In this document: positions 1-64,000 of the stretch, one piece after another
Numbering within the stretch: position 1 is the first letter of the stretch
Layout: each line of letters opens with the position of its first letter
Source of the DNA: Chrysoperla carnea
Lineage: Eukaryota; Arthropoda; Insecta; Neuroptera; Chrysopidae
NCBI RefSeq assembly: GCF_905475395.1
Contig: NC_058342.1
Coordinates: 1,374,501-1,438,500 of the forward strand
Direction of reading: 5' to 3'
DNA length: 64,000 bases
Program-made: the position numbers and the translations under genes
Notes under the pieces: model-generated
What the model saw: only the letters and a program-made list of their open reading frames with translations
What the model was told of the DNA's origin: nothing
The model's database searches: none

Positions 1-147
1 AAACCTTTTCCATTTATGAAAGTAGGTGTGATCTTCCCACATTTCATTAAGAAGATTGCAAGACATTAAATAGAAACTGTAAATGCTGTGGCGTAAAATG
101 TACAATTATTGAAAGTAAAATTATCAAATGGTACACCTGTCATCAAG

Positions 148-243
148 AGGTTCCAATCCTTTATGCGTAATTTGTAACGAACTCATCACCATAGAACACA
201 TCTTGACAACTTGCAAAAAGTACACCAATCAAAGAATCGCAAA
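148..243 (+). pseudogene. LINE 3' fragment (zinc-binding tail of a non-LTR retrotransposon)
   Basis: One frame reads a short segment of the pattern C-x2-C-x8-H-x4-C followed by Y and R (PLCVICNEL, then IEHILTTCKKY). That spacing is typical of the zinc-binding motif after the reverse transcriptase/RNase H region of jockey/I-type non-LTR retrotransposons. No open frame continues on either side, so this is a decayed 3' remnant. Assignment rests on the motif alone. Confidence 0.5.
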
Positions 244-245
244 CA

Positions 246-2549
246 ATATAGCTATCTTCATGTTTCAACGTATTTTTTTTTATCGAAAGAAAAATGTAAT
301 TCGTTAAACATACTTAGATAAAATTTTTCTAAATAGGTAAAACGCTAGCTTGCCAATTACTACGAAAAATAAAACGCGAATTAAATTGTTACATACTTTA
401 TTTATGATGTTATATCTTGTTGTATACTTAGATATTAATAATAAAATAGATGACTTAACTATTACGTATGCTATATTTAAAAAAAGTCTTTAATGTGTAA
501 GAATATAAAAATACTAAAATTAAATTATTTCCACTTTTCTCGCTTTTCTGTTTGCAATATCCTTGATAGTTTCGTGTCTGTCTATTTTGACATTAAAGAC
601 AGACAGCTATAATTATTTGTATAGAATTAAATACAAAGAATTTACCACTACATGAAGCGTTCCTTGAATTCAATTTAATAAACTCTTCATCGATAAAATG
701 ACTGGTTTCTGTCTCTAATAATTCTTTGGAAGTGGATGGTAGAGAGGTAAAACTTATTTTAGTTTCATATTACAACGTTCTTCCTGTTTTCTTTTCCTTA
801 TAAGATTCTAGTAATCAGATAAGTTTTTTTTTAGTCTTGATTACTATTACTTTCGTCACGTTCAACAGAATGTAACACAGAATGGTACACACTATAATAT
901 ATTTTTCTTAGTGCTAGAACTCAATGCGCACGCGCACCCTGCGCACACTTTCGACTAATAGATTGTTAATTTTTGTTGGAGTTCTCTTTCGTTAAACTTT
1001 GTCGCACAAATCGCATCGGCTTGCGTTCATAAACACACTCACAAATCTCACGGCCCAGCGGCTGTTGTTTTGATTCGTTTAGCTCTGAGTAATTAATAAA
1101 AACTAAAACCCAAAGCGTAAAAGAAAACCACAAACGTAAATACTATATGTTTTGTTATTTACAAGACATATGTTACGCCTATTTACCTACTTAGTTATCG
1201 ATATTAAACTACAAAGAGTATGTTGTTTTGTAAGTATGACATTTCAGTGGGGGCACCTTCTTTGTCTCGGCGTCTGTGTGCCCCACACACTTTGGATACA
1301 GGGTCGACGTGGCCCTGCGTCTAGGACATCCTAGGGGACACTACCGAAAACATAACGAAAATGACCAAATATATATTACTAATTAGCTGACTGTGTGAAT
1401 TAATATTTATATTTATTCAAATATAATTTTACATTTCATGTAAATTGAATGTTGCTATGCCATCTTGAATACAAAAATAAGAGGACACTTAAACTTTATT
1501 AGCTCTAATAAGCCACAAGCGTGGTTCTTTATGGAGTCAAATGTGGCCAGAAAGTACGTACTTTCAGCTAAGGGATATTTAAAAGGTATTTTTTAAATAT
1601 TTAGTTGAATAAGTAGTTAATCTCGCTTGTAAGTATCTATGTAGTTTCGAACAAAAGTATGGTATTTCATTTCTGCATACGTAACCCGTCACCACTCGCG
1701 TTATGGACATTTTGTTCATGCTCGATTATAAAAAAAAAAAAAATTTTTATTTTTCAAAATAAGATAACTTTTGCTATCTTCATATACTTTTACAGTATAA
1801 TATAATTTTTCTATACAATTTTCGAATTCTGAATTTTTCAGATTTCAACCTATGCTAGATATTCACCATACATTAGTTTCAAGTCCTTAAGAAATTATGA
1901 GAATCTCACCACGAGAGTAAAAGCTAAAGCAAAAAATTATTAACTTCTGAAATTTTTGGGCCTCCTCGTTAGTTTAATATAAAACGTACTCAGTAAATTA
2001 ATTAAATTAACTTGCGATGGAAACATGGTGAAATTCGTCAAAATAAATTCAGTCCAATATTTATATTTATTATCTCACTCTCAAACATAATTCAATAATC
2101 ACGTAATCAAACTATTTGTAATAGGCTAGCGAATTAAAAAATAATTTATATACAATTCATCGCGCGAAATATTTGATATATGTGCAGAACGCGCGAGCAT
2201 ATGTGTCATCACGTGATAAAATAAATATTACCGAACGGTTAGTTATTGGCCTATTCTGAAGGTAAAAGTCAAAACTTGTTCCAAACAACAACTTTTGCTT
2301 GTTAGGTTTATGCTATTTATTTCTGTTAATCGTCAAAAACATAGCACGACTGTAATAAAATATTTTAAATATGATACAAAAATTTTAATGAATCTCTCGG
2401 TACATTTTTAGTAGGGTTTGAGTATTTTGAGGAGGGGGAAACACAGATATTAATTTATTCCAATGAATGTTAATAGTAAATAGAATTTAGACTCATTTAA
2501 ATAAAACAACGTTTTACTTACAAAGTTTGTTTTTAACGAATAAAACAGA
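246..2549. other. Non-coding host DNA, no gene recognised
   Basis: AT-rich sequence with short ORFs only and no recognisable protein. A locally GC-richer patch at about 920-1070 and a short hairpin-forming GC-rich patch at about 1245-1300 stand out in composition. I cannot assign either. The last few hundred bases are the upstream region of the gustatory receptor gene. Confidence 0.5.
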
Positions 2550-3587
2550 ATGTTAAAAATAATTCAGAAATTATTTAAACAACCAAAAAGTAATATTGAA
2601 TCAATATTACCTATAATTTTGTATGGACAATTATGTGGAAATTTACCATTAATTTATAAAGAAAAATCAACAACATTATTTTTTAAAATGAAGCCAAAAA
2701 TACAATTTATTTATCCAATTATAATATTAATTTTGACAATTGTATCCATAATTTATTTAATTAATCAAGAACAAACCTTTCATATGAATTTAATTGTTAC
2801 CAAAAATTATATTGCACAATTTACCGCTGAATTAACAGAATATACTGTGTATGTTACAATCATTATGAATATATTCATCCCCTGTGTGTATGTGAAATAT
2901 TATCATTTATTATTTACACAACTTGAAACAATAGATGAACGAATTAAAACTAATTTGTATTCAACCATAGATTATACAAAATCTAAAAACTTTTGTTTAA
3001 AGCAGTGTATATTCATTTTTATTATCGTTGTCGTATTTACGTTGATTTTATTTAAATTTTTGAATATTAAAAATGTTGATGAAAATTCTAATTTTATTGC
3101 AATTTTTATTTATAAATTTATTCTGAATTTCTCTGACATTTCAACAATACAAATGATAGCCAATTTTTCAATACTATTATTTATAATACAACAGAGATTT
3201 AATATATTGAACCAAATATTATTGAAATTATATTTTGATCGACATCATAATGGCGTGGGGGGACATTTACATAAATTACATGAAATATTTGCTTTACATG
3301 ATAAATTATGTGAAGTTACAAAAGAGGTGAATTTTTTTTACAATTTTCAAATTTTATTCGTGTTTATTTATCTATTTTTAAGTATTTTAACGAAAATTTA
3401 TGCGATTGTGGTTATGTTACAAATGACAGTATTTGAACGGTTTATTCTTATTAGTGTGATTGCTAAACATATTCTTTTGCTGCTATGTATTGTTGTTCCA
3501 TGTGAGAATGTTCTTAAAGAGTCGGAGTACATACGAATCATTTTACACCGCATCACGGACGAGAAACTCATGGAAATGAGAATGGCA
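2550..3587 (+). CDS. Insect gustatory receptor, exon 1 (of 3)
   Basis: Chemosensory receptor of the insect 7tm_7 (gustatory receptor) family, a predicted multi-pass ligand-gated channel of the sensory neuron membrane. This exon encodes 346 residues from the ATG: a short cytoplasmic N-terminus, then hydrophobic segments near residues 50-70, 90-115, 150-175, 195-222, 270-295 and 300-325. The open frame runs on to 3620, but a good donor (GTGAGC) at 3588 precedes its stop. Splicing there in phase 0 joins the exon at 4034, where the family's conserved C-terminal region begins. The full product would be 436 residues, normal for the family. No lesion is seen. Sequence feel is closest to Gr28/Gr43a-type receptors, but that subfamily placement is a guess. 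Confidence 0.82.
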
Positions 3588-4033
3588 GTGAGCAATATTT
3601 TAACAATTCTGAAACGTTGAATCTTTAATATACTTTAGTCAATTATAACAGTAAAGTAAAGTTGTACAATTTTGTTTCTTTCATAAGTATATCGTTTGTA
3701 TGTAAGCTCTATGACAAAACTGTATCATTTCTCCTCAGGTGTTAGGTAATGAAAAAGTTATTTGAATGCTAATAATGGTGCTGTAATAATGGTTCTATTG
3801 CGTAAGGTCTATGTCTTGTGCACATAGGTTTCTCTCTAAAGCTAAGCTACAAATTGAAAAAAAAAAAATAGTTGGAAACCTAATAAACCTTTTATTAACT
3901 AAATATTTTATTTAGTTATACAAGTACTTATGATCAATTGAAAAATAGACAAATTAAAGATTGAACTTCAACTGATTTGTTTTTTTTTTTCAAAATTTCG
4001 AAGATATCAAATCTTTTCTTATATATTTTTCAG

Positions 4034-4123
4034 ACAGAAATATATTCACTGCAATTATTACATCAAAAAATTACGTTTAGTGTTTGTGGTTTATTTCCGT
4101 TGGATTTCACAATCCTATACTCA
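4034..4123 (+). CDS. Gustatory receptor, exon 2 (of 3)
   Basis: Thirty codons between an acceptor (pyrimidine-rich, ending TTTTTCAG at 4033) and a perfect donor (GTAAGT at 4124), phase 0 at both ends. It reads from TEIYSLQLLHQ to LFPLDFTILYS. This is the conserved block of insect gustatory receptors lying between the intracellular loop and the last membrane helix, which is commonly a separate short exon bounded by phase-0 introns. Intron 1 is 446 bp. Confidence 0.85.
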
Positions 4124-4639
4124 GTAAGTGTAAAAATATCTTTATTTCACTTCTTCAACACCCAAAAGTAATTTAGACAAGGAACTTTGATTTTTTTAAA
4201 CTTGACCTTCAAATTTTCGTAGAAATACACATTCTAGTTTGAAAGAACTAGAGAATGTTTAAAGTGTCCTGCTACTTGGGAATAATCCTCGTATAAAAGA
4301 TATTTTAATAAAACTTGACATGGTGATAGAGGCGGTGATGATAGTTTGTATACCACTTACGTTTGTATTTTTAACTGCTTAGGATTCTTTTATCACAAAA
4401 AATAATGTAATTTTATTGTCATATAAAATGATAGAAGCTTCACTTGTATTATTCAATGTGATACTATGAAATGTACTGAAACCTTTGGTTATCTACAATA
4501 ATAAATGATAAAAATAATTACGCGGTTTAACCTCCATTTTTCAGATATTATCTATAACAGAATCCATTCACATCATTATTTTATAATTTTTATTTATTTA
4601 TTTTTAACTTACATCCCATATTCAATTTAATTTCTATGA

Positions 4640-4816
4640 TGTGAATGGACTCGGCTACTTTGTTATTATCTAAGTGACGACAGTGTGATCAATTTTACCG
4701 CCCCATTAATTATAATTGCTCACATTGCCACTGCCTGGATTTGAACCCGCAACCCCCAGTCAGTGATCGAACGATCTAAAAACAATTTAGATCGCCCGAC
4801 CCCTGAGCCGATTGGT
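4640..4816 (-). repeat. tRNA-derived SINE-like insertion (minus strand)
   Basis: On the minus strand an RNA polymerase III A-box-like segment (complement of 4800-4810) is followed about 60 bp later by a B-box GGGTTCAAATCC (complement of 4737-4748), the internal promoter layout of a tRNA. The anticodon-arm region does not fold cleanly and the sequence continues past a tRNA 3' end, so a SINE head is more likely than a tRNA gene. It lies in intron 2 of the gustatory receptor. The left limit is approximate. Confidence 0.5.
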
Positions 4817-4954
4817 GATATACAAGTATGCATATATCTTTGAATAGTAAGGCTACAATATTATCGAGCTGGTGAACGACATATACCAATATGACTCTGA
4901 TATGCCAATCATAGAAAAAACATTTTATTATATGCTGATATTAAAGTATCATAA

Positions 4955-5045
4955 ATGATGTCATCCTTAGTAGCTCAGTTTAAGCGTAACCAATTCCGTT
5001 CGAAGTTAGTCTAGGGTAGCAGGTTCGATTCCCGCCGTCACAATA
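4955..5045 (+). repeat. tRNA-derived SINE-like or tRNA pseudogene (plus strand)
   Basis: An A-box-like TAGCTCAGTTTAAG (4971-4984) and a good B-box GGTTCGATTCC (5022-5032) lie 38 bp apart, the tRNA promoter arrangement. No convincing acceptor stem pairs, so it is not an intact tRNA. It sits in the same intron as the SINE-like sequence on the opposite strand at about 4640-4816. Confidence 0.45.
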
Positions 5046-5452
5046 AAAATTAATTTTATTAATATTTGTGATCAGTTGGTGTAGTGCATGATATATGCAT
5101 GAAGGAGGTGCTTTCAGCCTCTCAAACTAAATGAGCAGCTAATAAATTATCAGCGGAAAAGGTGGTAAAACACTTATATGGTATCACAATAGGCTTTTCA
5201 GACACAAGCATTTCAAACTCAAAAACAGTTGATCGAAACGCATTGTAAATATATAAAACAAAATGGTCTAGATTTATACATTCTCAAGAAATAATTGCTA
5301 AACCTCGCATAATTCATTCTCTCGAATTCGATTCATTGCATGTGTTTTTTTTTCAATTCTCATTAATTAATTTTAATTATTTAACCTTGCGTGTTCAGCT
5401 AAGTATTAGCATTTTCAGATATTTTAATTGTTTAACTTGCATTTGGTTTCAG

Positions 5453-5635
5453 ATTGTTGGTGCAATGACAACATATTTAGTAATATTAATACAGTTTGAT
5501 ATGGCACAAAGTATAAACTACAGTACCATCGAGGATTCAGTAACACATTTGAATTCAATGCCAACTGATAGCGATTTATCAATTAAAACCCAACTAATGG
5601 AACTTGAAAATATTACTCAAATTATTGGAGATTAA
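5453..5635 (+). CDS. Gustatory receptor, exon 3 (last)
   Basis: Acceptor TTTGGTTTCAG at 5452, phase 0, then 60 codons to TAA. It opens with IVGAMTTYLVILIQFDMA, the signature of the last transmembrane helix of insect gustatory receptors (TYhhhhhQF motif, h hydrophobic), followed by a polar C-terminal tail of about 40 residues. Intron 2 (4124-5452) is 1.3 kb and holds two SINE-like sequences. The motif makes the family assignment of the whole gene secure. Confidence 0.87.
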   Translation: MVGAMTTYLVILIQFDMAQSINYSTIEDSVTHLNSMPTDSDLSIKTQLMELENITQIIGD

Positions 5636-6598
5636 ATATTTATTATCAATATCCATTTAATATTTTGAAGTTTTGAAAGAAAAAGAAACCACAGATTAAG
5701 GTGTTTCTTTGGGGTTTTATAATACAAAGTTTCACAGGGTGGGAATGGGGCAGCGAAAATTGCTTTTTACAACTTTTTTCTGCTCTTAGAAATACCTTGA
5801 ACACGTGTCTGCATATTGTTCTTAAAAAAAATAAAAAAAAACGCTGTTGTATATAAATAGTTTTATGAAAGAGAAATTATTAGTTATACTAGAAAATGGA
5901 TACCAATATTTGGTCCTACTGTTCTCTAAAACTCTATTTTATTGTTGTTCAATTTGAATGAACATTTGAGAGCATCAAAGAGTATTAGAATTCTACAATT
6001 AAAAAAAAGATGTATCTAATGATTTATCATCATTTTTAAAGAAATTATGATTTGACTGTTTTGAATTTCGCATTGCATATTCATTAAATAAAATAATTTT
6101 GTTTAAAACCAAATATTTTTTAAATGAAGATTTTATTAGTTTTGTCCTTGTCAATTTTTGTTTTCTTCATACAATTTAAAACATGCAGGTAGCAATATCT
6201 TACAATTTTTATTTTTCGAATTATATTCTATTCATAGTATTTATGTTCGAGTACTTTTTTTTATAGAAATGTCCTTAAAAGGCTATGGAAATTATGTCAA
6301 GTCAAGTTTGTATAAAAATGTTACCTTCTAAGTATAAAAATATAACGTCGCAAGGTAAGAAATTAATTATTATCGAATAATGGCACAAACGTTTCTGACA
6401 CGACGTTGGGCGATTTGCTCGCTATTTTCAATTTTTTTTTTAATAAATATAGTTTGCGAATAAAAGCATTTCATTATTTTATAAATTTTTTTTTATTCAA
6501 TTTTTATATACGTAACAAACTTTCTTTACCAAAAAATTTGTTTAGTTTGAATGTCGTTTCATCAAAAGTTTGCGAGTTGCGATGATTGGTAATATTCT
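5636..6598. other. Non-coding host DNA
   Basis: AT-rich, no coding signal of its own on the plus strand. The last bases before 6599 may be the end of a minus-strand exon interrupted by the BEL element (see 14144-14343). Long T/A runs are present. Confidence 0.5.
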
Positions 6599-6603
6599 AT
6601 TAC

Positions 6604-6946
6604 TGTTCAATCTTTTATAAAAATATTTAATTTGTTGCTATAATAATATATTTGTTTACGTATATGTTTGATGTTCCAAGTAAAAACAGAATAAATATGT
6701 ACAAGTTTGAGCTTGCAACTAATATAATTTATACACAATTAAATAGAGCACAGAGCAGTGAGTTCTGCAGTAGGCTTCGTAACATACGGATGCATTAATT
6801 GTGTGCAGAAACGAAATGTAACTTTTCAACTAATCAACCTTCAATAAATTATTAATTATGGAATAAATAGTGTTTTGTGTTAAATAACCTACAGTCCACT
6901 TTCCTTACAAACCTTTTATTCCTATAAAATTCCACATTTACCAACA
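6604..6946 (+). repeat. 5' LTR of BEL/Pao copy A
   Basis: Starts TGTTCAATC and ends CCAACA, satisfying TG...CA. It matches the 3' LTR over its whole length with two visible substitutions. The retroviral promoter is expected inside it, but I cannot place the start site. Confidence 0.93.
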
Positions 6947-6950
6947 TTTT

Positions 6951-6967
6951 TGGTCCTTCGAGCCGGA
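6951..6967 (+). promoter_or_regulatory. Primer-binding site of BEL/Pao copy A
   Basis: TGGTCCTTCGAGCCGGA begins 5 bp after the 5' LTR. This is a widespread tRNA primer-binding sequence in arthropod BEL/Pao elements. A decayed relative (TGATCCTTCAAACCGGATC) lies at 41591 in copy B. Confidence 0.75.
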
Positions 6968-7681
6968 TATATGGAAACCATGTGGTAAAAAATTGTTATT
7001 GGAATGTTTTGTTGAATTCAATATTGAAGTTTGTTGAATTTTGGAATTATTGAAGTGTTTGTTTATTGAAAAGTTATTAATATTGGGAAAATTTGGAAGA
7101 ATTCAATGAAGAATCTTCATCATATAAGAAAATAATATTGGAAACCGTTATATATTTTGGCGGTATTTATATTTTTTGTTTGTTTGTTTGGTTATATAAT
7201 CAAATTATAAAGTTATATAACAAAAATTTGGGAAACTTATTAAGTTTTATGGAAAATTGTTTAAGAAATTTGAAATTTTCACTGGAAAAAAATTTGGTTT
7301 GATTTGAATTCCAAGAAAGGATAAAATCAGTTGTGACACATGCGCAGCGTCAAATTATTCATCACAATAGCCAAAGTGAGTGTGATGGACTGAGACGAGT
7401 GTAGTGCTATATTGTGTTTGTTTTTGTTATATATACGTATTGCGTATATTATATTAGTGAAAGAGAGAAAAAGCTATTCTATTTTTTGTGTTTATTATTT
7501 ATATGATGTACTGTGTAAATCATATTAGTGAAAGCGAGATAAAGCTATTTGTTTGTTTATATTAGGAAGTTAAACTTCTATTATTATTATTTATTTGAAG
7601 TTGGTAAGTTTCAATATTTATTGAAAAATTTGTTTTCAGAAAATTCATTCGTTCTGTTTCGAAATATAATATTGGTTCAAT

Positions 7682-9315
7682 ATGGCAGAATTAGCCAAAT
7701 TAAAGAAAGTTAGAGGGATTTAAAAAAGAAATCATTCTCGATTTGATAAGTTTTTAGAGAAACCAAGTGAGTTAGTAAACCAAATGGATATTAAAATTAG
7801 AAATGAGCAATTAGTTGCGGATTATAAAGAATTTTTAGTAACTCAGGCGGCAATTGAGAATCTCGAAGAGATTGATCTTGATGATCAAGAGCGAGATGCT
7901 TTTGAAGATAAATATTTTGAATTACATTCAAAATTTGAAATTAGGTTAAATATTAATACTACGACGCAGAATGGGGTCAGTCAAAATGTAAATATAAATC
8001 AACAAGATTCTTTTGCAAAAATAGTGAATTTGCCAATATTAAAGATTGAACCTTTTTCTGGGGATTATTTAAAGTGGGTTGAATTTAAAAGTACATTTGA
8101 TTCGACTATTCATAGAAAGGAAAATTTATCAAAAGTTGATAAATTAAATTATTTAAAATCTTTGCTAAAAGGTGAAGCGTTAAGTATTATTTCCTCAATA
8201 AGTGTTACTGAAGAAGGGTATGATTTAGCATACAATTTGTTGATAAATGAATATGAAAATTCTTTATTAATTATCAATAGTCACATAAAATCATTACTTG
8301 AATTACCGAGTGTATCAAAAGAACATTCTATTATGGCATTAACTTTAAAATTTAAATTACATTTCGAAGCTTTAAAAAGTTTAAAAGTACCCGTTGATAA
8401 TTGGGATCTTATTTTAATTTACATCATTGTACAAAAGTTAGATAACATATCTAGACAAGAATGGGAATTACAATTAGATAGGAAAAATATTCCGAAATTA
8501 AATAATTTGTTAGAATTTTTGGAACATCGAGCAAAAGCATTTCAAATTTTGTCATTAGATTCGGTTAATAAATTAAAAAATGATAATAATAAAAAACAAA
8601 TTTCGTTACCATTAAATACGGATACAACAAAAAGATGTTGCTTTTACTGTAAATTAAATAATCACGGTATTTTGAAATGTTTTAAATTCAAAAATTTATC
8701 GAAAATAGACAGGCGAGAGTTTGTAGCTAAAAATAGGTTATGTTTTCTATGTTTAAATGAACATTCCATATATAATTGTCGATCCAAAATGAAATGTCGT
8801 ATTTGTAATAAAAGGCATAATGACATGTTACACTATGAAAATGCAAATACATCGCTTGAAGTTTTGGATAATAAGGATCATAATTCTCAATATAAAAAAG
8901 GTGATAAATTAAATATTAGTAAAGAAAATTTAAATAAAAATAATGGCGAACAAGTTAGTTGTTGTTCAAATCAAAATATTAAATCTAATACACATGAAAC
9001 ATTGTTACCGACGGTCAAATTAAAAATTTTCGGAAAAGATGGAAAATATCTTATAGTTAGAGCATTATTAGATAGTGCGAGTGAAAGTAATTTTCTACGT
9101 CAAACTATTGTTGACAGATTAGGTTTATGTAAACAAAGACAAAATTTAAATATTGAAGGTTTGTCAGGTCATAAAGTTCAAGTTACTGAATCAGTTAATA
9201 TTAAAATACATTCGTTGCATTCATCATTTAATGCTGATATAGAATGTTTCGTTTTAGATAATATTACGGTGCCATTGCCACATTCATATATAGATAAAAA
9301 AAAATTTTTACAACG
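7682..9315 (+). pseudogene. BEL/Pao Gag-protease (one nonsense, then interrupted)
   Basis: Gag likely starts at ATG 7682 (MAELAKLKKVRGI), hits TAA at 7721-7723, and continues in the same frame from ATG 7784. Visible domains counted from 7784: the Gag DUF1759 region near residues 85-230, a cysteine/histidine cluster of zinc knuckles near 283-350, and a retropepsin-like aspartic protease (DUF1758) whose catalytic loop LLDSASESNFL is near residue 429. After about 9315 the frame enters inserted DNA; the protease sequence resumes at about 9950 (conserved NIDLLIGSDLF). The family is clear; this copy cannot make the full polyprotein. Confidence 0.85.
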
Positions 9316-9950
9316 CCCGCTCGAGAAGTAGACTTTTCGAGCGCTGTATGTCACCTTCAAAATACACAATAATCGCATACTTAACTATATGTGTTTCATA
9401 AACGCACATGTTCGGTTATAGACTACATAACTGCACAGATTCCTAATACACTATACTACTATAAAATATGTTATAACCTCACGGATACTGTCTGTATTAC
9501 GTTTCTCACTTTACTAGAAACTACTGACACGCCATCTGACGCCGCGATAATAACATGAACATCATAATATACTAAATAATTTATGTTAATATTTTAACAT
9601 AATTTATTTATACATAATAATTTTAACATAATTTACATTTAAAATAAGTAAATAAATCATTTCTCAAATTGATAAATTTCTCTCAAAGTCAACTTCCCGA
9701 GCGATTGTTGTAAAAAGTATTGAATGCTACTTGCGGAATAAGTAGCAAATACGACAGTCGTGATTACGGCATTCGCTCTAAGGTTATGAGACATTCTTAT
9801 GAAGACTCGTGTGGTTGTCGCAACTCGCCTACGGCTCGTAGCGACATCTACCACACTCGTCTTCATAAGAATGTCCCATAACCTTACGCTCACGCCGCAA
9901 CACCACGACTGTCAGATTATTTGCTACTTATCCCACATGTAGCATTAATA
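9304..9950. mobile_element. Composite inverted-repeat (MITE-like) insertion in the BEL protease
   Basis: Two structures sit side by side. The first (about 9304-9716) has terminal inverted repeats: TTTTTACAACGCCCGCTCGA on the left and its imperfect complement ending at 9716. The second (about 9718-9950) is a long fold-back: arms of roughly 85-100 bp (about 9722-9830 and 9840-9946) separated by only a few bases and containing GTAGCATT-type ends. Neither codes for protein. Both lie within what was one protease frame, so they arrived after the retrotransposon's coding region was fixed. Confidence 0.6.
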
Positions 9951-12383
9951 ACTATATTTATACCAAAAAATATAAAATTAGCAGATTCCTCATTTAATTA
10001 TCCAAATAACATTGATCTTTTAATTGGAAGTGATCTGTTCTTTAAAATACTGAGGGGAACACATGTCCCTTTAGATAAATTTAATTTATCGTTACATAAA
10101 ACAGTTTTCGGTTATATAATAGCGGGTCCTATTTTGAATAAAAATAGTTCGTTAATTAAAAGTTGTCACTTGACGTCTCATTGTAAATCAGATGATTTAA
10201 ATGAGAATGTAAAAAAATTTTGGGCACTAGAAGAATTGCCTTTAGTAAAAATTCAATCAAATGAAGATAAAATTTGTGATGAACATTTTGAAAAAACTTT
10301 TAAACGTGATGAAATTTCCGGAAAATTTATAGTTCAGTTACCTTTAAAGAAAGGAGTTGAAACTTTAGGTTCATCTTATCAACAAGCCCTCAAAAGGTTT
10401 GAATTTTTAGAAAAAAGATTTATTAAGGATGATGACTTGTATAAAGAATATAAAAAATTTATTTCTGAATATATTGATATGGGTCATGTAATAGATGTCA
10501 CATCGACAGAAAAATACGGAACTGACGATAGTTTTGAATATTTTGTACCTCATCATGCAGTACTTAGACCAGATAAAACTACAACTAAGTTACGCGTTGT
10601 ATTTGATTTTAGTTGCGAAACGAATAACGGATTGTCACTCAATGACATGATGTATGCCGGTCCGTCATTACAGCAAGAGCTTTTTGATATTATAATAAGA
10701 TATAGAACATATAAATATGTATTTTCGTTAGATATTATGAAAATGTATAGGATGATTAATATTGCAGATAATCATCAAAGATTACAAAAAATATTTTGGA
10801 GAGATAAAAATTCAAATAAATTACAAATTTTAAAGTTAACTACGGTTACATACGGTGCTACTTCTAGTCCGTATTTAGCAATTAAAGTTTTACATAAATT
10901 AGCCGAAGAAAATGAAAATTGTTTTCCTAAAGCAGCTAAAGTTATAACACGTGATTTTTACATGGATGATTGTCTTACTGGAGCAAATTCAGCTCAAGAA
11001 CTGTTAAATTTAAAAGATAATATAGTTTCAATTTTAGAAAGTGCAGGATTTGAATGCCATAAATGGGTTTCAAATTGTAAAGAACTTTTGAATACCATAC
11101 CATTAGAAAAACAAGAAAAATGTTTAAATAACTACGAATCAGACAAACTTGTTAGTTCGCTAGGGTTGAAATACAGTGTAAAAAATGATTATCTTAAAAT
11201 AAATGTACCAGAAATGGAAAAATTTGATGTATTAACAAAACGGTTAGCCTTATCTTGTATAAGTAAAATTTTTGATCCACTAGGATACATTGGAATAGTT
11301 ATTGTAAAAATGAAATATTTTATTCAGAAAATTTGGACGTTTAAAGATTTGAATTGGGATACGCCTCTACCAACAAAATTACATAATGAATTTATAAGTA
11401 ATTTTTCTGACATTCAATTACTAAACAAAGTGAAAATTCCAAGGCATTATTTTCATAATTATGTTTTAATTAAAAGTCATACATTACATGGGTTTTGTGA
11501 TAGTAGCAAATACGCTTATGGCGCATGCGTATATATTAGGTCTCTTTATGAAGATGGTAGTGTAACTACAAATTTAATTGCATCAAAAACAAAATTAGTA
11601 CCTTTAAAAGGAACCACTTTACCAAGAAGTGAGCTATTAGGTGCTGTACTATTAGCAAAATTATTTAATAAAATTAAAATAATATTAGAGGATGTTTTGA
11701 ATATTGAAGAATATTATTTATGGACAGATTCAAGTATCATTTATGGATGGATTAAGTCTGATCCAAGTAAATTAAAAATGTTTGTTTCAAATCGTGTTTT
11801 TAGTATTCAAGAATTAACAAATTCATTGAATTGGTATCATTTGAATTCGGAATATAATTCGTGCGCAGATAAGTTAAGTAGAGGATTAAGTGTTTCAGAA
11901 TTTTTGAATTTTCAAAATGTTTGGTTCCATGGTCCGGAATGGTTAACATTAGAAAAGACACATTGGCCAAAATCAAACATTAATCTTAGTAAATTAACAT
12001 TACATGAAACAAAAGATGAAGTCATTACTGTGTTATTTACGAAAATCGAAAATAATAACATATTTTATGATATAATTAATAGTACATCAGACTATATGAA
12101 ATTGCAAGTTAGAATAGCTTGGGTAAATCGAGCAATTTATAATTTTAAAAATTTTAAAGCCAAAAAGTTTGGTCATTTGAGTTTATTAGAAATTATTAAT
12201 GCAAGAGAATTTATTATAAAATTAATACAAAATAAACATTTCTCTATAGAATTAAAAGAACTCAATAGTAAATCGGAAAATACGGATTTATATACCTACA
12301 AAAAAAGTCCTTTAAGATATTTAAATCCCTTTGTAGACAAAAATGGATTACTTAGAGTGGGGGGGGAGGATTGTAAAGTGTGA
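9921..12383 (+). CDS. BEL/Pao Pol: end of protease, reverse transcriptase, RNase H
   Basis: Continues the Pro-Pol polyprotein after the insertion. It opens with the end of the protease domain (LLIGSDLF), then reverse transcriptase with the family pattern KLRVVFDFS and the catalytic FYMDDCLTG near residue 346, then an RNase H-like region from about residue 520 (LHGFCDSS, later ELLGAVLLAKL and LWTDSSIIYGWI). The first residues of this frame come from inserted DNA, so the apparent start is not natural. The frame ends just after a run of eight G at about 12360, where the integrase part shifts to another frame. Confidence 0.85.
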   Translation: MLLIPHVALITIFIPKNIKLADSSFNYPNNIDLLIGSDLFFKILRGTHVPLDKFNLSLHKTVFGYIIAGPILNKNSSLIKSCHLTSHCKSDDLNENVKKFWALEELPLVKIQSNEDKICDEHFEKTFKRDEISGKFIVQLPLKKGVETLGSSYQQALKRFEFLEKRFIKDDDLYKEYKKFISEYIDMGHVIDVTSTEKYGTDDSFEYFVPHHAVLRPDKTTTKLRVVFDFSCETNNGLSLNDMMYAGPSLQQELFDIIIRYRTYKYVFSLDIMKMYRMINIADNHQRLQKIFWRDKNSNKLQILKLTTVTYGATSSPYLAIKVLHKLAEENENCFPKAAKVITRDFYMDDCLTGANSAQELLNLKDNIVSILESAGFECHKWVSNCKELLNTIPLEKQEKCLNNYESDKLVSSLGLKYSVKNDYLKINVPEMEKFDVLTKRLALSCISKIFDPLGYIGIVIVKMKYFIQKIWTFKDLNWDTPLPTKLHNEFISNFSDIQLLNKVKIPRHYFHNYVLIKSHTLHGFCDSSKYAYGACVYIRSLYEDGSVTTNLIASKTKLVPLKGTTLPRSELLGAVLLAKLFNKIKIILEDVLNIEEYYLWTDSSIIYGWIKSDPSKLKMFVSNRVFSIQELTNSLNWYHLNSEYNSCADKLSRGLSVSEFLNFQNVWFHGPEWLTLEKTHWPKSNINLSKLTLHETKDEVITVLFTKIENNNIFYDIINSTSDYMKLQVRIAWVNRAIYNFKNFKAKKFGHLSLLEIINAREFIIKLIQNKHFSIELKELNSKSENTDLYTYKKSPLRYLNPFVDKNGLLRVGGEDCKV

Positions 12384-13551
12384 TAAAATTTTAGAAAATC
12401 AAAAACATCCATATATACTACCTCCTAAATGTTATTTAAGCAATATTATTATTGAATTTGAACACAAAATGATGTTACATGCAGGTGTACAAAACTTATT
12501 AGCAAATATTCGGTTAAATTATTGGATCATAAATGGAAAACGTGAAGTAAAAAAAGTAATTAACAAATGTGTAAAATGTTATAGGTTTAGAGCAAAAGGC
12601 CAACAGCAATTAATGGCAGATTTGCCTAAAGAACGTGTTAATTTATCTAGGCACTTTCTAGAAACAGGAATAGACTTTGGGGGTCCAGTATTAGTAAAAC
12701 AATCTCGTATTAGGGGCGTAATAACGACAAAAGCATGGTTTTGCATTTTTGTATGTCTTGCGACAAAGGCATATCATATTGAATTATGCTCGGATCTCAC
12801 TTCAGAAACTTTTATAGCAGCTGTAACGCGATTTATTGGAAGACGCGGTATAATTAAATGTTTTCATTCTGATAATGGAACTAACTTTAAGGGCGGATAT
12901 AACGAATTTCATCGATTGTATAATTTGTTTAAAAATGATGAATCATACAAGAGGATTATTGACTTTATGAATTGTAAAAATATTGAATGGAAATTTTCTA
13001 TTCCTTTAGCTCCACATATGAACGGTATATGCGAAAGTGGTATCAAATTGATTAAATACCACCTAAAACGAGTAATAGGCGAAAATGTTCTCACGTATGA
13101 ACAGCTTAATACACTTTTAATTTACATAGAAAGTATTTTGAATAGTAGACCTTTGTGTGGATTATCAAGCGATGTTGATGATTTAAAATACCTTAGTCCA
13201 GGTCATTTTTTAATCGGAGATAGTTTTACCAGTTATCCCGAACCAAATATTTCGGAACAGAGACGGAGTGGATTATCTCAATGGAAACAGATTTGTCAAA
13301 TGAGGCAATCATTTTGGTCAAGGTTTTATAAAGAATATATATCACTATTGCAAAAAAGACCAAAATGGTTTCAAAAGCAACCTAATTTGGAAATTGGTTC
13401 ATTAGTATTAATTAAGGAAGATGGTGTTCCACCATTAAAATGGATTTTAGCGCGAATTTCAAAATTGATAAAAGATAAGAATAATATCGCTAGATCCGCT
13501 ATTGTGAAAACTCAAAAAGGTGAATTTACCAGATCAATTACCAAGTTATGA
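12343..13551 (+). CDS. BEL/Pao integrase region
   Basis: Same polyprotein, shifted one frame at the G run near 12360. It contains the N-terminal zinc-binding region (HAGVQNLL...CVKCYRF), the rve integrase core with HSDNGTNF and the glutamate in NGICESGIKLI, and the C-terminal DUF5641 segment (LVLIKEDGVPPLKW) that ends BEL/Pao polyproteins. The initial MDYLEW is out-of-frame translation. A one-base slip in a homopolymer could be natural or a sequencing error. Confidence 0.85.
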   Translation: MDYLEWGGRIVKCDKILENQKHPYILPPKCYLSNIIIEFEHKMMLHAGVQNLLANIRLNYWIINGKREVKKVINKCVKCYRFRAKGQQQLMADLPKERVNLSRHFLETGIDFGGPVLVKQSRIRGVITTKAWFCIFVCLATKAYHIELCSDLTSETFIAAVTRFIGRRGIIKCFHSDNGTNFKGGYNEFHRLYNLFKNDESYKRIIDFMNCKNIEWKFSIPLAPHMNGICESGIKLIKYHLKRVIGENVLTYEQLNTLLIYIESILNSRPLCGLSSDVDDLKYLSPGHFLIGDSFTSYPEPNISEQRRSGLSQWKQICQMRQSFWSRFYKEYISLLQKRPKWFQKQPNLEIGSLVLIKEDGVPPLKWILARISKLIKDKNNIARSAIVKTQKGEFTRSITKL

Positions 13552-13785
13552 GATCAATTACCAAGTGCTACCTATAAATGTAGAAATTGAAACATAAAAA
13601 TGTAAAAATTAAATTTGTTAAAATATTAAAAGTAAGTAAATATTGTTAATTTTAAATTTGATTTCTTTCATGATTTAATTTGTTAATTCGCATTTATTAT
13701 TTACTTTGTTAAAGTTTGGTTTGATTTACATAATAGAAATTCATGTTATAAATTTAAACCAAGCTTTCTTAAACAACACAACTTC

Positions 13786-13800
13786 TGCGTGTCGGGAGGA
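13786..13800 (+). promoter_or_regulatory. Polypurine tract of BEL/Pao copy A
   Basis: GTGTCGGGAGGA ends directly at the first base of the 3' LTR, the expected place for the plus-strand primer. Confidence 0.6.
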
Positions 13801-14143
13801 TGTTCAATCTTTTATAAAAATATTTAATTTGTTGCTATAATAATATATTTGTTTACGTATATGTTTGATGTTGCAAGTAAAAACAGAATAAATATGTACA
13901 AGTTTGAGCTTGCAACTAATATAATTTATACACAATTAAATAGAGCACAGAGCAGTGAGTTCTGCAGTAGGCTTCGTAACATACGGATGCATTAATTGTG
14001 TGCAGAAACGAAATGTAACTTTTCAACTAATCAACCTTCAATAAATTATTAATTATGGAATAAATAGTGTTTTGTGTTAAATAACCTACAGTCCACTTTC
14101 CTTACAAACCTTTTATTCCTATAAATTTCCACATTTACCAACA
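13801..14143 (+). repeat. 3' LTR of BEL/Pao copy A
   Basis: 343 bp, TG...CA, followed by the TSD ATTAC. The two differences from the 5' LTR that I see are one substitution in the GTTCCAAG/GTTGCAAG stretch and one near the 3' end (AAAATTCC/AAATTTCC). Confidence 0.93.
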
Positions 14144-14343
14144 ATTACCAATGCTGTTTTTGGACCGTCCAACATTGGGTCAATGATTAAATTGAAATCC
14201 AGGTTGTTACAGTTGGATCTTTTAGCAAACATTTTTATTTTCGTCATACTTGATACAGAAGTTGTGTTAATTAAATTGACATGATCCACGTATATAGAGA
14301 TGCCAACTTTCTTTTGGCCAATTGGTTTATCTGATATCATCAC
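14144..14343 (-). pseudogene. Possible host exon split by the BEL element
   Basis: A minus-strand frame of about 74 codons here runs into the LTR junction. If the retrotransposon and one TSD copy are removed, the frame continues about a dozen codons into the sequence left of 6604 before a stop. It looks like the end of a protein-coding exon, but I recognise no family, and the upstream side has an in-frame stop with only a weak acceptor candidate. Treat as a hypothesis. Confidence 0.25.
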
Positions 14344-14877
14344 ACTTTACAATTTATTGATTGCCGGTACACAATTAAATAATTTTGTGGACGATATTTC
14401 TTTGCGCGGCATATTTTCGCAAAACGACTTTCATATCTTAAATTTCTATTTACAATGCAATAATTTTATTTGCGTAAATTGTTATGTAATCCAATGTTAA
14501 ATTTTATTACCTCTAAATATTTTCATTTTGGTTAAATATTGTACGTATGAGAAAATATATTCACAATCGTTATGTAATTCACTGGATATAATTTTAAAAT
14601 AGAAGATTGCATGAGAATTCATTTATTTTTATATTAAATCAATAATTTTTGCATTTGTTTGATTCAAAATTCGAAATATTTTGTAAATAATAATTCAGAG
14701 GTTATTGTGTGTCATGTACAGTGAATCTGTGTTATCTAAATTCTTATGTTCAAATATCTTTGTTAACGTAAACCAAAGTTTAATATAAATCACTCGTTGT
14801 TTGTTGTTGAATTTATGTAAAGAATAGTATAAATATTATCGAAGATAATAAATGAGAACTCTAGGATATGTCGAAAT
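14344..14877. other. Non-coding AT-rich DNA
   Basis: Flanking sequence between the BEL element and the 3' end of the minus-strand Penelope element. No coding or RNA signal recognised. Confidence 0.5.
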
Positions 14878-14911
14878 AAATTTCGATTTTTCCCCATTTT
14901 CCTAGATCAGT

Positions 14912-14976
14912 TTTTTGTATTTTTAAAAGACGTATTTTCGACTACCAAGTAGTCATCATCAGTAAGAATTAGCTAG
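14912..14976 (-). ncRNA. Candidate hammerhead ribozyme in Penelope copy A
   Basis: Minus-strand reading shows CTGATGA (complement of 14956-14962), a 6-bp helix GACTAC/GTAGTC closed by a short loop, then GAAA (complement of 14936-14939). This is the conserved hammerhead core layout. The copy has ACGTC where copy B has ACGTA after the GAAA strand, which weakens helix III. Penelope-like elements are known to carry hammerhead motifs. Confidence 0.5.
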
Positions 14977-15264
14977 TGAATGTTGCTCTTTGCTAATTTG
15001 GTGGCGGACTGCACACTGTTACTTTCGTGTATTTACAATTTATACTGTTCACAGTATCTGTCAAATTGTAATATTAGTGGCGCTAGCCAATCAACTTTCA
15101 TCAGTTGACTAATGCTGGCCAATGAGCGTGATACTTGTGCGCAAGCCCATTCGAGTATTTTTTGACGTTTAAAATAATAAATTACAAATCAAACCTAAAT
15201 TAAAAAACTATAAATAAATCATAAAAATAAATAATCCTTTATTTTTATAACGTATTAACAAATT

Positions 15265-16530
15265 TTAGAAATTCAACCTTGATTTTGCAATTTTTATTAG
15301 ATCCGAATTTGGAATAGGTTCTTTGTCCAAGTTCATTGCTTCATTACCTATCATTTGAATGAAGATGCTTTCATAAGCGTCTAATTCGCAAGGATTGGGT
15401 ACTGATTTTAGGAGCTTAAGGTTTGATTTGTCAATTTTGTGGTCGTTTTCGATAACGTGAGCGGCTACACATGATTTTTCAATTCTTCCATATTTTAAAT
15501 GGCCCATATGTTCTTTGAATCTTGTGATAATTTGTCTTCTACTTTGACCTACATACTTCTTGGAACAATTTTGACATCCAATGCAATATATTCCCGATTG
15601 TTGTTCCATGTTGATTTTATCTTTGGGATTTCCAAGTAACTGTTTTAATTTTGTTCTACTAATGGGTGCTATTTTTAGGTTATGTTCTCCCAGTTCTTTT
15701 GTTAATTTGTTGACGTATGGTTGAAAATATGTAAGTTTGCACCATTTCTTTTTATCGATACTGTTTTGTTCTTGTTTCAAAGTTGTTGAATTGTTTCTTT
15801 GTATTCTTAATTTTACTTTTCGGATCATATTCTTGATTATTTGTCGATCAAATCCGTTGTATATTGCAACTTGGTGGATATGTTTTAATTCTTTGAAATA
15901 TTTTCTGGTGGATAATGGTATTTTTATTAATCGGTTCACTAGGAAGTTGCAAATGGATAGTTTGTGTTGTGGTGGGCTGTTTGAATCTGCTGTGATGTAT
16001 CTTTCAGTGTGTGTTGGTTTCCTGTATATGTCAAAATCTAGTTTCTTAGAATTTGTGTTTTTGGAAATTCTTATGTCAAGGAACGGAATCGAACCGTCCT
16101 TTTCGATTTCTGTTGTGAAATCAATTGAAGGGTACATGTTGTTCAGCTTATTAAGAAAATCTTGTGGATTTTCTTTTTCTGTGTCAAAAATATTGAAGAT
16201 GTCATCAACATACCTGTACCAGACAGCGGGAAAATAACTGAATGTTTGTTGGGCTTGTTCTTCGAGGTCTGACATGAAGATGTTGCTCAAGAACGGAGAT
16301 AACGGATTGCCCATAGACGTTCCAAATGTTTGTTTGTAGTATTTACCTTCGAAGGTAAACACATTTTGCCTCATGCATAGGCGTGTTAATTTTACCAATT
16401 CTGTTACTTCATCCATGTGTAAACCTTGATTTTTAAGCCATTTTTCGAACGCTTTTATTGCTTCTGGTATTGGAACACTGGGAAACAAAGCTTTGACATC
16501 AAATGACATTAGAACTGCACTTGGTGCCAA
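15265..16530 (-). CDS. Penelope reverse transcriptase palm and GIY-YIG endonuclease (copy A, partial)
   Basis: 421 codons of the C-terminal part of the polyprotein. Reverse transcriptase motifs: FDVKALFPSVP (motif A), GTSMGNPLSPFLSNIFM (motif B), YRYVDDIF (catalytic YVDD, motif C). The GIY-YIG-type nuclease follows near residue 325: GIYCIGCQNC...YVGQSRRQIITRFKEH. RT copies RNA and EN nicks target DNA in Penelope retrotransposition. The upstream part is cut off by a 23-bp deletion that shifts frame, so this copy is inactive. Copy B (37716-39404) is uninterrupted over the same region. Confidence 0.88.
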   Translation of the reverse strand: MAPSAVLMSFDVKALFPSVPIPEAIKAFEKWLKNQGLHMDEVTELVKLTRLCMRQNVFTFEGKYYKQTFGTSMGNPLSPFLSNIFMSDLEEQAQQTFSYFPAVWYRYVDDIFNIFDTEKENPQDFLNKLNNMYPSIDFTTEIEKDGSIPFLDIRISKNTNSKKLDFDIYRKPTHTERYITADSNSPPQHKLSICNFLVNRLIKIPLSTRKYFKELKHIHQVAIYNGFDRQIIKNMIRKVKLRIQRNNSTTLKQEQNSIDKKKWCKLTYFQPYVNKLTKELGEHNLKIAPISRTKLKQLLGNPKDKINMEQQSGIYCIGCQNCSKKYVGQSRRQIITRFKEHMGHLKYGRIEKSCVAAHVIENDHKIDKSNLKLLKSVPNPCELDAYESIFIQMIGNEAMNLDKEPIPNSDLIKIAKSRLNF

Positions 16531-16594
16531 TTCCGTATCCTTTATTTTGTTAATTAAATCAATACTATTTTTGACGGAAGACGAATCTGATTCG

Positions 16595-16879
16595 TTATTT
16601 AATGTTTGAAATTTTGTATGTTGGAGAATTTATACCTGAAACTATGTGTCGCATGGATCCATCTTGTTTGTGTATTTTTGGTAAACAATATAGACGAGGT
16701 GTTACAGGGTTCGAACACTGTAATTGAAATTTTAGTTGGTTGTTGATCAACTTTGGACATGCTTTTAAAGTGTCTTTTACATCGTTTACGAATGTGATTA
16801 ATGGATCCGATCTTTGAACTCTGTATGGACCTTCGTTGATCATTTTTTCTACTTTTGCTGAATAATCATTTTTGTCCAT
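16595..16879 (-). pseudogene. Penelope reverse transcriptase N-terminal fragment (copy A)
   Basis: Upstream part of the same RT (MDKNDYSAKVEKM, later PRLYCLPKIHKQDG, the conserved PKIHK segment preceding motif A). It is separated from the main frame by the 23-bp deletion near 16620. The coding sequence continues further upstream into the conserved LKADKGNSIVIMDK block. Confidence 0.8.
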
Positions 16880-16924
16880 TATGACGATTGAGTTGCCCTT
16901 GTCTGCCTTCAGGTAGTGTACATC

Positions 16925-17533
16925 CTTTTCTTTTAATGATTTAATTATTTTGCTATGGGTATCTTGACTGTTGTGTGGTTTGGAATTTTTTTATTATTTT
17001 TGTACAATTTTTTCTAATTTGGTTTTTGGTTGCTTCATCTAATGCTTTGATTCCTGTTTCAATATCCACACCTATATTTACGGACGGACATTCAATTTTC
17101 TGGATTGAAAAGTACAATCCTTTGTTAAATAGATTAATCTCATCATCTGAGAATTTGATATTGGTTGTGTTATGGGCGAGCTGTTGATCTTTGAATATTA
17201 ATTCTGGTTTTTTATTTTTGTTTTTTAGCATTTTTAGTTTTTTGTACAATTTTGTTGTTTTTGTTTTGAGTTTATGTTTTATAACTATTTGAATTTGTCT
17301 AAACCAATTGAGCCAGTTATCGAATTCACAATTATTTAAATTTTTTGTCATCATTAACTGGAACTTATAAGTTTCCGTAAATATAGCTGTGGATATTGAA
17401 ACAGGAATCAAAGCATTAGATGAAGCAACCAAAAACCAAATTAGAAAAAATTGTACAAAAATAATAAAAAAATTCCAAACCACACAACAGTCAAGATACC
17501 CAAAGCAAAATAATTAAATCATTAAAAGAAAAG
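16925..17533. repeat. Head-to-head Penelope junction (inverted repeat, 157-159-bp arms)
   Basis: Bases 16925-17083 and 17377-17533 are near-perfect inverted copies with a spacer of about 290 bp. The right arm is the start of Penelope copy B, which is broken at 17533 by the Maverick and resumes at 37716. Together with 14878-16924 versus 37722-39791, the two Penelope copies form one large inverted repeat, interrupted by the 20-kb Maverick. Confidence 0.8.
16953..17376 (-). pseudogene. Penelope N-terminal region (copy A)
   Basis: Lysine-rich N-terminal region of the Penelope polyprotein, read from about 17376 down to 16953. The frame differs from the RT frame by one base, the change falling in an A7 run; both copies share it. 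The open frame extends past 17376 only by reading antisense through the abutting copy B, so codons above that point are spurious. Confidence 0.55.
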
Positions 17534-18360
17534 AGTAGAAGAGTCAGCCCACTCCTGGCGCAGTTGGATGGTACACTTTTTCAAAAAGGGCAAACCTAGG
17601 TGAATGTTGGAAACCTCGGTTGAATGCGAAGTTGGATGACGTCATTGACCAATAGTAAATCAAGATGGCGTCGGGGGTGTGGTGGGGGGGAGGAATGGTA
17701 TAAACGGGGGATGGCTTTGACCAATAGTGGTGGAGAGTGAACGGGGGGCGGGACGTTGACATTAGTCAGCAATTCTCAAGAATATGTTGAAATAGATAAT
17801 ATTTGACCTTGAAAAATATGATATCATCATCCTATTACAAGTTCAAACTTGTTTGAATCGACTTTGATCTTAAAATAATTTTACACGTGTCAAGACACGT
17901 GACCGGATGTTAATATTTTTATAATAAAATAGGATGATTCAGCAATGTAATATGACACTTGAACGTGTTAGATAATAATTTGCAAGTATGAACAAGTCTG
18001 AATTCCAAGAAAAGAATATTATTATGAGAGTCAGCAATTCTCGAGAATATGTTGAAATAGATAACATCTAACCTTGAAAAATATTGTAATTTGACACTTT
18101 AAATATACATGATAAAATTCAAGACACGTGACCGGATGTTAATATTTTTATAATAGAATAGGATGAATCAGCAATGTTATATGACACTTGAAATTTACAT
18201 GATAAAAATCGTTCAAGGACACGTGAGCGGGAAGACGATGTTGACGAAGATTGTGTTGACATGGAAGAACGTCAAGCATTATTTTAAAATCATTCCTATA
18301 TTGAATTTTATTACTGCAAGATATATATATTTTATTGTTATTGTTTACGACGTAATGTAA
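17534..18360 (+). repeat. Left terminal inverted repeat of Maverick 1
   Basis: Inverted match to the right end (36838-37715). It begins with a GC-richer block carrying CACTCCTGGC, GGTACACTTTT, CCTAGGTGAATGTTGGAAACC and several copies of a CCAATAGT-type motif. Then come repeated AT-rich units with CACGTGT, palindromic TTCAAACTTGTTTGAA-type motifs, and AAGAATATGTTGAAATAGAT. The same motifs recur more often in Maverick 2. Confidence 0.85.
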
Positions 18361-18484
18361 GGTTTTATTTAATAAAAATCTTATAAATATTTGTTTATTA
18401 ATGATTAAATATTACATGAAAAAAAATTTACAGAAAAAAATTATTATTATGAATCTGAAAAAACACATAAAGTATTGGGTGACA

Positions 18485-19207
18485 CTACAGTTCAATAAAT
18501 TCATCAAATTCATTCCTATAACGACCTGCATTCATAGAGAAATTTTTCATTATTACAACAAATCCATTTGGTGAACTCCAACAATGTCGACATAAATCAT
18601 GAAATTTTTGAAAATTCATATCAGAGCCAACATGATCGTAGAATATGTGTTTTAGATTCATTTCGCCCGTTTTGAATAACACCAAGCAATTAACATTGTC
18701 CCTTATGTTATGCTTTGGAACACGTGCGTAGCTCTGACATAGGTAGAAACAATCAATTTTTCGATGACGGCCCATACTAAAGTATTCTCTAATTCTCTGT
18801 TGTGAATGACAGCTCACATCATCAAAAATGAAAAGACTTTTTTCTCGAGCTTCATTTGGACTAAGAATTTCACTACTATCACTAAATGGAAAATAGCCAA
18901 CCCCTTCCACTAATTTTAAAGTCTCTTCTAATAATTGATATTTCGGTTGGTAAAGAGATTTACTGTACACATAAATGTTTTCAAAGCGTAAACCGTTTTC
19001 ATCATAAATTAAATTCAACATAACATTGGTTTTACCACAACCACTAGGGCCACATATTATTGTTCGTAGTGAATCTGAAAATAGAGGACCATGATATGTT
19101 TGTGTGTCTGTATTTTCTGGTATTAAATTTTCAACACTCAGAGCGGGTTGTTGTTTATGAAAACGCATTTTTAATGTAACTAAGACTAAAATTTCAATAC
19201 AACCCAT
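18485..19207 (-). CDS. Maverick genome-packaging ATPase (A32/FtsK-HerA type), copy 1
   Basis: 240 residues. A P-loop ATPase that, by analogy with the A32-like packaging motors of polintons and large DNA viruses, would drive DNA into the capsid. Walker A GPSGCGKT is at residues 53-60, Walker B LFIFDD at 125-130, followed by a conserved SCHSQQRIREYFSMGRH segment. The length is normal for the family. A second ATG at codon 14 (MRFHKQQ) could also serve as the start. It is transcribed divergently from PX, with 52 bp between its first ATG and the PX ATG. No lesion seen. It differs from Maverick 2 by a handful of substitutions. Confidence 0.88.
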   Translation of the reverse strand: MGCIEILVLVTLKMRFHKQQPALSVENLIPENTDTQTYHGPLFSDSLRTIICGPSGCGKTNVMLNLIYDENGLRFENIYVYSKSLYQPKYQLLEETLKLVEGVGYFPFSDSSEILSPNEAREKSLFIFDDVSCHSQQRIREYFSMGRHRKIDCFYLCQSYARVPKHNIRDNVNCLVLFKTGEMNLKHIFYDHVGSDMNFQKFHDLCRHCWSSPNGFVVIMKNFSMNAGRYRNEFDEFIEL

Positions 19208-19259
19208 TTTATAAACATTTAAATATATGTGAACTTAATTGTTTAAAACATTTAGTAGT
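19208..19259. promoter_or_regulatory. Divergent ATPase/PX promoter region
   Basis: 52 bp between two start codons on opposite strands. It is very AT-rich with TTTATAAAC and AAATATATG, either of which could act as a TATA-like element. It is nearly identical in all three copies of this junction (also about 53351-53402 and 59176-59227). A shared bidirectional promoter is inferred from the layout only. Confidence 0.45.
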
Positions 19260-20024
19260 ATGTCATATCAGAAGCAACAACACAAAGGAAGAGGTATTGT
19301 TAACACACTTATAAATAAATTACCGTTTGAGTTACACATACCAACTTATCGATATTGTGGACCTGGAAATAAGCTGACAGAACGATTAGCGCGTGGTGAT
19401 AAACCAAAAAACGCATTGGAGCAGGCTTGTATGGTACATGATATAGCATATTCAAAAAGTAAAGACTTAAAGGAGCGTCATCTAGCAGATAAACAATTAG
19501 CTGAAGCCGCTTGGAAACGTGTCAAAGCATCTGATTCAACAATTGGTGAAAAAGCATCCGCTTTATTCGTTACAGGCGCCATGAAGGCAAAAACTTCACT
19601 TGGTATGGGATTAAAAAAGAAAAAGACGAAAAAGACAAAGAAAACTATAAACTTTACAGCATCAGTGCGAAAGGCACGAAATGCATTGAAAAAATCACAA
19701 CCAACGGACTTAAAAGCAGCAGTAAAAATTGCAAAAGCAGCCGTGAGAGGTCAACGTATTAAAGCACCCACACGTGTAATACCAGTTCCAAAGTCTGGTG
19801 GTGTACTTCCATTAATTCCAATATTCGCAGAAGTCTCTGCTTTAGGTGATTTGGCTGGTGGAGCGTCGGGTATTGCTAAAGCCGTTACAAATTATAAAAG
19901 TGCTCGTGATCAACTTAATGAGAGTCAAAGACACAACAAAACAATGGAGGCTATAGCAATGGGTAAAGGCTTGTATTTAAGACCATACAACAAAGGCATG
20001 GGATTATATTTAGCAAAAAACTAA
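19260..20024 (+). CDS. Maverick PX minor capsid protein with PLA2-like domain, copy 1
   Basis: 254 residues from ATG 19260; the frame extends a few codons upstream but without ATG. The N-terminal third looks like the parvovirus VP1-type phospholipase A2 domain: calcium-loop YCGPG at residues 32-36 and catalytic pair HD at 60-61 in QACMVHDIAYS, then ADKQL. In parvoviruses this domain breaches the endosomal membrane. A Lys/Arg-rich DNA-binding-like stretch follows (KKKKTKKTKKT near 120), then a hydrophobic Gly/Ala-rich segment near 190-205 like adenovirus minor capsid proteins, and a GLYLRPYNKGMGLYLAKN tail. The stop at 20022 directly follows an A AAA AAC heptamer, and the protease lies in the -1 frame from there. 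Function is inferred from domains. Confidence 0.82.
   Translation: MSYQKQQHKGRGIVNTLINKLPFELHIPTYRYCGPGNKLTERLARGDKPKNALEQACMVHDIAYSKSKDLKERHLADKQLAEAAWKRVKASDSTIGEKASALFVTGAMKAKTSLGMGLKKKKTKKTKKTINFTASVRKARNALKKSQPTDLKAAVKIAKAAVRGQRIKAPTRVIPVPKSGGVLPLIPIFAEVSALGDLAGGASGIAKAVTNYKSARDQLNESQRHNKTMEAIAMGKGLYLRPYNKGMGLYLAKN
20015..20021 (+). promoter_or_regulatory. Candidate -1 ribosomal frameshift site between PX and protease (copy 1)
   Basis: The PX codons end GCA AAA AAC TAA, so A AAA AAC is in the correct zero-frame register for a -1 slip, the same heptamer used at retroviral gag-pro junctions. A -1 slip continues at 20021 into an open frame that is the protease. Downstream, CACGTAG (20037-20043) and CTACGTG (20063-20069) can pair as a 7-bp stem; its 15-nt spacing is longer than usual, so the exact stimulator is uncertain. 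Identical in Maverick 2 (54158-54164). Confidence 0.7.
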
Positions 20025-20383
20025 TTGAAACGCTACCACGTAGAGCACTTTACGATACGGAGCTACGTGTGTATGCTAAACAATTTAAAATTCCGTATTT
20101 TCGTGGTGTTTTTATGCGTGACACCCTACCCAATAGACCATATAAATATGATACAGGAATTATCAACCATGAAGTATCTAAAAATAGTGGCACACACTGG
20201 ACGGCATATAAAAAGTATAATCGAATTGTTATCTATTCTGATAGTTTTGGAAATTTGAGACCGCCAGCGGAAGTCCTTAAATATTTTAACGGATGTGACA
20301 TTCAATATAATTTTGATAGGCAACAACAGTTTTATACTCCGATTTGTGGACATCTATGTATACAATTTTTATTAAATAAATAA
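20021..20383 (+). CDS. Maverick adenain-like cysteine protease (PRO), copy 1
   Basis: 120 codons in the -1 frame after the PX slippery site. It resembles the adenovirus/polinton capsid-maturation protease (C5, Ulp1-like fold): YAKQFKIPYFRGVFMRD near residues 18-34, then catalytic His in GTHW (about 59), Asp in YSDSFG (about 74), an oxyanion Gln near 103 and the nucleophile Cys in CGHLC (about 113). No ATG precedes the conserved N-terminal block; the first in-frame ATG is 20114, inside it. Expression is therefore most simply by -1 frameshifting as a PX-PRO fusion, perhaps self-cleaved. A GTG at 20069 is in frame, but GTG is a poor eukaryotic start. No lesion. Confidence 0.82.
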   Translation, partial: LIETLPRRALYDTELRVYAKQFKIPYFRGVFMRDTLPNRPYKYDTGIINHEVSKNSGTHWTAYKKYNRIVIYSDSFGNLRPPAEVLKYFNGCDIQYNFDRQQQFYTPICGHLCIQFLLNK

Positions 20384-20420
20384 ACCAGCAAGTCTTGTAT
20401 TCACTTCATTCAAAATCAAG

Positions 20421-20855
20421 ATGTCATACATGCTTACTTTTACAGGGGATAGCTCTTTTTTAACAACAGACTATTCTCCACCAATTGAATTAGATAAAAA
20501 TGAAAATTATGAAATGGGTCTAGTAGATTTACAAGGGTACAATTCCATACCTAATATACACAGCCACAATAACATGTTTTATTACGATGATAAAGTCATA
20601 GAAATACCTCCAGGATCTTATGAAGTTGAAGATATTGAACGTTATTTAAAAGAAGCTGTAGGCGATGAGGTGACACTACAAATAAATGCTAATACAAATA
20701 CATTAAAATGTGAAATAAAGTGTACTGTGATAATAAACTGTGAACCATCAGATTCTGTTTGTCGCATGTTGGGATTTAATAAACGAAAACTAGATGCAAA
20801 TAAAAGACATGAAAGTGACAATACAGTTAATATTTTACCTGTAGAAACATTTTAT
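20421..20855 (+). pseudogene. Maverick penton (minor capsid) protein, N-terminal part, copy 1
   Basis: First 145 codons of the protein that is intact at 54564-55241. It matches the single-jelly-roll penton-type minor capsid protein of polintons (start MSYMLTFTG, then YSPPIELDKNENYEMGLVDLQGYNSIPNI). In place and size it should form capsid vertices. A 5.3-kb fold-back element splits the gene at 20856, and it resumes at 26162. Confidence 0.8.
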
Positions 20856-23800
20856 TAGTCTAGTAAAGAAGAGTCTGAAATCATGTTTTTCTCTGATACG
20901 GATGAAATTATATGGAAATTATCAGGAAAATGCATAAAAAACGATGGACAAAGTAAAAAAGTTCTCAAAGCCCGGGAAAGGGGTGAAAATTATGAAAAAC
21001 TATCCCGAAATACGAATTTTGGGTTATATTTTGAAAATATCAAAAAAAGTTTCAAATAAAAGTTGTAGAGCATTAAATTTTAGGCCTAACTCTTTCAGAC
21101 CAATTTTTCCTTAAAATGCACCCTTTCACCCCTAGAACGCTCAGAGTACTAAAAAAATGAAATTTCAGAAAAAAATATTATAGTAGTATAGTAACTCTAG
21201 GGCACTTCTAGACATGATAGAAACATGCGGTTTTTTGCATTCGACATAAAATCGCTTGAAATCTACAGGAAAAATCGAAAAACTTGTACTTTGTCATTGC
21301 AACCCCCTCCCACCCAAGCGGGAAAAATCACCCCAAAATAACAATTTTCTGTTCAATACATCCTAGAAAGATGACTTTTTCTCCCATCGACTCAAAATTA
21401 AGTCAAATTAACTGAATAAGTCGAAAAATATCATTGAAAACATCGCAGCCACCCGCAATAATGAAAAAACAACCCTCAAAATTGCCATTTTCAGTTTATA
21501 AATGCTAGAAACATGAGTTTTCCCCAATTGACCCAAAAAATGTCACATGCACTGCATTCTTCGAAAAATTTCCTTATCATCATCGTAAAATCGTCGTTAT
21601 CCCCCCGGAAAATCGTAAAAACAACCCCTAAAATTACGTTTTTCTTTTGTTTACATGCTCGAAAGATGGGATTTTCACTAATTACCCGAAATTAATTTCG
21701 CATTAATAGAAAACTTTGAAAAATTTCCTTACCCACATGGCAACACCCTCCCCCCCCCAATCATAAAACCTCCCGAAAATTTGAATTATAAGTTCCATTT
21801 ATGCTAGAAAGATAAGGTATTCACCAATAGACACGAAAAAAAGTAAAATTAACAGAATTCTTTTAAAATTTTCTCTATCCACATCGCAGACCCACGAAAA
21901 TTCGAAATAAACACCCCCTAAAATTTTTTTTTCCTTTTATACATGCTAGAAAGATATAATTTTCACTAATTGACCCGAAATAGTTTCGCATGAATAGAAT
22001 ACTTTGATAAATTTCATTACCCACATGGAAACAGCCGTCTCCCCCCCAAAATAATAAAACTCCAAAATTAGGATTTTAAGTTCCATACATGCTAGAAAGA
22101 AAGGATTTTCACCAATACACACAAAATAAAGTAAAATTATCAGAATTCTTTTAAAATTTTCTCTATCCACATCGCAACCCCCCGAAAATTCGAAATAAAC
22201 ACCCCCTAAAAATTTTTATTTTTTTTCGTTGTATATATGCTAGAAAGATCTAATTTCCACTAATTGACCCGAAATAATTACGCATGAATACTTTAGTAAA
22301 TTTAATAAATTTCTTTACCCACACCGCATCCTCCCGGAAAACCAGAAAACCCCCCGAAAATTTAGTGTTTTCAGTTCTATACGTGCTAGAAAGATAGGAT
22401 TTTCACCAATAGACACGAAATAGAGTGAAATTAACAGAATGCTTTCAAAATTTTCATTATCCACATCGAAACCCCCGGAAATTCGAAAAAAACCCTAAAA
22501 TTACGGGTTTTTTTGTTGTATACATGCTTGAAAGATATAATTTTCACTAATTGACCCGAAATAATTGTAATTCGCATGGATAGAATACTTTGATAAATTT
22601 CATTACCCACACAGCAATCTTCCGAAAAATCAGAAATTTCCCCCAAAATTAGTGTTTTAAGTTCTATACGTGCTAGAAAGACAGGATTTTCTCCAATAGA
22701 CCCGAAATAAAGTGAAAATTAAAGAATGCTTTAAAAATTTTCCTCAAACGCATCAAATCACCATAAAATTACGTTTTTTTGTTGTATACTTACATGCTGC
22801 GAAAATGGGATTTTCACTAATTGATCCAAAATAGTTTCGCATTAATAGATACTTTGGAAAATTTCATTACCCACATCGCAACCCCTCGAAAAATCAGACA
22901 CCCCCCGAGAATTAGGTTCTTAAGTTGTATACAATGCTAGAAAGATGGGATTTTCATCAATAGACCCAAAATAAAGTTAATTTAACAGAACACTTCCAAT
23001 AATTACATTAATTGCTAAGATATTTTATCTCGCTCACTTTTCTATGATAAACAAAAAAAATATGATTATACTCTCTTAGCTGCTACTTTTTACTAAGCTT
23101 TACAACTGAGCCTTTTTTGATGACTGTTGGTTTGAAGGATCTGAAGCAAAAAAAAATTAAATAAACCCATGATGGGGTTTCATGAAAGAGAATATAATTA
23201 TTAGTTAAGATTAACGGAGTTACGAGTTGAAAAGTGTGCTAGAGGGCCCAACCCATGCAGTTTTCCGGGATAATTGTACTTTTTAGAGCCATCCTGATAT
23301 TTAAACTGACAGGTCCAGAGGTTAAGATCAGAACTGAAAGGTATGTTTAGTGTTCAAAGTAAAGGCTTCATTTCTTTACTTTTCCAAAAGTTACCGTATG
23401 GATTTGAATTTCACATCTACAAAACAAAAAGTCCAAAAGGAAAGAGTTAAATACAATATCAAAGGTAATTTTAAACTTGAACGATATTTTATATAAACAT
23501 AATCAAATACAAATTTAACGCGTTAAGCGTCATTATGAAAATTTACAAAGTATAGAAATTTAACACATTAAGTGTTTACTGAATAACATAAATCAAGTAT
23601 TTAATAAATACACATATTCTAAAGTGTTTTACGAATAACGATTAATAAATTCTAAGTCATTTTAAACCTAGAAACCTTAAATAAACTTATATCAAAGGTT
23701 TAAACGGATGCATAATATATTGAAATTAAACATTTCAAACTATCTCCAAAAACCCAATAATTATAATAAATCGAAACATACCAGATAATTTAATAAAAAT

Positions 23801-26161
23801 ATCACTGTTAGCTCACATATTGTTTAAGTGTGCCACGTGCAAATAATTTAAAATTGTACATTGAATGTAGGATCCATTACTGTTTTTACATTGCGATCCT
23901 TGCTGTCCGAGAGCCCAAATCGAAGAGAGCTCCTAATCAATACTCAAACAAGTAGGTTAGTAAATTCCTCCGCGTAGCGATCACTGCGCATAAGAAAATA
24001 GATCCATTATTTTATGTAATATGTTGTGTTCGTAATTTATGTACTCTAACCGACATAAATTACGGAACAGATCTAACGGGCTGTTCAAGATTTGAAGGAT
24101 CTAATTCAAAAATATATTATTTCTATGCCATTTTTTTTTTTAAATAATTAAATAATTACATTTTGTTACGAGATATATATTAAATTAATTATTAAGTAGA
24201 GTCTTAAAGAAGAGACTCTTGAAAAAAAAGTATTTTACCACGTTTACCATACAGTTTTCACTGAGACGGAGCAAGCATGTCAAAAAGACATCTTACATAT
24301 TGACGGTACACACAGGTTTCTCACTTATTATAGTTCTGCGCATGGGTTAACCGTGAATATAAAAACTGCGCCATGCAAATTCCTTATATTTTGCAAGTGT
24401 GTTAAAGGGGAAATTTTGGGGGTGTTTTTCCCTTTTCGAGAGGTAAAGATGTATAATATGAAATTTTTGGATGTATTCTGTGAATTTAACATTAATTCAG
24501 ATCTATTGGGAAAATCCCATATTCACCAATTACATTGTATAGAACTCATAAAACCTAATTTTCGGGGGATTTTCCGATTTTCCGAGGGGTTGCGATGTGG
24601 CTAATGAAATTTTTTAAAGTATTCTATCAATACGAAACTATTTTTTATCAGTTAGTGAAAAATGTAAGTATACAACAAATAAACGTAATTTTATGGTGTG
24701 ATTTTTCGAATTTCCGGGGGGTTGTGATGTAGACAGTGAAAATTTTAAAAGAATTCTGTTAATATTACTTTATTTCGTGTGTATTGGTGAAAATCCTTTC
24801 TTTCTAGCATGTATGGAACTTAAAATCCTAATTTTGGAGTTTTATTATTTTGGGGGGGAGAGGGCTGTTTCCATGTGGGTAATGAAATTTATCAAAGTAT
24901 TCTATTCATGCGAAACTATTTCGGGTCAATTAGTGAAAATTATATCTTTCTAGCATGTATAAAAGGAAAAAAAAATTTTAGGGGGTGTTTATTTCGAATT
25001 TTCGTGGGTCTGCGATGTGGATAGAGAAAATTTTAAAAGAATTCTGTTAATTTTACTTTTTTTCGTGTCTATTGGTGAATACCTTATCTTTCTAGCATAA
25101 ATGGAACTTATAATTCAAATTTTCGGGAGGTTTTATGATTGGGGGGGAGGGTGTTGCCATGTGGGTTAGGAAATTTCCAAAGTTTTCTATTAATGCGAAA
25201 TTAATTCCGGGTAATTAGTGAAAATCCCATCTTTCGAGCATGTAAACAAAAGAAAAACGTAATTTTAGGGGTTGTTTTTGCGATTTTTCGGGGGGATAAC
25301 GACGATTTTACGATGATGATAAGGAAATTTTTCGAAGAATTCAGTGCATGTGACATTTTTTGGGTCAATTGGGGAAAAACTCATCTTTCTAGCATTTATA
25401 AACTGAAAATGGCAATTTTGAGGGTTGTTTTTTCATTATTGCGGGTGGCTGCGATGTTTTCAATGATATTTTTCGACGTATTCAGTTAATTTGACTTAAT
25501 TTTGAGTCGATGAGAGAAAAAGTCATCTTTCTAGGGTGTTTTGAACAGAAAATTGTTATTTTGGGGTGATTTTTCCCACTTGGGTGGGAGGGGGTTGCAA
25601 TGACAAAGTACAAGTTTTTCGATTTTTCCTGTAGATTTCAAGCGATTTTATGTCGAATGCAAAAAACCGCATGTTTCTATCATGTCTAGAAGTGCCCTAG
25701 AGCTACTATACTCTAGTCAGTCAGATTCACTTTTAAGAGAAGAGATGAAAAAAAAAATTTTTTTTCTCTACCATTGTTGTCTGTATTTTTTTTTAGAAAA
25801 AAAAAAAAAAAAAAACAATTAAAGAAGTCCAATTTTAATATTTTTTTTCTGAAATTTCATTTTTTTAGCTCTCTGAGCGTTCTAGGGGTGAAAGGGTGCA
25901 TTTTAAGGAAAAATTGGTCGGAAAGAGTTAGGCCTAAAATTTAATGCTCTACAACTTTTATTTGAAACTTTTTTGATATTTCCAAAATATAACCCAAAAT
26001 TCGTATTTCGGGATAGTTTTTCATAATTTTCACCCCTTTCCCGGGGGGTCGAGAACTTTTTTACTTTGTCCATCGTTTTCTATGCATTTTTCTGATAATT
26101 TTCATATCATTTCATCCGTATCAGAGAAAAACATGATTTCAGACTCTTCTTTACTGGACTA
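20856..26161. mobile_element. 5.3-kb fold-back element with tandem-repeat arms
   Basis: Inserted in the penton gene with TSD TTAT (20852-20855 and 26162-26165). The undisturbed gene in Maverick 2 shows the empty site. Termini read TAGTCTAGTAAAG on the left and the complement of TAGTCCAGTAAAG on the right. The two ends are inverted copies of each other over about 2.1 kb (left, to about 22995) and 1.8 kb (right, from about 24390). Inside the arms a unit of roughly 145 bp, centred on ATGCTAGAAAGAT, repeats about 12 times on the left and is mirrored on the right. The centre (about 23000-24390) is unique and non-coding. No transposase is seen, so it is non-autonomous. Confidence 0.82.
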
Positions 26162-26408
26162 TTATGTTCAATGTAATATTACAAATGGTTCGTATCATAA
26201 CAATGAAATCAGTCACACATTGTTTCATTTTTCACCAAATCTACCACCAGGCTATAAAATTGTGATACATCCTATGAATGTTATTTATTAACCAATCAAC
26301 TGTCAAACTATAAGCAACATTACGCTCATGTTAGTGGACCAAACTGGTAAATTAGTAAACTTTCGAGGTGAAAACTTTACAATTGGATTACACTTGAAAA
26401 AGATATAA
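26162..26408 (+). pseudogene. Maverick penton protein, C-terminal part, copy 1
   Basis: Resumes the penton frame (YVQCNITNGSYHNN) and ends GLHLKKI at TAA 26406-26408. A TTA to TAA change at about 26289-26291 adds a premature stop relative to Maverick 2. The natural stop overlaps the next ATG as TAATG. Confidence 0.8.
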
Positions 26409-26587
26409 TGAGTTTTGTATTTAATCATCATACACGTTATGCCGGAGGCAGTGTTTCTACAAACCGTCCGATAAAACAACCTCAATCGAGCAACAATAGA
26501 ATAAAAAATCACAAACAGTTATCATACGAAAATAGAAAATTTCTTCAATCAATTGGCTTAAAACTAAAACGGCCAATTGTTGGGTAA
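26408..26587 (+). CDS. 59-residue ORF overlapping the penton stop (copy 1)
   Basis: ATG 26408 shares its A with the penton stop (TAATG). The product is small and basic: Gly-rich start RYAGGSVST, Asn/Gln-rich middle, and a C-terminal FLQSIGLKLKRPIVG. It is preserved at full length in Maverick 2 (55241-55420) with only a few amino-acid changes, so it is probably a real gene. I recognise no family. A basic peptide between penton and major capsid genes could be a capsid cement or DNA-binding protein, but that is a guess. TAATG suggests termination-reinitiation. Confidence 0.6.
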   Translation: MSFVFNHHTRYAGGSVSTNRPIKQPQSSNNRIKNHKQLSYENRKFLQSIGLKLKRPIVG

Positions 26588-26665
26588 AATTTAGTTGTTG
26601 GTTTAAAATAAAGAAATCAGTTATACGAATAAAATTCAATTGTATTAAGAAGAAGAAGAAGAAGA

Positions 26666-27869
26666 ATGACAGAAATACTAGAAGTGACCAATGTACCTGA
26701 GTACGATAATGTTATTACAGGACTAGAGTATCACAACCACCAAGCTTATAATTCATCGAAATTTGAATTAAGCGATGAGAGTAGAATTTGCATTCAATCA
26801 CAAGACTTGTACACATTACCAAGTGAAAGTGTTTTAAATATCGAAGGTCAAGTGACTGATGATGATGCTACAAATGCAGCCAGCTTCATATCGAATGCTA
26901 TATCATTTATGTTTCATGAAATTCGTTATGAAAGTGGTGGTAAGGTAATTGATGTGATTAATAACGTAGGCATCGTTAGCACTATAAAAAACTATCTATC
27001 CCTAAACGAAAATCAAAGTAAAGCTTTAGAGATTGCTGGCTTTGGTGAAAATTTTAAAAAGGATGCTGCTGGTTACTTCAATGTTCGTATTCCATTGAAA
27101 ATGTATATGGGTTTTTTTGAAGATTATCCTAAAATTCTCGTAAACATGAAACATGAAACAAGAAATCGTTATTGTTCGTGCAAATGATGATATTAATTGT
27201 TTTACCTCAACTATCGCAACAAGCAAACTTGAAATTAAAATCAACAAATTAGAATGGTGTGTTCCATACGTTAAAGTGTCTGATAAAATGCGAGTCAAAT
27301 TATACAACTTAGTCAATCAAAATGATGATTTGAGGTTATGGTTTCGATCAATGGAATGTCTACTTATACCAGAACTACCATTAACTGATAGGCATGTGTG
27401 GAGTGTTAAAACTAGTGTAGAATGTCCTAACTACGCTGTTATCTGTTTCCAAACAAATCGTGACCGTAACATTTTAAAAGATTCCAGTCAGTTTGACCAT
27501 TGTAACTTAACAAATTTGAAAGTTTATTTAAATGGTGAAGCCTACCCATATGTGAATTTGAATCTAAATTACACAAACAATCAAACAGCGTTACTGTATG
27601 AAATGTATTGTAATTTTCAAAAATCGTACTATAGACGCTCTATAACAGAACCATTGCTAGATAAAGAAACGTTTATAAATAAATCACCTCTATTTGTCAT
27701 TGACTGTTCTAAGCACCCAGAGTCACTTTAATCTACAACAGTGGACTTGCGCGTTGAGTTTGAAGCTAGTGTTAATTTCCCAGCTAAAACGCGTGCGTAT
27801 TGTATAGTGTTCCATGATCGATTATTTAAATACAATCCACTTACGAATATTGTGAATAGAGTAGTTTAA
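26666..27869 (+). pseudogene. Maverick major capsid protein (double jelly-roll), copy 1, broken
   Basis: By position, size (about 400 codons) and family-like sequence this is the polinton major capsid protein, which would form capsid hexons. It starts MTEILEVTNVPEYDNVITG after a purine leader of five AAG repeats. A 7-bp duplication near 27147-27160 (absent from Maverick 2) shifts frame from 26666-27187 to 27153-27731. TAA at 27729-27731 then interrupts the second part, which continues in frame to the natural TAA at 27867-27869 (FPAKTRAYCIVFHDRL near the end). Only one base separates this stop from the next ATG. Confidence 0.8.
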
Positions 27870-27870
27870 A

Positions 27871-28362
27871 ATGGCGTACATAGTGGACGTACAGGGCTGC
27901 AAAGTAAACAATGAATTCATCGTTAAAGAACTTAGTTTTGTGGATACAAATGGTAACCACTTTGGACATTATGTATTCAAACCGCCATTTCCATTTAACA
28001 CATTAAGTGATTCGGATAAGAAACAAGCAATTTGGCTCTCAAATAATTACCATGGCTTATACTGAAATCAAGGAGCCACCGATTATGGCGAGTTATCAAC
28101 CATTTTAACACACATTGCTAATCATAATGTTATATACTGCAAAGGTGAAGAAAAGAAAATTTGGATAAAAAAATTAATTCGAAATTCAACAAGGGCAGTC
28201 CACATTGAAAATTTGGATGGTGGAAAACCGCTCCATAAGAATGACAGTGTATCAAAAGCTCTATGCATCATCTATAAACATAAACATTGTACCACAAATA
28301 TTATTATGTATTTATTACATTATTTTTTTAATAGATCTTTATACGGAGGTGCTTGTTGTTGA
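27871..28362 (+). pseudogene. Conserved Maverick ORF after major capsid (one TGA)
   Basis: 163 codons, ATG one base after the major capsid stop. It begins MAYIVDVQGCKVNNEF, contains GHYVFKPPFPF and KQAIWLSNNYHGL, and is interrupted by TGA at 28063-28065. It then continues in frame (VIYCKGEEKKIWI) to TGA 28360-28362. I associate this sequence type with insect Mavericks but know no tested function. The DxQG...KE start loosely resembles the first acidic motif of RNase-H-fold exonucleases, a weak hint only. Absent from Maverick 2. Confidence 0.6.
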
Positions 28363-28612
28363 TTATTATAACAATAAATAATATTAAAAAATAAAATGAT
28401 CGTCTTTATTTATATTTTGTATTTTGTTTTAATCTAAAATTGTAATTTTTTTAAAATAAAATTTTTTTTATCTAGTCTGTAGTACAAGTTGATTTATTAT
28501 TATTCCTTATAAAGAGCATATTATCTAGGTTGATTGATGATGCTTGTTAGGTTATTAAGCGCTGTTTATCAACTGTATAGGTCATTTAATTTGTGATCTT
28601 TTATGTGATAAA

Positions 28613-29994
28613 ATGCTTCAGACAACGAAACAGCTAGCTAAGTTGGAGATATTATACAGAAAAAGTAAAAAATAACGCACTCAAAGCTGATGAACAAACA
28701 GCGACCATTTCATTAGAAAAAACATTTAAGCCCATCACTGATCCGTTGAATAAGCTAGTAGAAAAACAAGAGAACAAAAATGATTTTACTCGAATTAATA
28801 TAAAACGCAAGATGGAAGATGACAATAAAGATGAACTATTAAATTATACGCCAATGAAGGCTCGAAAATTATTTGAAGATACTCCAGTAGTGACAAAACA
28901 AACAAATCTATCTGACACCTACGAGGATGAGGCATTACACACTCGTGATGTGGTATTTAGAAAGATTATAAAATCACCAGGGAATAATCATCATGCACTT
29001 TAACATTTTACAAAGACTTATGGAGATGTGGCCGGTAAATACATTTATTTTATATTATCGAATAAAGATGATAAGCTTATCGATAATATTTACGGATTAC
29101 GTTATGATAATGCTGCTGATAGATTATATGTAGGTAATTCAGTTGATCACATTTCGCATAACGCTATACAAGTCAACGAAAAATGGTACGACGGGACATC
29201 AGGTTTATATGAGCTTTTAGTAAAACAGATACCAAAAAATTATTCCAAGCAAGACATGCGTAACTATTTAGAAATTGTAACATCAACAAACGCTAATAGA
29301 CGGAATTATGACTCTCGGGGTCAAATTCAAGGAACTAGAAGTTTAAAGTATAAAAATATCATTAAGGTATTTCCAGCATGGTATTTGCAGTTTCTATGTT
29401 AAAGCAATGGTACAATTTTTTTTCGACAGAATTTAACGAAAAATTAAATTTAAGAATTTAATAATGCTTACTATTAATTCCCAAAGTTTCAGAAATTTTG
29501 ACCGTTTAAAATGGGAAATAATTATGCCAACGTCCCAATTTCGATCAATTTACGTCAAAATTAATATCTCGAAAGTGAAAATTAATTTCTAAATTTTTTT
29601 TTTAGAATTTTATTGTATAAACCCTCAAAATCACGAACTTTGTCTTTAAATATCTCGCGATCTAAACGGTCAAAAATTATGAAATTTTAGGAATTCATAA
29701 ATAAAGCTATTATAAACCCGAGAAAAAAAATTCGGCCAAATCTGTCGAAAAGTGATTTCATGCTGGTACTACCTTAAGAAACATCTATACCTATCGGCTC
29801 CTGCTTCTGGTAGCGGTCTAACATTTTCACGAGTAACTAATAATCCCATAGATTATGTGTACAGGAATACAATTGACGAACTTTGTGATAGATTACGGCT
29901 GTTATGCGCATCACGTGACGCGGGGAATTTCAGCCACCAAAATGAGATAAATAGTTTGATACAAGAGTTAAGGGAAGAAAATATAATATACTGA
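28613..29994 (+). pseudogene. DUF8207-like Maverick protein, broken by frameshifts and a MITE
   Basis: Pieces of one protein are spread over three frames. 28613: MLQTTKQLAKLEILYRKSKK, shift in an A run near 28671. 28746-29003: a polar segment with YTPMKARKLF. Shift near 29005. 29028-29365: YGLRYDNAADRLYVGNS, LYELLVKQIPKNYSKQDMRNY, QGTRSLKYKNIIK. After the MITE, 29774-29994: SAPASGSG, DYVYRNTIDELCDRLRLL, ends EENIIY. Order and motifs fit the DUF8207 family common in arthropod Mavericks, of unknown function. Removing the MITE and one TTAA restores the reading frame at that point. Absent from Maverick 2. Confidence 0.65.
29366..29773. mobile_element. 408-bp MITE with TTAA target site (piggyBac-like)
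   Basis: Flanked by TTAA on both sides (29362-29365 and 29774-29777). Termini GGTATTTCCAGCATG and the complement of GGTAGTACCAGCATG are imperfect inverted repeats, with a second internal pair TTTTCGACAGA. No coding capacity. TTAA duplication is the mark of piggyBac-superfamily transposition, so a non-autonomous member is the best guess. Confidence 0.65.
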
Positions 29995-30176
29995 AAACCG
30001 GACCTGTTTCTAAACAGACCAGTATTAAACCGGTCAAAACCAGTATTAAACAGATCTGTTTCTAAACAGACCTGTTTAGATACAGACCTGTTTAGATACA
30101 GACCTGTTTAGATACAGACCAGTATTAAACCGACCAGTATTAAACCGAGCTGTTTTTAAACAGACCTGTTTAGATT
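29995..30176. repeat. Short tandem and inverted repeats (GACCTGTTTAGATACA units)
   Basis: Directly after the DUF8207-like stop, a 16-bp unit GACCTGTTTAGATACA repeats in tandem about three times, bordered by variants such as CTGTTTCTAAACAG (palindromic) and CAGTATTAAACCG. The inverted half-sites could form cruciforms. It lies between two genes; a regulatory or termination role is possible but unsupported. Confidence 0.6.
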
Positions 30177-30233
30177 TTTATATTTATTATAAGTAATTAT
30201 TAAAATTACATCATTAACCATTGAGAACTCAAT

Positions 30234-30860
30234 ATGAACGGCATAGATAAATTTGGATGTCCTCTCTTCAAAAATTATCAAGATTCATATACATCACATA
30301 ATGAATAAGCTATAAATAAGCAAGATGTTGTGAACTTGGAAAGTCTTGGGCAGTGTTTGTCATTAGATGATGAAGAATCATACTTTGACGCAAAAAATAA
30401 AAAAATAAGTAATGTAGCAAGTCCAGAATTTTCAACTGATGCTGTGGATTTATACACCCTTATCAATCATGTTAGTGATAAAATCAATAACACTACTGAA
30501 ATATTTAACGAGAGTCTGAAAAAATTAAATGGTTATTTTCAAATATCAATACGTAATAGACAACCAACAAAATTTTATAAAGATCCAACTACTGATTTTG
30601 CATGGTATATATTGGAAAATAATACAAGGGTTTATGTATTTAGATTCCCTATCTCTGTGATGATACATCATTTAGATATTAAACCAACATACTGTGAGGT
30701 CTTCAAAAACGATACTATTATAGATAAAAATAAACTTAATACATTAAAATCAAACGATTATTTAACGTTTGGTATTCCTAAAAGTTTCATGACTACAAAC
30801 TGTGATTCCATGTTACTATATGTTGACATTGGTATAAAATATAAATTAATAGATGGATAA
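30234..30860 (+). pseudogene. Maverick ORF upstream of integrase, copy 1 (one nonsense)
   Basis: 208 codons from ATG 30234 (MNGIDKFGCPLFKNYQ), interrupted by TAA at 30306-30308 and open from there to TAA 30858-30860. The latter part (LYTLINHVSDKINN, DFAWYILENNTRVYVFRFP, YLTFGIPKSFM) is well conserved in Maverick 2 at 57186-57689. I do not recognise the fold; alternating hydrophobic stretches suggest beta structure, and a virion surface role is speculation. Its last 8 bases overlap the integrase start (ATGGATAA). Confidence 0.6.
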
Positions 30861-31729
30861 AAGACGAATTGTTGTGAATGAGTTACATAAACCAGCTCGA
30901 CGTAATTATCCAAGAAGGCGTGTAATCATTAAGGGACTCAATGATTTATTTCAAGCTGATTTGGTAGAAATGATTCCCTATGCAAGACAAATTACCAACT
31001 TTAAGTATATTTTGGTGGTCATCGATTGCTTCTCCAAATATAGCTGGGCTATGCCACTAAAGTCCAAGAGTGTGGTGGAACCTTCAAACTGATAATGGTA
31101 CGGAATTTTATAATGAAAAATTTAAGAGATTGATGAAAGAGTACAACATAAACCATTATTCTGTATATTCAACTAAAAAGGCGTGTATTGTAGAGAGATT
31201 TATACGCACACTGAAATCGATTATGTACAAACATTTCAGTTTGTATGGTAATTATAAATGGATAAAAGTATTACCGGAATTGATTAAACAGTATAATAAT
31301 TCATACCATCGAACGATAAGGATGAAGCCATCACAAGTCAATACACGAAACGAAGAACGGATTTTAAAAGATTCATACAATCATATTAAGATGGTGGGTC
31401 CGAAACAAAAATTTACAGTTGGCGATCGTGTAAGGATAAGTAAATTTAGAACAGTGTTTGCTCGCGGTTTTCATCCATCATGGACACCAGAAATATTCAC
31501 CATTCGCGAGGTGAAACTTACAAACCCAAGAACATATTTACTGAAGGACTACAACAACGAAGATATAAAGGGTGGTTTCTATGCTGAAGAATTACAAAAA
31601 GTTCACAATCCAAACATTTATTTAGTGGAAAAGGTCTTAGCTAAACGTGGATCCAAAGTTAAAGTCCGGTGGTTAGGGTTCGACTCTTTACACGATTCAT
31701 ATATTGATAAAAAAAGTCTCCTTTTATAG
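30853..31729 (+). pseudogene. Maverick retroviral-type integrase, copy 1 (47-bp deletion)
   Basis: Same protein as 57682-58605 but missing 47 bp near 31080, which splits it into 30853-31092 and 31070-31729. The catalytic core shows the first Asp in FQADLVEM, the second in TDNGTEF and the Glu in IVERFIRTL. The C-terminus reads like a chromodomain (LVEKVLAKRGSKVKVRWLGFD). Polinton integrases insert the element and make the 6-bp TSD; this copy is inactive. Confidence 0.85.
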
Positions 31730-31969
31730 TGGAACGTTTTTGCGAACATACTTGTAACAAAAAAAATTTTGTCATAGTGGACCGCTTTTGTGAACATATT
31801 TGTGCTTTAAAAAAGGAAATGTATTTTTAATATGATAACAAATAAAAGATAAGAATGTAAAACTATTTATTATAAAATTTTATCTATAACATATAAAAAC
31901 AGAGTTGTATTATAATAATATTTAAAAAATATATATTTATAAATTATCGAAAATACATTATTATAATTA
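31730..31969. other. Convergent intergenic region
   Basis: AT-rich gap between integrase (+) and the small minus-strand ORF. Near the start, two similar stretches (AGTGGAACGTTTTTGCGAACATA and AGTGGACCGCTTTTGTGAACATA, in part) form a short tandem repeat of about 48 bp. A plausible site for converging polyadenylation; no specific signal claimed. Confidence 0.4.
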
Positions 31970-32395
31970 TTATTCTGAAAAGTGTCCATTGTCATCATCA
32001 TCACCTTTCTTCATAAGATAATTTTCAATCATTTCTTTCACTTGAACATAGTCGGATAACTCGTCTGTTGTAAATACACTGTATTAAGATTGTTCAAAAA
32101 TGGATAGTCCTACAATTCCATCTGTTTGTCCAGAGCGGATATTTTTTAAAATCCAGTTCCAAACTTTTTCGTCTTCATTGTCTGACGATGGGGAAAATTT
32201 CACTTCTAAGCCCATTTGTTCTACCTTATCAATAAGAAAGTTTAAAGTTTCCGGTCGACCACATTTAATTGCCATATTAACTAATGTTTTAAAATACTTT
32301 GTTAACACATTGTTTATAGTACTTAAACTACAATTATCTTTAATCATATTAACAATACAGTTGTTATCACTATTATGATTACCAAAGTCTTGCAT
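31970..32395 (-). pseudogene. Unrecognised small Maverick ORF (minus strand)
   Basis: 103 codons from ATG 32395 to TAA at 32084-32086, then the same frame stays open for 37 more codons to 31970. The extension is acidic (KKGDDDDNGHFSE). The protein is rich in Asn, Lys and Ile, with TINNVLTKYFKTLVNMAIKCGRPETL in two parts of a helical-looking segment. No family recognised. It sits just downstream of the DNA polymerase on the same strand. Confidence 0.4.
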
Positions 32396-34725
32396 TTTGT
32401 ATGTTTAAACTAACACTAAATTGTTTTCTACAATAATTCTACCTAACTATCAATTTTTTGACTTCCCACCCCTACTCTATCAATTGTTCATGCGCACTAC
32501 TCTATCAATTGTTGGTACGCCTATCACAATACCGAACCACTTTGAGGATCATCACAACAACAACAGCAGGACACATTTCTGAAATAACAGCAAAAATTAG
32601 ATAAATATTAAAAACATAAAAATATAAAATACTTACACTGAACAAATAATGCTATAGTGACCCCATGGTTTTGTTTCACATGAATTGTGAGTAATGTATC
32701 GTTTTTGATCGTATGGTGATAAGCCCACTTTCTGCTGTTTGATGGTATGTAAGCGGTGTCGCTTGGATTTAATGCTTTGCTGAACACGGTAAAAGTTACG
32801 GTTCTCAAGCAAACACCGCTTATAGTCCTCAAAAGTAAGTTTTCGGATAGCTGACTTCTTGAGACCCTTGGATCGTTTAGTCTCTTTTTTATTTTGCACC
32901 CGAATAGCATACATTTTGCTACGTGATCCGACAAATTCTAGCATAACATCACCATTATTTTCATCGGACATTAAACCCTTGACTTTCTTATTACGCAGTG
33001 GTATACCATAGACGTTGTCGGGTGCATAGTCAGCCGTATCAAAACGATTAATATCCTGTTTTATGACATCATAGACGTCAGTATTTCTCACGCTATAAAT
33101 TAGACTATCGGTGTCTGTGTATAATAACCTAACATTTGTGGGGTTGTACCGTTGGTACATATAGTTGTAGTGGAAGTCATACACAAACGTTTTCGATACG
33201 TCTAAAATTGTGAAGCCTATGTAGATGGGTTTGTTGAAACGTATCTGTGTTTTTTTCATTTCAATAATACTGACGTCATTGTCGAGCACCATCATACTAT
33301 GAAAATTGGGTTTGGCAATTAATTTCTTCACACCATGTTTTCCATCCCAATTTTTTCGTATGTACACAACCCGATGTTTCCTCACATTCTCCATGGTTTT
33401 ACCGAAGATGTCATTAATAATGAGTTTGAATAATGCTTTTTCAAACTCATTTGAGGCGTTCTTGCGCATTTCGGTATTGAAATCAATATATGGTTTCAAC
33501 CATGCAGATTGATCGAATTGTAACACACGGTGGTATGTTGTTACCTTAACACCGAGTTGTGTATACAGTTTTAAATTCCTGTAGTGCACGACATAGTTGG
33601 TCTTATTGTAAATGTTTGACAGCAGATATTTTGTTTTGATCCAGGTGGTTTCGTTGTCTCCGGACATGGCGGTAAATCGCTAAAGTAATCATGTAGATGT
33701 TGGGGTATTTCAAGGTCTACTTCTAAAATGTACCCGACTGGTGAATCTTCTGCAACATCCTCGATGTTTGGTGTGTCGACCCACTTAAAATTTCCTGTTG
33801 GAAGGAATCCACACATTGCTGCACCATATAGGTTCAACACATCATAATACATAAGGTAGACATCTTCTTGAGTTTTATCATACCCCTCTTCCATGTACTT
33901 ATTGTTTGCCTTAGCATAGCGATTAGAACATTGACTTACACCGCCTCTGATTCCTTTCTCGATAAACAACAAGTCATCAATATCCGTGAACAATTCCAAT
34001 TTGATATTGGTGTATTTCAACATGGCGCTCCACGTATGGCCAGGAAGTGTGTAATAGTGACTAGGATCGAGGCCATAGCTATGAATACAAGTGTTACGGA
34101 AATTTTCAAAAATATCCGCAAGTAGTAACACATCAGTTTTCATATACAGGTCTGAATAATCACCTAGTGTATGTAAATTGCATGTGTTCCATACCTGTAT
34201 GGTTATAATCCTCATCCGTTATGTGTTCATCTATTAACACACTGTAGAACGCCTCCTTTGGTGGTAATTTTGTCTCTTGGAGACGTCCCCAGCTACTCAT
34301 GTATTCATATGGAAATACACCTTTTCTCTTCAGCAATTGAAATTGTTCATCATTACTGACGTATAAAAAATTAGAAAACAAATTACAACCCTGTATTAAA
34401 ATTATTTATTTGTTATCATTTACCTATTTATGTAAAATGGATTTTTTATCATTATCTAAATATGAGGCCAGATTTTCTAACTTGTCTGCGAGAAATCGGA
34501 AGGAATCGATGAATCTTAGTTGAATGTCTGAGACGTGCTTTGTGAAACTGATGTACTTTTCTCTGTTGATGGGCAACATATCAACTTGACCGTCGATTTC
34601 CGTCAGCAGAGTTTCAATAGTAAAATGCGAATCGTATCCACTTAAGTTGTGCATCACAACAGGTATCACCCTTGAATCTTGATAATGCAGATTAGAAAAT
34701 TGGTGTGCTGCTACACGGTAGATAC

Positions 34726-34801
34726 CTAAAATAGATTAATATAAAATTAGATTATATATATAAAATTAGAAATTAAAAAAATAATAAATAACTTGCATTA
34801 C
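34726..34801 (-). other. Spliceosomal intron in POLB (76 nt)
   Basis: On the minus strand, donor CAG|GTAATG at 34801 and acceptor TATTTTAG at 34726. Removing it joins VRDHSHRTG to IYRVAAHQ, the conserved Cys/His-adjacent segment of the polymerase, without shifting frame. Confidence 0.75.
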
Positions 34802-36010
34802 CTGTGCGATGTGAATGGTCGCGAACACGTATGGAATTGGAGACGAAATCTTTACCACAAATGTGACACTTCTCTGCTGACATAAAATCCAGTTCTTCTT
34901 CGACGGTGAGCGGACACGTTGGTTTAACGTGTTTTTTTCTTGCTCTAATGAGTACGCTACTTGTTCCAGTTCACGAACAAACCACTTGACACAATCAGCA
35001 CCACGGTATGCCTTGTAGAATGATTGGTTAGGATCATGAGTACAATGTACATAATACCCCACACTGTAGGGTATATGTTTTTGAATATTTTGTGTATAAG
35101 ACTCATGATCCGTTTCCATGTGTTCATGGTCCTGTGGTACCAACAGTGCCTCAAAGTCAGCGTACACCATATACTCAACACGTTCCTTGCTGTTGAAATC
35201 TTTGAACTCAACGAACCGCTCATCATCGGTTTCAGGCATTCGTACCCGCGCCACTTCTTTTTCACCACAATTTACTGAATGCTGCCGGAGTTTATCGTCG
35301 GTTGAAAAATAGTTGAGACATCGATCGCATAAAAATATTTTATGCCTATCACTCTTTACACTCGATCGAGCAAACTTTGCTAAATTTTTTATCCAGCAAA
35401 AGTGGTGACTGTTCCCATTCTCCACAGCCAATAGATGAATTTTCTGCCCCGCAGTGTTCGAACTAACGCGTACAGGAAAAATTTCTAAACCACGAATAAA
35501 AGAGATATTGTAACCGTACACGTTAATCGATAAATGCGGGTTCATCTTTTCAAATTTATTAATTTGATCCAGAGACATGGGAAACTTTAATCCATCATAT
35601 TTTAAATGATATTTATAGTGCGGGTACTTATTCAAGCGTTGAGGATGCTTTTCAACCGGGTAAAGTGCTGACATTATCGACCATAAAAAGCAATGTTGGT
35701 CATCATTCTGGACATTAATCACAGCTTTTCTACATTTAATTGCAGATGGTAGTTCACAAAATGTTCCAGCTGTGATCGGAGAGTACTTATTCATGTGGAC
35801 TCGAATATTTATGATCATGTCAAGAGCCCAACCGCTATCGCGTTCCTGGAATTCTTCCAATTTTTTCAATAAATAGTTTTTGACATGATCAGTGTATCAC
35901 TCCTGCATGTCCGTAGTCAGATACATTTCCTTCGCTGGCGTTATAAATGTTTTCACATCCTCCTCTTTGGTGATGGGCTAAATAAAATTGCCGGTGAACA
36001 CAATATACAC

Positions 36011-36069
36011 CTGAAATAAAATTTACGATCTCATTAGATTATTTTAATTATAAATCTTGGATGCTTCAC
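36011..36069 (-). other. Candidate second intron in POLB (59 nt)
   Basis: Minus strand: weak donor GTGAAG at 36069, a CTAAT branch-point-like site, and acceptor TTTTATTTCAG at 36011. It would link the N-terminal basic ORF (36528-36070) to the next coding block VYIVFTGNFI. Less certain than the first intron. Confidence 0.4.
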
Positions 36070-36528
36070 TAGCTCACGCCGAACGTGTCTTCTAAACATT
36101 GGAAATGCCCGGTTGAAAAATATATTTGGATCTTTATAATCCAAATTGGTAATCATACCAGTCTTCACTCGGACTTGGTGGTGATTTTCGATTAATTCCC
36201 AGATTAAATGTCTATTTTGACGTTTAACCACCCCACCACCTTGTTTCATTAAATCAAAACGCCGTTGGTGAAGTTGCCGCTGGTATGATTTACATAGTCC
36301 AATATTCGCTTCAAGACGTAGAGGATTCTCTTTCTTTAAAGCAAGCAAACGCTTAAACAAACGTAAATTTTGCTTATTTATTGTGCTCCTACGCTCAGCT
36401 TCCTCTACCGTCTTGATGAGCCTCAACGCTCTCTCCACTTTCTTTGTCATAACCGTGCTACCACCTTGGGGTGTAGCATTTACCATCTGCATAACATGTT
36501 GTTCGTAGGTGTTCATCTTTTGAAACAA

Positions 36529-36837
36529 TTATATTTAATTACACAATAATGATATTTTAATAAAGTGTACACTTACCGTTAAAACAAAAATTTCAATTAA
36601 AAATATACGTTACCAAACGTTCAACACTGGTGTCCACTAATAAATGAAATAAAATTTTTTTTTTATAAAATTATATAGGTTCTGAATAATAAATATATAG
36701 ATGTGAAAAAAAAAAATGTAAAAATATGCTTCAGAAAAAAACTAACCGAATTGATATTACCGTCATGTAAGGCACCTTTTTTATATGATTACCACCACTC
36801 CAAGAATCCCCCACCAGCAGAAATTATTATCTAATCT
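36529..36837. other. Upstream region of POLB
   Basis: AT-rich, between the start of the polymerase and the right terminal repeat. It should hold the leftward promoter; no specific element identified. Confidence 0.35.
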
Positions 36838-37715
36838 CATAACACGTGTAAAATTATTTTAAGAAACAGGATGATGATATCATATTTTTCAAGGTTAGAT
36901 GTTATCTATTTCAACATATTCTTGAGAATTGCTGACTCTTATGAAGACTTCACTTGAACCTTCTGCTGAAAGACGCGTAAGAAATAATAAATCAAACTCA
37001 AAGTTAAGAATTTATTAATCGAATAATGTTTATACAATTTATGTCGTTATGGTAAATGCATCGTCACAGCCTTCCTCGTCTATTAATTATAATTGAATAA
37101 TTAATAGTCCTTTTGGTTTTATTTCGTATTTTAGATTTCTACATTTTCATATGTAAGAGCAATCTCTTACACTCTCATAATAATATTCTTTTCTTGGAAT
37201 TCAGACTTGTTCATACTTGCAAATTATTATGTAACACGTGTAAAATTATTTTAAGATAAAATGCGATTCAAACAAGTTGAAACATGTATTTTTATCATGT
37301 AAATTTCAAGTGTCATATTACATTGCTGATTCATCCTATTCTATTATAAAAATATTAACATCCGGCCACGTGTCTTGAATTTTATCATGTATATTTAAAG
37401 TGTCAAATTACAATATTTTTCAAGGTTAGATGGTATCTATTTCATCATATTCTTGAGAATTGCTGACTAATGTCAACGTCCCGCCCCCCGTTCACTCTCC
37501 GTTAAGCGCCACTATTGGTCATAGCCAATCCCCCGTTTAGCCATTCCTCCCCCCCACCACACCTCCCAACGCCATCTTGATTTACTATTGGTGAATGACG
37601 TCATCTATTCCCTCCAACTTCGCATTCAACCGAGGTTTCCAACATTCACCTAGGTTTGCCGTTTTTGGAAAAGTGTACCATTCTTTTCGGCCAGGAGTGG
37701 GCTGACTCTTCTACT
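36838..37715 (-). repeat. Right terminal inverted repeat of Maverick 1
   Basis: Inverted counterpart of 17534-18360, interrupted by a 231-bp insertion at 36940-37170 flanked by ACTCT (36935-36939 and 37171-37175). The outer end carries the same CCAATAGT, CCTAGGTTTGCC (complement) and CACTCCTGGC-type blocks. Confidence 0.85.
36940..37170. mobile_element. 231-bp insertion in the right terminal repeat (possible solo LTR)
   Basis: Absent from the left repeat, flanked by the 5-bp direct repeat ACTCT. No inverted termini and no coding; a 5-bp duplication without inverted repeats would fit a short solo LTR. Class unproven. Confidence 0.4.
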
Positions 37716-39404
37716 GAAAAGGATGTACACTACCTGAAGGCAGACAAGGGCAACTCAATCGTCATAATGGACAAAAATGATTATTCAGCAAAAATAGAAA
37801 AAATGCTCAACGAAGGTCCATACAGAGTTCAAAGATCGGATCCATTAATCACAATCGTAAACGATGTAAAGGACACTTTAAAAGCATGTCCAAAGTTGAT
37901 CAACAACCAACTAAAATTTCAATTACAGTGTTCGAACCCTGTAACACCTCGTCTATATTGTTTACCAAAAATACACAAACAAGATGGATCCATGCGACAC
38001 ATAGTTTCAGGTATAAATTCTCCAACATACAAAATTGCAAAATGGCTAGTAAACAAATTCCAAACATTAAATAACGAATCAGATTCGTCTTCCGTCAAAA
38101 ATAGTATTGATTTAATTAACAAAATAAAGGATACGGAATTGGCACCAAGTGCAGTTCTAATGTCATTTGATGTCAAAGCTTTGTTTCCCAGTGTTCCAAT
38201 ACCAGAAGCAATAAAAGCGTTCGAAAAATGGCTTAAAAATCAAGGTTTACACATGGATGAAGTAACAGAATTGGTAAAATTAACACGCCTATGCATGAGG
38301 CAAAATGTGTTTACCTTCGAAGGTAAATACTACAAACAAACATTTGGAACGTCTATGGGCAATCCGTTATCTCCGTTCTTGAGCAACATCTTCATGTCAG
38401 ACCTCGAAGAACAAGCCCAACAAACATTCAGTTATTTTCCCGCTGTCTGGTACAGGTATGTTGATGACATCTTCAATATTTTTGACACAGAAAAAGAAAA
38501 TCCACAAGATTTTCTTAATAAGCTGAACAACATGTACCCTTCAATTGATTTCACAACAGAAATCGGAAAGGACGGTTCGATTCCGTTCCTTGACATAAGA
38601 ATTTCCAAAAACACAAATTCTAAGAAACTAGATTTTGACATATACAGGAAACCAACACACACTGAAAGATACATCACAGGAGATTCAAACAGCCCACCAC
38701 AACACAAACTAGCCATTTGCAACTTCCTAGTGAACCGATTAATAAAAATACCATTATCCACCAGAAACTATTTCAAAGAATTAAAACATATCCACCAAGT
38801 TGCAATATACAACGGATTTGATCCACAAATAATCAAGAATATGATCCGAAAAGTAAAATTAAGAATACAAAGAAACAATTCAACAACTTTGAAACAAGAA
38901 CAAAACAGTATCGATAAAAAGAAATGGTGCAAACTTACATATTTTCAACCATACGTCAACAAATTAACAAAAGAACTGGGAGAACATAACCTAAAAATAG
39001 CACCCATTAGTAGAACAAAATTAAAACAGTTACTTGGAAATCCCAAAGATAAAATCAACATGGAACAACAATCGGGAATATATTGCATTGGATGTCAAAA
39101 TTGTTCCAAGAAGTATGTAGGTCAAAGTAGAAGACAAATTATCACAAGATTCAAAGAACATATGGGCCATTTAAAATATGGAAGAATTGAAAAATCATGT
39201 GTAGCCGCTCACGTTATCGAAAACGACCACAAAATTGACAAATCAAACCTTAAGCTCCTAAAATCAGTACCCAATCCTTGCGAATTAGACGCTTATGAAA
39301 GCATCTTCATTCAAATGATGGGTAATGAAGCAATGAACTTGGACAAAGAACCTATTCCAAATTCGGATCTAATAAAAATTGCAAAATCAAGGTTGAATTT
39401 CTAA
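37716..39404 (+). CDS. Penelope reverse transcriptase and GIY-YIG endonuclease (copy B)
   Basis: About 562 codons uninterrupted: KADKGNSIVIMDK, PRLYCLPKIHKQDG, FDVKALFPSVP (motif A), GTSMGNPLSPF (motif B), RYVDDIF (catalytic YVDD), then GIYCIGCQNC...YVGQSRRQI (GIY-YIG endonuclease) and a C-terminal EAMNLDKEPIPNSD. The open frame extends leftward into the Maverick repeat to 37656, adding about 20 chance residues without an ATG; the first in-frame ATG is near 37769. RT and EN domains look undamaged, but the N-terminal part is separated by the 20-kb Maverick, so it is unlikely to be functional. Confidence 0.9.
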   Translation, partial: EKDVHYLKADKGNSIVIMDKNDYSAKIEKMLNEGPYRVQRSDPLITIVNDVKDTLKACPKLINNQLKFQLQCSNPVTPRLYCLPKIHKQDGSMRHIVSGINSPTYKIAKWLVNKFQTLNNESDSSSVKNSIDLINKIKDTELAPSAVLMSFDVKALFPSVPIPEAIKAFEKWLKNQGLHMDEVTELVKLTRLCMRQNVFTFEGKYYKQTFGTSMGNPLSPFLSNIFMSDLEEQAQQTFSYFPAVWYRYVDDIFNIFDTEKENPQDFLNKLNNMYPSIDFTTEIGKDGSIPFLDIRISKNTNSKKLDFDIYRKPTHTERYITGDSNSPPQHKLAICNFLVNRLIKIPLSTRNYFKELKHIHQVAIYNGFDPQIIKNMIRKVKLRIQRNNSTTLKQEQNSIDKKKWCKLTYFQPYVNKLTKELGEHNLKIAPISRTKLKQLLGNPKDKINMEQQSGIYCIGCQNCSKKYVGQSRRQIITRFKEHMGHLKYGRIEKSCVAAHVIENDHKIDKSNLKLLKSVPNPCELDAYESIFIQMMGNEAMNLDKEPIPNSDLIKIAKSRLNF

Positions 39405-39694
39405 AATTTGTTAATACGTTATAAAAATAAAGGATTATTTATTTTTATGATTTATTTATAGTTTTTTAATTTAGGTTTGATTTGTAATTTATTATTTTAA
39501 ACGTCAAAAAATACTCGAATGGGCTTGCGCACAAGTATCACGCTCATTGGCCAGCATTAGTCAACTGATGAAAGTTGATTGGCTAGCGCCACTAATATTA
39601 CAATTTGACAGATACTGTGAACAGTATAAATTGTAAATACACGAAAGTAACAGTGTGCAGTCCGCCACCAAATTAGCAAAGAGCAACATTCACT

Positions 39695-39758
39695 AGCTAA
39701 TTCTTACTGATGATGACTACTTGGTAGTCGAAAATACGTATTTTAAAAATACAAAAAA
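39695..39758 (+). ncRNA. Candidate hammerhead ribozyme in Penelope copy B
   Basis: CTGATGA (39707-39713), helix II GACTAC/GTAGTC with a three-base loop, GAAA (39730-39733), then AATACGTATT, a perfect palindrome that can form a loopless helix III, best as a dimer. The strand before CTGATGA (TTCTTA) can pair in part with TAAAAAT after the expected cleavage position to give helix I. The short helix III fits the minimal hammerheads reported in Penelope-like elements. Folding by eye. Confidence 0.55.
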
Positions 39759-39791
39759 CTGATCTAGGAAATTGGGGCAAAAATCGAAATT

Positions 39792-40789
39792 TATAAAGAA
39801 TAATATGTTTCAGAATAAACTTAATGTTAATTAATGTCATCTTTTCAATTATATATGCAGTTATTTTCTCCTAGTGTGTTTCCTAACCCTAATATTACCT
39901 TAATTTTTAGGAAATGTGCAAAGCCATAAGATCTAAACGGGATCTGATCTCCCTTATCCATGTGTCCACAAGTTTAATAATAAACCACAAGTTATTTTTA
40001 CTGTGGTACGCAGATGAATTTTCTTTAAATTGAATATTTATTATCTTTAAAAGAAATGCTTGATTCACTTAAATTTAAAACATCTTTATTTACAAAATTT
40101 ATAACTAAATTTCTTTAAAACTTTTCTACCAAATTTATGACCTTTATCTAATTACATCTATTAGCAAATTGAAATATATATTTGGCATCAGCAAAGTTTT
40201 ATAATTCAAATCATAGCATAGCAGTGCACTAGCCGTAGATAGTTATTAAGATGAAAAATCGAAAGTCGAAAATTGAAAATGTAATGTATAATGTATATGA
40301 TATATGTATGTAAATGCTGTGACTATATATTCTTGATGTTAAATAGCCATTTTTCACGCCATTGTATCTCAGAAACCACTTGAGCCATAATGTTACACTT
40401 AGTTGAGATATACTCGGGAACGCCGTATATCAAATTTCACGTTCACGTCTTTCATCGTTTCCGAGCAATAACGCGTCAAAAATAGGCCACGCCATAAAAT
40501 TTTCTCTCACTCATATAAATTCACAGCTAAACTGAGAAGTGTTATAAGGTTGCGGTTTGGTACAGAACGCAAAATGAGAAATTTTGCTAATTAAAGGTGC
40601 ATTTACCTCCATATAAAATACCATGTTAAAATATGAACCAATCAGATAGCTGGTTTTTCTCAATAAACAGTTTGTATGGAAAATTAAATTACGCCTAAAA
40701 ATTCGTTTCTCATAATATTTTATTAAATTTTACAGTATTACAATACCACTCATCCAAAATACCATGTAGAGCACACATTTTTTGATTTT
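39792..40789. other. Non-coding DNA
   Basis: AT-rich sequence to the right of the Penelope element. No protein or RNA gene recognised. Confidence 0.5.
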
Positions 40790-40985
40790 TAAATCATAAG
40801 AACAAAAAATTAAATGTAAAAAATGTTTCTTATATAAAATAAAATACAACTTTTGCTTGAAACATTTTTTTGTAAAAATAAAAGTTTTCTCGTGAGAGAG
40901 CAAAGTGTGGCAAAAAATTAGTTTATCATTTCTGAAATAGCTCAAAAACGATAAGAGATAGAAGAAAAGTTTAAATGTTTCTTAC
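40790..40985. repeat. Imperfect tandem repeat left of BEL copy B (about 130-bp unit)
   Basis: Units combine TTCTTA(C/T)ATAAAA, ACTTTTGCTTGAAACATTTTTTTGTAAAAAT, GTTTTCTCGTGAGAGAGCAAA and AGCTCAAAAACGATAAGAGAT. The same unit, diverged, repeats to the right of the BEL element at 48081-48480, so the retrotransposon landed inside a minisatellite. Confidence 0.6.
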
Positions 40986-41474
40986 TGTTGGCGCCTAGAC
41001 TAATGCAATTAAATCAAATATCGATAAATAAAAATTAGTTTAATGAACCGATACCTAAGAGGTCGGCACTAGCTTATTTGAAAAAAAAAATATTTTTTAT
41101 TTTTTTTGTTTTTGTACAAAATCTCGATTAGTACATTTAATAGTCCAGTTAGTTTAAAATCGATCCCAGTTAGTTGGTTTTGTATTTTTAAAAGTTGTCC
41201 ATTCTAGTTGGTTTGGAATAGTTTAATGTAAATTTAGTTTTTTTGAAATTAATTCAGCTAGTTGAGATTATTTCTTAATATCGAAGGAATTTTAGTGATT
41301 CGAAACAAAGTTAATTTTAATACCAACAATTATATTATATTAAGTGAACTTGGATCACAACCAACATATTAGCGGCAGAATAACATCAGCCGACAGTTGG
41401 TAATTTATCCATAATTTCCTTTTTCAGAGTTTACCCTAAATCACCAATCAAAACCGGTGAAATTCAGTTAAGGT
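40986..41474 (+). repeat. 5' LTR of BEL/Pao copy B
   Basis: Matches 47642-48076 from TGTTGGCGCC through AAACCGGTGAAATTCAGTTAA, with many differences and an extra stretch of T/A runs near 41080-41145. The true 3' limit is unclear: the primer-site-like sequence is 115 bp further on. An old insertion, judging by divergence. Confidence 0.75.
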
Positions 41475-41590
41475 AAGTCAAAAACGAATTTATTTTTTTA
41501 TAATTGTTTTTTAGGTTTCGAATCAAATTATTTTTTCGTTAGCATACAGTCCACACTTGTGGACGTTGCAGTTAGGCGTGTCCATACATT

Positions 41591-41608
41591 TGATCCTTCA
41601 AACCGGAT
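41591..41608 (+). promoter_or_regulatory. Degenerate primer-binding site of BEL copy B
   Basis: TGATCCTTCAAACCGGAT is a diverged version of the TGGTCCTTCGAGCCGGAT site of copy A at 6951. It lies further from the LTR end than expected. Confidence 0.45.
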
Positions 41609-42365
41609 CATATTGAATCATTTTTGATTCAATTTGGATTTAGAATTTTTTCGTTTAATATTTAATGGATGTTATATTAAACAATATCGATATTCGATTA
41701 ATTCGATTTAGTATGATTTAATTTAAACCTTCAACATACTTAATCGAAATTATCATTTGGTTGGATAACAAACACGCGGTCTGTATTACGTGATTTTCGA
41801 CTTGTTGTTTTATAAAAATAAAATAGAATTTGTGTGTTCAAATTATATAGCAGTGATTTACAAAAATCTGTTGAATAATTAAATTTATTTCGTAGTAACA
41901 ATCAATAATTTGATTCAATCATTTGTTGAAATATTTATTATAATTATTGATAATTTTCGAATTTCTTTTTATCTTCAATTTTATTTATTTGACGATTATT
42001 TTAGATTTTCGATGCAAGAGCTTATTCCAATTTTAAATATTTATTGCTGAAATATTTATTGTAATTAAGGATTATTTTCGATTTTTATATTATCTTCAAT
42101 TTTATTCATTTGTCGATTATTTTAGATTTCATAAAATAATTTTAGATTTTCGATTCAAAAGCTTATTCCAGTTTTATTCGATTCTGATAAATTATCCGTT
42201 TCCAATCTACCTGTTATTCAATTTAGTATTTAATTGTTTTAATATTTAATTAATTAAATTATTTATTATTTCGTATTCATATAACAATTCTTTAATATTT
42301 CATTCCCATATTTAGTTTACATTTTTATTACATTTGAGTATTATTTGGCAAACGAAAAAGATTAA

Positions 42366-43720
42366 ATGGCGAGTAGTAATGAGGCTAAACTGAAACTTCT
42401 CAATAGACGAAAAGAAATGTTTTCCGAAAAATTAAAAAATTACACGATTACTTTAAGGGTATCGATAATGTAACAGTGTGTAAAAATTTCCTTACAAAAA
42501 TCAAATGTTTAGAGGAAACCAAGGCTAGTTACTTCGATATTATTGAAAGGATAAATGAATTGAATTTAAAAATGAATCTCGATTTTGTACCCAATTTTCA
42601 ACTACTCGAGGCTTTCGAAGATTTATATTGTGAAATGTTAACTTGCGCTGAAGATATTACTCCGAAAGTCGAAGTCAAAGTCAAAGAGGCATCTGCTTCC
42701 AGTTTAGAATGATCTTCTCGAATGATGCCTAAGCTGGCTAAATTATCTCTGCCTACATTGCCCGGTAATAGCCAAGAATGGCCACTCTTTTATGAGTGTT
42801 TTAAGTCCTCCATTCACACTAATAGTCGATTGAGTAATGCGGACAAAATAAATTATTTAATAGGACAGCTTTGGGGGAGGGCAAAAAATGTTTGTACAGG
42901 CGTACCCCCTGTTGGATCGAATTATCCAAATATTTGGGACAAGCTCTGCGAAAGGTATCAAAACCCACGTATCCTGACCGGTTCGTACCTGCCACAAATT
43001 TTGGCTTTTAAACCTGCATAGTCAGCTTCTGGCAAAAATTTGGATAATATCTTAGACAGATGTGATGCATCATACCGTGCCCTACGGGAATTGGACATAG
43101 TTGATTTATTAGATGTTACCTACGCATATTTATTGTGGTCGAAATGAGATCCAGATTCGCATAATATGTTTGAAAATACTCGAAGAAATTCCAGTATTTT
43201 CACTTATGCGGAAATTACTGCATTTATCAAGCACCAGATTCAAATATACAATGGCATATTAGGTTATGGAAAATCCAATTTGACATACCGAAATTCAAAA
43301 TCGAAATCACACGCATTTTTGGAGAAACCAATCGGGTAAGAAATCGTTGTTTAATTTGTAACTTCAATCAACATACGGATATAAAAAATTGTAAAAAATT
43401 TCTAGATAAATCTGCATCGGATAGATTTAAAATAATAAAAGGGAAAGGTATGTGCATTAATTGTTTTGCAAATCACAAGGTTGTACAATGTAAAAGTCTG
43501 TCCGTATGTAACGCCAATATAAACACAATAGTTTGCTACATTTCGTCAAGCCCCCAAACAAGGAGGGAAAAGTCAGCGTATGTAATAATGGTATAAGTAT
43601 AGGTCAGGGAAGTTCCGTTGTGGGTCAAAGTGGTTCTTCTTACAGTCCAAGTAGCCCCGGAGTAGCTCAACGTCAGCATTTTGTTCGACAGTCGATGATT
43701 CTATAATCAAATACAGGTTT
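42366..43720 (+). pseudogene. BEL/Pao Gag and protease remnants (copy B)
   Basis: Starts at ATG 42366 (MASSNEAKLKLLNRRKEMF), soon frameshifted. 42476-42712 and 42722-43021 hold the Gag DUF1759 region (KLSLPTLPGNSQEWPLFYECF, then RYQNPRILTGSYL). Around 43337-43525 a Cys/His zinc-knuckle cluster is readable (CLICNFNQHTDIKNC, MCINCFANHKVVQC). Protease traces follow to about 43830. Multiple stops; not functional. Confidence 0.75.
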
Positions 43721-43819
43721 ACAGTGTTGTTGTCAACGGTAATTGTCCATGTCTACAATCATGTCGGTGTACGTTCCTTGTTAGTTTTGGTGGCCAGGGG
43801 AATTTTTTGACGGAAAATT

Positions 43820-46025
43820 GTGCTAAGAAACTTCGAGTCGTGGGAACATTTTTATTATCTACCATTAGCGGATAATAAATTTTATGAGCCTGGTACTATA
43901 GAGGGCATATTAGGGGCTCAAATGTTTGCCACTTTGTTAGAATCACGTAAAATTGAAAGTAAAGTAAATTCACTTATTGCCTTGAAACAAAATTGGTTTT
44001 CGAAATAATGGGCTGTGTACCCAATTTTCCATTAGCATCCATGTCAGTACAATCTTTTTACACTCAGGCGAAACAGCCATTAGAAAAGTTGGTGCGTAAG
44101 TTTTGGGAATTAGAGGACATTCAAACACAAAAATTCCAGAGTCCAGAAGATGTGGAAATTTTTTGCTTCGACCATAATGCGTGAGAATTCGGGACGTTAT
44201 GTGGTAAATTTAACATTTAAATATAGCGCCAATAAATTGGGCGAGTCGTACACATCCGCTTTAAAACGATTTAAAGCTTTTGAATATAAATTCGATAAAA
44301 ACCCAATTGCCATAGTTAGGGAACACACAGTGCCGTAATTAGGGAACATTTAGAAAAGGGTTATATATCTTCAATAAAAAATAACCCTTCTATCCCTCAT
44401 TATTTCATTCCACAACATGGTGTGTTTATACCGGACAGTGTGTCCACCCCCCTTCGATGTGGGTCCGATGCAAGCGCTAAAACTACAAAGCAAGTATCCT
44501 AGAATGGCTTGCTTTATACTGGCGCTTAACTACAATCGGATGTTTATTTATAAATTTTCGTTTGTTTTCGGTCGCATTCACAGCAGATATTCGTCAAATG
44601 TATTTGAGAATCGGAATGCATCCAGATCATAGAAAATATCAATTAATATTATGGCGCTTCTTAAAAACTGACTAAATTTCGGTATATTCGTTAGACACGA
44701 TTAGTTTTGGTGTAAAGAGGTTATGTTTGGTGTAAAACAATTGGCGTTAGATGAAGCCGACAAATACCCGTTAGCTCCGTTAATTGTTCAACGTGATTTT
44801 TTCATAGACGACTTGGTCACAAGCGACAACACAGCCAAGGAAGCTACGGAACTATATTCGCAACTATTATTCGGAATTATTATTATTATTATTATTTTTA
44901 TTGACTTATTTGCATCGGCCCAATTGGAATTAACAAAATGGGCGACAAATTCTCAGAAATTTTTTGCTTTTGTGCCTGAAAAGGACCGTTCTCCAAAAAT
45001 AGTATCCTATGATTCAGACAGTTTAAAAATATTGGGTATGCAGTGGTACCCTCATTCGGATGTTTTCACTTTTAGTATTAATGCCGAACTTAGACCCTGC
45101 ACTAAACGTAATGTACTCTCGACAATCGTTTGATCCGTTAGGTATATTAGTACCTGTAACACTATTGATAAAACTATTCAAAAAATCATGGATTTTAAAA
45201 TTGAATTGGGGCGAGGCTCCTGATAGGGAACTTTGTACATTCTGGAAAATTTTCAAACTGATTTAAAATTTTTCGTTAAAAAATCGTTACAAATTCCTCG
45301 TTATTTTGGGGTAATTAAAGATTTACCGGTAGAGTTAATCGAATTTTGCGACGCTTGTTTAGAATCTTATGGCGCTATGATTTACATTAGGACGGTTACA
45401 CCGACTAATAAAATATTGATTAATCTAGTATGAGCACAAACCAAGATAGCTCCAATGCGAACGGTATCCATTTCAAGATTGGAGATGTGTGCGGCTGTTT
45501 TGTTGGCCAGATTGCTGAAATTGGTTATGTCCAGTTTGGAACCGCGCGTTCAGGTTCGAAAATTATTTGCATTTAACGATTCGACAATAATATTAAATGT
45601 GATTGGATCCACACCCTATCCTTGGCAAACATTTGTTGCCAACCGAGATTCAGTAATACAATCGTGAATCCCAAGCGAAAATTTGTTTCATGTAGAGGGG
45701 GTACAAAATATTAGCGATGTACTTTCTCGAGGATTAAGTCCATCTCAATTCATGAAAATGCCTAATTGGATTACGGGTCAAGAGTGGTTAACATTAGAAC
45801 CTTCATCTTGGCCAATAAGAAAAATAACTGTTAATTTGGACGTTATGCCTGAAGAAAAATTAACGGTTATGATTTCTACTCAAGGGCAGGAAAATTCTGT
45901 ATATTCATTTATTCAGAAAATTTCTTCTTGGAAAAAAATGATTCGAACAACCGTTTCCATTTTAAGATTTATAAAAATTTTGTCTTCTAATGGAAGCATT
46001 AGCCTCCTATTTAGTTCAAGCTGAA
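43820..46025 (+). pseudogene. BEL/Pao reverse transcriptase/RNase H remnants (copy B)
   Basis: Fragments in shifting frames: PLEKLVRKFWELEDIQ (about 44070), the RT catalytic-site equivalent FFIDDLVTS (about 44800, FIDD rather than YMDD), an ATT microsatellite expansion inside the RT at 44878-44898, LIEFCDACLESYGAMIYIRT (about 45335, RNase H start), MRTVSISRLEMCAAVLLARL (about 45455) and DVLSRGLSPSQF (about 45715). Order fits BEL/Pao Pol throughout. Confidence 0.75.
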
Positions 46026-46099
46026 TTAGCCTTATTAGTTAGGATGATTCAAAATCACCATTTTGCGATATTCGATCGTTGAAAAATAGTAGTATTTCC

Positions 46100-47300
46100 A
46101 CTGCTAATTTACGACCACTTAGTCTTTAAGACTAAGAGCAAAAGCATCTACTACTTCTCCCTAAAAGGGATAATTTTATTAATTTATTAATTAAAAATTG
46201 TCATAGAGGAAACTTACATACAGGGCCATCGTTAGTTTCATCCATATTACGCCAAAAATATTGGATACTTGGCGCCCGTAATACAATTAGGCATAACTTG
46301 AGGAAGTGCAACCATTGTTTTAAATTAAATCTGTTTTCCCAAAATGGCGGATTTACTTTCAGTTAGAGTTGCACAAACTTCAAAATTCTTTTTGCATGTT
46401 GGGGTTCATTTGGCAGGACCATTCTTCATTACTATGAGTCGGAATCGTGAAGTAAAGAGTCAAAAGGCATACTTATGTTTATTTATAGGCTTATGTACCA
46501 AAGCTCTCCATTTAGAACTTGTGTCGGATTTATTAACCGATCTATTTTTGGCTTCATTCAGATGCCTTTTATCCAGAAGGGGTGCGGGTTCAGTGGTATA
46601 CTCCGATAGTGGTACTAACTTTATTGGAGCCAAAAACGAATTAGAAAGTTTATACAAATTATTGTATTCCGATGAATTTGAAAAAAAAATGGGCTAACTA
46701 GTTAGCTCATCGGAAAATCATCTGGAAATTGCAAGCCCCGCTTAGCCAACACTTTTCCGGAATATGGGAATGCCAAGTAAAATGTGTTAAGACCCATTTT
46801 TACAAGGTTGTTGGGTATGAATAGGGTATTGGTTCAAATAGAGGCATAACTAAATTCCAGGCCTCTATCTGGTTAAGTACGGACCCTAACGATTCCATAC
46901 CTTTGACACCAGCTAATTTTCTTACTATAACCCCATTAGATTCATCACCTTCATCAAGTGCTCCAAACCATCCGGTAAATTTGCTCGATCGCAAACGATT
47001 ATTGGAGCACTTGGTAGAAGGGTTCTGGAAACGGTGGAAAAAAGATGACTTGACACAATTGAAAGAACGGCAAAAATGGAATGTTCTCCTATCCAATTAG
47101 GAACCCTGGTTATTATTATACAAGGTAACGTACCCGTTCTTCGTCGGCCAGTCGGTATGGTCGAAAAATTATTCCCCGGCATAGATGGCATTGTTCGGGT
47201 CGCTGAGGTTAAAACTAAATCGGGTCTATGTAAACGACCAGTTGTGAAGTTATGTCCCAATAATCAAGGTTTTCATCGGTTTTGCCCACCATCACTTTAG
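46100..47300 (+). pseudogene. BEL/Pao integrase remnants (copy B)
   Basis: 46344-46697 encodes the rve core (GVHLAGPFFITM, CTKALHLELVSDL, VVYSDSGTNFIGAKNELE). After stops, 46903-47300 holds the C-terminal DUF5641 region (TPANFLTITPLD, LGTLVIIIQGN, GIVRVAEVKTKSG). Broken by several stops and a shift near 46700. Confidence 0.75.
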
Positions 47301-47641
47301 TAATTTTAGTTTTAGTTTTTTTTTTTTTTTTTTTACAAATTCAATAACACTATTTAGTTATTCGGTTTTTCGATATTTTGATTTTGATTTTCATTATAAT
47401 TTCAGATAATATAAAATTAAATTGTCTTTATTTTAAAATACATTTAGTAACTTTAAGTCTACTAGTTATTGTACTGTGTATTATTTGACACTTTGGTTGG
47501 TTATTTATGTTGCGTTGTAGACTTATTATATACTCTAGACTGCTCATTGCATATCGTATGAAAAAATTATTAGTTTCAGAAGCGTTTTTCTGAGTTGGCT
47601 CAAAAAATATCGTTCTGAATGGAGGTGGCGGGGGGGGGCTA

Positions 47642-48080
47642 TGTTGGCGCCTAGACTAATCGAATCAAATCAAATATCGATAAATAAAAATTAGTTAAAT
47701 CAACCGACACATTATTAGGTCGGCACTAGTTTATTTGTAAAAAATATATTCAGTTAGTTTAAAATCGATCCCAGTTAGTTGGTTTTGTATTTTTAAAAGT
47801 TGTCCATTCCAGGTAGTTTGGAATAGTTTAATGTAAATTTAGTTTTTTTGAAATTAATTCAGCTAGTTGAGTTTATTTCTTAATATCGAAGGAATTTTAG
47901 TGATTCAAAACATAGTTAATTTTAATACAAACAATTATATTAAATTAAGTGAACTTGGATCACAACCAATATATTAGCGGTAGAATAACATCAGCCGACA
48001 ATTGGTGATTTATTCATAATTCCCTTTTTCAGAGTTTACCCTAAATCACCAATCAAAACCGGTGAAATTCAGTTAATCCT
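47642..48080 (+). repeat. 3' LTR of BEL/Pao copy B
   Basis: Follows a purine-rich tract (GGAGGTGGCGGGGGGGGG, 47621-47638), the expected polypurine tract. It ends just before the TSD CTTAC. Confidence 0.75.
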
Positions 48081-48480
48081 CTTACATAAAAATTAACAAC
48101 TTTTGTTCGACACATTTTTTTATAAATATAATTGTTTTTCGTACCATACAGAAAATAGATTAAAATTCAATTGTATTTCTATTTTCTTTGTAGCTCAAAA
48201 ACCATAAAAGTTTTTATATATATGCAAAGGTTTCTCATAATAAAATAAGCAACTTGAACTGCTCGAAACATTTTTTCGTAAAAATAATTGTTTTCCCGTG
48301 AAGAGCAAACTAAGTAAAATATTAACTTACTATTTTCGCAAAAACCGTAAGAGATAAAAAAAAATTAAGTATAAAACATGTTCCTTACATAAAAATAAGA
48401 CACTTTTATTTGAAACGTTTTTTCGAAAACACAATTGTTTTCCCTCGAGAGAGTAAATATAAAGTTAATTAATCTTTTTT
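48081..48480. repeat. Tandem repeat right of BEL copy B (about 130-bp unit)
   Basis: About three diverged units, each with CTTACATAAAA, ACTTTT(A/G)TT(C/T)GA, CA(C/T)TTTTTT and AATTGTTTTCCC-type segments. It continues the array interrupted at 40985. Confidence 0.6.
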
Positions 48481-49024
48481 TTTATGACATTTTTTTACAT
48501 AATATTATTTATTAAAACAATATTCATATTTAAAAGAAATTTGTGACCTTTTATTAAAAAGCTTACTATGGATATGTAATTTAACCATTAAATATTTTTA
48601 TTTTATTTTTAGTGTATAAAAATTACTTACATTCTATTTAGGTAATTTTTTCTACTATGGATAGAGCAGTTGGTTGGGTTCTGAAGTTTTCAGCCCTTGC
48701 ATTCAAAAATGGACACTACTTAAATTATTTGACTTACATAAATTTTCTATTTAATTATTTATATTATATTTCAATTACCAAACATTATTTTTGTAAAAAA
48801 ATTCACAAATTTATTGCATTAATAATTCATACCATGGCCTGGTTACTTCAAAAGGAGAAGAGATTTTAAAATTTCAATTGAATAAAATAATATAAATATT
48901 TATATGAAATAAAGTTAGTATTTGGCATAGCTTATATTACAATTATATCAGAAATTTAATAATGTTTTATTTCATTTGAATAATTTATGTGTAATATTTT
49001 TTAATCCAGTCAAATTACACTTTG
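48481..49024. other. Non-coding AT-rich DNA
   Basis: No gene seen. A short plus-strand ORF (48657-48869) has low-complexity composition and no family resemblance. Confidence 0.45.
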
Positions 49025-50013
49025 AAGGTTACAAAAATTCCCATAGAGCTAAAAATTGGTATGAATGTTCAGAATACTATTATAAATGAATTGTGAAAAG
49101 TTCCCATCAATTCCCCTTGTGAAAAAAATTTTATTGAGGGGGGAAGTTTGCAAAAATAGTTTTTTCGCGTTTTTCATCAAAACGGTGAGTTTAACTGCAA
49201 AAATAGTTCAGACAAAAATTGTAGATCATTTAAAATGTGTCTCTGCTCCTTTTTTCATAAGTGCTGTCATTTTCGTGATATAACGGTTCAAAGAATTGAA
49301 AAAATTATTTTATTCGTAATATGCACGTTTCTATACATTTTTGAATCGTTATACGAGTAAAAATATGATAATATATACAAATTTAAAAATTTTTAGAATA
49401 TAAATCAACGTCAAGAACTCCGTCCCTATTTTTTTTTAGTAGCATGGCCTGAGTAACATCTGTCTTCCATTCAATTGTCAGCGTGGTGATGCTCGTATAC
49501 CTGCCTCGTTTCAAAGGTCTCATACTCCACAAAATACTGTTGGTCGTAAGTATTGAAAGAGGTGGTGAATTTTCGGAGTGTCTGAAAGACCAGACATCTG
49601 TAAAAATTCATATGCAGTGATGAAAAAATTATACTCGAAAGAGTAGCATTGATGCTGTGAAAACACAGCACCAAGAAGAAGAAGCTGGTTCATCAAAAAT
49701 AAGTCCTCATATTTTTACTCGTATAACGGTTCAAAAATGTAGTACGAAAAAAATAATTTGTGCAATTCTTTGAAAAAAGGTATTGAGACACTTTGGGTAG
49801 AAAATCGGATAATCTATAATTTTTGTCTTAACTATTTTTGCTGTGAAACTCATCGTTTTGCTGAAAAACGCGAAAAGCCTATTTTTGCAAACTTCCCCCC
49901 TCAATAAAATTTTTTGAGCAATAGGGATTGATGGGGACTTTTCACAATTCATTTATAATATTATTCTGAACATTCGTACCAATTTTTAGCTCTATGGGAA
50001 TTTTTGTAACCTT
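49025..50013. mobile_element. Inverted-repeat element (about 1 kb, arms of about 300 bp)
   Basis: AAGGTTACAAAAATTCCCAT at the left end is mirrored by its complement at 49994-50013. The arms (49025-49370 and 49705-50013) are imperfect inverted copies. The centre (about 49400-49700) is unrelated and non-coding, with a GAAGAAGAAG-type patch. Structure suggests a non-autonomous fold-back or MITE; no clear TSD (ACTT on the right, ACTTTG on the left). Confidence 0.6.
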
Positions 50014-50132
50014 ACTTATATTTTATGGATGAATTTGACTGGATAATAATAAAAATATACTCTTATTTAATAATATATTTTGGCCTTGTGAATAGGACGC
50101 AAAATATTTTTTTTTCGCTTTCTTTTAAACGC

Positions 50133-50500
50133 TTATGCACGTTCTCCACGAATACGTTTTGCTCTTGTATGTCCTTTGGCATACTTATTACACGTTTGCA
50201 TGGATTGCGCATAAATTGATATCTTCAAATAAACCTACTAAATTGGCTTCACTAGCTTCTTGTAATGCCGTAAGAGCTGAACTTTGCAAACGTAAGTCTG
50301 TTTAAAATCTGGTGCATTTCATGTACTAAACGTTGAAATAATAATTTACAAATTAACAATTCAGTAGTATTTTGATAGCGACGAATTGCTCGTAGTGCTT
50401 CTATACCAGGACGATAATCATGCGGCGTTCGTTAGTAATTGGTGTAATTGATGCTTTGCCACCAGTTTATTTACGAGCAATTTTACTTGGTTCTAGCTAT
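50133..50500 (-). pseudogene. Histone H3 pseudogene
   Basis: Minus-strand translation in shifting frames gives unmistakable histone H3 segments in order: ARTK and TGGKA near 50495-50455, [17 protein letters not shown] near 50430-50385, [17 protein letters not shown] near 50375-50320, then [27 protein letters not shown] near 50265-50185, and RIRGERA with stop at 50133. The start codon is ATA, there are several stops, and the span is 368 bp against about 410 for an intact gene. No intron is seen, which suggests, but does not prove, a processed copy. Confidence 0.85.
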
Positions 50501-50966
50501 TTAAGAAAAATAATAATGTTTTAACAAGAAACACTGATGTACGTGAATTTGTTATTTTTATTTATTTATTTTTTTTTTTTTTGTGTGAAGAATTATTCAA
50601 AAATGATTGTATATTTTGTATCCTGCCCACGTTTTGGCCACAAAAAACGCCGACTTCCACCTCTCCAAACCCGTTGAATACCATTTTTACTACGTTGACG
50701 ATTACCTACTTTTAAATTTACAACTTATATTACACATTTTGATACTACAAAGTCATACGTTCAATTGCGTCTAAAAGTTGAAGTTATTAAATTATTTATT
50801 AATTTCGTCAGTTTACAATGTTGAATTACAATACGTCCTAGAATCTATAGTTCCTAGCCTAACCTTTACCTATAATACATCATCGTTGCGAATTAAACTG
50901 TTGCTGTATTTGTATTTATATCAATTTTTAAAATTGTTGTTCAAGTCTATTGGATAGCTATCAGAG
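50501..50966. other. Non-coding DNA left of Maverick 2
   Basis: AT-rich. A short minus-strand basic stretch near 50630-50710 reads like a coding remnant (RVWRGGSRRFLWPKRG), not recognised. Confidence 0.35.
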
Positions 50967-50972
50967 TATAGA

Positions 50973-52620
50973 AGTAGAAGAGTCAGGTCACTCCTGGCAC
51001 AAAATAATGGTACACTTTTCCAAAAAGGGCAAACCTAGGTGAATGTTGGAAACCTCAGTTGAAGGCGAAGTTGGAGGGGATAGATGACGTCATTGACCAA
51101 TAGTAAATCAAGATGGCGTTGGGAGGTGTGGTGGGGCGTGGCTGACAGAGCGTTAGTGTGTTTCTTGGTGGAAGTGGGGCTTAAAGTGGTGGGCGTGGTT
51201 GACAGGAGTGTGTTTCTTGGAAGTGGGGGTTAAAGGGGGCGGGAATTGGACGTTAGATGAGATAATCGAGCCCACTCCTGGCGCAGATGGATGGTACACT
51301 TTTCAAAAAAGGGCAAACCTAGGTGAATGCGAAGTTGGAGGGGATAGATGACGTCATTGACCAATAGTAGCGCTGTAAAAATCAATATGGCGTTGGGAGG
51401 TGTGGTGGGGTGAGGAATGGCTAAACGGGGGGTTGGCTTTAACCAATAGTGGCGGAGAGTGAACAGGGGGCGGGACGTAAGGGCAAACCTAGGTGAATGT
51501 TGGAAACCTCGGCATTGGCCAATAGTAAATCAAGATGGAGTCGGGAGGTGTGGTGGAGGAGAATAATGGCTGCCTAAGCATTGATGACGTCATTGGCTTT
51601 GACCAATAGTGGTGCTTGACGGGGAGTGAACGGGGGGCGGGACGTTGACATTAGTCAGCAATTTTCAAGAATATGTTAATTTGACCTTGAAAAATATTGT
51701 AATTTGACACTTTAAATATACATGATAAAATTCAAGATACGTGACCGGATGTTAATTTTTTTTTTTTTATTGAGTCAGCGATGTAATATGACACTTGAAA
51801 TTTACATAATAAAAATACATGTTCAAACTTGTTTGAATGGACTTTGATCTTAAAATAATTTTACACGTGTCAGCAATTTTCAAGAATATGTTGAAATAGA
51901 TTTGACCTTGAAAAATATGATATCATCATCTTGTAACAAGTTCAAACTTGTTTGAAATAATTTTACATGTGTCAAAACACGTGACCGGATGCTAATATTT
52001 TTTTATGATTAAGCAATGTAATATGACACTTGAACGTGTTAGATAATAATTTGCAAATCTGAATTCCAAGAAAAGAATATTATGAGTCTGCAATTTTCAA
52101 GAATATGTTGAAATAGATATCATCTAACCTTGAAAAATATTGTAATTTGACACTTTAAATATACATGATAAAATTCAAGACACGTGACCGGATGTTAATT
52201 TTTTTTTATGATTAAGCGATGTAATATGACACTTGAAATTTACATAATAAAAATACATGTTCAAACTTGTTTGAATGGACTTTGATCTTAAAATAATTTT
52301 ACACGTGTCAGCTATTCTCAAGAATATGTTGAAATAGATTTGACCTTGAAAAATATGATATCATCATCCTGCTACAAGTTCAAACTTGTTTGAATAAAAA
52401 TACATGTTCAAACTTGTTTGAACATGTTTAAACTTGTTTGAATCGCATTAGATCTTAAAATAATTTTACACGTGTTATGAGATTAGAATAAAGGTTTTAT
52501 TTAATAAAAATCTTATAAATATTTTTTTTTTTTTTATTTATTAATGATTAAAATTTACATTAAAAAAAAATTTACAGAAAAAAATTATTATTATGAATCT
52601 GAAAAAACACATAAAGTATT
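50973..52620 (+). repeat. Left terminal repeat of Maverick 2, non-coding part
   Basis: The outer block (50973-51650) repeats the module with CACTCCTGGC, CCTAGGTGAATG, GATGACGTCATTG and CCAATAGT-type motifs two to three times. The inner part (51650-52490) repeats about three times a unit with TCAAGAATATGTTGAAATAGAT, CCTTGAAAAATAT, TTCAAACTTGTTTGAA, ACACGTGT and CACGTGACCGGATG. GATGACGTCATTG contains the CRE/ATF-type octamer TGACGTCA. Repeats are longer than in Maverick 1. Confidence 0.8.
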
Positions 52621-52627
52621 GGTGACA

Positions 52628-53350
52628 CTACAGTTCAATAAATTCATCAAATCCATTCCTATAACGACCCGCATTCATAGAGAAATTTTTCATTATTACA
52701 ACAAATCCATTTGGTGAACTCCAACAATGTCGACATAAATCATGAAATTTTTGCAAATTTATATCAGAGCCAACATGATCGTAGAATATGTGTTTTAGAT
52801 TCATTTCGTCCGTTTTGAATAACACCAAGCAATTAACATTGTCCCTTATGTTATGCTTTGGAACACGTGCGTAGCTCTGACATAGGTAGAAACAATCAAT
52901 TTTTCGATGACGACCCATACTAAAGTATTCTCTAATTCTCTGTTGTGAATGACAGCTCACATCATCAAAAATGAAAAGACTTTTTTCTCGAGCTTCATTC
53001 GGACTAAGAATTTCACTAGTATCACTAAATGGAAAATATCCAACCCCTTCCACTAATTTTAAAGTCTCTTCTAGTAATTGATATTTCGGTTGGTAAAGAG
53101 ATTTACTGTACACATAAATGTTTTCAAAGCGTAAACCGTTTTCATCATAAATTAAATTCAACATAACATTGGTTTTACCACAACCACTAGGGCCACATAT
53201 TATTGTTCGTAGTGAATCTGAAAATAGAGGACCATGATATGTTTGTGTGTCTGTATTTTCTGGTATTAAATTTTCAACACTCAGAGCGGGTTGTTGTTTA
53301 TGAAAACGCATTTTTAATGTAACTAAGACTAAAATTTCAATACAACCCAT
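52628..53350 (-). CDS. Maverick packaging ATPase, copy 2 left
   Basis: 240 residues, intact, with the same Walker A (GPSGCGKT, 53-60) and Walker B (LFIFDD, 125-130) as copy 1 and only a few substitutions. It is mirrored by the damaged copy at 59228-59958. It starts 52 bp from the PX ATG on the opposite strand. Confidence 0.88.
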   Translation of the reverse strand: MGCIEILVLVTLKMRFHKQQPALSVENLIPENTDTQTYHGPLFSDSLRTIICGPSGCGKTNVMLNLIYDENGLRFENIYVYSKSLYQPKYQLLEETLKLVEGVGYFPFSDTSEILSPNEAREKSLFIFDDVSCHSQQRIREYFSMGRHRKIDCFYLCQSYARVPKHNIRDNVNCLVLFKTDEMNLKHIFYDHVGSDINLQKFHDLCRHCWSSPNGFVVIMKNFSMNAGRYRNGFDEFIEL

Positions 53351-53402
53351 TTTATAAACATTTAAATATATGTGAACTTAATTGTTTAAATCATTTAGTA
53401 GT

Positions 53403-54167
53403 ATGTCACATCAGAAGCAACAACACAAAGGAAGAGGTATTGTTAACACACTTATAAATAAATTACCGTTTGAGTTACACATACCAACTTATCAATATTG
53501 TGGACCTGGATCTAAGCTGGCAGAACGATTAGCGCGTGGTGATAAACCAAAAAACGCATTGGATCAGGCTTGTATGGTACATGATATGGCATATTCAAAA
53601 AGTAAAGACTTAAAGGAGCGTCATCTAGCAGATAAACAATTAGCTGAAGCCGCTTGGAAACGTGCCAAAGCATCTGATTCAACAATTGGTGAAAAAGCAT
53701 CCGCTTTATTCGTTACAGGCGCCATGAAGGCAAAAACTTCACTTGGTATGGGATTAAAAAAGAAAAAGATGAAAAAGACAAAGAAAACTATAAACTTTAC
53801 AGCATCAGTGCGAAAGGCACGAAATGCATTGAAAAAATCACATCCAACGGACTTAAAAGCAGCAGTAAAAATAGCAAAAGCAGCCGTGCGAGGTCAACGT
53901 ATTAAAGCGCCCACACGTGTAATACCAGTTCCAAAGTCTGGAGGTATACTTCCATTAATTCCAATATTCGCAGGACTCTCTGCTTTAGGTGCTTTGGCTG
54001 GTGGAGCGTCGGGTATTGCTAAAGCCGTTACAAATTATAAAAGTGCTCGTGATCAACTTAATGAGAGTCAAAGACACAACAAAACAATGGAAGCTATAGC
54101 AATGGGTAAAGGCTTGTATTTAAGACCGTACAACAAAGGCATGGGGTTATATTTAGCAAAAAACTAA
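53403..54167 (+). CDS. Maverick PX minor capsid protein with PLA2-like domain, copy 2
   Basis: 254 residues from ATG 53403, intact. It keeps YCGPG and the catalytic HD pair (QACMVHDMAYS), the Lys-rich stretch and the Gly/Ala-rich hydrophobic segment (AGLSALGALAGG), which is closer to a canonical membrane-active helix than in copy 1 (AEVSALGDLAGG). Ends in the A AAA AAC TAA frameshift signal. Confidence 0.82.
   Translation: MSHQKQQHKGRGIVNTLINKLPFELHIPTYQYCGPGSKLAERLARGDKPKNALDQACMVHDMAYSKSKDLKERHLADKQLAEAAWKRAKASDSTIGEKASALFVTGAMKAKTSLGMGLKKKKMKKTKKTINFTASVRKARNALKKSHPTDLKAAVKIAKAAVRGQRIKAPTRVIPVPKSGGILPLIPIFAGLSALGALAGGASGIAKAVTNYKSARDQLNESQRHNKTMEAIAMGKGLYLRPYNKGMGLYLAKN
54158..54164 (+). 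promoter_or_regulatory. Candidate -1 ribosomal frameshift site (copy 2)
   Basis: Same A AAA AAC heptamer in the same register, the same 7-bp CACGTAG/CTACGTG stem 15 nt downstream, and the protease frame open from 54164. Conservation in two copies that differ elsewhere argues the junction is not a recent lesion. Confidence 0.7.
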
Positions 54168-54526
54168 TTGAAACGCTACCACGTAGAGCACTTTACGATA
54201 CGGAGCTACGTGCGTATGCTAAACAATTTAAAATTCCGTATTTTCGTGGTGTTTTTATGCGTGACACCCTACCCAAAAGACCATATAAATATGAAACAGG
54301 AATTATCAACCATGATGTATCCAAAAATAGTGGCACACACTGGACGGCATATAAAAAGTACAATCGAAGTGTCATCTATTATGATAGTTTTGGAAATTTG
54401 AGACCGCCAGTGGAAATCATTAAATATTTTAACGGATGTGACATTCAATATAATTTTGATAGGCAACAACAGTTTAATACTCCGATTTGTGGACATCTAT
54501 GTATACAATTTTTATTAAATAAATAA
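54164..54526 (+). CDS. Maverick adenain-like protease (PRO), copy 2
   Basis: 120 codons, intact, with the same His (GTHW), Asp (DSFG) and Cys (CGHLC) as copy 1. Substitutions include Ile-Tyr-Tyr for Ile-Tyr-Ser just before the Asp. Again no ATG ahead of the conserved N-terminal block. It would mature PX and capsid proteins. Confidence 0.82.
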   Translation, partial: LIETLPRRALYDTELRAYAKQFKIPYFRGVFMRDTLPKRPYKYETGIINHDVSKNSGTHWTAYKKYNRSVIYYDSFGNLRPPVEIIKYFNGCDIQYNFDRQQQFNTPICGHLCIQFLLNK

Positions 54527-54563
54527 ACCAGCAAGTCTTGTATTTACTTCATTCAAAATCAAG

Positions 54564-55241
54564 ATGTCATACATGCTTACATTTACAGGGAATAGCTCTT
54601 TTTTAACAACAGACTATTCTCCACCAATTGAATTAGATAAAAATGAAAATTATGAAATGGGTCTAGTAGATTTACAAGGGTACAATTCCATACCTAATAT
54701 ACACAGCCACAATAACATGTTTTATTACGATGATAAAGTCATAGAAATACCACCAGGATCTTATGAAGTTGAAGATATTGAACGTTATTTAAAAGAAGCT
54801 GTAGGCGATGAGGTGACATTACAAATAAATGCTAAAACAAATACTTTAAAATGTGAAATAAAGTGTACTGTGATAATAAACTGTGAACCATCAGATTCTG
54901 TTTGTCGCATGTTGGGATTTAATAAACGAAAACTAGATGCAAATAAAAGACATGAAAGTGACAATACAGTTAATATTTTACCTGTAGAAACAATTTATGT
55001 TCAATGTAATATTACAAATGGATCGTATCATAACAATGAAATCAGTCACACATTGTTTCATTTTTCACCAAATCTACCACCAGGTTATAAAATTGTGATA
55101 CATCCTATGAATGTTATTTATTTACCAATCAACTGTCAAACTATAAGCAACATTACGCTCACGTTAGTGGACCAAACTGGTAAATTAGTTAACTTTCGAG
55201 GTGAAAACATTACAATTGGATTACACTTGAAAAAGATATAA
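54564..55241 (+). CDS. Maverick penton (minor capsid) protein, copy 2
   Basis: 225 residues, intact, the reference for the interrupted gene in Maverick 1. Single-jelly-roll penton-type protein expected at capsid vertices. Starts MSYMLTFTG and ends GLHLKKI. ATG is 37 nt after the protease stop. Its stop overlaps the next ATG (TAATG). Family call rests on order, length and general resemblance to polinton minor capsid proteins. Confidence 0.78.
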   Translation: MSYMLTFTGNSSFLTTDYSPPIELDKNENYEMGLVDLQGYNSIPNIHSHNNMFYYDDKVIEIPPGSYEVEDIERYLKEAVGDEVTLQINAKTNTLKCEIKCTVIINCEPSDSVCRMLGFNKRKLDANKRHESDNTVNILPVETIYVQCNITNGSYHNNEISHTLFHFSPNLPPGYKIVIHPMNVIYLPINCQTISNITLTLVDQTGKLVNFRGENITIGLHLKKI

Positions 55242-55420
55242 TGGGTTTTGTATTTAATCATCCTACACGTTATGCCGGAGGCAGTGTTTCTACAAACCGT
55301 CTCATAAAACAACCTCAATCGAGCAACAATAGAATAAATAATCACAAACAGTTATCATACGAACATAGAAAATTTCTTCAATCAATTGGCTTAAAACTAA
55401 AACGGCCAATTGTTGGGTAA
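55241..55420 (+). CDS. 59-residue ORF overlapping the penton stop (copy 2)
   Basis: Starts in the TAATG overlap and keeps full length and the C-terminal FLQSIGLKLKRPIVG. Compared with copy 1 it has about five amino-acid changes and no stop, although its neighbours in copy 1 have decayed. A likely real, unnamed structural or DNA-binding peptide. Confidence 0.6.
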   Translation: MGFVFNHPTRYAGGSVSTNRLIKQPQSSNNRINNHKQLSYEHRKFLQSIGLKLKRPIVG

Positions 55421-55495
55421 AATTTAGTTGCTGGTTTAAAATAAAGAAATCAGTTATACGAATAAAATTCAATTGTATTAAGAAGAAGAAGAAGA

Positions 55496-56338
55496 ATGGC
55501 AGAAATACTAGAAGTGACCAATGTACCTGAGTACGATAATGTTATTACAGGACTAGAGTATCACAACCACCAAGCTTATAATTCATCGAAATTTGAATCA
55601 AGCGATGAGAGTAGAATTTGCATTCAATCACAAGACTTGTACACATTACCAAGTGAAAGTGTTTTAAATATCGAAGGTCAAGTGACTGATGATGATGCTA
55701 CAAATGCAGCCAGCTTCATATCGAATGCTATATCATTTATGTTTCATGAAATTCGTTATGAAAGTGGTGGTAAGGTAATTGATGTGATTAATAACGTAGG
55801 CATCGTTAGCACTATAAAAAACTATCTATCCCTAAACGAAAATCAAAGTAAAGCTTTAGAGAATGCTGGCTTTGGTGAAAATTTTAAAAAGAATGCTGCT
55901 GGTTACTTCAATGTTCGTATTCCATTGAAAATGTATATGGGTTTTTTTGAAGATTATCCTAAAATTCTCGTAAACATGAAGCAAGAAATCGTTATTGTTC
56001 GTGCAAATGATGATATTAATTGTTTTACCTCAACTGCCGCAACAAGCAAACCTAAAATTAAAATTAACAAATTAGAATGGTGTGTTCCATACGTTAAAGT
56101 GTCTGATAAAATGCGAGTCAAATTATACAACTTAGTCAATCAAAATGATGATTTGAGGTTATGGTTTCGATCAATGGAATGTCTACTTATACCAGAACTA
56201 CCATTAACTGATAGACATGTGTGGAGTGTTAAAACTAGTGTAGAATGTCCTAACTACGCTGTTATCTGTTTCCAAACAAATCGTGACCGCAACATTTTAA
56301 AAGATTCCAGTCAGTTTGACCATTGTAACATAACATAA
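55496..56338 (+). pseudogene. Maverick major capsid protein, truncated (copy 2)
   Basis: 280 codons of the major capsid protein, lacking the C-terminal third. The upstream part has no frameshift, unlike copy 1. The frame ends where the sequence folds back on itself at about 56335. The leader has four AAG repeats against five in copy 1. Confidence 0.8.
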
Positions 56339-56492
56339 ATTACAATACATTTCATACAGTAACGCTGTTTGATTATTTGTGTAATTTAGATACAAATTCA
56401 CATATGGGTAGGCTTCACCATTTAAATAGACTTTCAAATTTGTTATGTTACAATGGTCAAACTGACTGGAATCTTTTAAAATGTTGCGGTTT
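56283..56492. repeat. Fold-back junction in the major capsid gene
   Basis: 56283-56335 is followed by its own inverted copy at 56440-56492. The loop (56336-56439) is the antisense of the next part of the capsid gene as it exists in Maverick 1. This is the signature of a strand-switch (template switching or hairpin repair) or of a chimeric assembly join. Confidence 0.75.
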
Positions 56493-57168
56493 AACTTTGG
56501 ATCCGCGTTTAGCTAAGACCTTTTCCACTAAATAAATGTTTGGATCGTGAACTTTTTGTAATTCTTCGGCATAGAAACCACCCTTTATATCTTCGTTGTT
56601 GTAGTCCTTCAGTAAATATGTTCTTGGGTTTGTAAGTTTCACCTCGCGAATGGTGAATATTTCTGGTGTCCATGATGGATGAAAACCACGAGCAAACATC
56701 GTTCTAAATTTACTTATCCTTACATGATCACCAACTGTAAATTTTTGTTTTGGACCCACCATCTTAATATGATTGTATGAATCTTTTAAAATCCGTTTTT
56801 CGTTTCGTGTATTGACTTGTGATGGCTTCATCCTGATTGTCCGATGGTATGAATTATTGTACTGTTTAATCAATTCCGGTAATACTTTTATCCATTTATA
56901 ATTACCATACAAACTGAAATGTTTGTACATCATCGATTTCAGTGTGCGTATAAATCTCTCTACAATACACGCCTTTTTAGTTGAATATACAGAATAATGG
57001 TTTATGTTGTGCTCTTTCATCAATCTCTTAAATTTTTCATTATAAAATTCCGTACCATTATCAGTTTGAAGGTTTTTCGGTGTACGATCTTTTATAATCT
57101 GTTCCATGGCATTAGTGACATCCACCGCACTCTTGGACTTTAGTGGCATAGCCCAGCTATATTTAGAG
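56487..57168 (-). pseudogene. Inverted integrase fragment (copy 2)
   Basis: An inverted copy of most of the integrase (the same residues as about 70-290 of 57682-58605), lacking both ends. It includes TDNGTEF and IVERFIRTL but no start. With the forward integrase it forms a second palindrome inside the element. Confidence 0.8.
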
Positions 57169-57689
57169 AAAGTCTTGGGCAGTGTTTGTCATTAGATGAT
57201 GAAGAATCATACTTTGACGCAAAAAATAAAAAAATAAGTAATGTAGCAAGTCCAGAATTTTCAACTGATGCTGTGGATTTATACACCCTTATCAATCATG
57301 TTAGTGATAAAATCAATAACACTACTGAAATATTTAACGAGAGTCTGAAAAAATTAAATGGTTATTTTCAAATATTAATACGTAATACACAACCAACAAA
57401 ATTTTATAAAGATCCAACTACTAATTTTGCATGGTATATATTGGAAAATAATACAAGAGTTTTTGTATTTAGATTCCCAATCTCTGTGATGATACAACAT
57501 TTAGATATTAAACCAACATACTGTGAGGTCTTCAAAAACGATACTATTATAGATAAAAATAAACTTAATACATTAAAATCAAACGATTATTTAACGTTTG
57601 GTATTCCTAAGAGTTTCATGACTACAAACTCTGATTCCATGTTACTATATGTTGACATTGGTATAAAATATAAATTAATAGATGGATAA
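57169..57689 (+). pseudogene. Maverick ORF upstream of integrase, N-truncated (copy 2)
   Basis: Corresponds to 30342-30860 of Maverick 1; the N-terminal 40 or so codons are missing because the sequence joins the inverted integrase at about 57169. The remainder (LSLDDEESYFDAKNKK to IGIKYKLIDG) is open. Overlaps integrase by 8 bases (ATGGATAA), as in copy 1. Confidence 0.6.
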
Positions 57690-58605
57690 AAGACGAATTG
57701 TTGTGAATGAGCTACATAAACCAGCTCGATGTAATTATCCAAGAAGGCGTGTAATCATTAAGGGACTCAATGATTTATTTCAAGCTGATTTGGTAGAAAT
57801 GATCCCGTATGCAAGACAAAATACCAACTTTAAATATATTTTGGTGGTCATCGATTGCTTCTCTAAATATAGCTGGGCTATGCCACTAAAGTCCAAGAGT
57901 GCGGTGGATGTCACTAATGCCATGGAACAGATTATAAAAGATCGTACACCGAAAAACCTTCAAACTGATAATGGTACGGAATTTTATAATGAAAAATTTA
58001 AGAGATTGATGAAAGAGCACAACATAAACCATTATTCTGTATATTCAACTAAAAAGGCGTGTATTGTAGAGAGATTTATACGCACACTGAAATCGATGAT
58101 GTACAAACATTTCAGTTTGTATGGTAATTATAAATGGATAAAAGTATTACCGGAATTGATTAAACAGTACAATAATTCATACCATCGGACAATCAGGATG
58201 AAGCCATCACAAGTCAATACACGAAACGAAAAACGGATTTTAAAAGATTCATACAATCATATTAAGATGGTGGGTCCAAAACAAAAATTTACAGTTGGTG
58301 ATCATGTAAGGATAAGTAAATTTAGAACGATGTTTGCTCGTGGTTTTCATCCATCATGGACACCAGAAATATTCACCATTCGCGAGGTGAAACTTACAAA
58401 CCCAAGAACATATTTACTGAAGGACTACAACAACGAAGATATAAAGGGTGGTTTCTATGCCGAAGAATTACAAAAAGTTCACGATCCAAACATTTATTTA
58501 GTGGAAAAGGTCTTAGCTAAACGCGGATCCAAAGTTAAAGTCCGGTGGTTAGGGTTCGACTCTTTACACGATTCATATATTGATAAAAAAAGTCTCCTTT
58601 TATAG
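57682..58605 (+). CDS. Maverick retroviral-type integrase with C-terminal chromodomain-like region
   Basis: 307 residues, intact. Catalytic acids by count: D36 (FQADLVEM), D96 (TDNGTEF), E130 (IVERFIRTL), the rve-type triad that joins element ends to target DNA. The C-terminus (about 262-300, LVEKVLAKRGSKVKVRWLGFD) resembles a chromodomain, which could steer insertion by reading histone marks. The start ATG lies inside the end of the preceding ORF. Confidence 0.88.
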   Translation: MDKRRIVVNELHKPARCNYPRRRVIIKGLNDLFQADLVEMIPYARQNTNFKYILVVIDCFSKYSWAMPLKSKSAVDVTNAMEQIIKDRTPKNLQTDNGTEFYNEKFKRLMKEHNINHYSVYSTKKACIVERFIRTLKSMMYKHFSLYGNYKWIKVLPELIKQYNNSYHRTIRMKPSQVNTRNEKRILKDSYNHIKMVGPKQKFTVGDHVRISKFRTMFARGFHPSWTPEIFTIREVKLTNPRTYLLKDYNNEDIKGGFYAEELQKVHDPNIYLVEKVLAKRGSKVKVRWLGFDSLHDSYIDKKSLLL

Positions 58606-59175
58606 TGGAACGTTTTTATGAACATACTTGTAACTTTCAGACTTTGGAACTGGTATTACACGTGTGGGCGCTTTAATACGTTGACCTCGCACGGCTGCTT
58701 TTGCTATTTTTACTGCTGCTTTTAAGTCCGTTGGTTGTGATTTTTTCAATGCATTTCGTGCCTTTCGCACTGATGCTGTAAAGTTTATAGTTTTCTTTGT
58801 CTTTTTCATCTTTTTCTTTTTTAATCCCATACCAAGTGAAGTTTTTGCCTTCATGGCGCCTGTAACGAATAAAGCGGATGCTTTTTCACCAATTGTTGAA
58901 TCAGATGCTTTGGCACGTTTCCAAGCGGCTTCAGCTAATTGTTTATCTGCTAGATGACGCTCCTTTAAGTCTTTACTTTTTGAATATGCTATATCATGTA
59001 CCATACAAGCCTGATCCAATGCGTTTTTTGGTTTATCACCACGCGCTAATCGTTCTGCCAGCTTAGTTCCAGGTCCACAATATTGATAAGTTGGTATGTG
59101 TAACTCAAACGGTAATTTATTTATAAGTGTGTTAACAATACCTCTTCCTTTGTGTTGTTGCTTCTGATGTGACAT
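58606..59175 (-). pseudogene. Inverted, C-truncated PX (copy 2 right)
   Basis: The first 180 or so residues of PX, identical in kind to the left copy (PLA2-like YCGPG and HD intact), cut at 58638 where the right repeat ends against the integrase 3' region. The final few codons of its open frame are antisense of integrase downstream sequence. Lacks the hydrophobic segment and frameshift site. Confidence 0.8.
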
Positions 59176-59227
59176 ACTACTAAATGATTTAAACAATTAA
59201 GTTCACATATATTTAAATGTTTATAAA

Positions 59228-59958
59228 ATGGGTTGTATTGAAATTTTAGTCTTAGTTACATTAAAAATGCGTTTTCATAAACAACAACCCGCTCTGAGTG
59301 TTGAAAATTTAATACCAGAAAATACAGACACACAAACATATCATGGTCCTCTATTTTCAGATTCACTACGAACAATAATATGTGGCCCTAGTGGTTGTGG
59401 TAAAACCAATGTTATGTTGAATTTAATTTATGATGAAAACGGTTTACGCTTTGAAAACATTTATGTGTACAGTAAATCTCTTTACCAACCGAAATATCAA
59501 TTACTAGAAGAGACTTTAAAATTAGTGGAAGGGGTTGGATATTTTCCATTTAGTGATACTAGTGAAATTCTTAGTCCGAATGAAGCTCGAGAAAAAAGTC
59601 TTTTCATTTTTGATGATGTGAGCTGTCATTCACAACAGAGAATTAGAGAATACTTTAGTATGGGTCGTCATCGAAAAATTGATTGTTTCTACCTATGTCA
59701 GAGCTACGCACGTGTTCCAAAGCATAACATAAGGGACAATGGTGTTATTGTAATTGCTTGGTGTTATTCAAAACGGACGAAATGAATCTAAAACACATAT
59801 TCTACGATCATGTTGGCTCTGATATGAATTTTCAAAAATTTCATGATTTATGTCGACATTGTTGGAGTTCACCAAATGGATTTGTTGTAATAATGAAAAA
59901 TTTCTCTATGAATGCGGGTCGTTATAGGAATGGATTTGATGAATTTATTGAACTGTAG
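59228..59958 (+). pseudogene. Maverick packaging ATPase, copy 2 right (frameshifted)
   Basis: Inverted twin of 52628-53350. An 8-nt insertion near 59742-59750 breaks the frame after residue 170 or so; the rest continues at 59758-59958. Walker A and B are intact upstream. Confidence 0.85.
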
Positions 59959-59959
59959 T

Positions 59960-61608
59960 GTCACCAATACTTTATGTGTTTTTTCAGATTCATAATAATA
60001 ATTTTTTTCTGTAAATTTTTTTTTAATGTAAATTTTAATCATTAATAAATAAAAAAAAAAAATATTTATAAGATTTTTATTAAATAAAACCTTTATTCTA
60101 ATCTCATAACACGTGTAAAATTATTTTAAGATCTAATGCGATTCAAACAAGTTTAAACATGTTCAAACAAGTTTGAACATGTATTTTTATTCAAACAAGT
60201 TTGAACTTGTAGCAGGATGATGATATCATATTTTTCAAGGTCAAATCTATTTCAACATATTCTTGAGAATAGCTGACACGTGTAAAATTATTTTAAGATC
60301 AAAGTCCATTCAAACAAGTTTGAACATGTATTTTTATTATGTAAATTTCAAGTGTCATATTACATCGCTTAATCATAAAAAAAAATTAACATCCGGTCAC
60401 GTGTCTTGAATTTTATCATGTATATTTAAAGTGTCAAATTACAATATTTTTCAAGGTTAGATGATATCTATTTCAACATATTCTTGAAAATTGCAGACTC
60501 ATAATATTCTTTTCTTGGAATTCAGATTTGCAAATTATTATCTAACACGTTCAAGTGTCATATTACATTGCTTAATCATAAAAAAATATTAGCATCCGGT
60601 CACGTGTTTTGACACATGTAAAATTATTTCAAACAAGTTTGAACTTGTTACAAGATGATGATATCATATTTTTCAAGGTCAAATCTATTTCAACATATTC
60701 TTGAAAATTGCTGACACGTGTAAAATTATTTTAAGATCAAAGTCCATTCAAACAAGTTTGAACATGTATTTTTATTATGTAAATTTCAAGTGTCATATTA
60801 CATCGCTGACTCAATAAAAAAAAAATATTAACATCCGGTCACGTATCTTGAATTTTATCATGTATATTTAAAGTGTCAAATTACAATATTTTTCAAGGTC
60901 AAATTAACATATTCTTGAAAATTGCTGACTAATGTCAACGTCCCGCCCCCCGTTCACTCCCCGTCAAGCACCACTATTGGTCAAAGCCAATGACGTCATC
61001 AATGCTTAGGCAGCCATTATTCTCCTCCACCACACCTCCCGACTCCATCTTGATTTACTATTGGCCAATGCCGAGGTTTCCAACATTCACCTAGGTTTGC
61101 CCTTACGTCCCGCCCCCTGTTCACTCTCCGCCACTATTGGTTAAAGCCAACCCCCCGTTTAGCCATTCCTCACCCCACCACACCTCCCAACGCCATATTG
61201 ATTTTTACAGCGCTACTATTGGTCAATGACGTCATCTATCCCCTCCAACTTCGCATTCACCTAGGTTTGCCCTTTTTTGAAAAGTGTACCATCCATCTGC
61301 GCCAGGAGTGGGCTCGATTATCTCATCTAACGTCCAATTCCCGCCCCCTTTAACCCCCACTTCCAAGAAACACACTCCTGTCAACCACGCCCACCACTTT
61401 AAGCCACTTCCACCAAGAAACACACTAACGCTCTGTCAGCCACGCCCCACCACACCTCCCAACGCCATCTTGATTTACTATTGGTCAATGACGTCATCTA
61501 TCCCCTCCAACTTCGCCTTCAACTGAGGTTTCCAACATTCACCTAGGTTTGCCCTTTTTGGAAAAGTGTACCATTCTTTTGTGCCAGGAGTGACCTGACT
61601 CTTCTACT
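59960..61608 (-). repeat. Right terminal repeat of Maverick 2, non-coding part
   Basis: Inverted copy of 50973-52620 with the same internal units, almost identical by eye. Such closeness of long arms implies recent copying, gene conversion, or formation of the repeat by the same event that palindromised the interior. Confidence 0.8.
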
Positions 61609-61614
61609 TATAGA

Positions 61615-62509
61615 CTTATCAAATTGTATGGGCGTGCCTTATAAAATCTTAAATGCTCTATATAAAAAGGCACAGTTGTACACCGCTTACATTCATTAAT
61701 TTTGAGGTTAACACACGTAATACCCGTTCATTAATATGTTGTTAATAAACCCTTATTAACATACCTATTCTAATCATTCATAATGTTCGATACGGAAACA
61801 CAGCCGGAACAGCAGGTTATTCTGTAAAAACAGTTCCTGAGCAACGAACTGTATCAAATGTTTTACGGGGGATTGTTGCACAGGAATTTCTTAACCTAAT
61901 TTGTGAAAGTTCTTTTAATTTTTATACAGCTTTATTGAAAGATATTTGAAATAAATAATTAATTTTACATAGAATTGCAACAGAACAGAATTTGTTTACT
62001 TTTTTTAAATTTAAATTATAATTTTAAATTTGTTAGGATGTCGATAACAAGGTGCAGCCAAATTGAAACTCTATAAAACAGCCAGCATGAAACGCTATAT
62101 AGTAATGGTACATGCGGACGAGGGACAAAATTAATGAATTTCTAAAGTTGAAACATAGAACATCAACACAGTTAATACACGTAGAGAAAATAATTGTAAA
62201 TAAATTATATTAATAAATATATTAAAGTATTTGAATAGTTATTTAAATTCGTAACAAATAACATACGGCAATTAACAATATTGCAAACTTGAAATAATAT
62301 AATTTGGTTTTTATTATTAATAATTGTTGTTTAGAAAAAAATTTTTTAAATTTAAGGTGAAATTTTTGATTTTGAAATTTTTGTTTAATTGTATTTGGGA
62401 CAGCGTTCTCAACAAATTTAAACTAAAATAATATAAGTATTGTTTCAAATAGTCGTAAATTTTTACAGCATTACATCGTTTTTTATTTTGTTTTGTAGTA
62501 GGTTTTTAA
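61615..62509. other. Non-coding DNA between Maverick 2 and the LINE
   Basis: AT-rich. A TATA-like CTATATAAAAAGG at about 61656-61668 stands out. A frame without ATG near 61780-61950 is open for about 55 codons (NVRYGNTAGTAGYSVK) but resembles nothing I know. Confidence 0.4.
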
Positions 62510-64000
62510 GTGACAATGCCAATGTATTCGCACGCAAGCTTTCCTGTAATCCCACGAAAAACCAGAAGCTACAAGTCGCTTACAGTAAGTATGTCTGATC
62601 CAAAACCTAATGCCAGCTATAGTACAATTATAAACAATGAAATAGACCACGTAACACAACTTAACGATTTGCGTTATAAGCTTGCAGCTGCAGAATCTGA
62701 GATCACTGAGCAAATTATAAAAATTGCAAAGCTGCAACAAGACGTGAAGGATAGGGATATTAAAGTCGTTACTTTAGATGAGAAGAAAATTTTTTTAAAG
62801 GAAGTCAGCGACGAGTTTATGCAATGAAGCAGCGCCGCAAACGAACGATGTCGCATTCACTCTTAATATAATAACGAAGGAAGCTTCCGTAGAAACAGAT
62901 AATGTAGTACAAGTAAGAGTTGTAGATAATTAAAATCAAGTAGAGGAAACTCAGTATGTCGATCGGTCTATTCAGACCGATATCGAAGTGACCGAGAAGG
63001 AAAGTCAGGTTGATATGAAGATTTCAATAGACACAAGTCAGTCTGAGTTAGAACAAAGTTTTAATTCGAAATCATCATTAATTGAAAATAACGTAGTCTT
63101 AAGAAGGCATCAGTGTGATCTCCTAGGATTGATCCCAATATTTTAATAGTTGGCAATATGTTGCCAAGCGATTTGTCATCCACACTTAAGAAATCTTTAC
63201 CAACTCGATTTAAAGTTTGTTCCATAGTTAAACCAGGTGGAGGTGTAAAAATATAACAAAGGATTTGCTACCTAGACTAGCGAATTCACTAAATCTGATT
63301 TTGTAATTTTTCTATTTAGTTCGTCTATCATAAATGAGATTAATGAGGACGAGCGTCTAAGGATAAATTCTCTTGGCTTATCAGCCAAATTTCAAATAAA
63401 AATTTATTATTTTCGACAGTAGCGTATGATTATGTCGGAAAAATCACCTTATATTTTCAATTAATAAATTAATAGAACTTGAGCTTTACAAGTCCAAAAT
63501 ATGTTTGCATTTAAATAAGTTATTACATAGGTTTGATTTTATAGATGGGGTGTGCTTGTTTCGAAAAAGAGCACAAAATAAAATTTGTATTTTATTTTGT
63601 GCTTTTGAACCTAAACAAAAAAAGAAGCTTAACGTGCGTCACGCTACTGGTTCTTCTTCTAATCAAAATGTTGACATGCGCTTCCCCACACCTTAATAGT
63701 GGATCCAGCATGCCATCCAATGTTGGAATGACGTTGAGAGTCGGGAGGTCTGCAAAAAACTTCTTGAGACACCTGATAGAAATATTAACATTAAAAGTAA
63801 ATTTTGTTTGAATTTACTAAATATACGCAGCCTTCGAACTTAACAGCTTCAACTTGAAAATTTAATTGGAACGCCCAAGTGGAAACAATGATTTACCTAA
63901 TTTTTTTCGTATTACGGAGCATTGGCTAAAAAATCGTGAATTGGACGCCGTAATTGTTAATAATTATGAAATAATTGCCAGCAGTTGTAGAAATGCATCT
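62510..64000 (+). pseudogene. Degenerate non-LTR retrotransposon (LINE), 5' part to window edge
   Basis: 62510-62827 looks like an ORF1 (ATG 62516-region, MTMPMYSHAS...) with a coiled-coil-like acidic/basic stretch (LNDLRYKLAAAESEITEQ). Beyond stops, traces such as LIVGNMLPSDLSSTLKKSLP (about 63147) resemble the esterase-like part found in some LINE ORF1s. From about 63810 to the end an apurinic-endonuclease start of ORF2 is readable: LLNIRSLR, then RITEHWLKNRELDAVIVNNY and SSCRNAS, as in CR1/jockey-like elements. Many stops: inactive. Confidence 0.6.

Follow-up and report, generated by a model that had tools for sequence, protein, structure and literature searches.

How the protease of an insect Maverick is translated is the question raised by a locus of Chrysoperla carnea, where the protease occupies an open frame without an early ATG, placed at -1 relative to the end of the preceding gene. 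The window, i.e. the whole stretch of 64,000 nucleotides which was analysed, is carried by a 38.6-Mb contig of the 559-Mb genome. Protein matches and Pfam identified, in its Maverick copies, an ATPase, a phospholipase A2 (PLA2)-domain protein, a protease, a double jelly-roll capsid protein and an integrase, and the insect-type Maverick/Polinton gene set (A32-like ATPase, adenain-like protease, double jelly-roll capsid protein and rve integrase) is clustered there. A preliminary description of this DNA had proposed that the upstream protein and the protease are joined by -1 ribosomal frameshifting. This proposal is supported by the nucleotide conservation of the site, by a distant clade that carries another canonical heptamer and by in-frame fusions that occur naturally; from such sequence comparisons, a probability of about 85% is assigned to the junction being a conserved programmed -1 ribosomal frameshift site.

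The junction and the proteins on either side of it

In copy 1, the open reading frame (ORF) of the PLA2-domain protein ends in the codons GCA AAA AAC TAA, so that a heptamer of the X XXY YYZ type stands in register with the upstream ORF and is followed directly by the stop (Table 1). A slip of one base backwards leads, free of stops, into a conserved domain which has no start of its own in the window family. The register, the stop-free frame and the lack of an early ATG had all been pointed out in the preliminary description and were found as claimed. The recurrence of heptamer and stop in copy 2 was also confirmed; since copies 1 and 2 are about 97% identical, however, they count as one and provide no independent support. 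Moreover, in-register heptamers are fairly frequent in the ORFs of the window (82 of 7291 codon sites are slippery in register, nine of these being A AAA AAC), and a single site alone is therefore only suggestive; on the comparative sequence evidence, the junction heptamer is beyond chance. A second in-register A AAA AAC is found at 19406-19412 (codons 50-51), inside the PLA2 domain, in both window copies.

Table 1. Features of the protease junction and of its copies, in window positions
Feature	Position	Strand	Remarks
PLA2-domain ORF, copy 1	19260..20024	+	ATG start; 254 aa; frame 0
Slippery heptamer A AAA AAC, copy 1	20015..20021	+	in register
Frame-0 stop TAA	20022..20024	+	directly 3' of the heptamer
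-1 open frame, copy 1	19967..20383	+	138 codons + stop; 18-codon overlap, then adenain-like protease
First ATG of the protease frame	20114..20116	+	31 codons 3' of the heptamer; inside the predicted fold
Candidate H-type pseudoknot, stem 1	20037-20043 with 20063-20069	+	7 bp
Candidate pseudoknot, stem 2	20054-20062 with 20091-20099	+	window family only
PLA2-domain ORF, copy 2	53403..54167	+	
Heptamer, copy 2	54158..54164	+	
-1 open frame (protease), copy 2	54110..54526	+	
PLA2-domain ORF, copy 3	58638..59175	-	truncated, without junction

The upstream protein had been labelled as the minor capsid protein PX, a name which stands for the penton in the polinton literature, as far as the available text of PMC4028283 goes. 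This label proved to be wrong, since the sole Pfam match of the ORF is the phospholipase A2-like domain PF08398 (E 6.4e-14), and its identity as a single jelly-roll penton was rejected. The 'CAP' of Spodoptera (Sf) Mavericks likewise has a PLA2 domain, according to the accessible part of PMC5803895. GxG pairs before the junction were considered as processing sites, and no such claim is made.

Regarding the protease, the block LPxRAL...YAKxLKIPxFRGVF, which is N-terminal to the ATG at 20114, is conserved in 35 aligned proteases. The open frame was modelled with a mean pLDDT of 88.7 and is predicted confidently beyond about residue 21; the model places a helix at residues 30-39 and a strand at residues 45-50, whose last residue is the Met of that ATG. 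A protein started here would lack this helix and the greater part of the first strand; since both the conserved block and the confidently modelled elements precede it, the ATG is unsuitable as a start. The best PDB match of the model is adenain, the adenovirus protease (4pie, E 9.4e-06), and across the 35 sequences H77 and C127 are invariant while D92 is kept in at least 90%. Judging from their position, these would be the catalytic residues, and the His, Asp and Cys together with the predicted fold characterise an adenain-like cysteine protease.

The Maverick copies are set in a rearranged region. In copy 1 the ORF that follows the protease is broken by an insertion of about 5.3 kb (20853-26164) with inverted ends at 20856-21180 and 25836-26161 (95% identity); copy 2 is uninterrupted at this point. 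An inverted repeat of about 3 kb (50965-53940 and 58638-61616, 99.3% identity) and an inverted pair at 56490-57170 and 57859-58539 (100% identity) point to a recent palindromic rearrangement of Maverick pieces. An ORF with reverse transcriptase and GIY-YIG domains, presumably of a Penelope-like element, is present at 37767-39404, an inverted copy (98%) of the region at 14876-16930. The 27-mer of the junction has 41 exact copies in the genome, 12 of which are within the last 2 Mb (138.2-139.94 Mb) of the 139.98-Mb contig C1.

Conservation of the site among relatives

The preliminary description had suggested comparing related copies for conservation of the heptamer and of the frame relation. 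A protein search of the same genome gave 150 protease matches, which were thus not found via the heptamer, and DNA was taken for 34 of these loci, hand-chosen to span identities and lengths and not a random sample. The identities are 42-93%, and together with both window copies the loci form nine clusters by block identity. In 22 of the 34, the heptamer A AAA AAC stands in register at a distance of 0-2 codons from the stop; the protease follows in the -1 frame, its block 11-14 nt further on (L060-L065, L067-L069, L071-L074 and L085-L093, with L092 broken upstream). A distant clade at 42-47% identity (L076-L081, L083 and L084; 8/34) carries an in-register G GGT TTT, which lies within the -1 overlap and is followed by the stop 10 or 11 codons later. 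On mammalian ribosomes, both A AAA AAC and G GGU UUU rank among the heptamers most prone to shifting, as reported in the available text of PMC5009743. Among the other loci, two canonical heptamers, A AAT TTT and T TTT TTT, are in register in L082; in L066 the upstream protein and the protease are fused in frame; L070 has lost the upstream gene; and L075, a relative of L082, has neither a canonical heptamer nor an ATG. In both L075 and L082 the upstream ORF ends in TTT TTT TAA, the protease frame is at -1 and there is no ATG. In L085, additional sequence separates the GLYL motif from the heptamer, with the register and the -1 protease still kept. The suggested comparison was favourable: nucleotide-level conservation was found across diverged relatives, the exceptions being L075 and the poly-K group of upstream proteins.

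The tails of the upstream protein were compared in the best 120 of 1251 matches. In this set, KN occurs within the last 13 residues of 112 homologues, with the stop at most two codons after it in 109 of the 112. The preceding residue is S (39), P (36), Q (12), K (12), T (7), A (4) or L (2), none of the 112 being a residue whose codons are unable to end in A, compared with 27% in a flanking control. A stop comes after KN in 38 cases, and otherwise F (29), Y (25), C (11), S (6), L (2) or V (1), so that a T-initial codon or a stop is possible in 111 of the 112. The eight of these best 120 without KN are P0126, P0138, P0143 (tail missing), P0160, P0182, P0232, P0235 and P0239. Four of these eight served as seeds for a third search, of which the best 120 of 3888 matches added 94 new homologues, 44 of them with KN.

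A tree of 215 sequences, including that of the window, was built with the tail left out. Its tails comprise 130 with KN and a T-type next residue, 26 with KN and another next residue, one with KN after a residue unable to end in A, 50 poly-K tails, two fusions and six others. The position preceding KN underwent 65 parsimony changes along this tree, yet only 1/157 residues there are unable to end in A, compared with 63/157 and 28/157 at the next two positions towards the N-terminus (-2 and -3). As read from these sequences, the conserved pattern is one of bases (NNA AAA AAY) and not of amino acids. Regarding the named hosts, KN tails occur in Anoplophora, Molorchus and Pyrocoelia, which we take to be beetles, and in Stomoxys, presumably a fly; poly-K tails occur in Leptopilina, presumably a wasp.

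The frame relation was further assessed with N-extended proteases, which were codon-compatible with upstream tails at -1 in 5/118 and at +1 in 1/118. Equal-sized contigs carry the pairs P0008/P0178 and P0062/P0236, compatible in -1, and P0073/P0239, compatible in +1. A profile test for protease signal in 212 upstream tails gave 14 signals at -1, short and weak, and eight at +1; the four strongest (P0297, P0245, P0247 and P0239) are +1 and all come from poly-K tails, which speaks against one -1 rule common to all relatives. The sequences support the -1 rule well in the KN group; it is less certain in the poly-K group, where slippage on a long A run may take other forms. Finally, in-frame fusions of the PLA2-domain protein and the protease were found in P0301 and P0326 (388 aa each), in addition to the genome copy L066, and these natural fusions indicate that a joined product is at least possible.

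Downstream structure and competing accounts

The 7-bp stem noted in the preliminary description is present downstream of the heptamer (Table 1), but the folding energy is not notable: RNAfold gave z = -1.1 for the 119 nt after the window heptamer. The stem could form part of a candidate H-type pseudoknot, also found in copy 2, with no base between its stems and a stacking sum of -26.9 kcal/mol. The spacer between the heptamer and stem 1 is 15 nt, longer than usual. This pseudoknot was first noticed by eye and scored afterwards; an equal or better score was obtained for 19 of 20000 dinucleotide-shuffled sequences and, elsewhere in the window, for 9 of 6372 stretches. The pseudoknot search was empty in all 13 tested A AAA AAC loci of other families. 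In six usable A-type relatives, the 75 nt beyond the heptamer contained no stable fold (z +0.37 to +1.35; L071 was left out of the fold comparison), two G GGT TTT loci had no notable nearby fold (z -0.22 and +0.24), and an Rfam search of 19900-20400 gave no match. Within the window family (43 copies), 10 of the 86 sites in segment 20028-20113 are variable, and 23 of 840 other segments are equally or less variable, which is only suggestive of constraint at the sequence level. Apart from copies 2 and 3 of the window, these copies had been selected with a 27-mer that spans the heptamer, and are hence uninformative on the conservation of the heptamer itself.

Three other accounts of the junction were weighed against frameshifting. 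By termination-reinitiation, the ribosome would restart in the protease frame near the stop of the PLA2-domain ORF. In fact, an ATG is found near the protease start in ten of the 34 loci, L074 included, placed 2-3 codons before the conserved block and just behind or overlapping the stop, and five of ten JGI-sourced protease ORFs start with M near the block; the lack of a start seen in the window family thus does not extend to these ten relatives. Nevertheless, all ten keep the heptamer. An ATG-started protease without the heptamer had been named in the preliminary description as evidence against frameshifting, and only the first half of that combination was encountered. Moreover, no ATG precedes the block in the window family, in L060, L062 and L071 or in the eight G GGT TTT loci, and reinitiation leaves unexplained why the base before AAA AAC stays A-capable through 65 residue changes. 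As the general explanation it is very improbable, although in the ten ATG loci it may add to frameshifting.

Slippage of the RNA polymerase, which would add or drop an A in the run so that part of the mRNA reads into the protease, fits a site consisting of an A run, and also the poly-K homologues, whose runs are probably longer: P0301 reads through a poly-K-type A run in frame, and the +1 relation of some poly-K tails would suit runs of variable length. In the best 120 of the 1251 homologues, however, S or P precedes KN in 75 of 112, which limits the run to at most six A. A run of six A is short for polymerase slippage, and the G GGT TTT of the distant clade contains no A run whatsoever; odds a little lower than those of reinitiation are given to this account. 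The least probable of the three is that the protease has a spliced or separate mRNA, or that the copies are silent and decayed, with KN a feature of the upstream protein alone. Some copies do carry stops, but 38 of the first 42 protease matches have no internal stop, and KN varies in its distance from the conserved GLYL motif while being tied to the stop and to an A-capable preceding codon.

Proposed mechanism and relation to known systems

According to the frameshift reading, most ribosomes would end at the stop of the PLA2-domain protein, while some, on reaching A AAA AAC with a stop at or close to the following codon, would slip back by a single base and read on into the protease to give a fusion of both proteins. 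We infer both the slip of the ribosome at this site and its frequency. In the window family, frameshifting would be the only evident route to a whole protease; some other families may also restart at the ATG beside the stop, and the poly-K group may do something else. By analogy with retroviral Gag-Pro, the fusion could carry the protease into the particle.

In the retrovirus MMTV, the stop is close behind the heptamer. The gag-pro junction of the MMTV type resembles the present one in its heptamer class and in the fusion of a capsid-side protein to a protease (PMC5009743, available text). Nevertheless, the Maverick is a double-stranded DNA element, its upstream partner is a PLA2-domain protein, the protease fold is unrelated and, among the loci tested, the Maverick families have no common stimulator. 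The adintoviruses are related elements for which -1 frameshifts have been suggested: slippery sites were indicated by KnotInFrame towards the end of certain penton ORFs, with a similar relation for potential hexon-adenain fusions; this proposal concerns other genes and, in the accessible text of the 2024 preprint (PMC11071296), includes neither a conservation analysis nor a PLA2-domain-protease junction. The Sf Mavericks share the PLA2-domain CAP and the adenain-like PRO of insect Mavericks, but the available part of PMC5803895 treats CAP and PRO as separate ORFs and does not discuss frameshifting from one into the other. Vertebrate Mavericks likewise have an adenoviral-like protease in the capsid gene module; there, as far as the available text of PMC8097293 goes, the protease gene follows the major capsid gene and frameshifts appear only as decay. 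In the literature covered by the search, to which most subscription papers do not belong, frameshifting at a PLA2-domain-protease junction was not found described. Searches of viral contigs (with the protease and profiles A2 and A1), prokaryote genome contigs (profile A2) and phages and plasmids (upstream protein) gave no relatives.

A broader reading, which we hold to be slightly better than an even bet, is that a big branch of insect Mavericks, occurring in flies and beetles, has an old, retrovirus-like frameshift between a capsid protein and a protease, in which A AAA AAC was exchanged for G GGU UUU while the arrangement was kept, and that the maturation protease is brought into the particle as a fusion with a membrane-acting PLA2 protein. 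If true, this would represent deeply conserved programmed frameshifting in a double-stranded DNA virus or transposon of eukaryotes. It would account for the production of Maverick proteases and would correct gene models with wrong starts, and the heptamer together with the frame would provide a short sequence test for intact Maverick proteases. Furthermore, it suggests convergence with retroviruses in the dosing and packaging of a protease.
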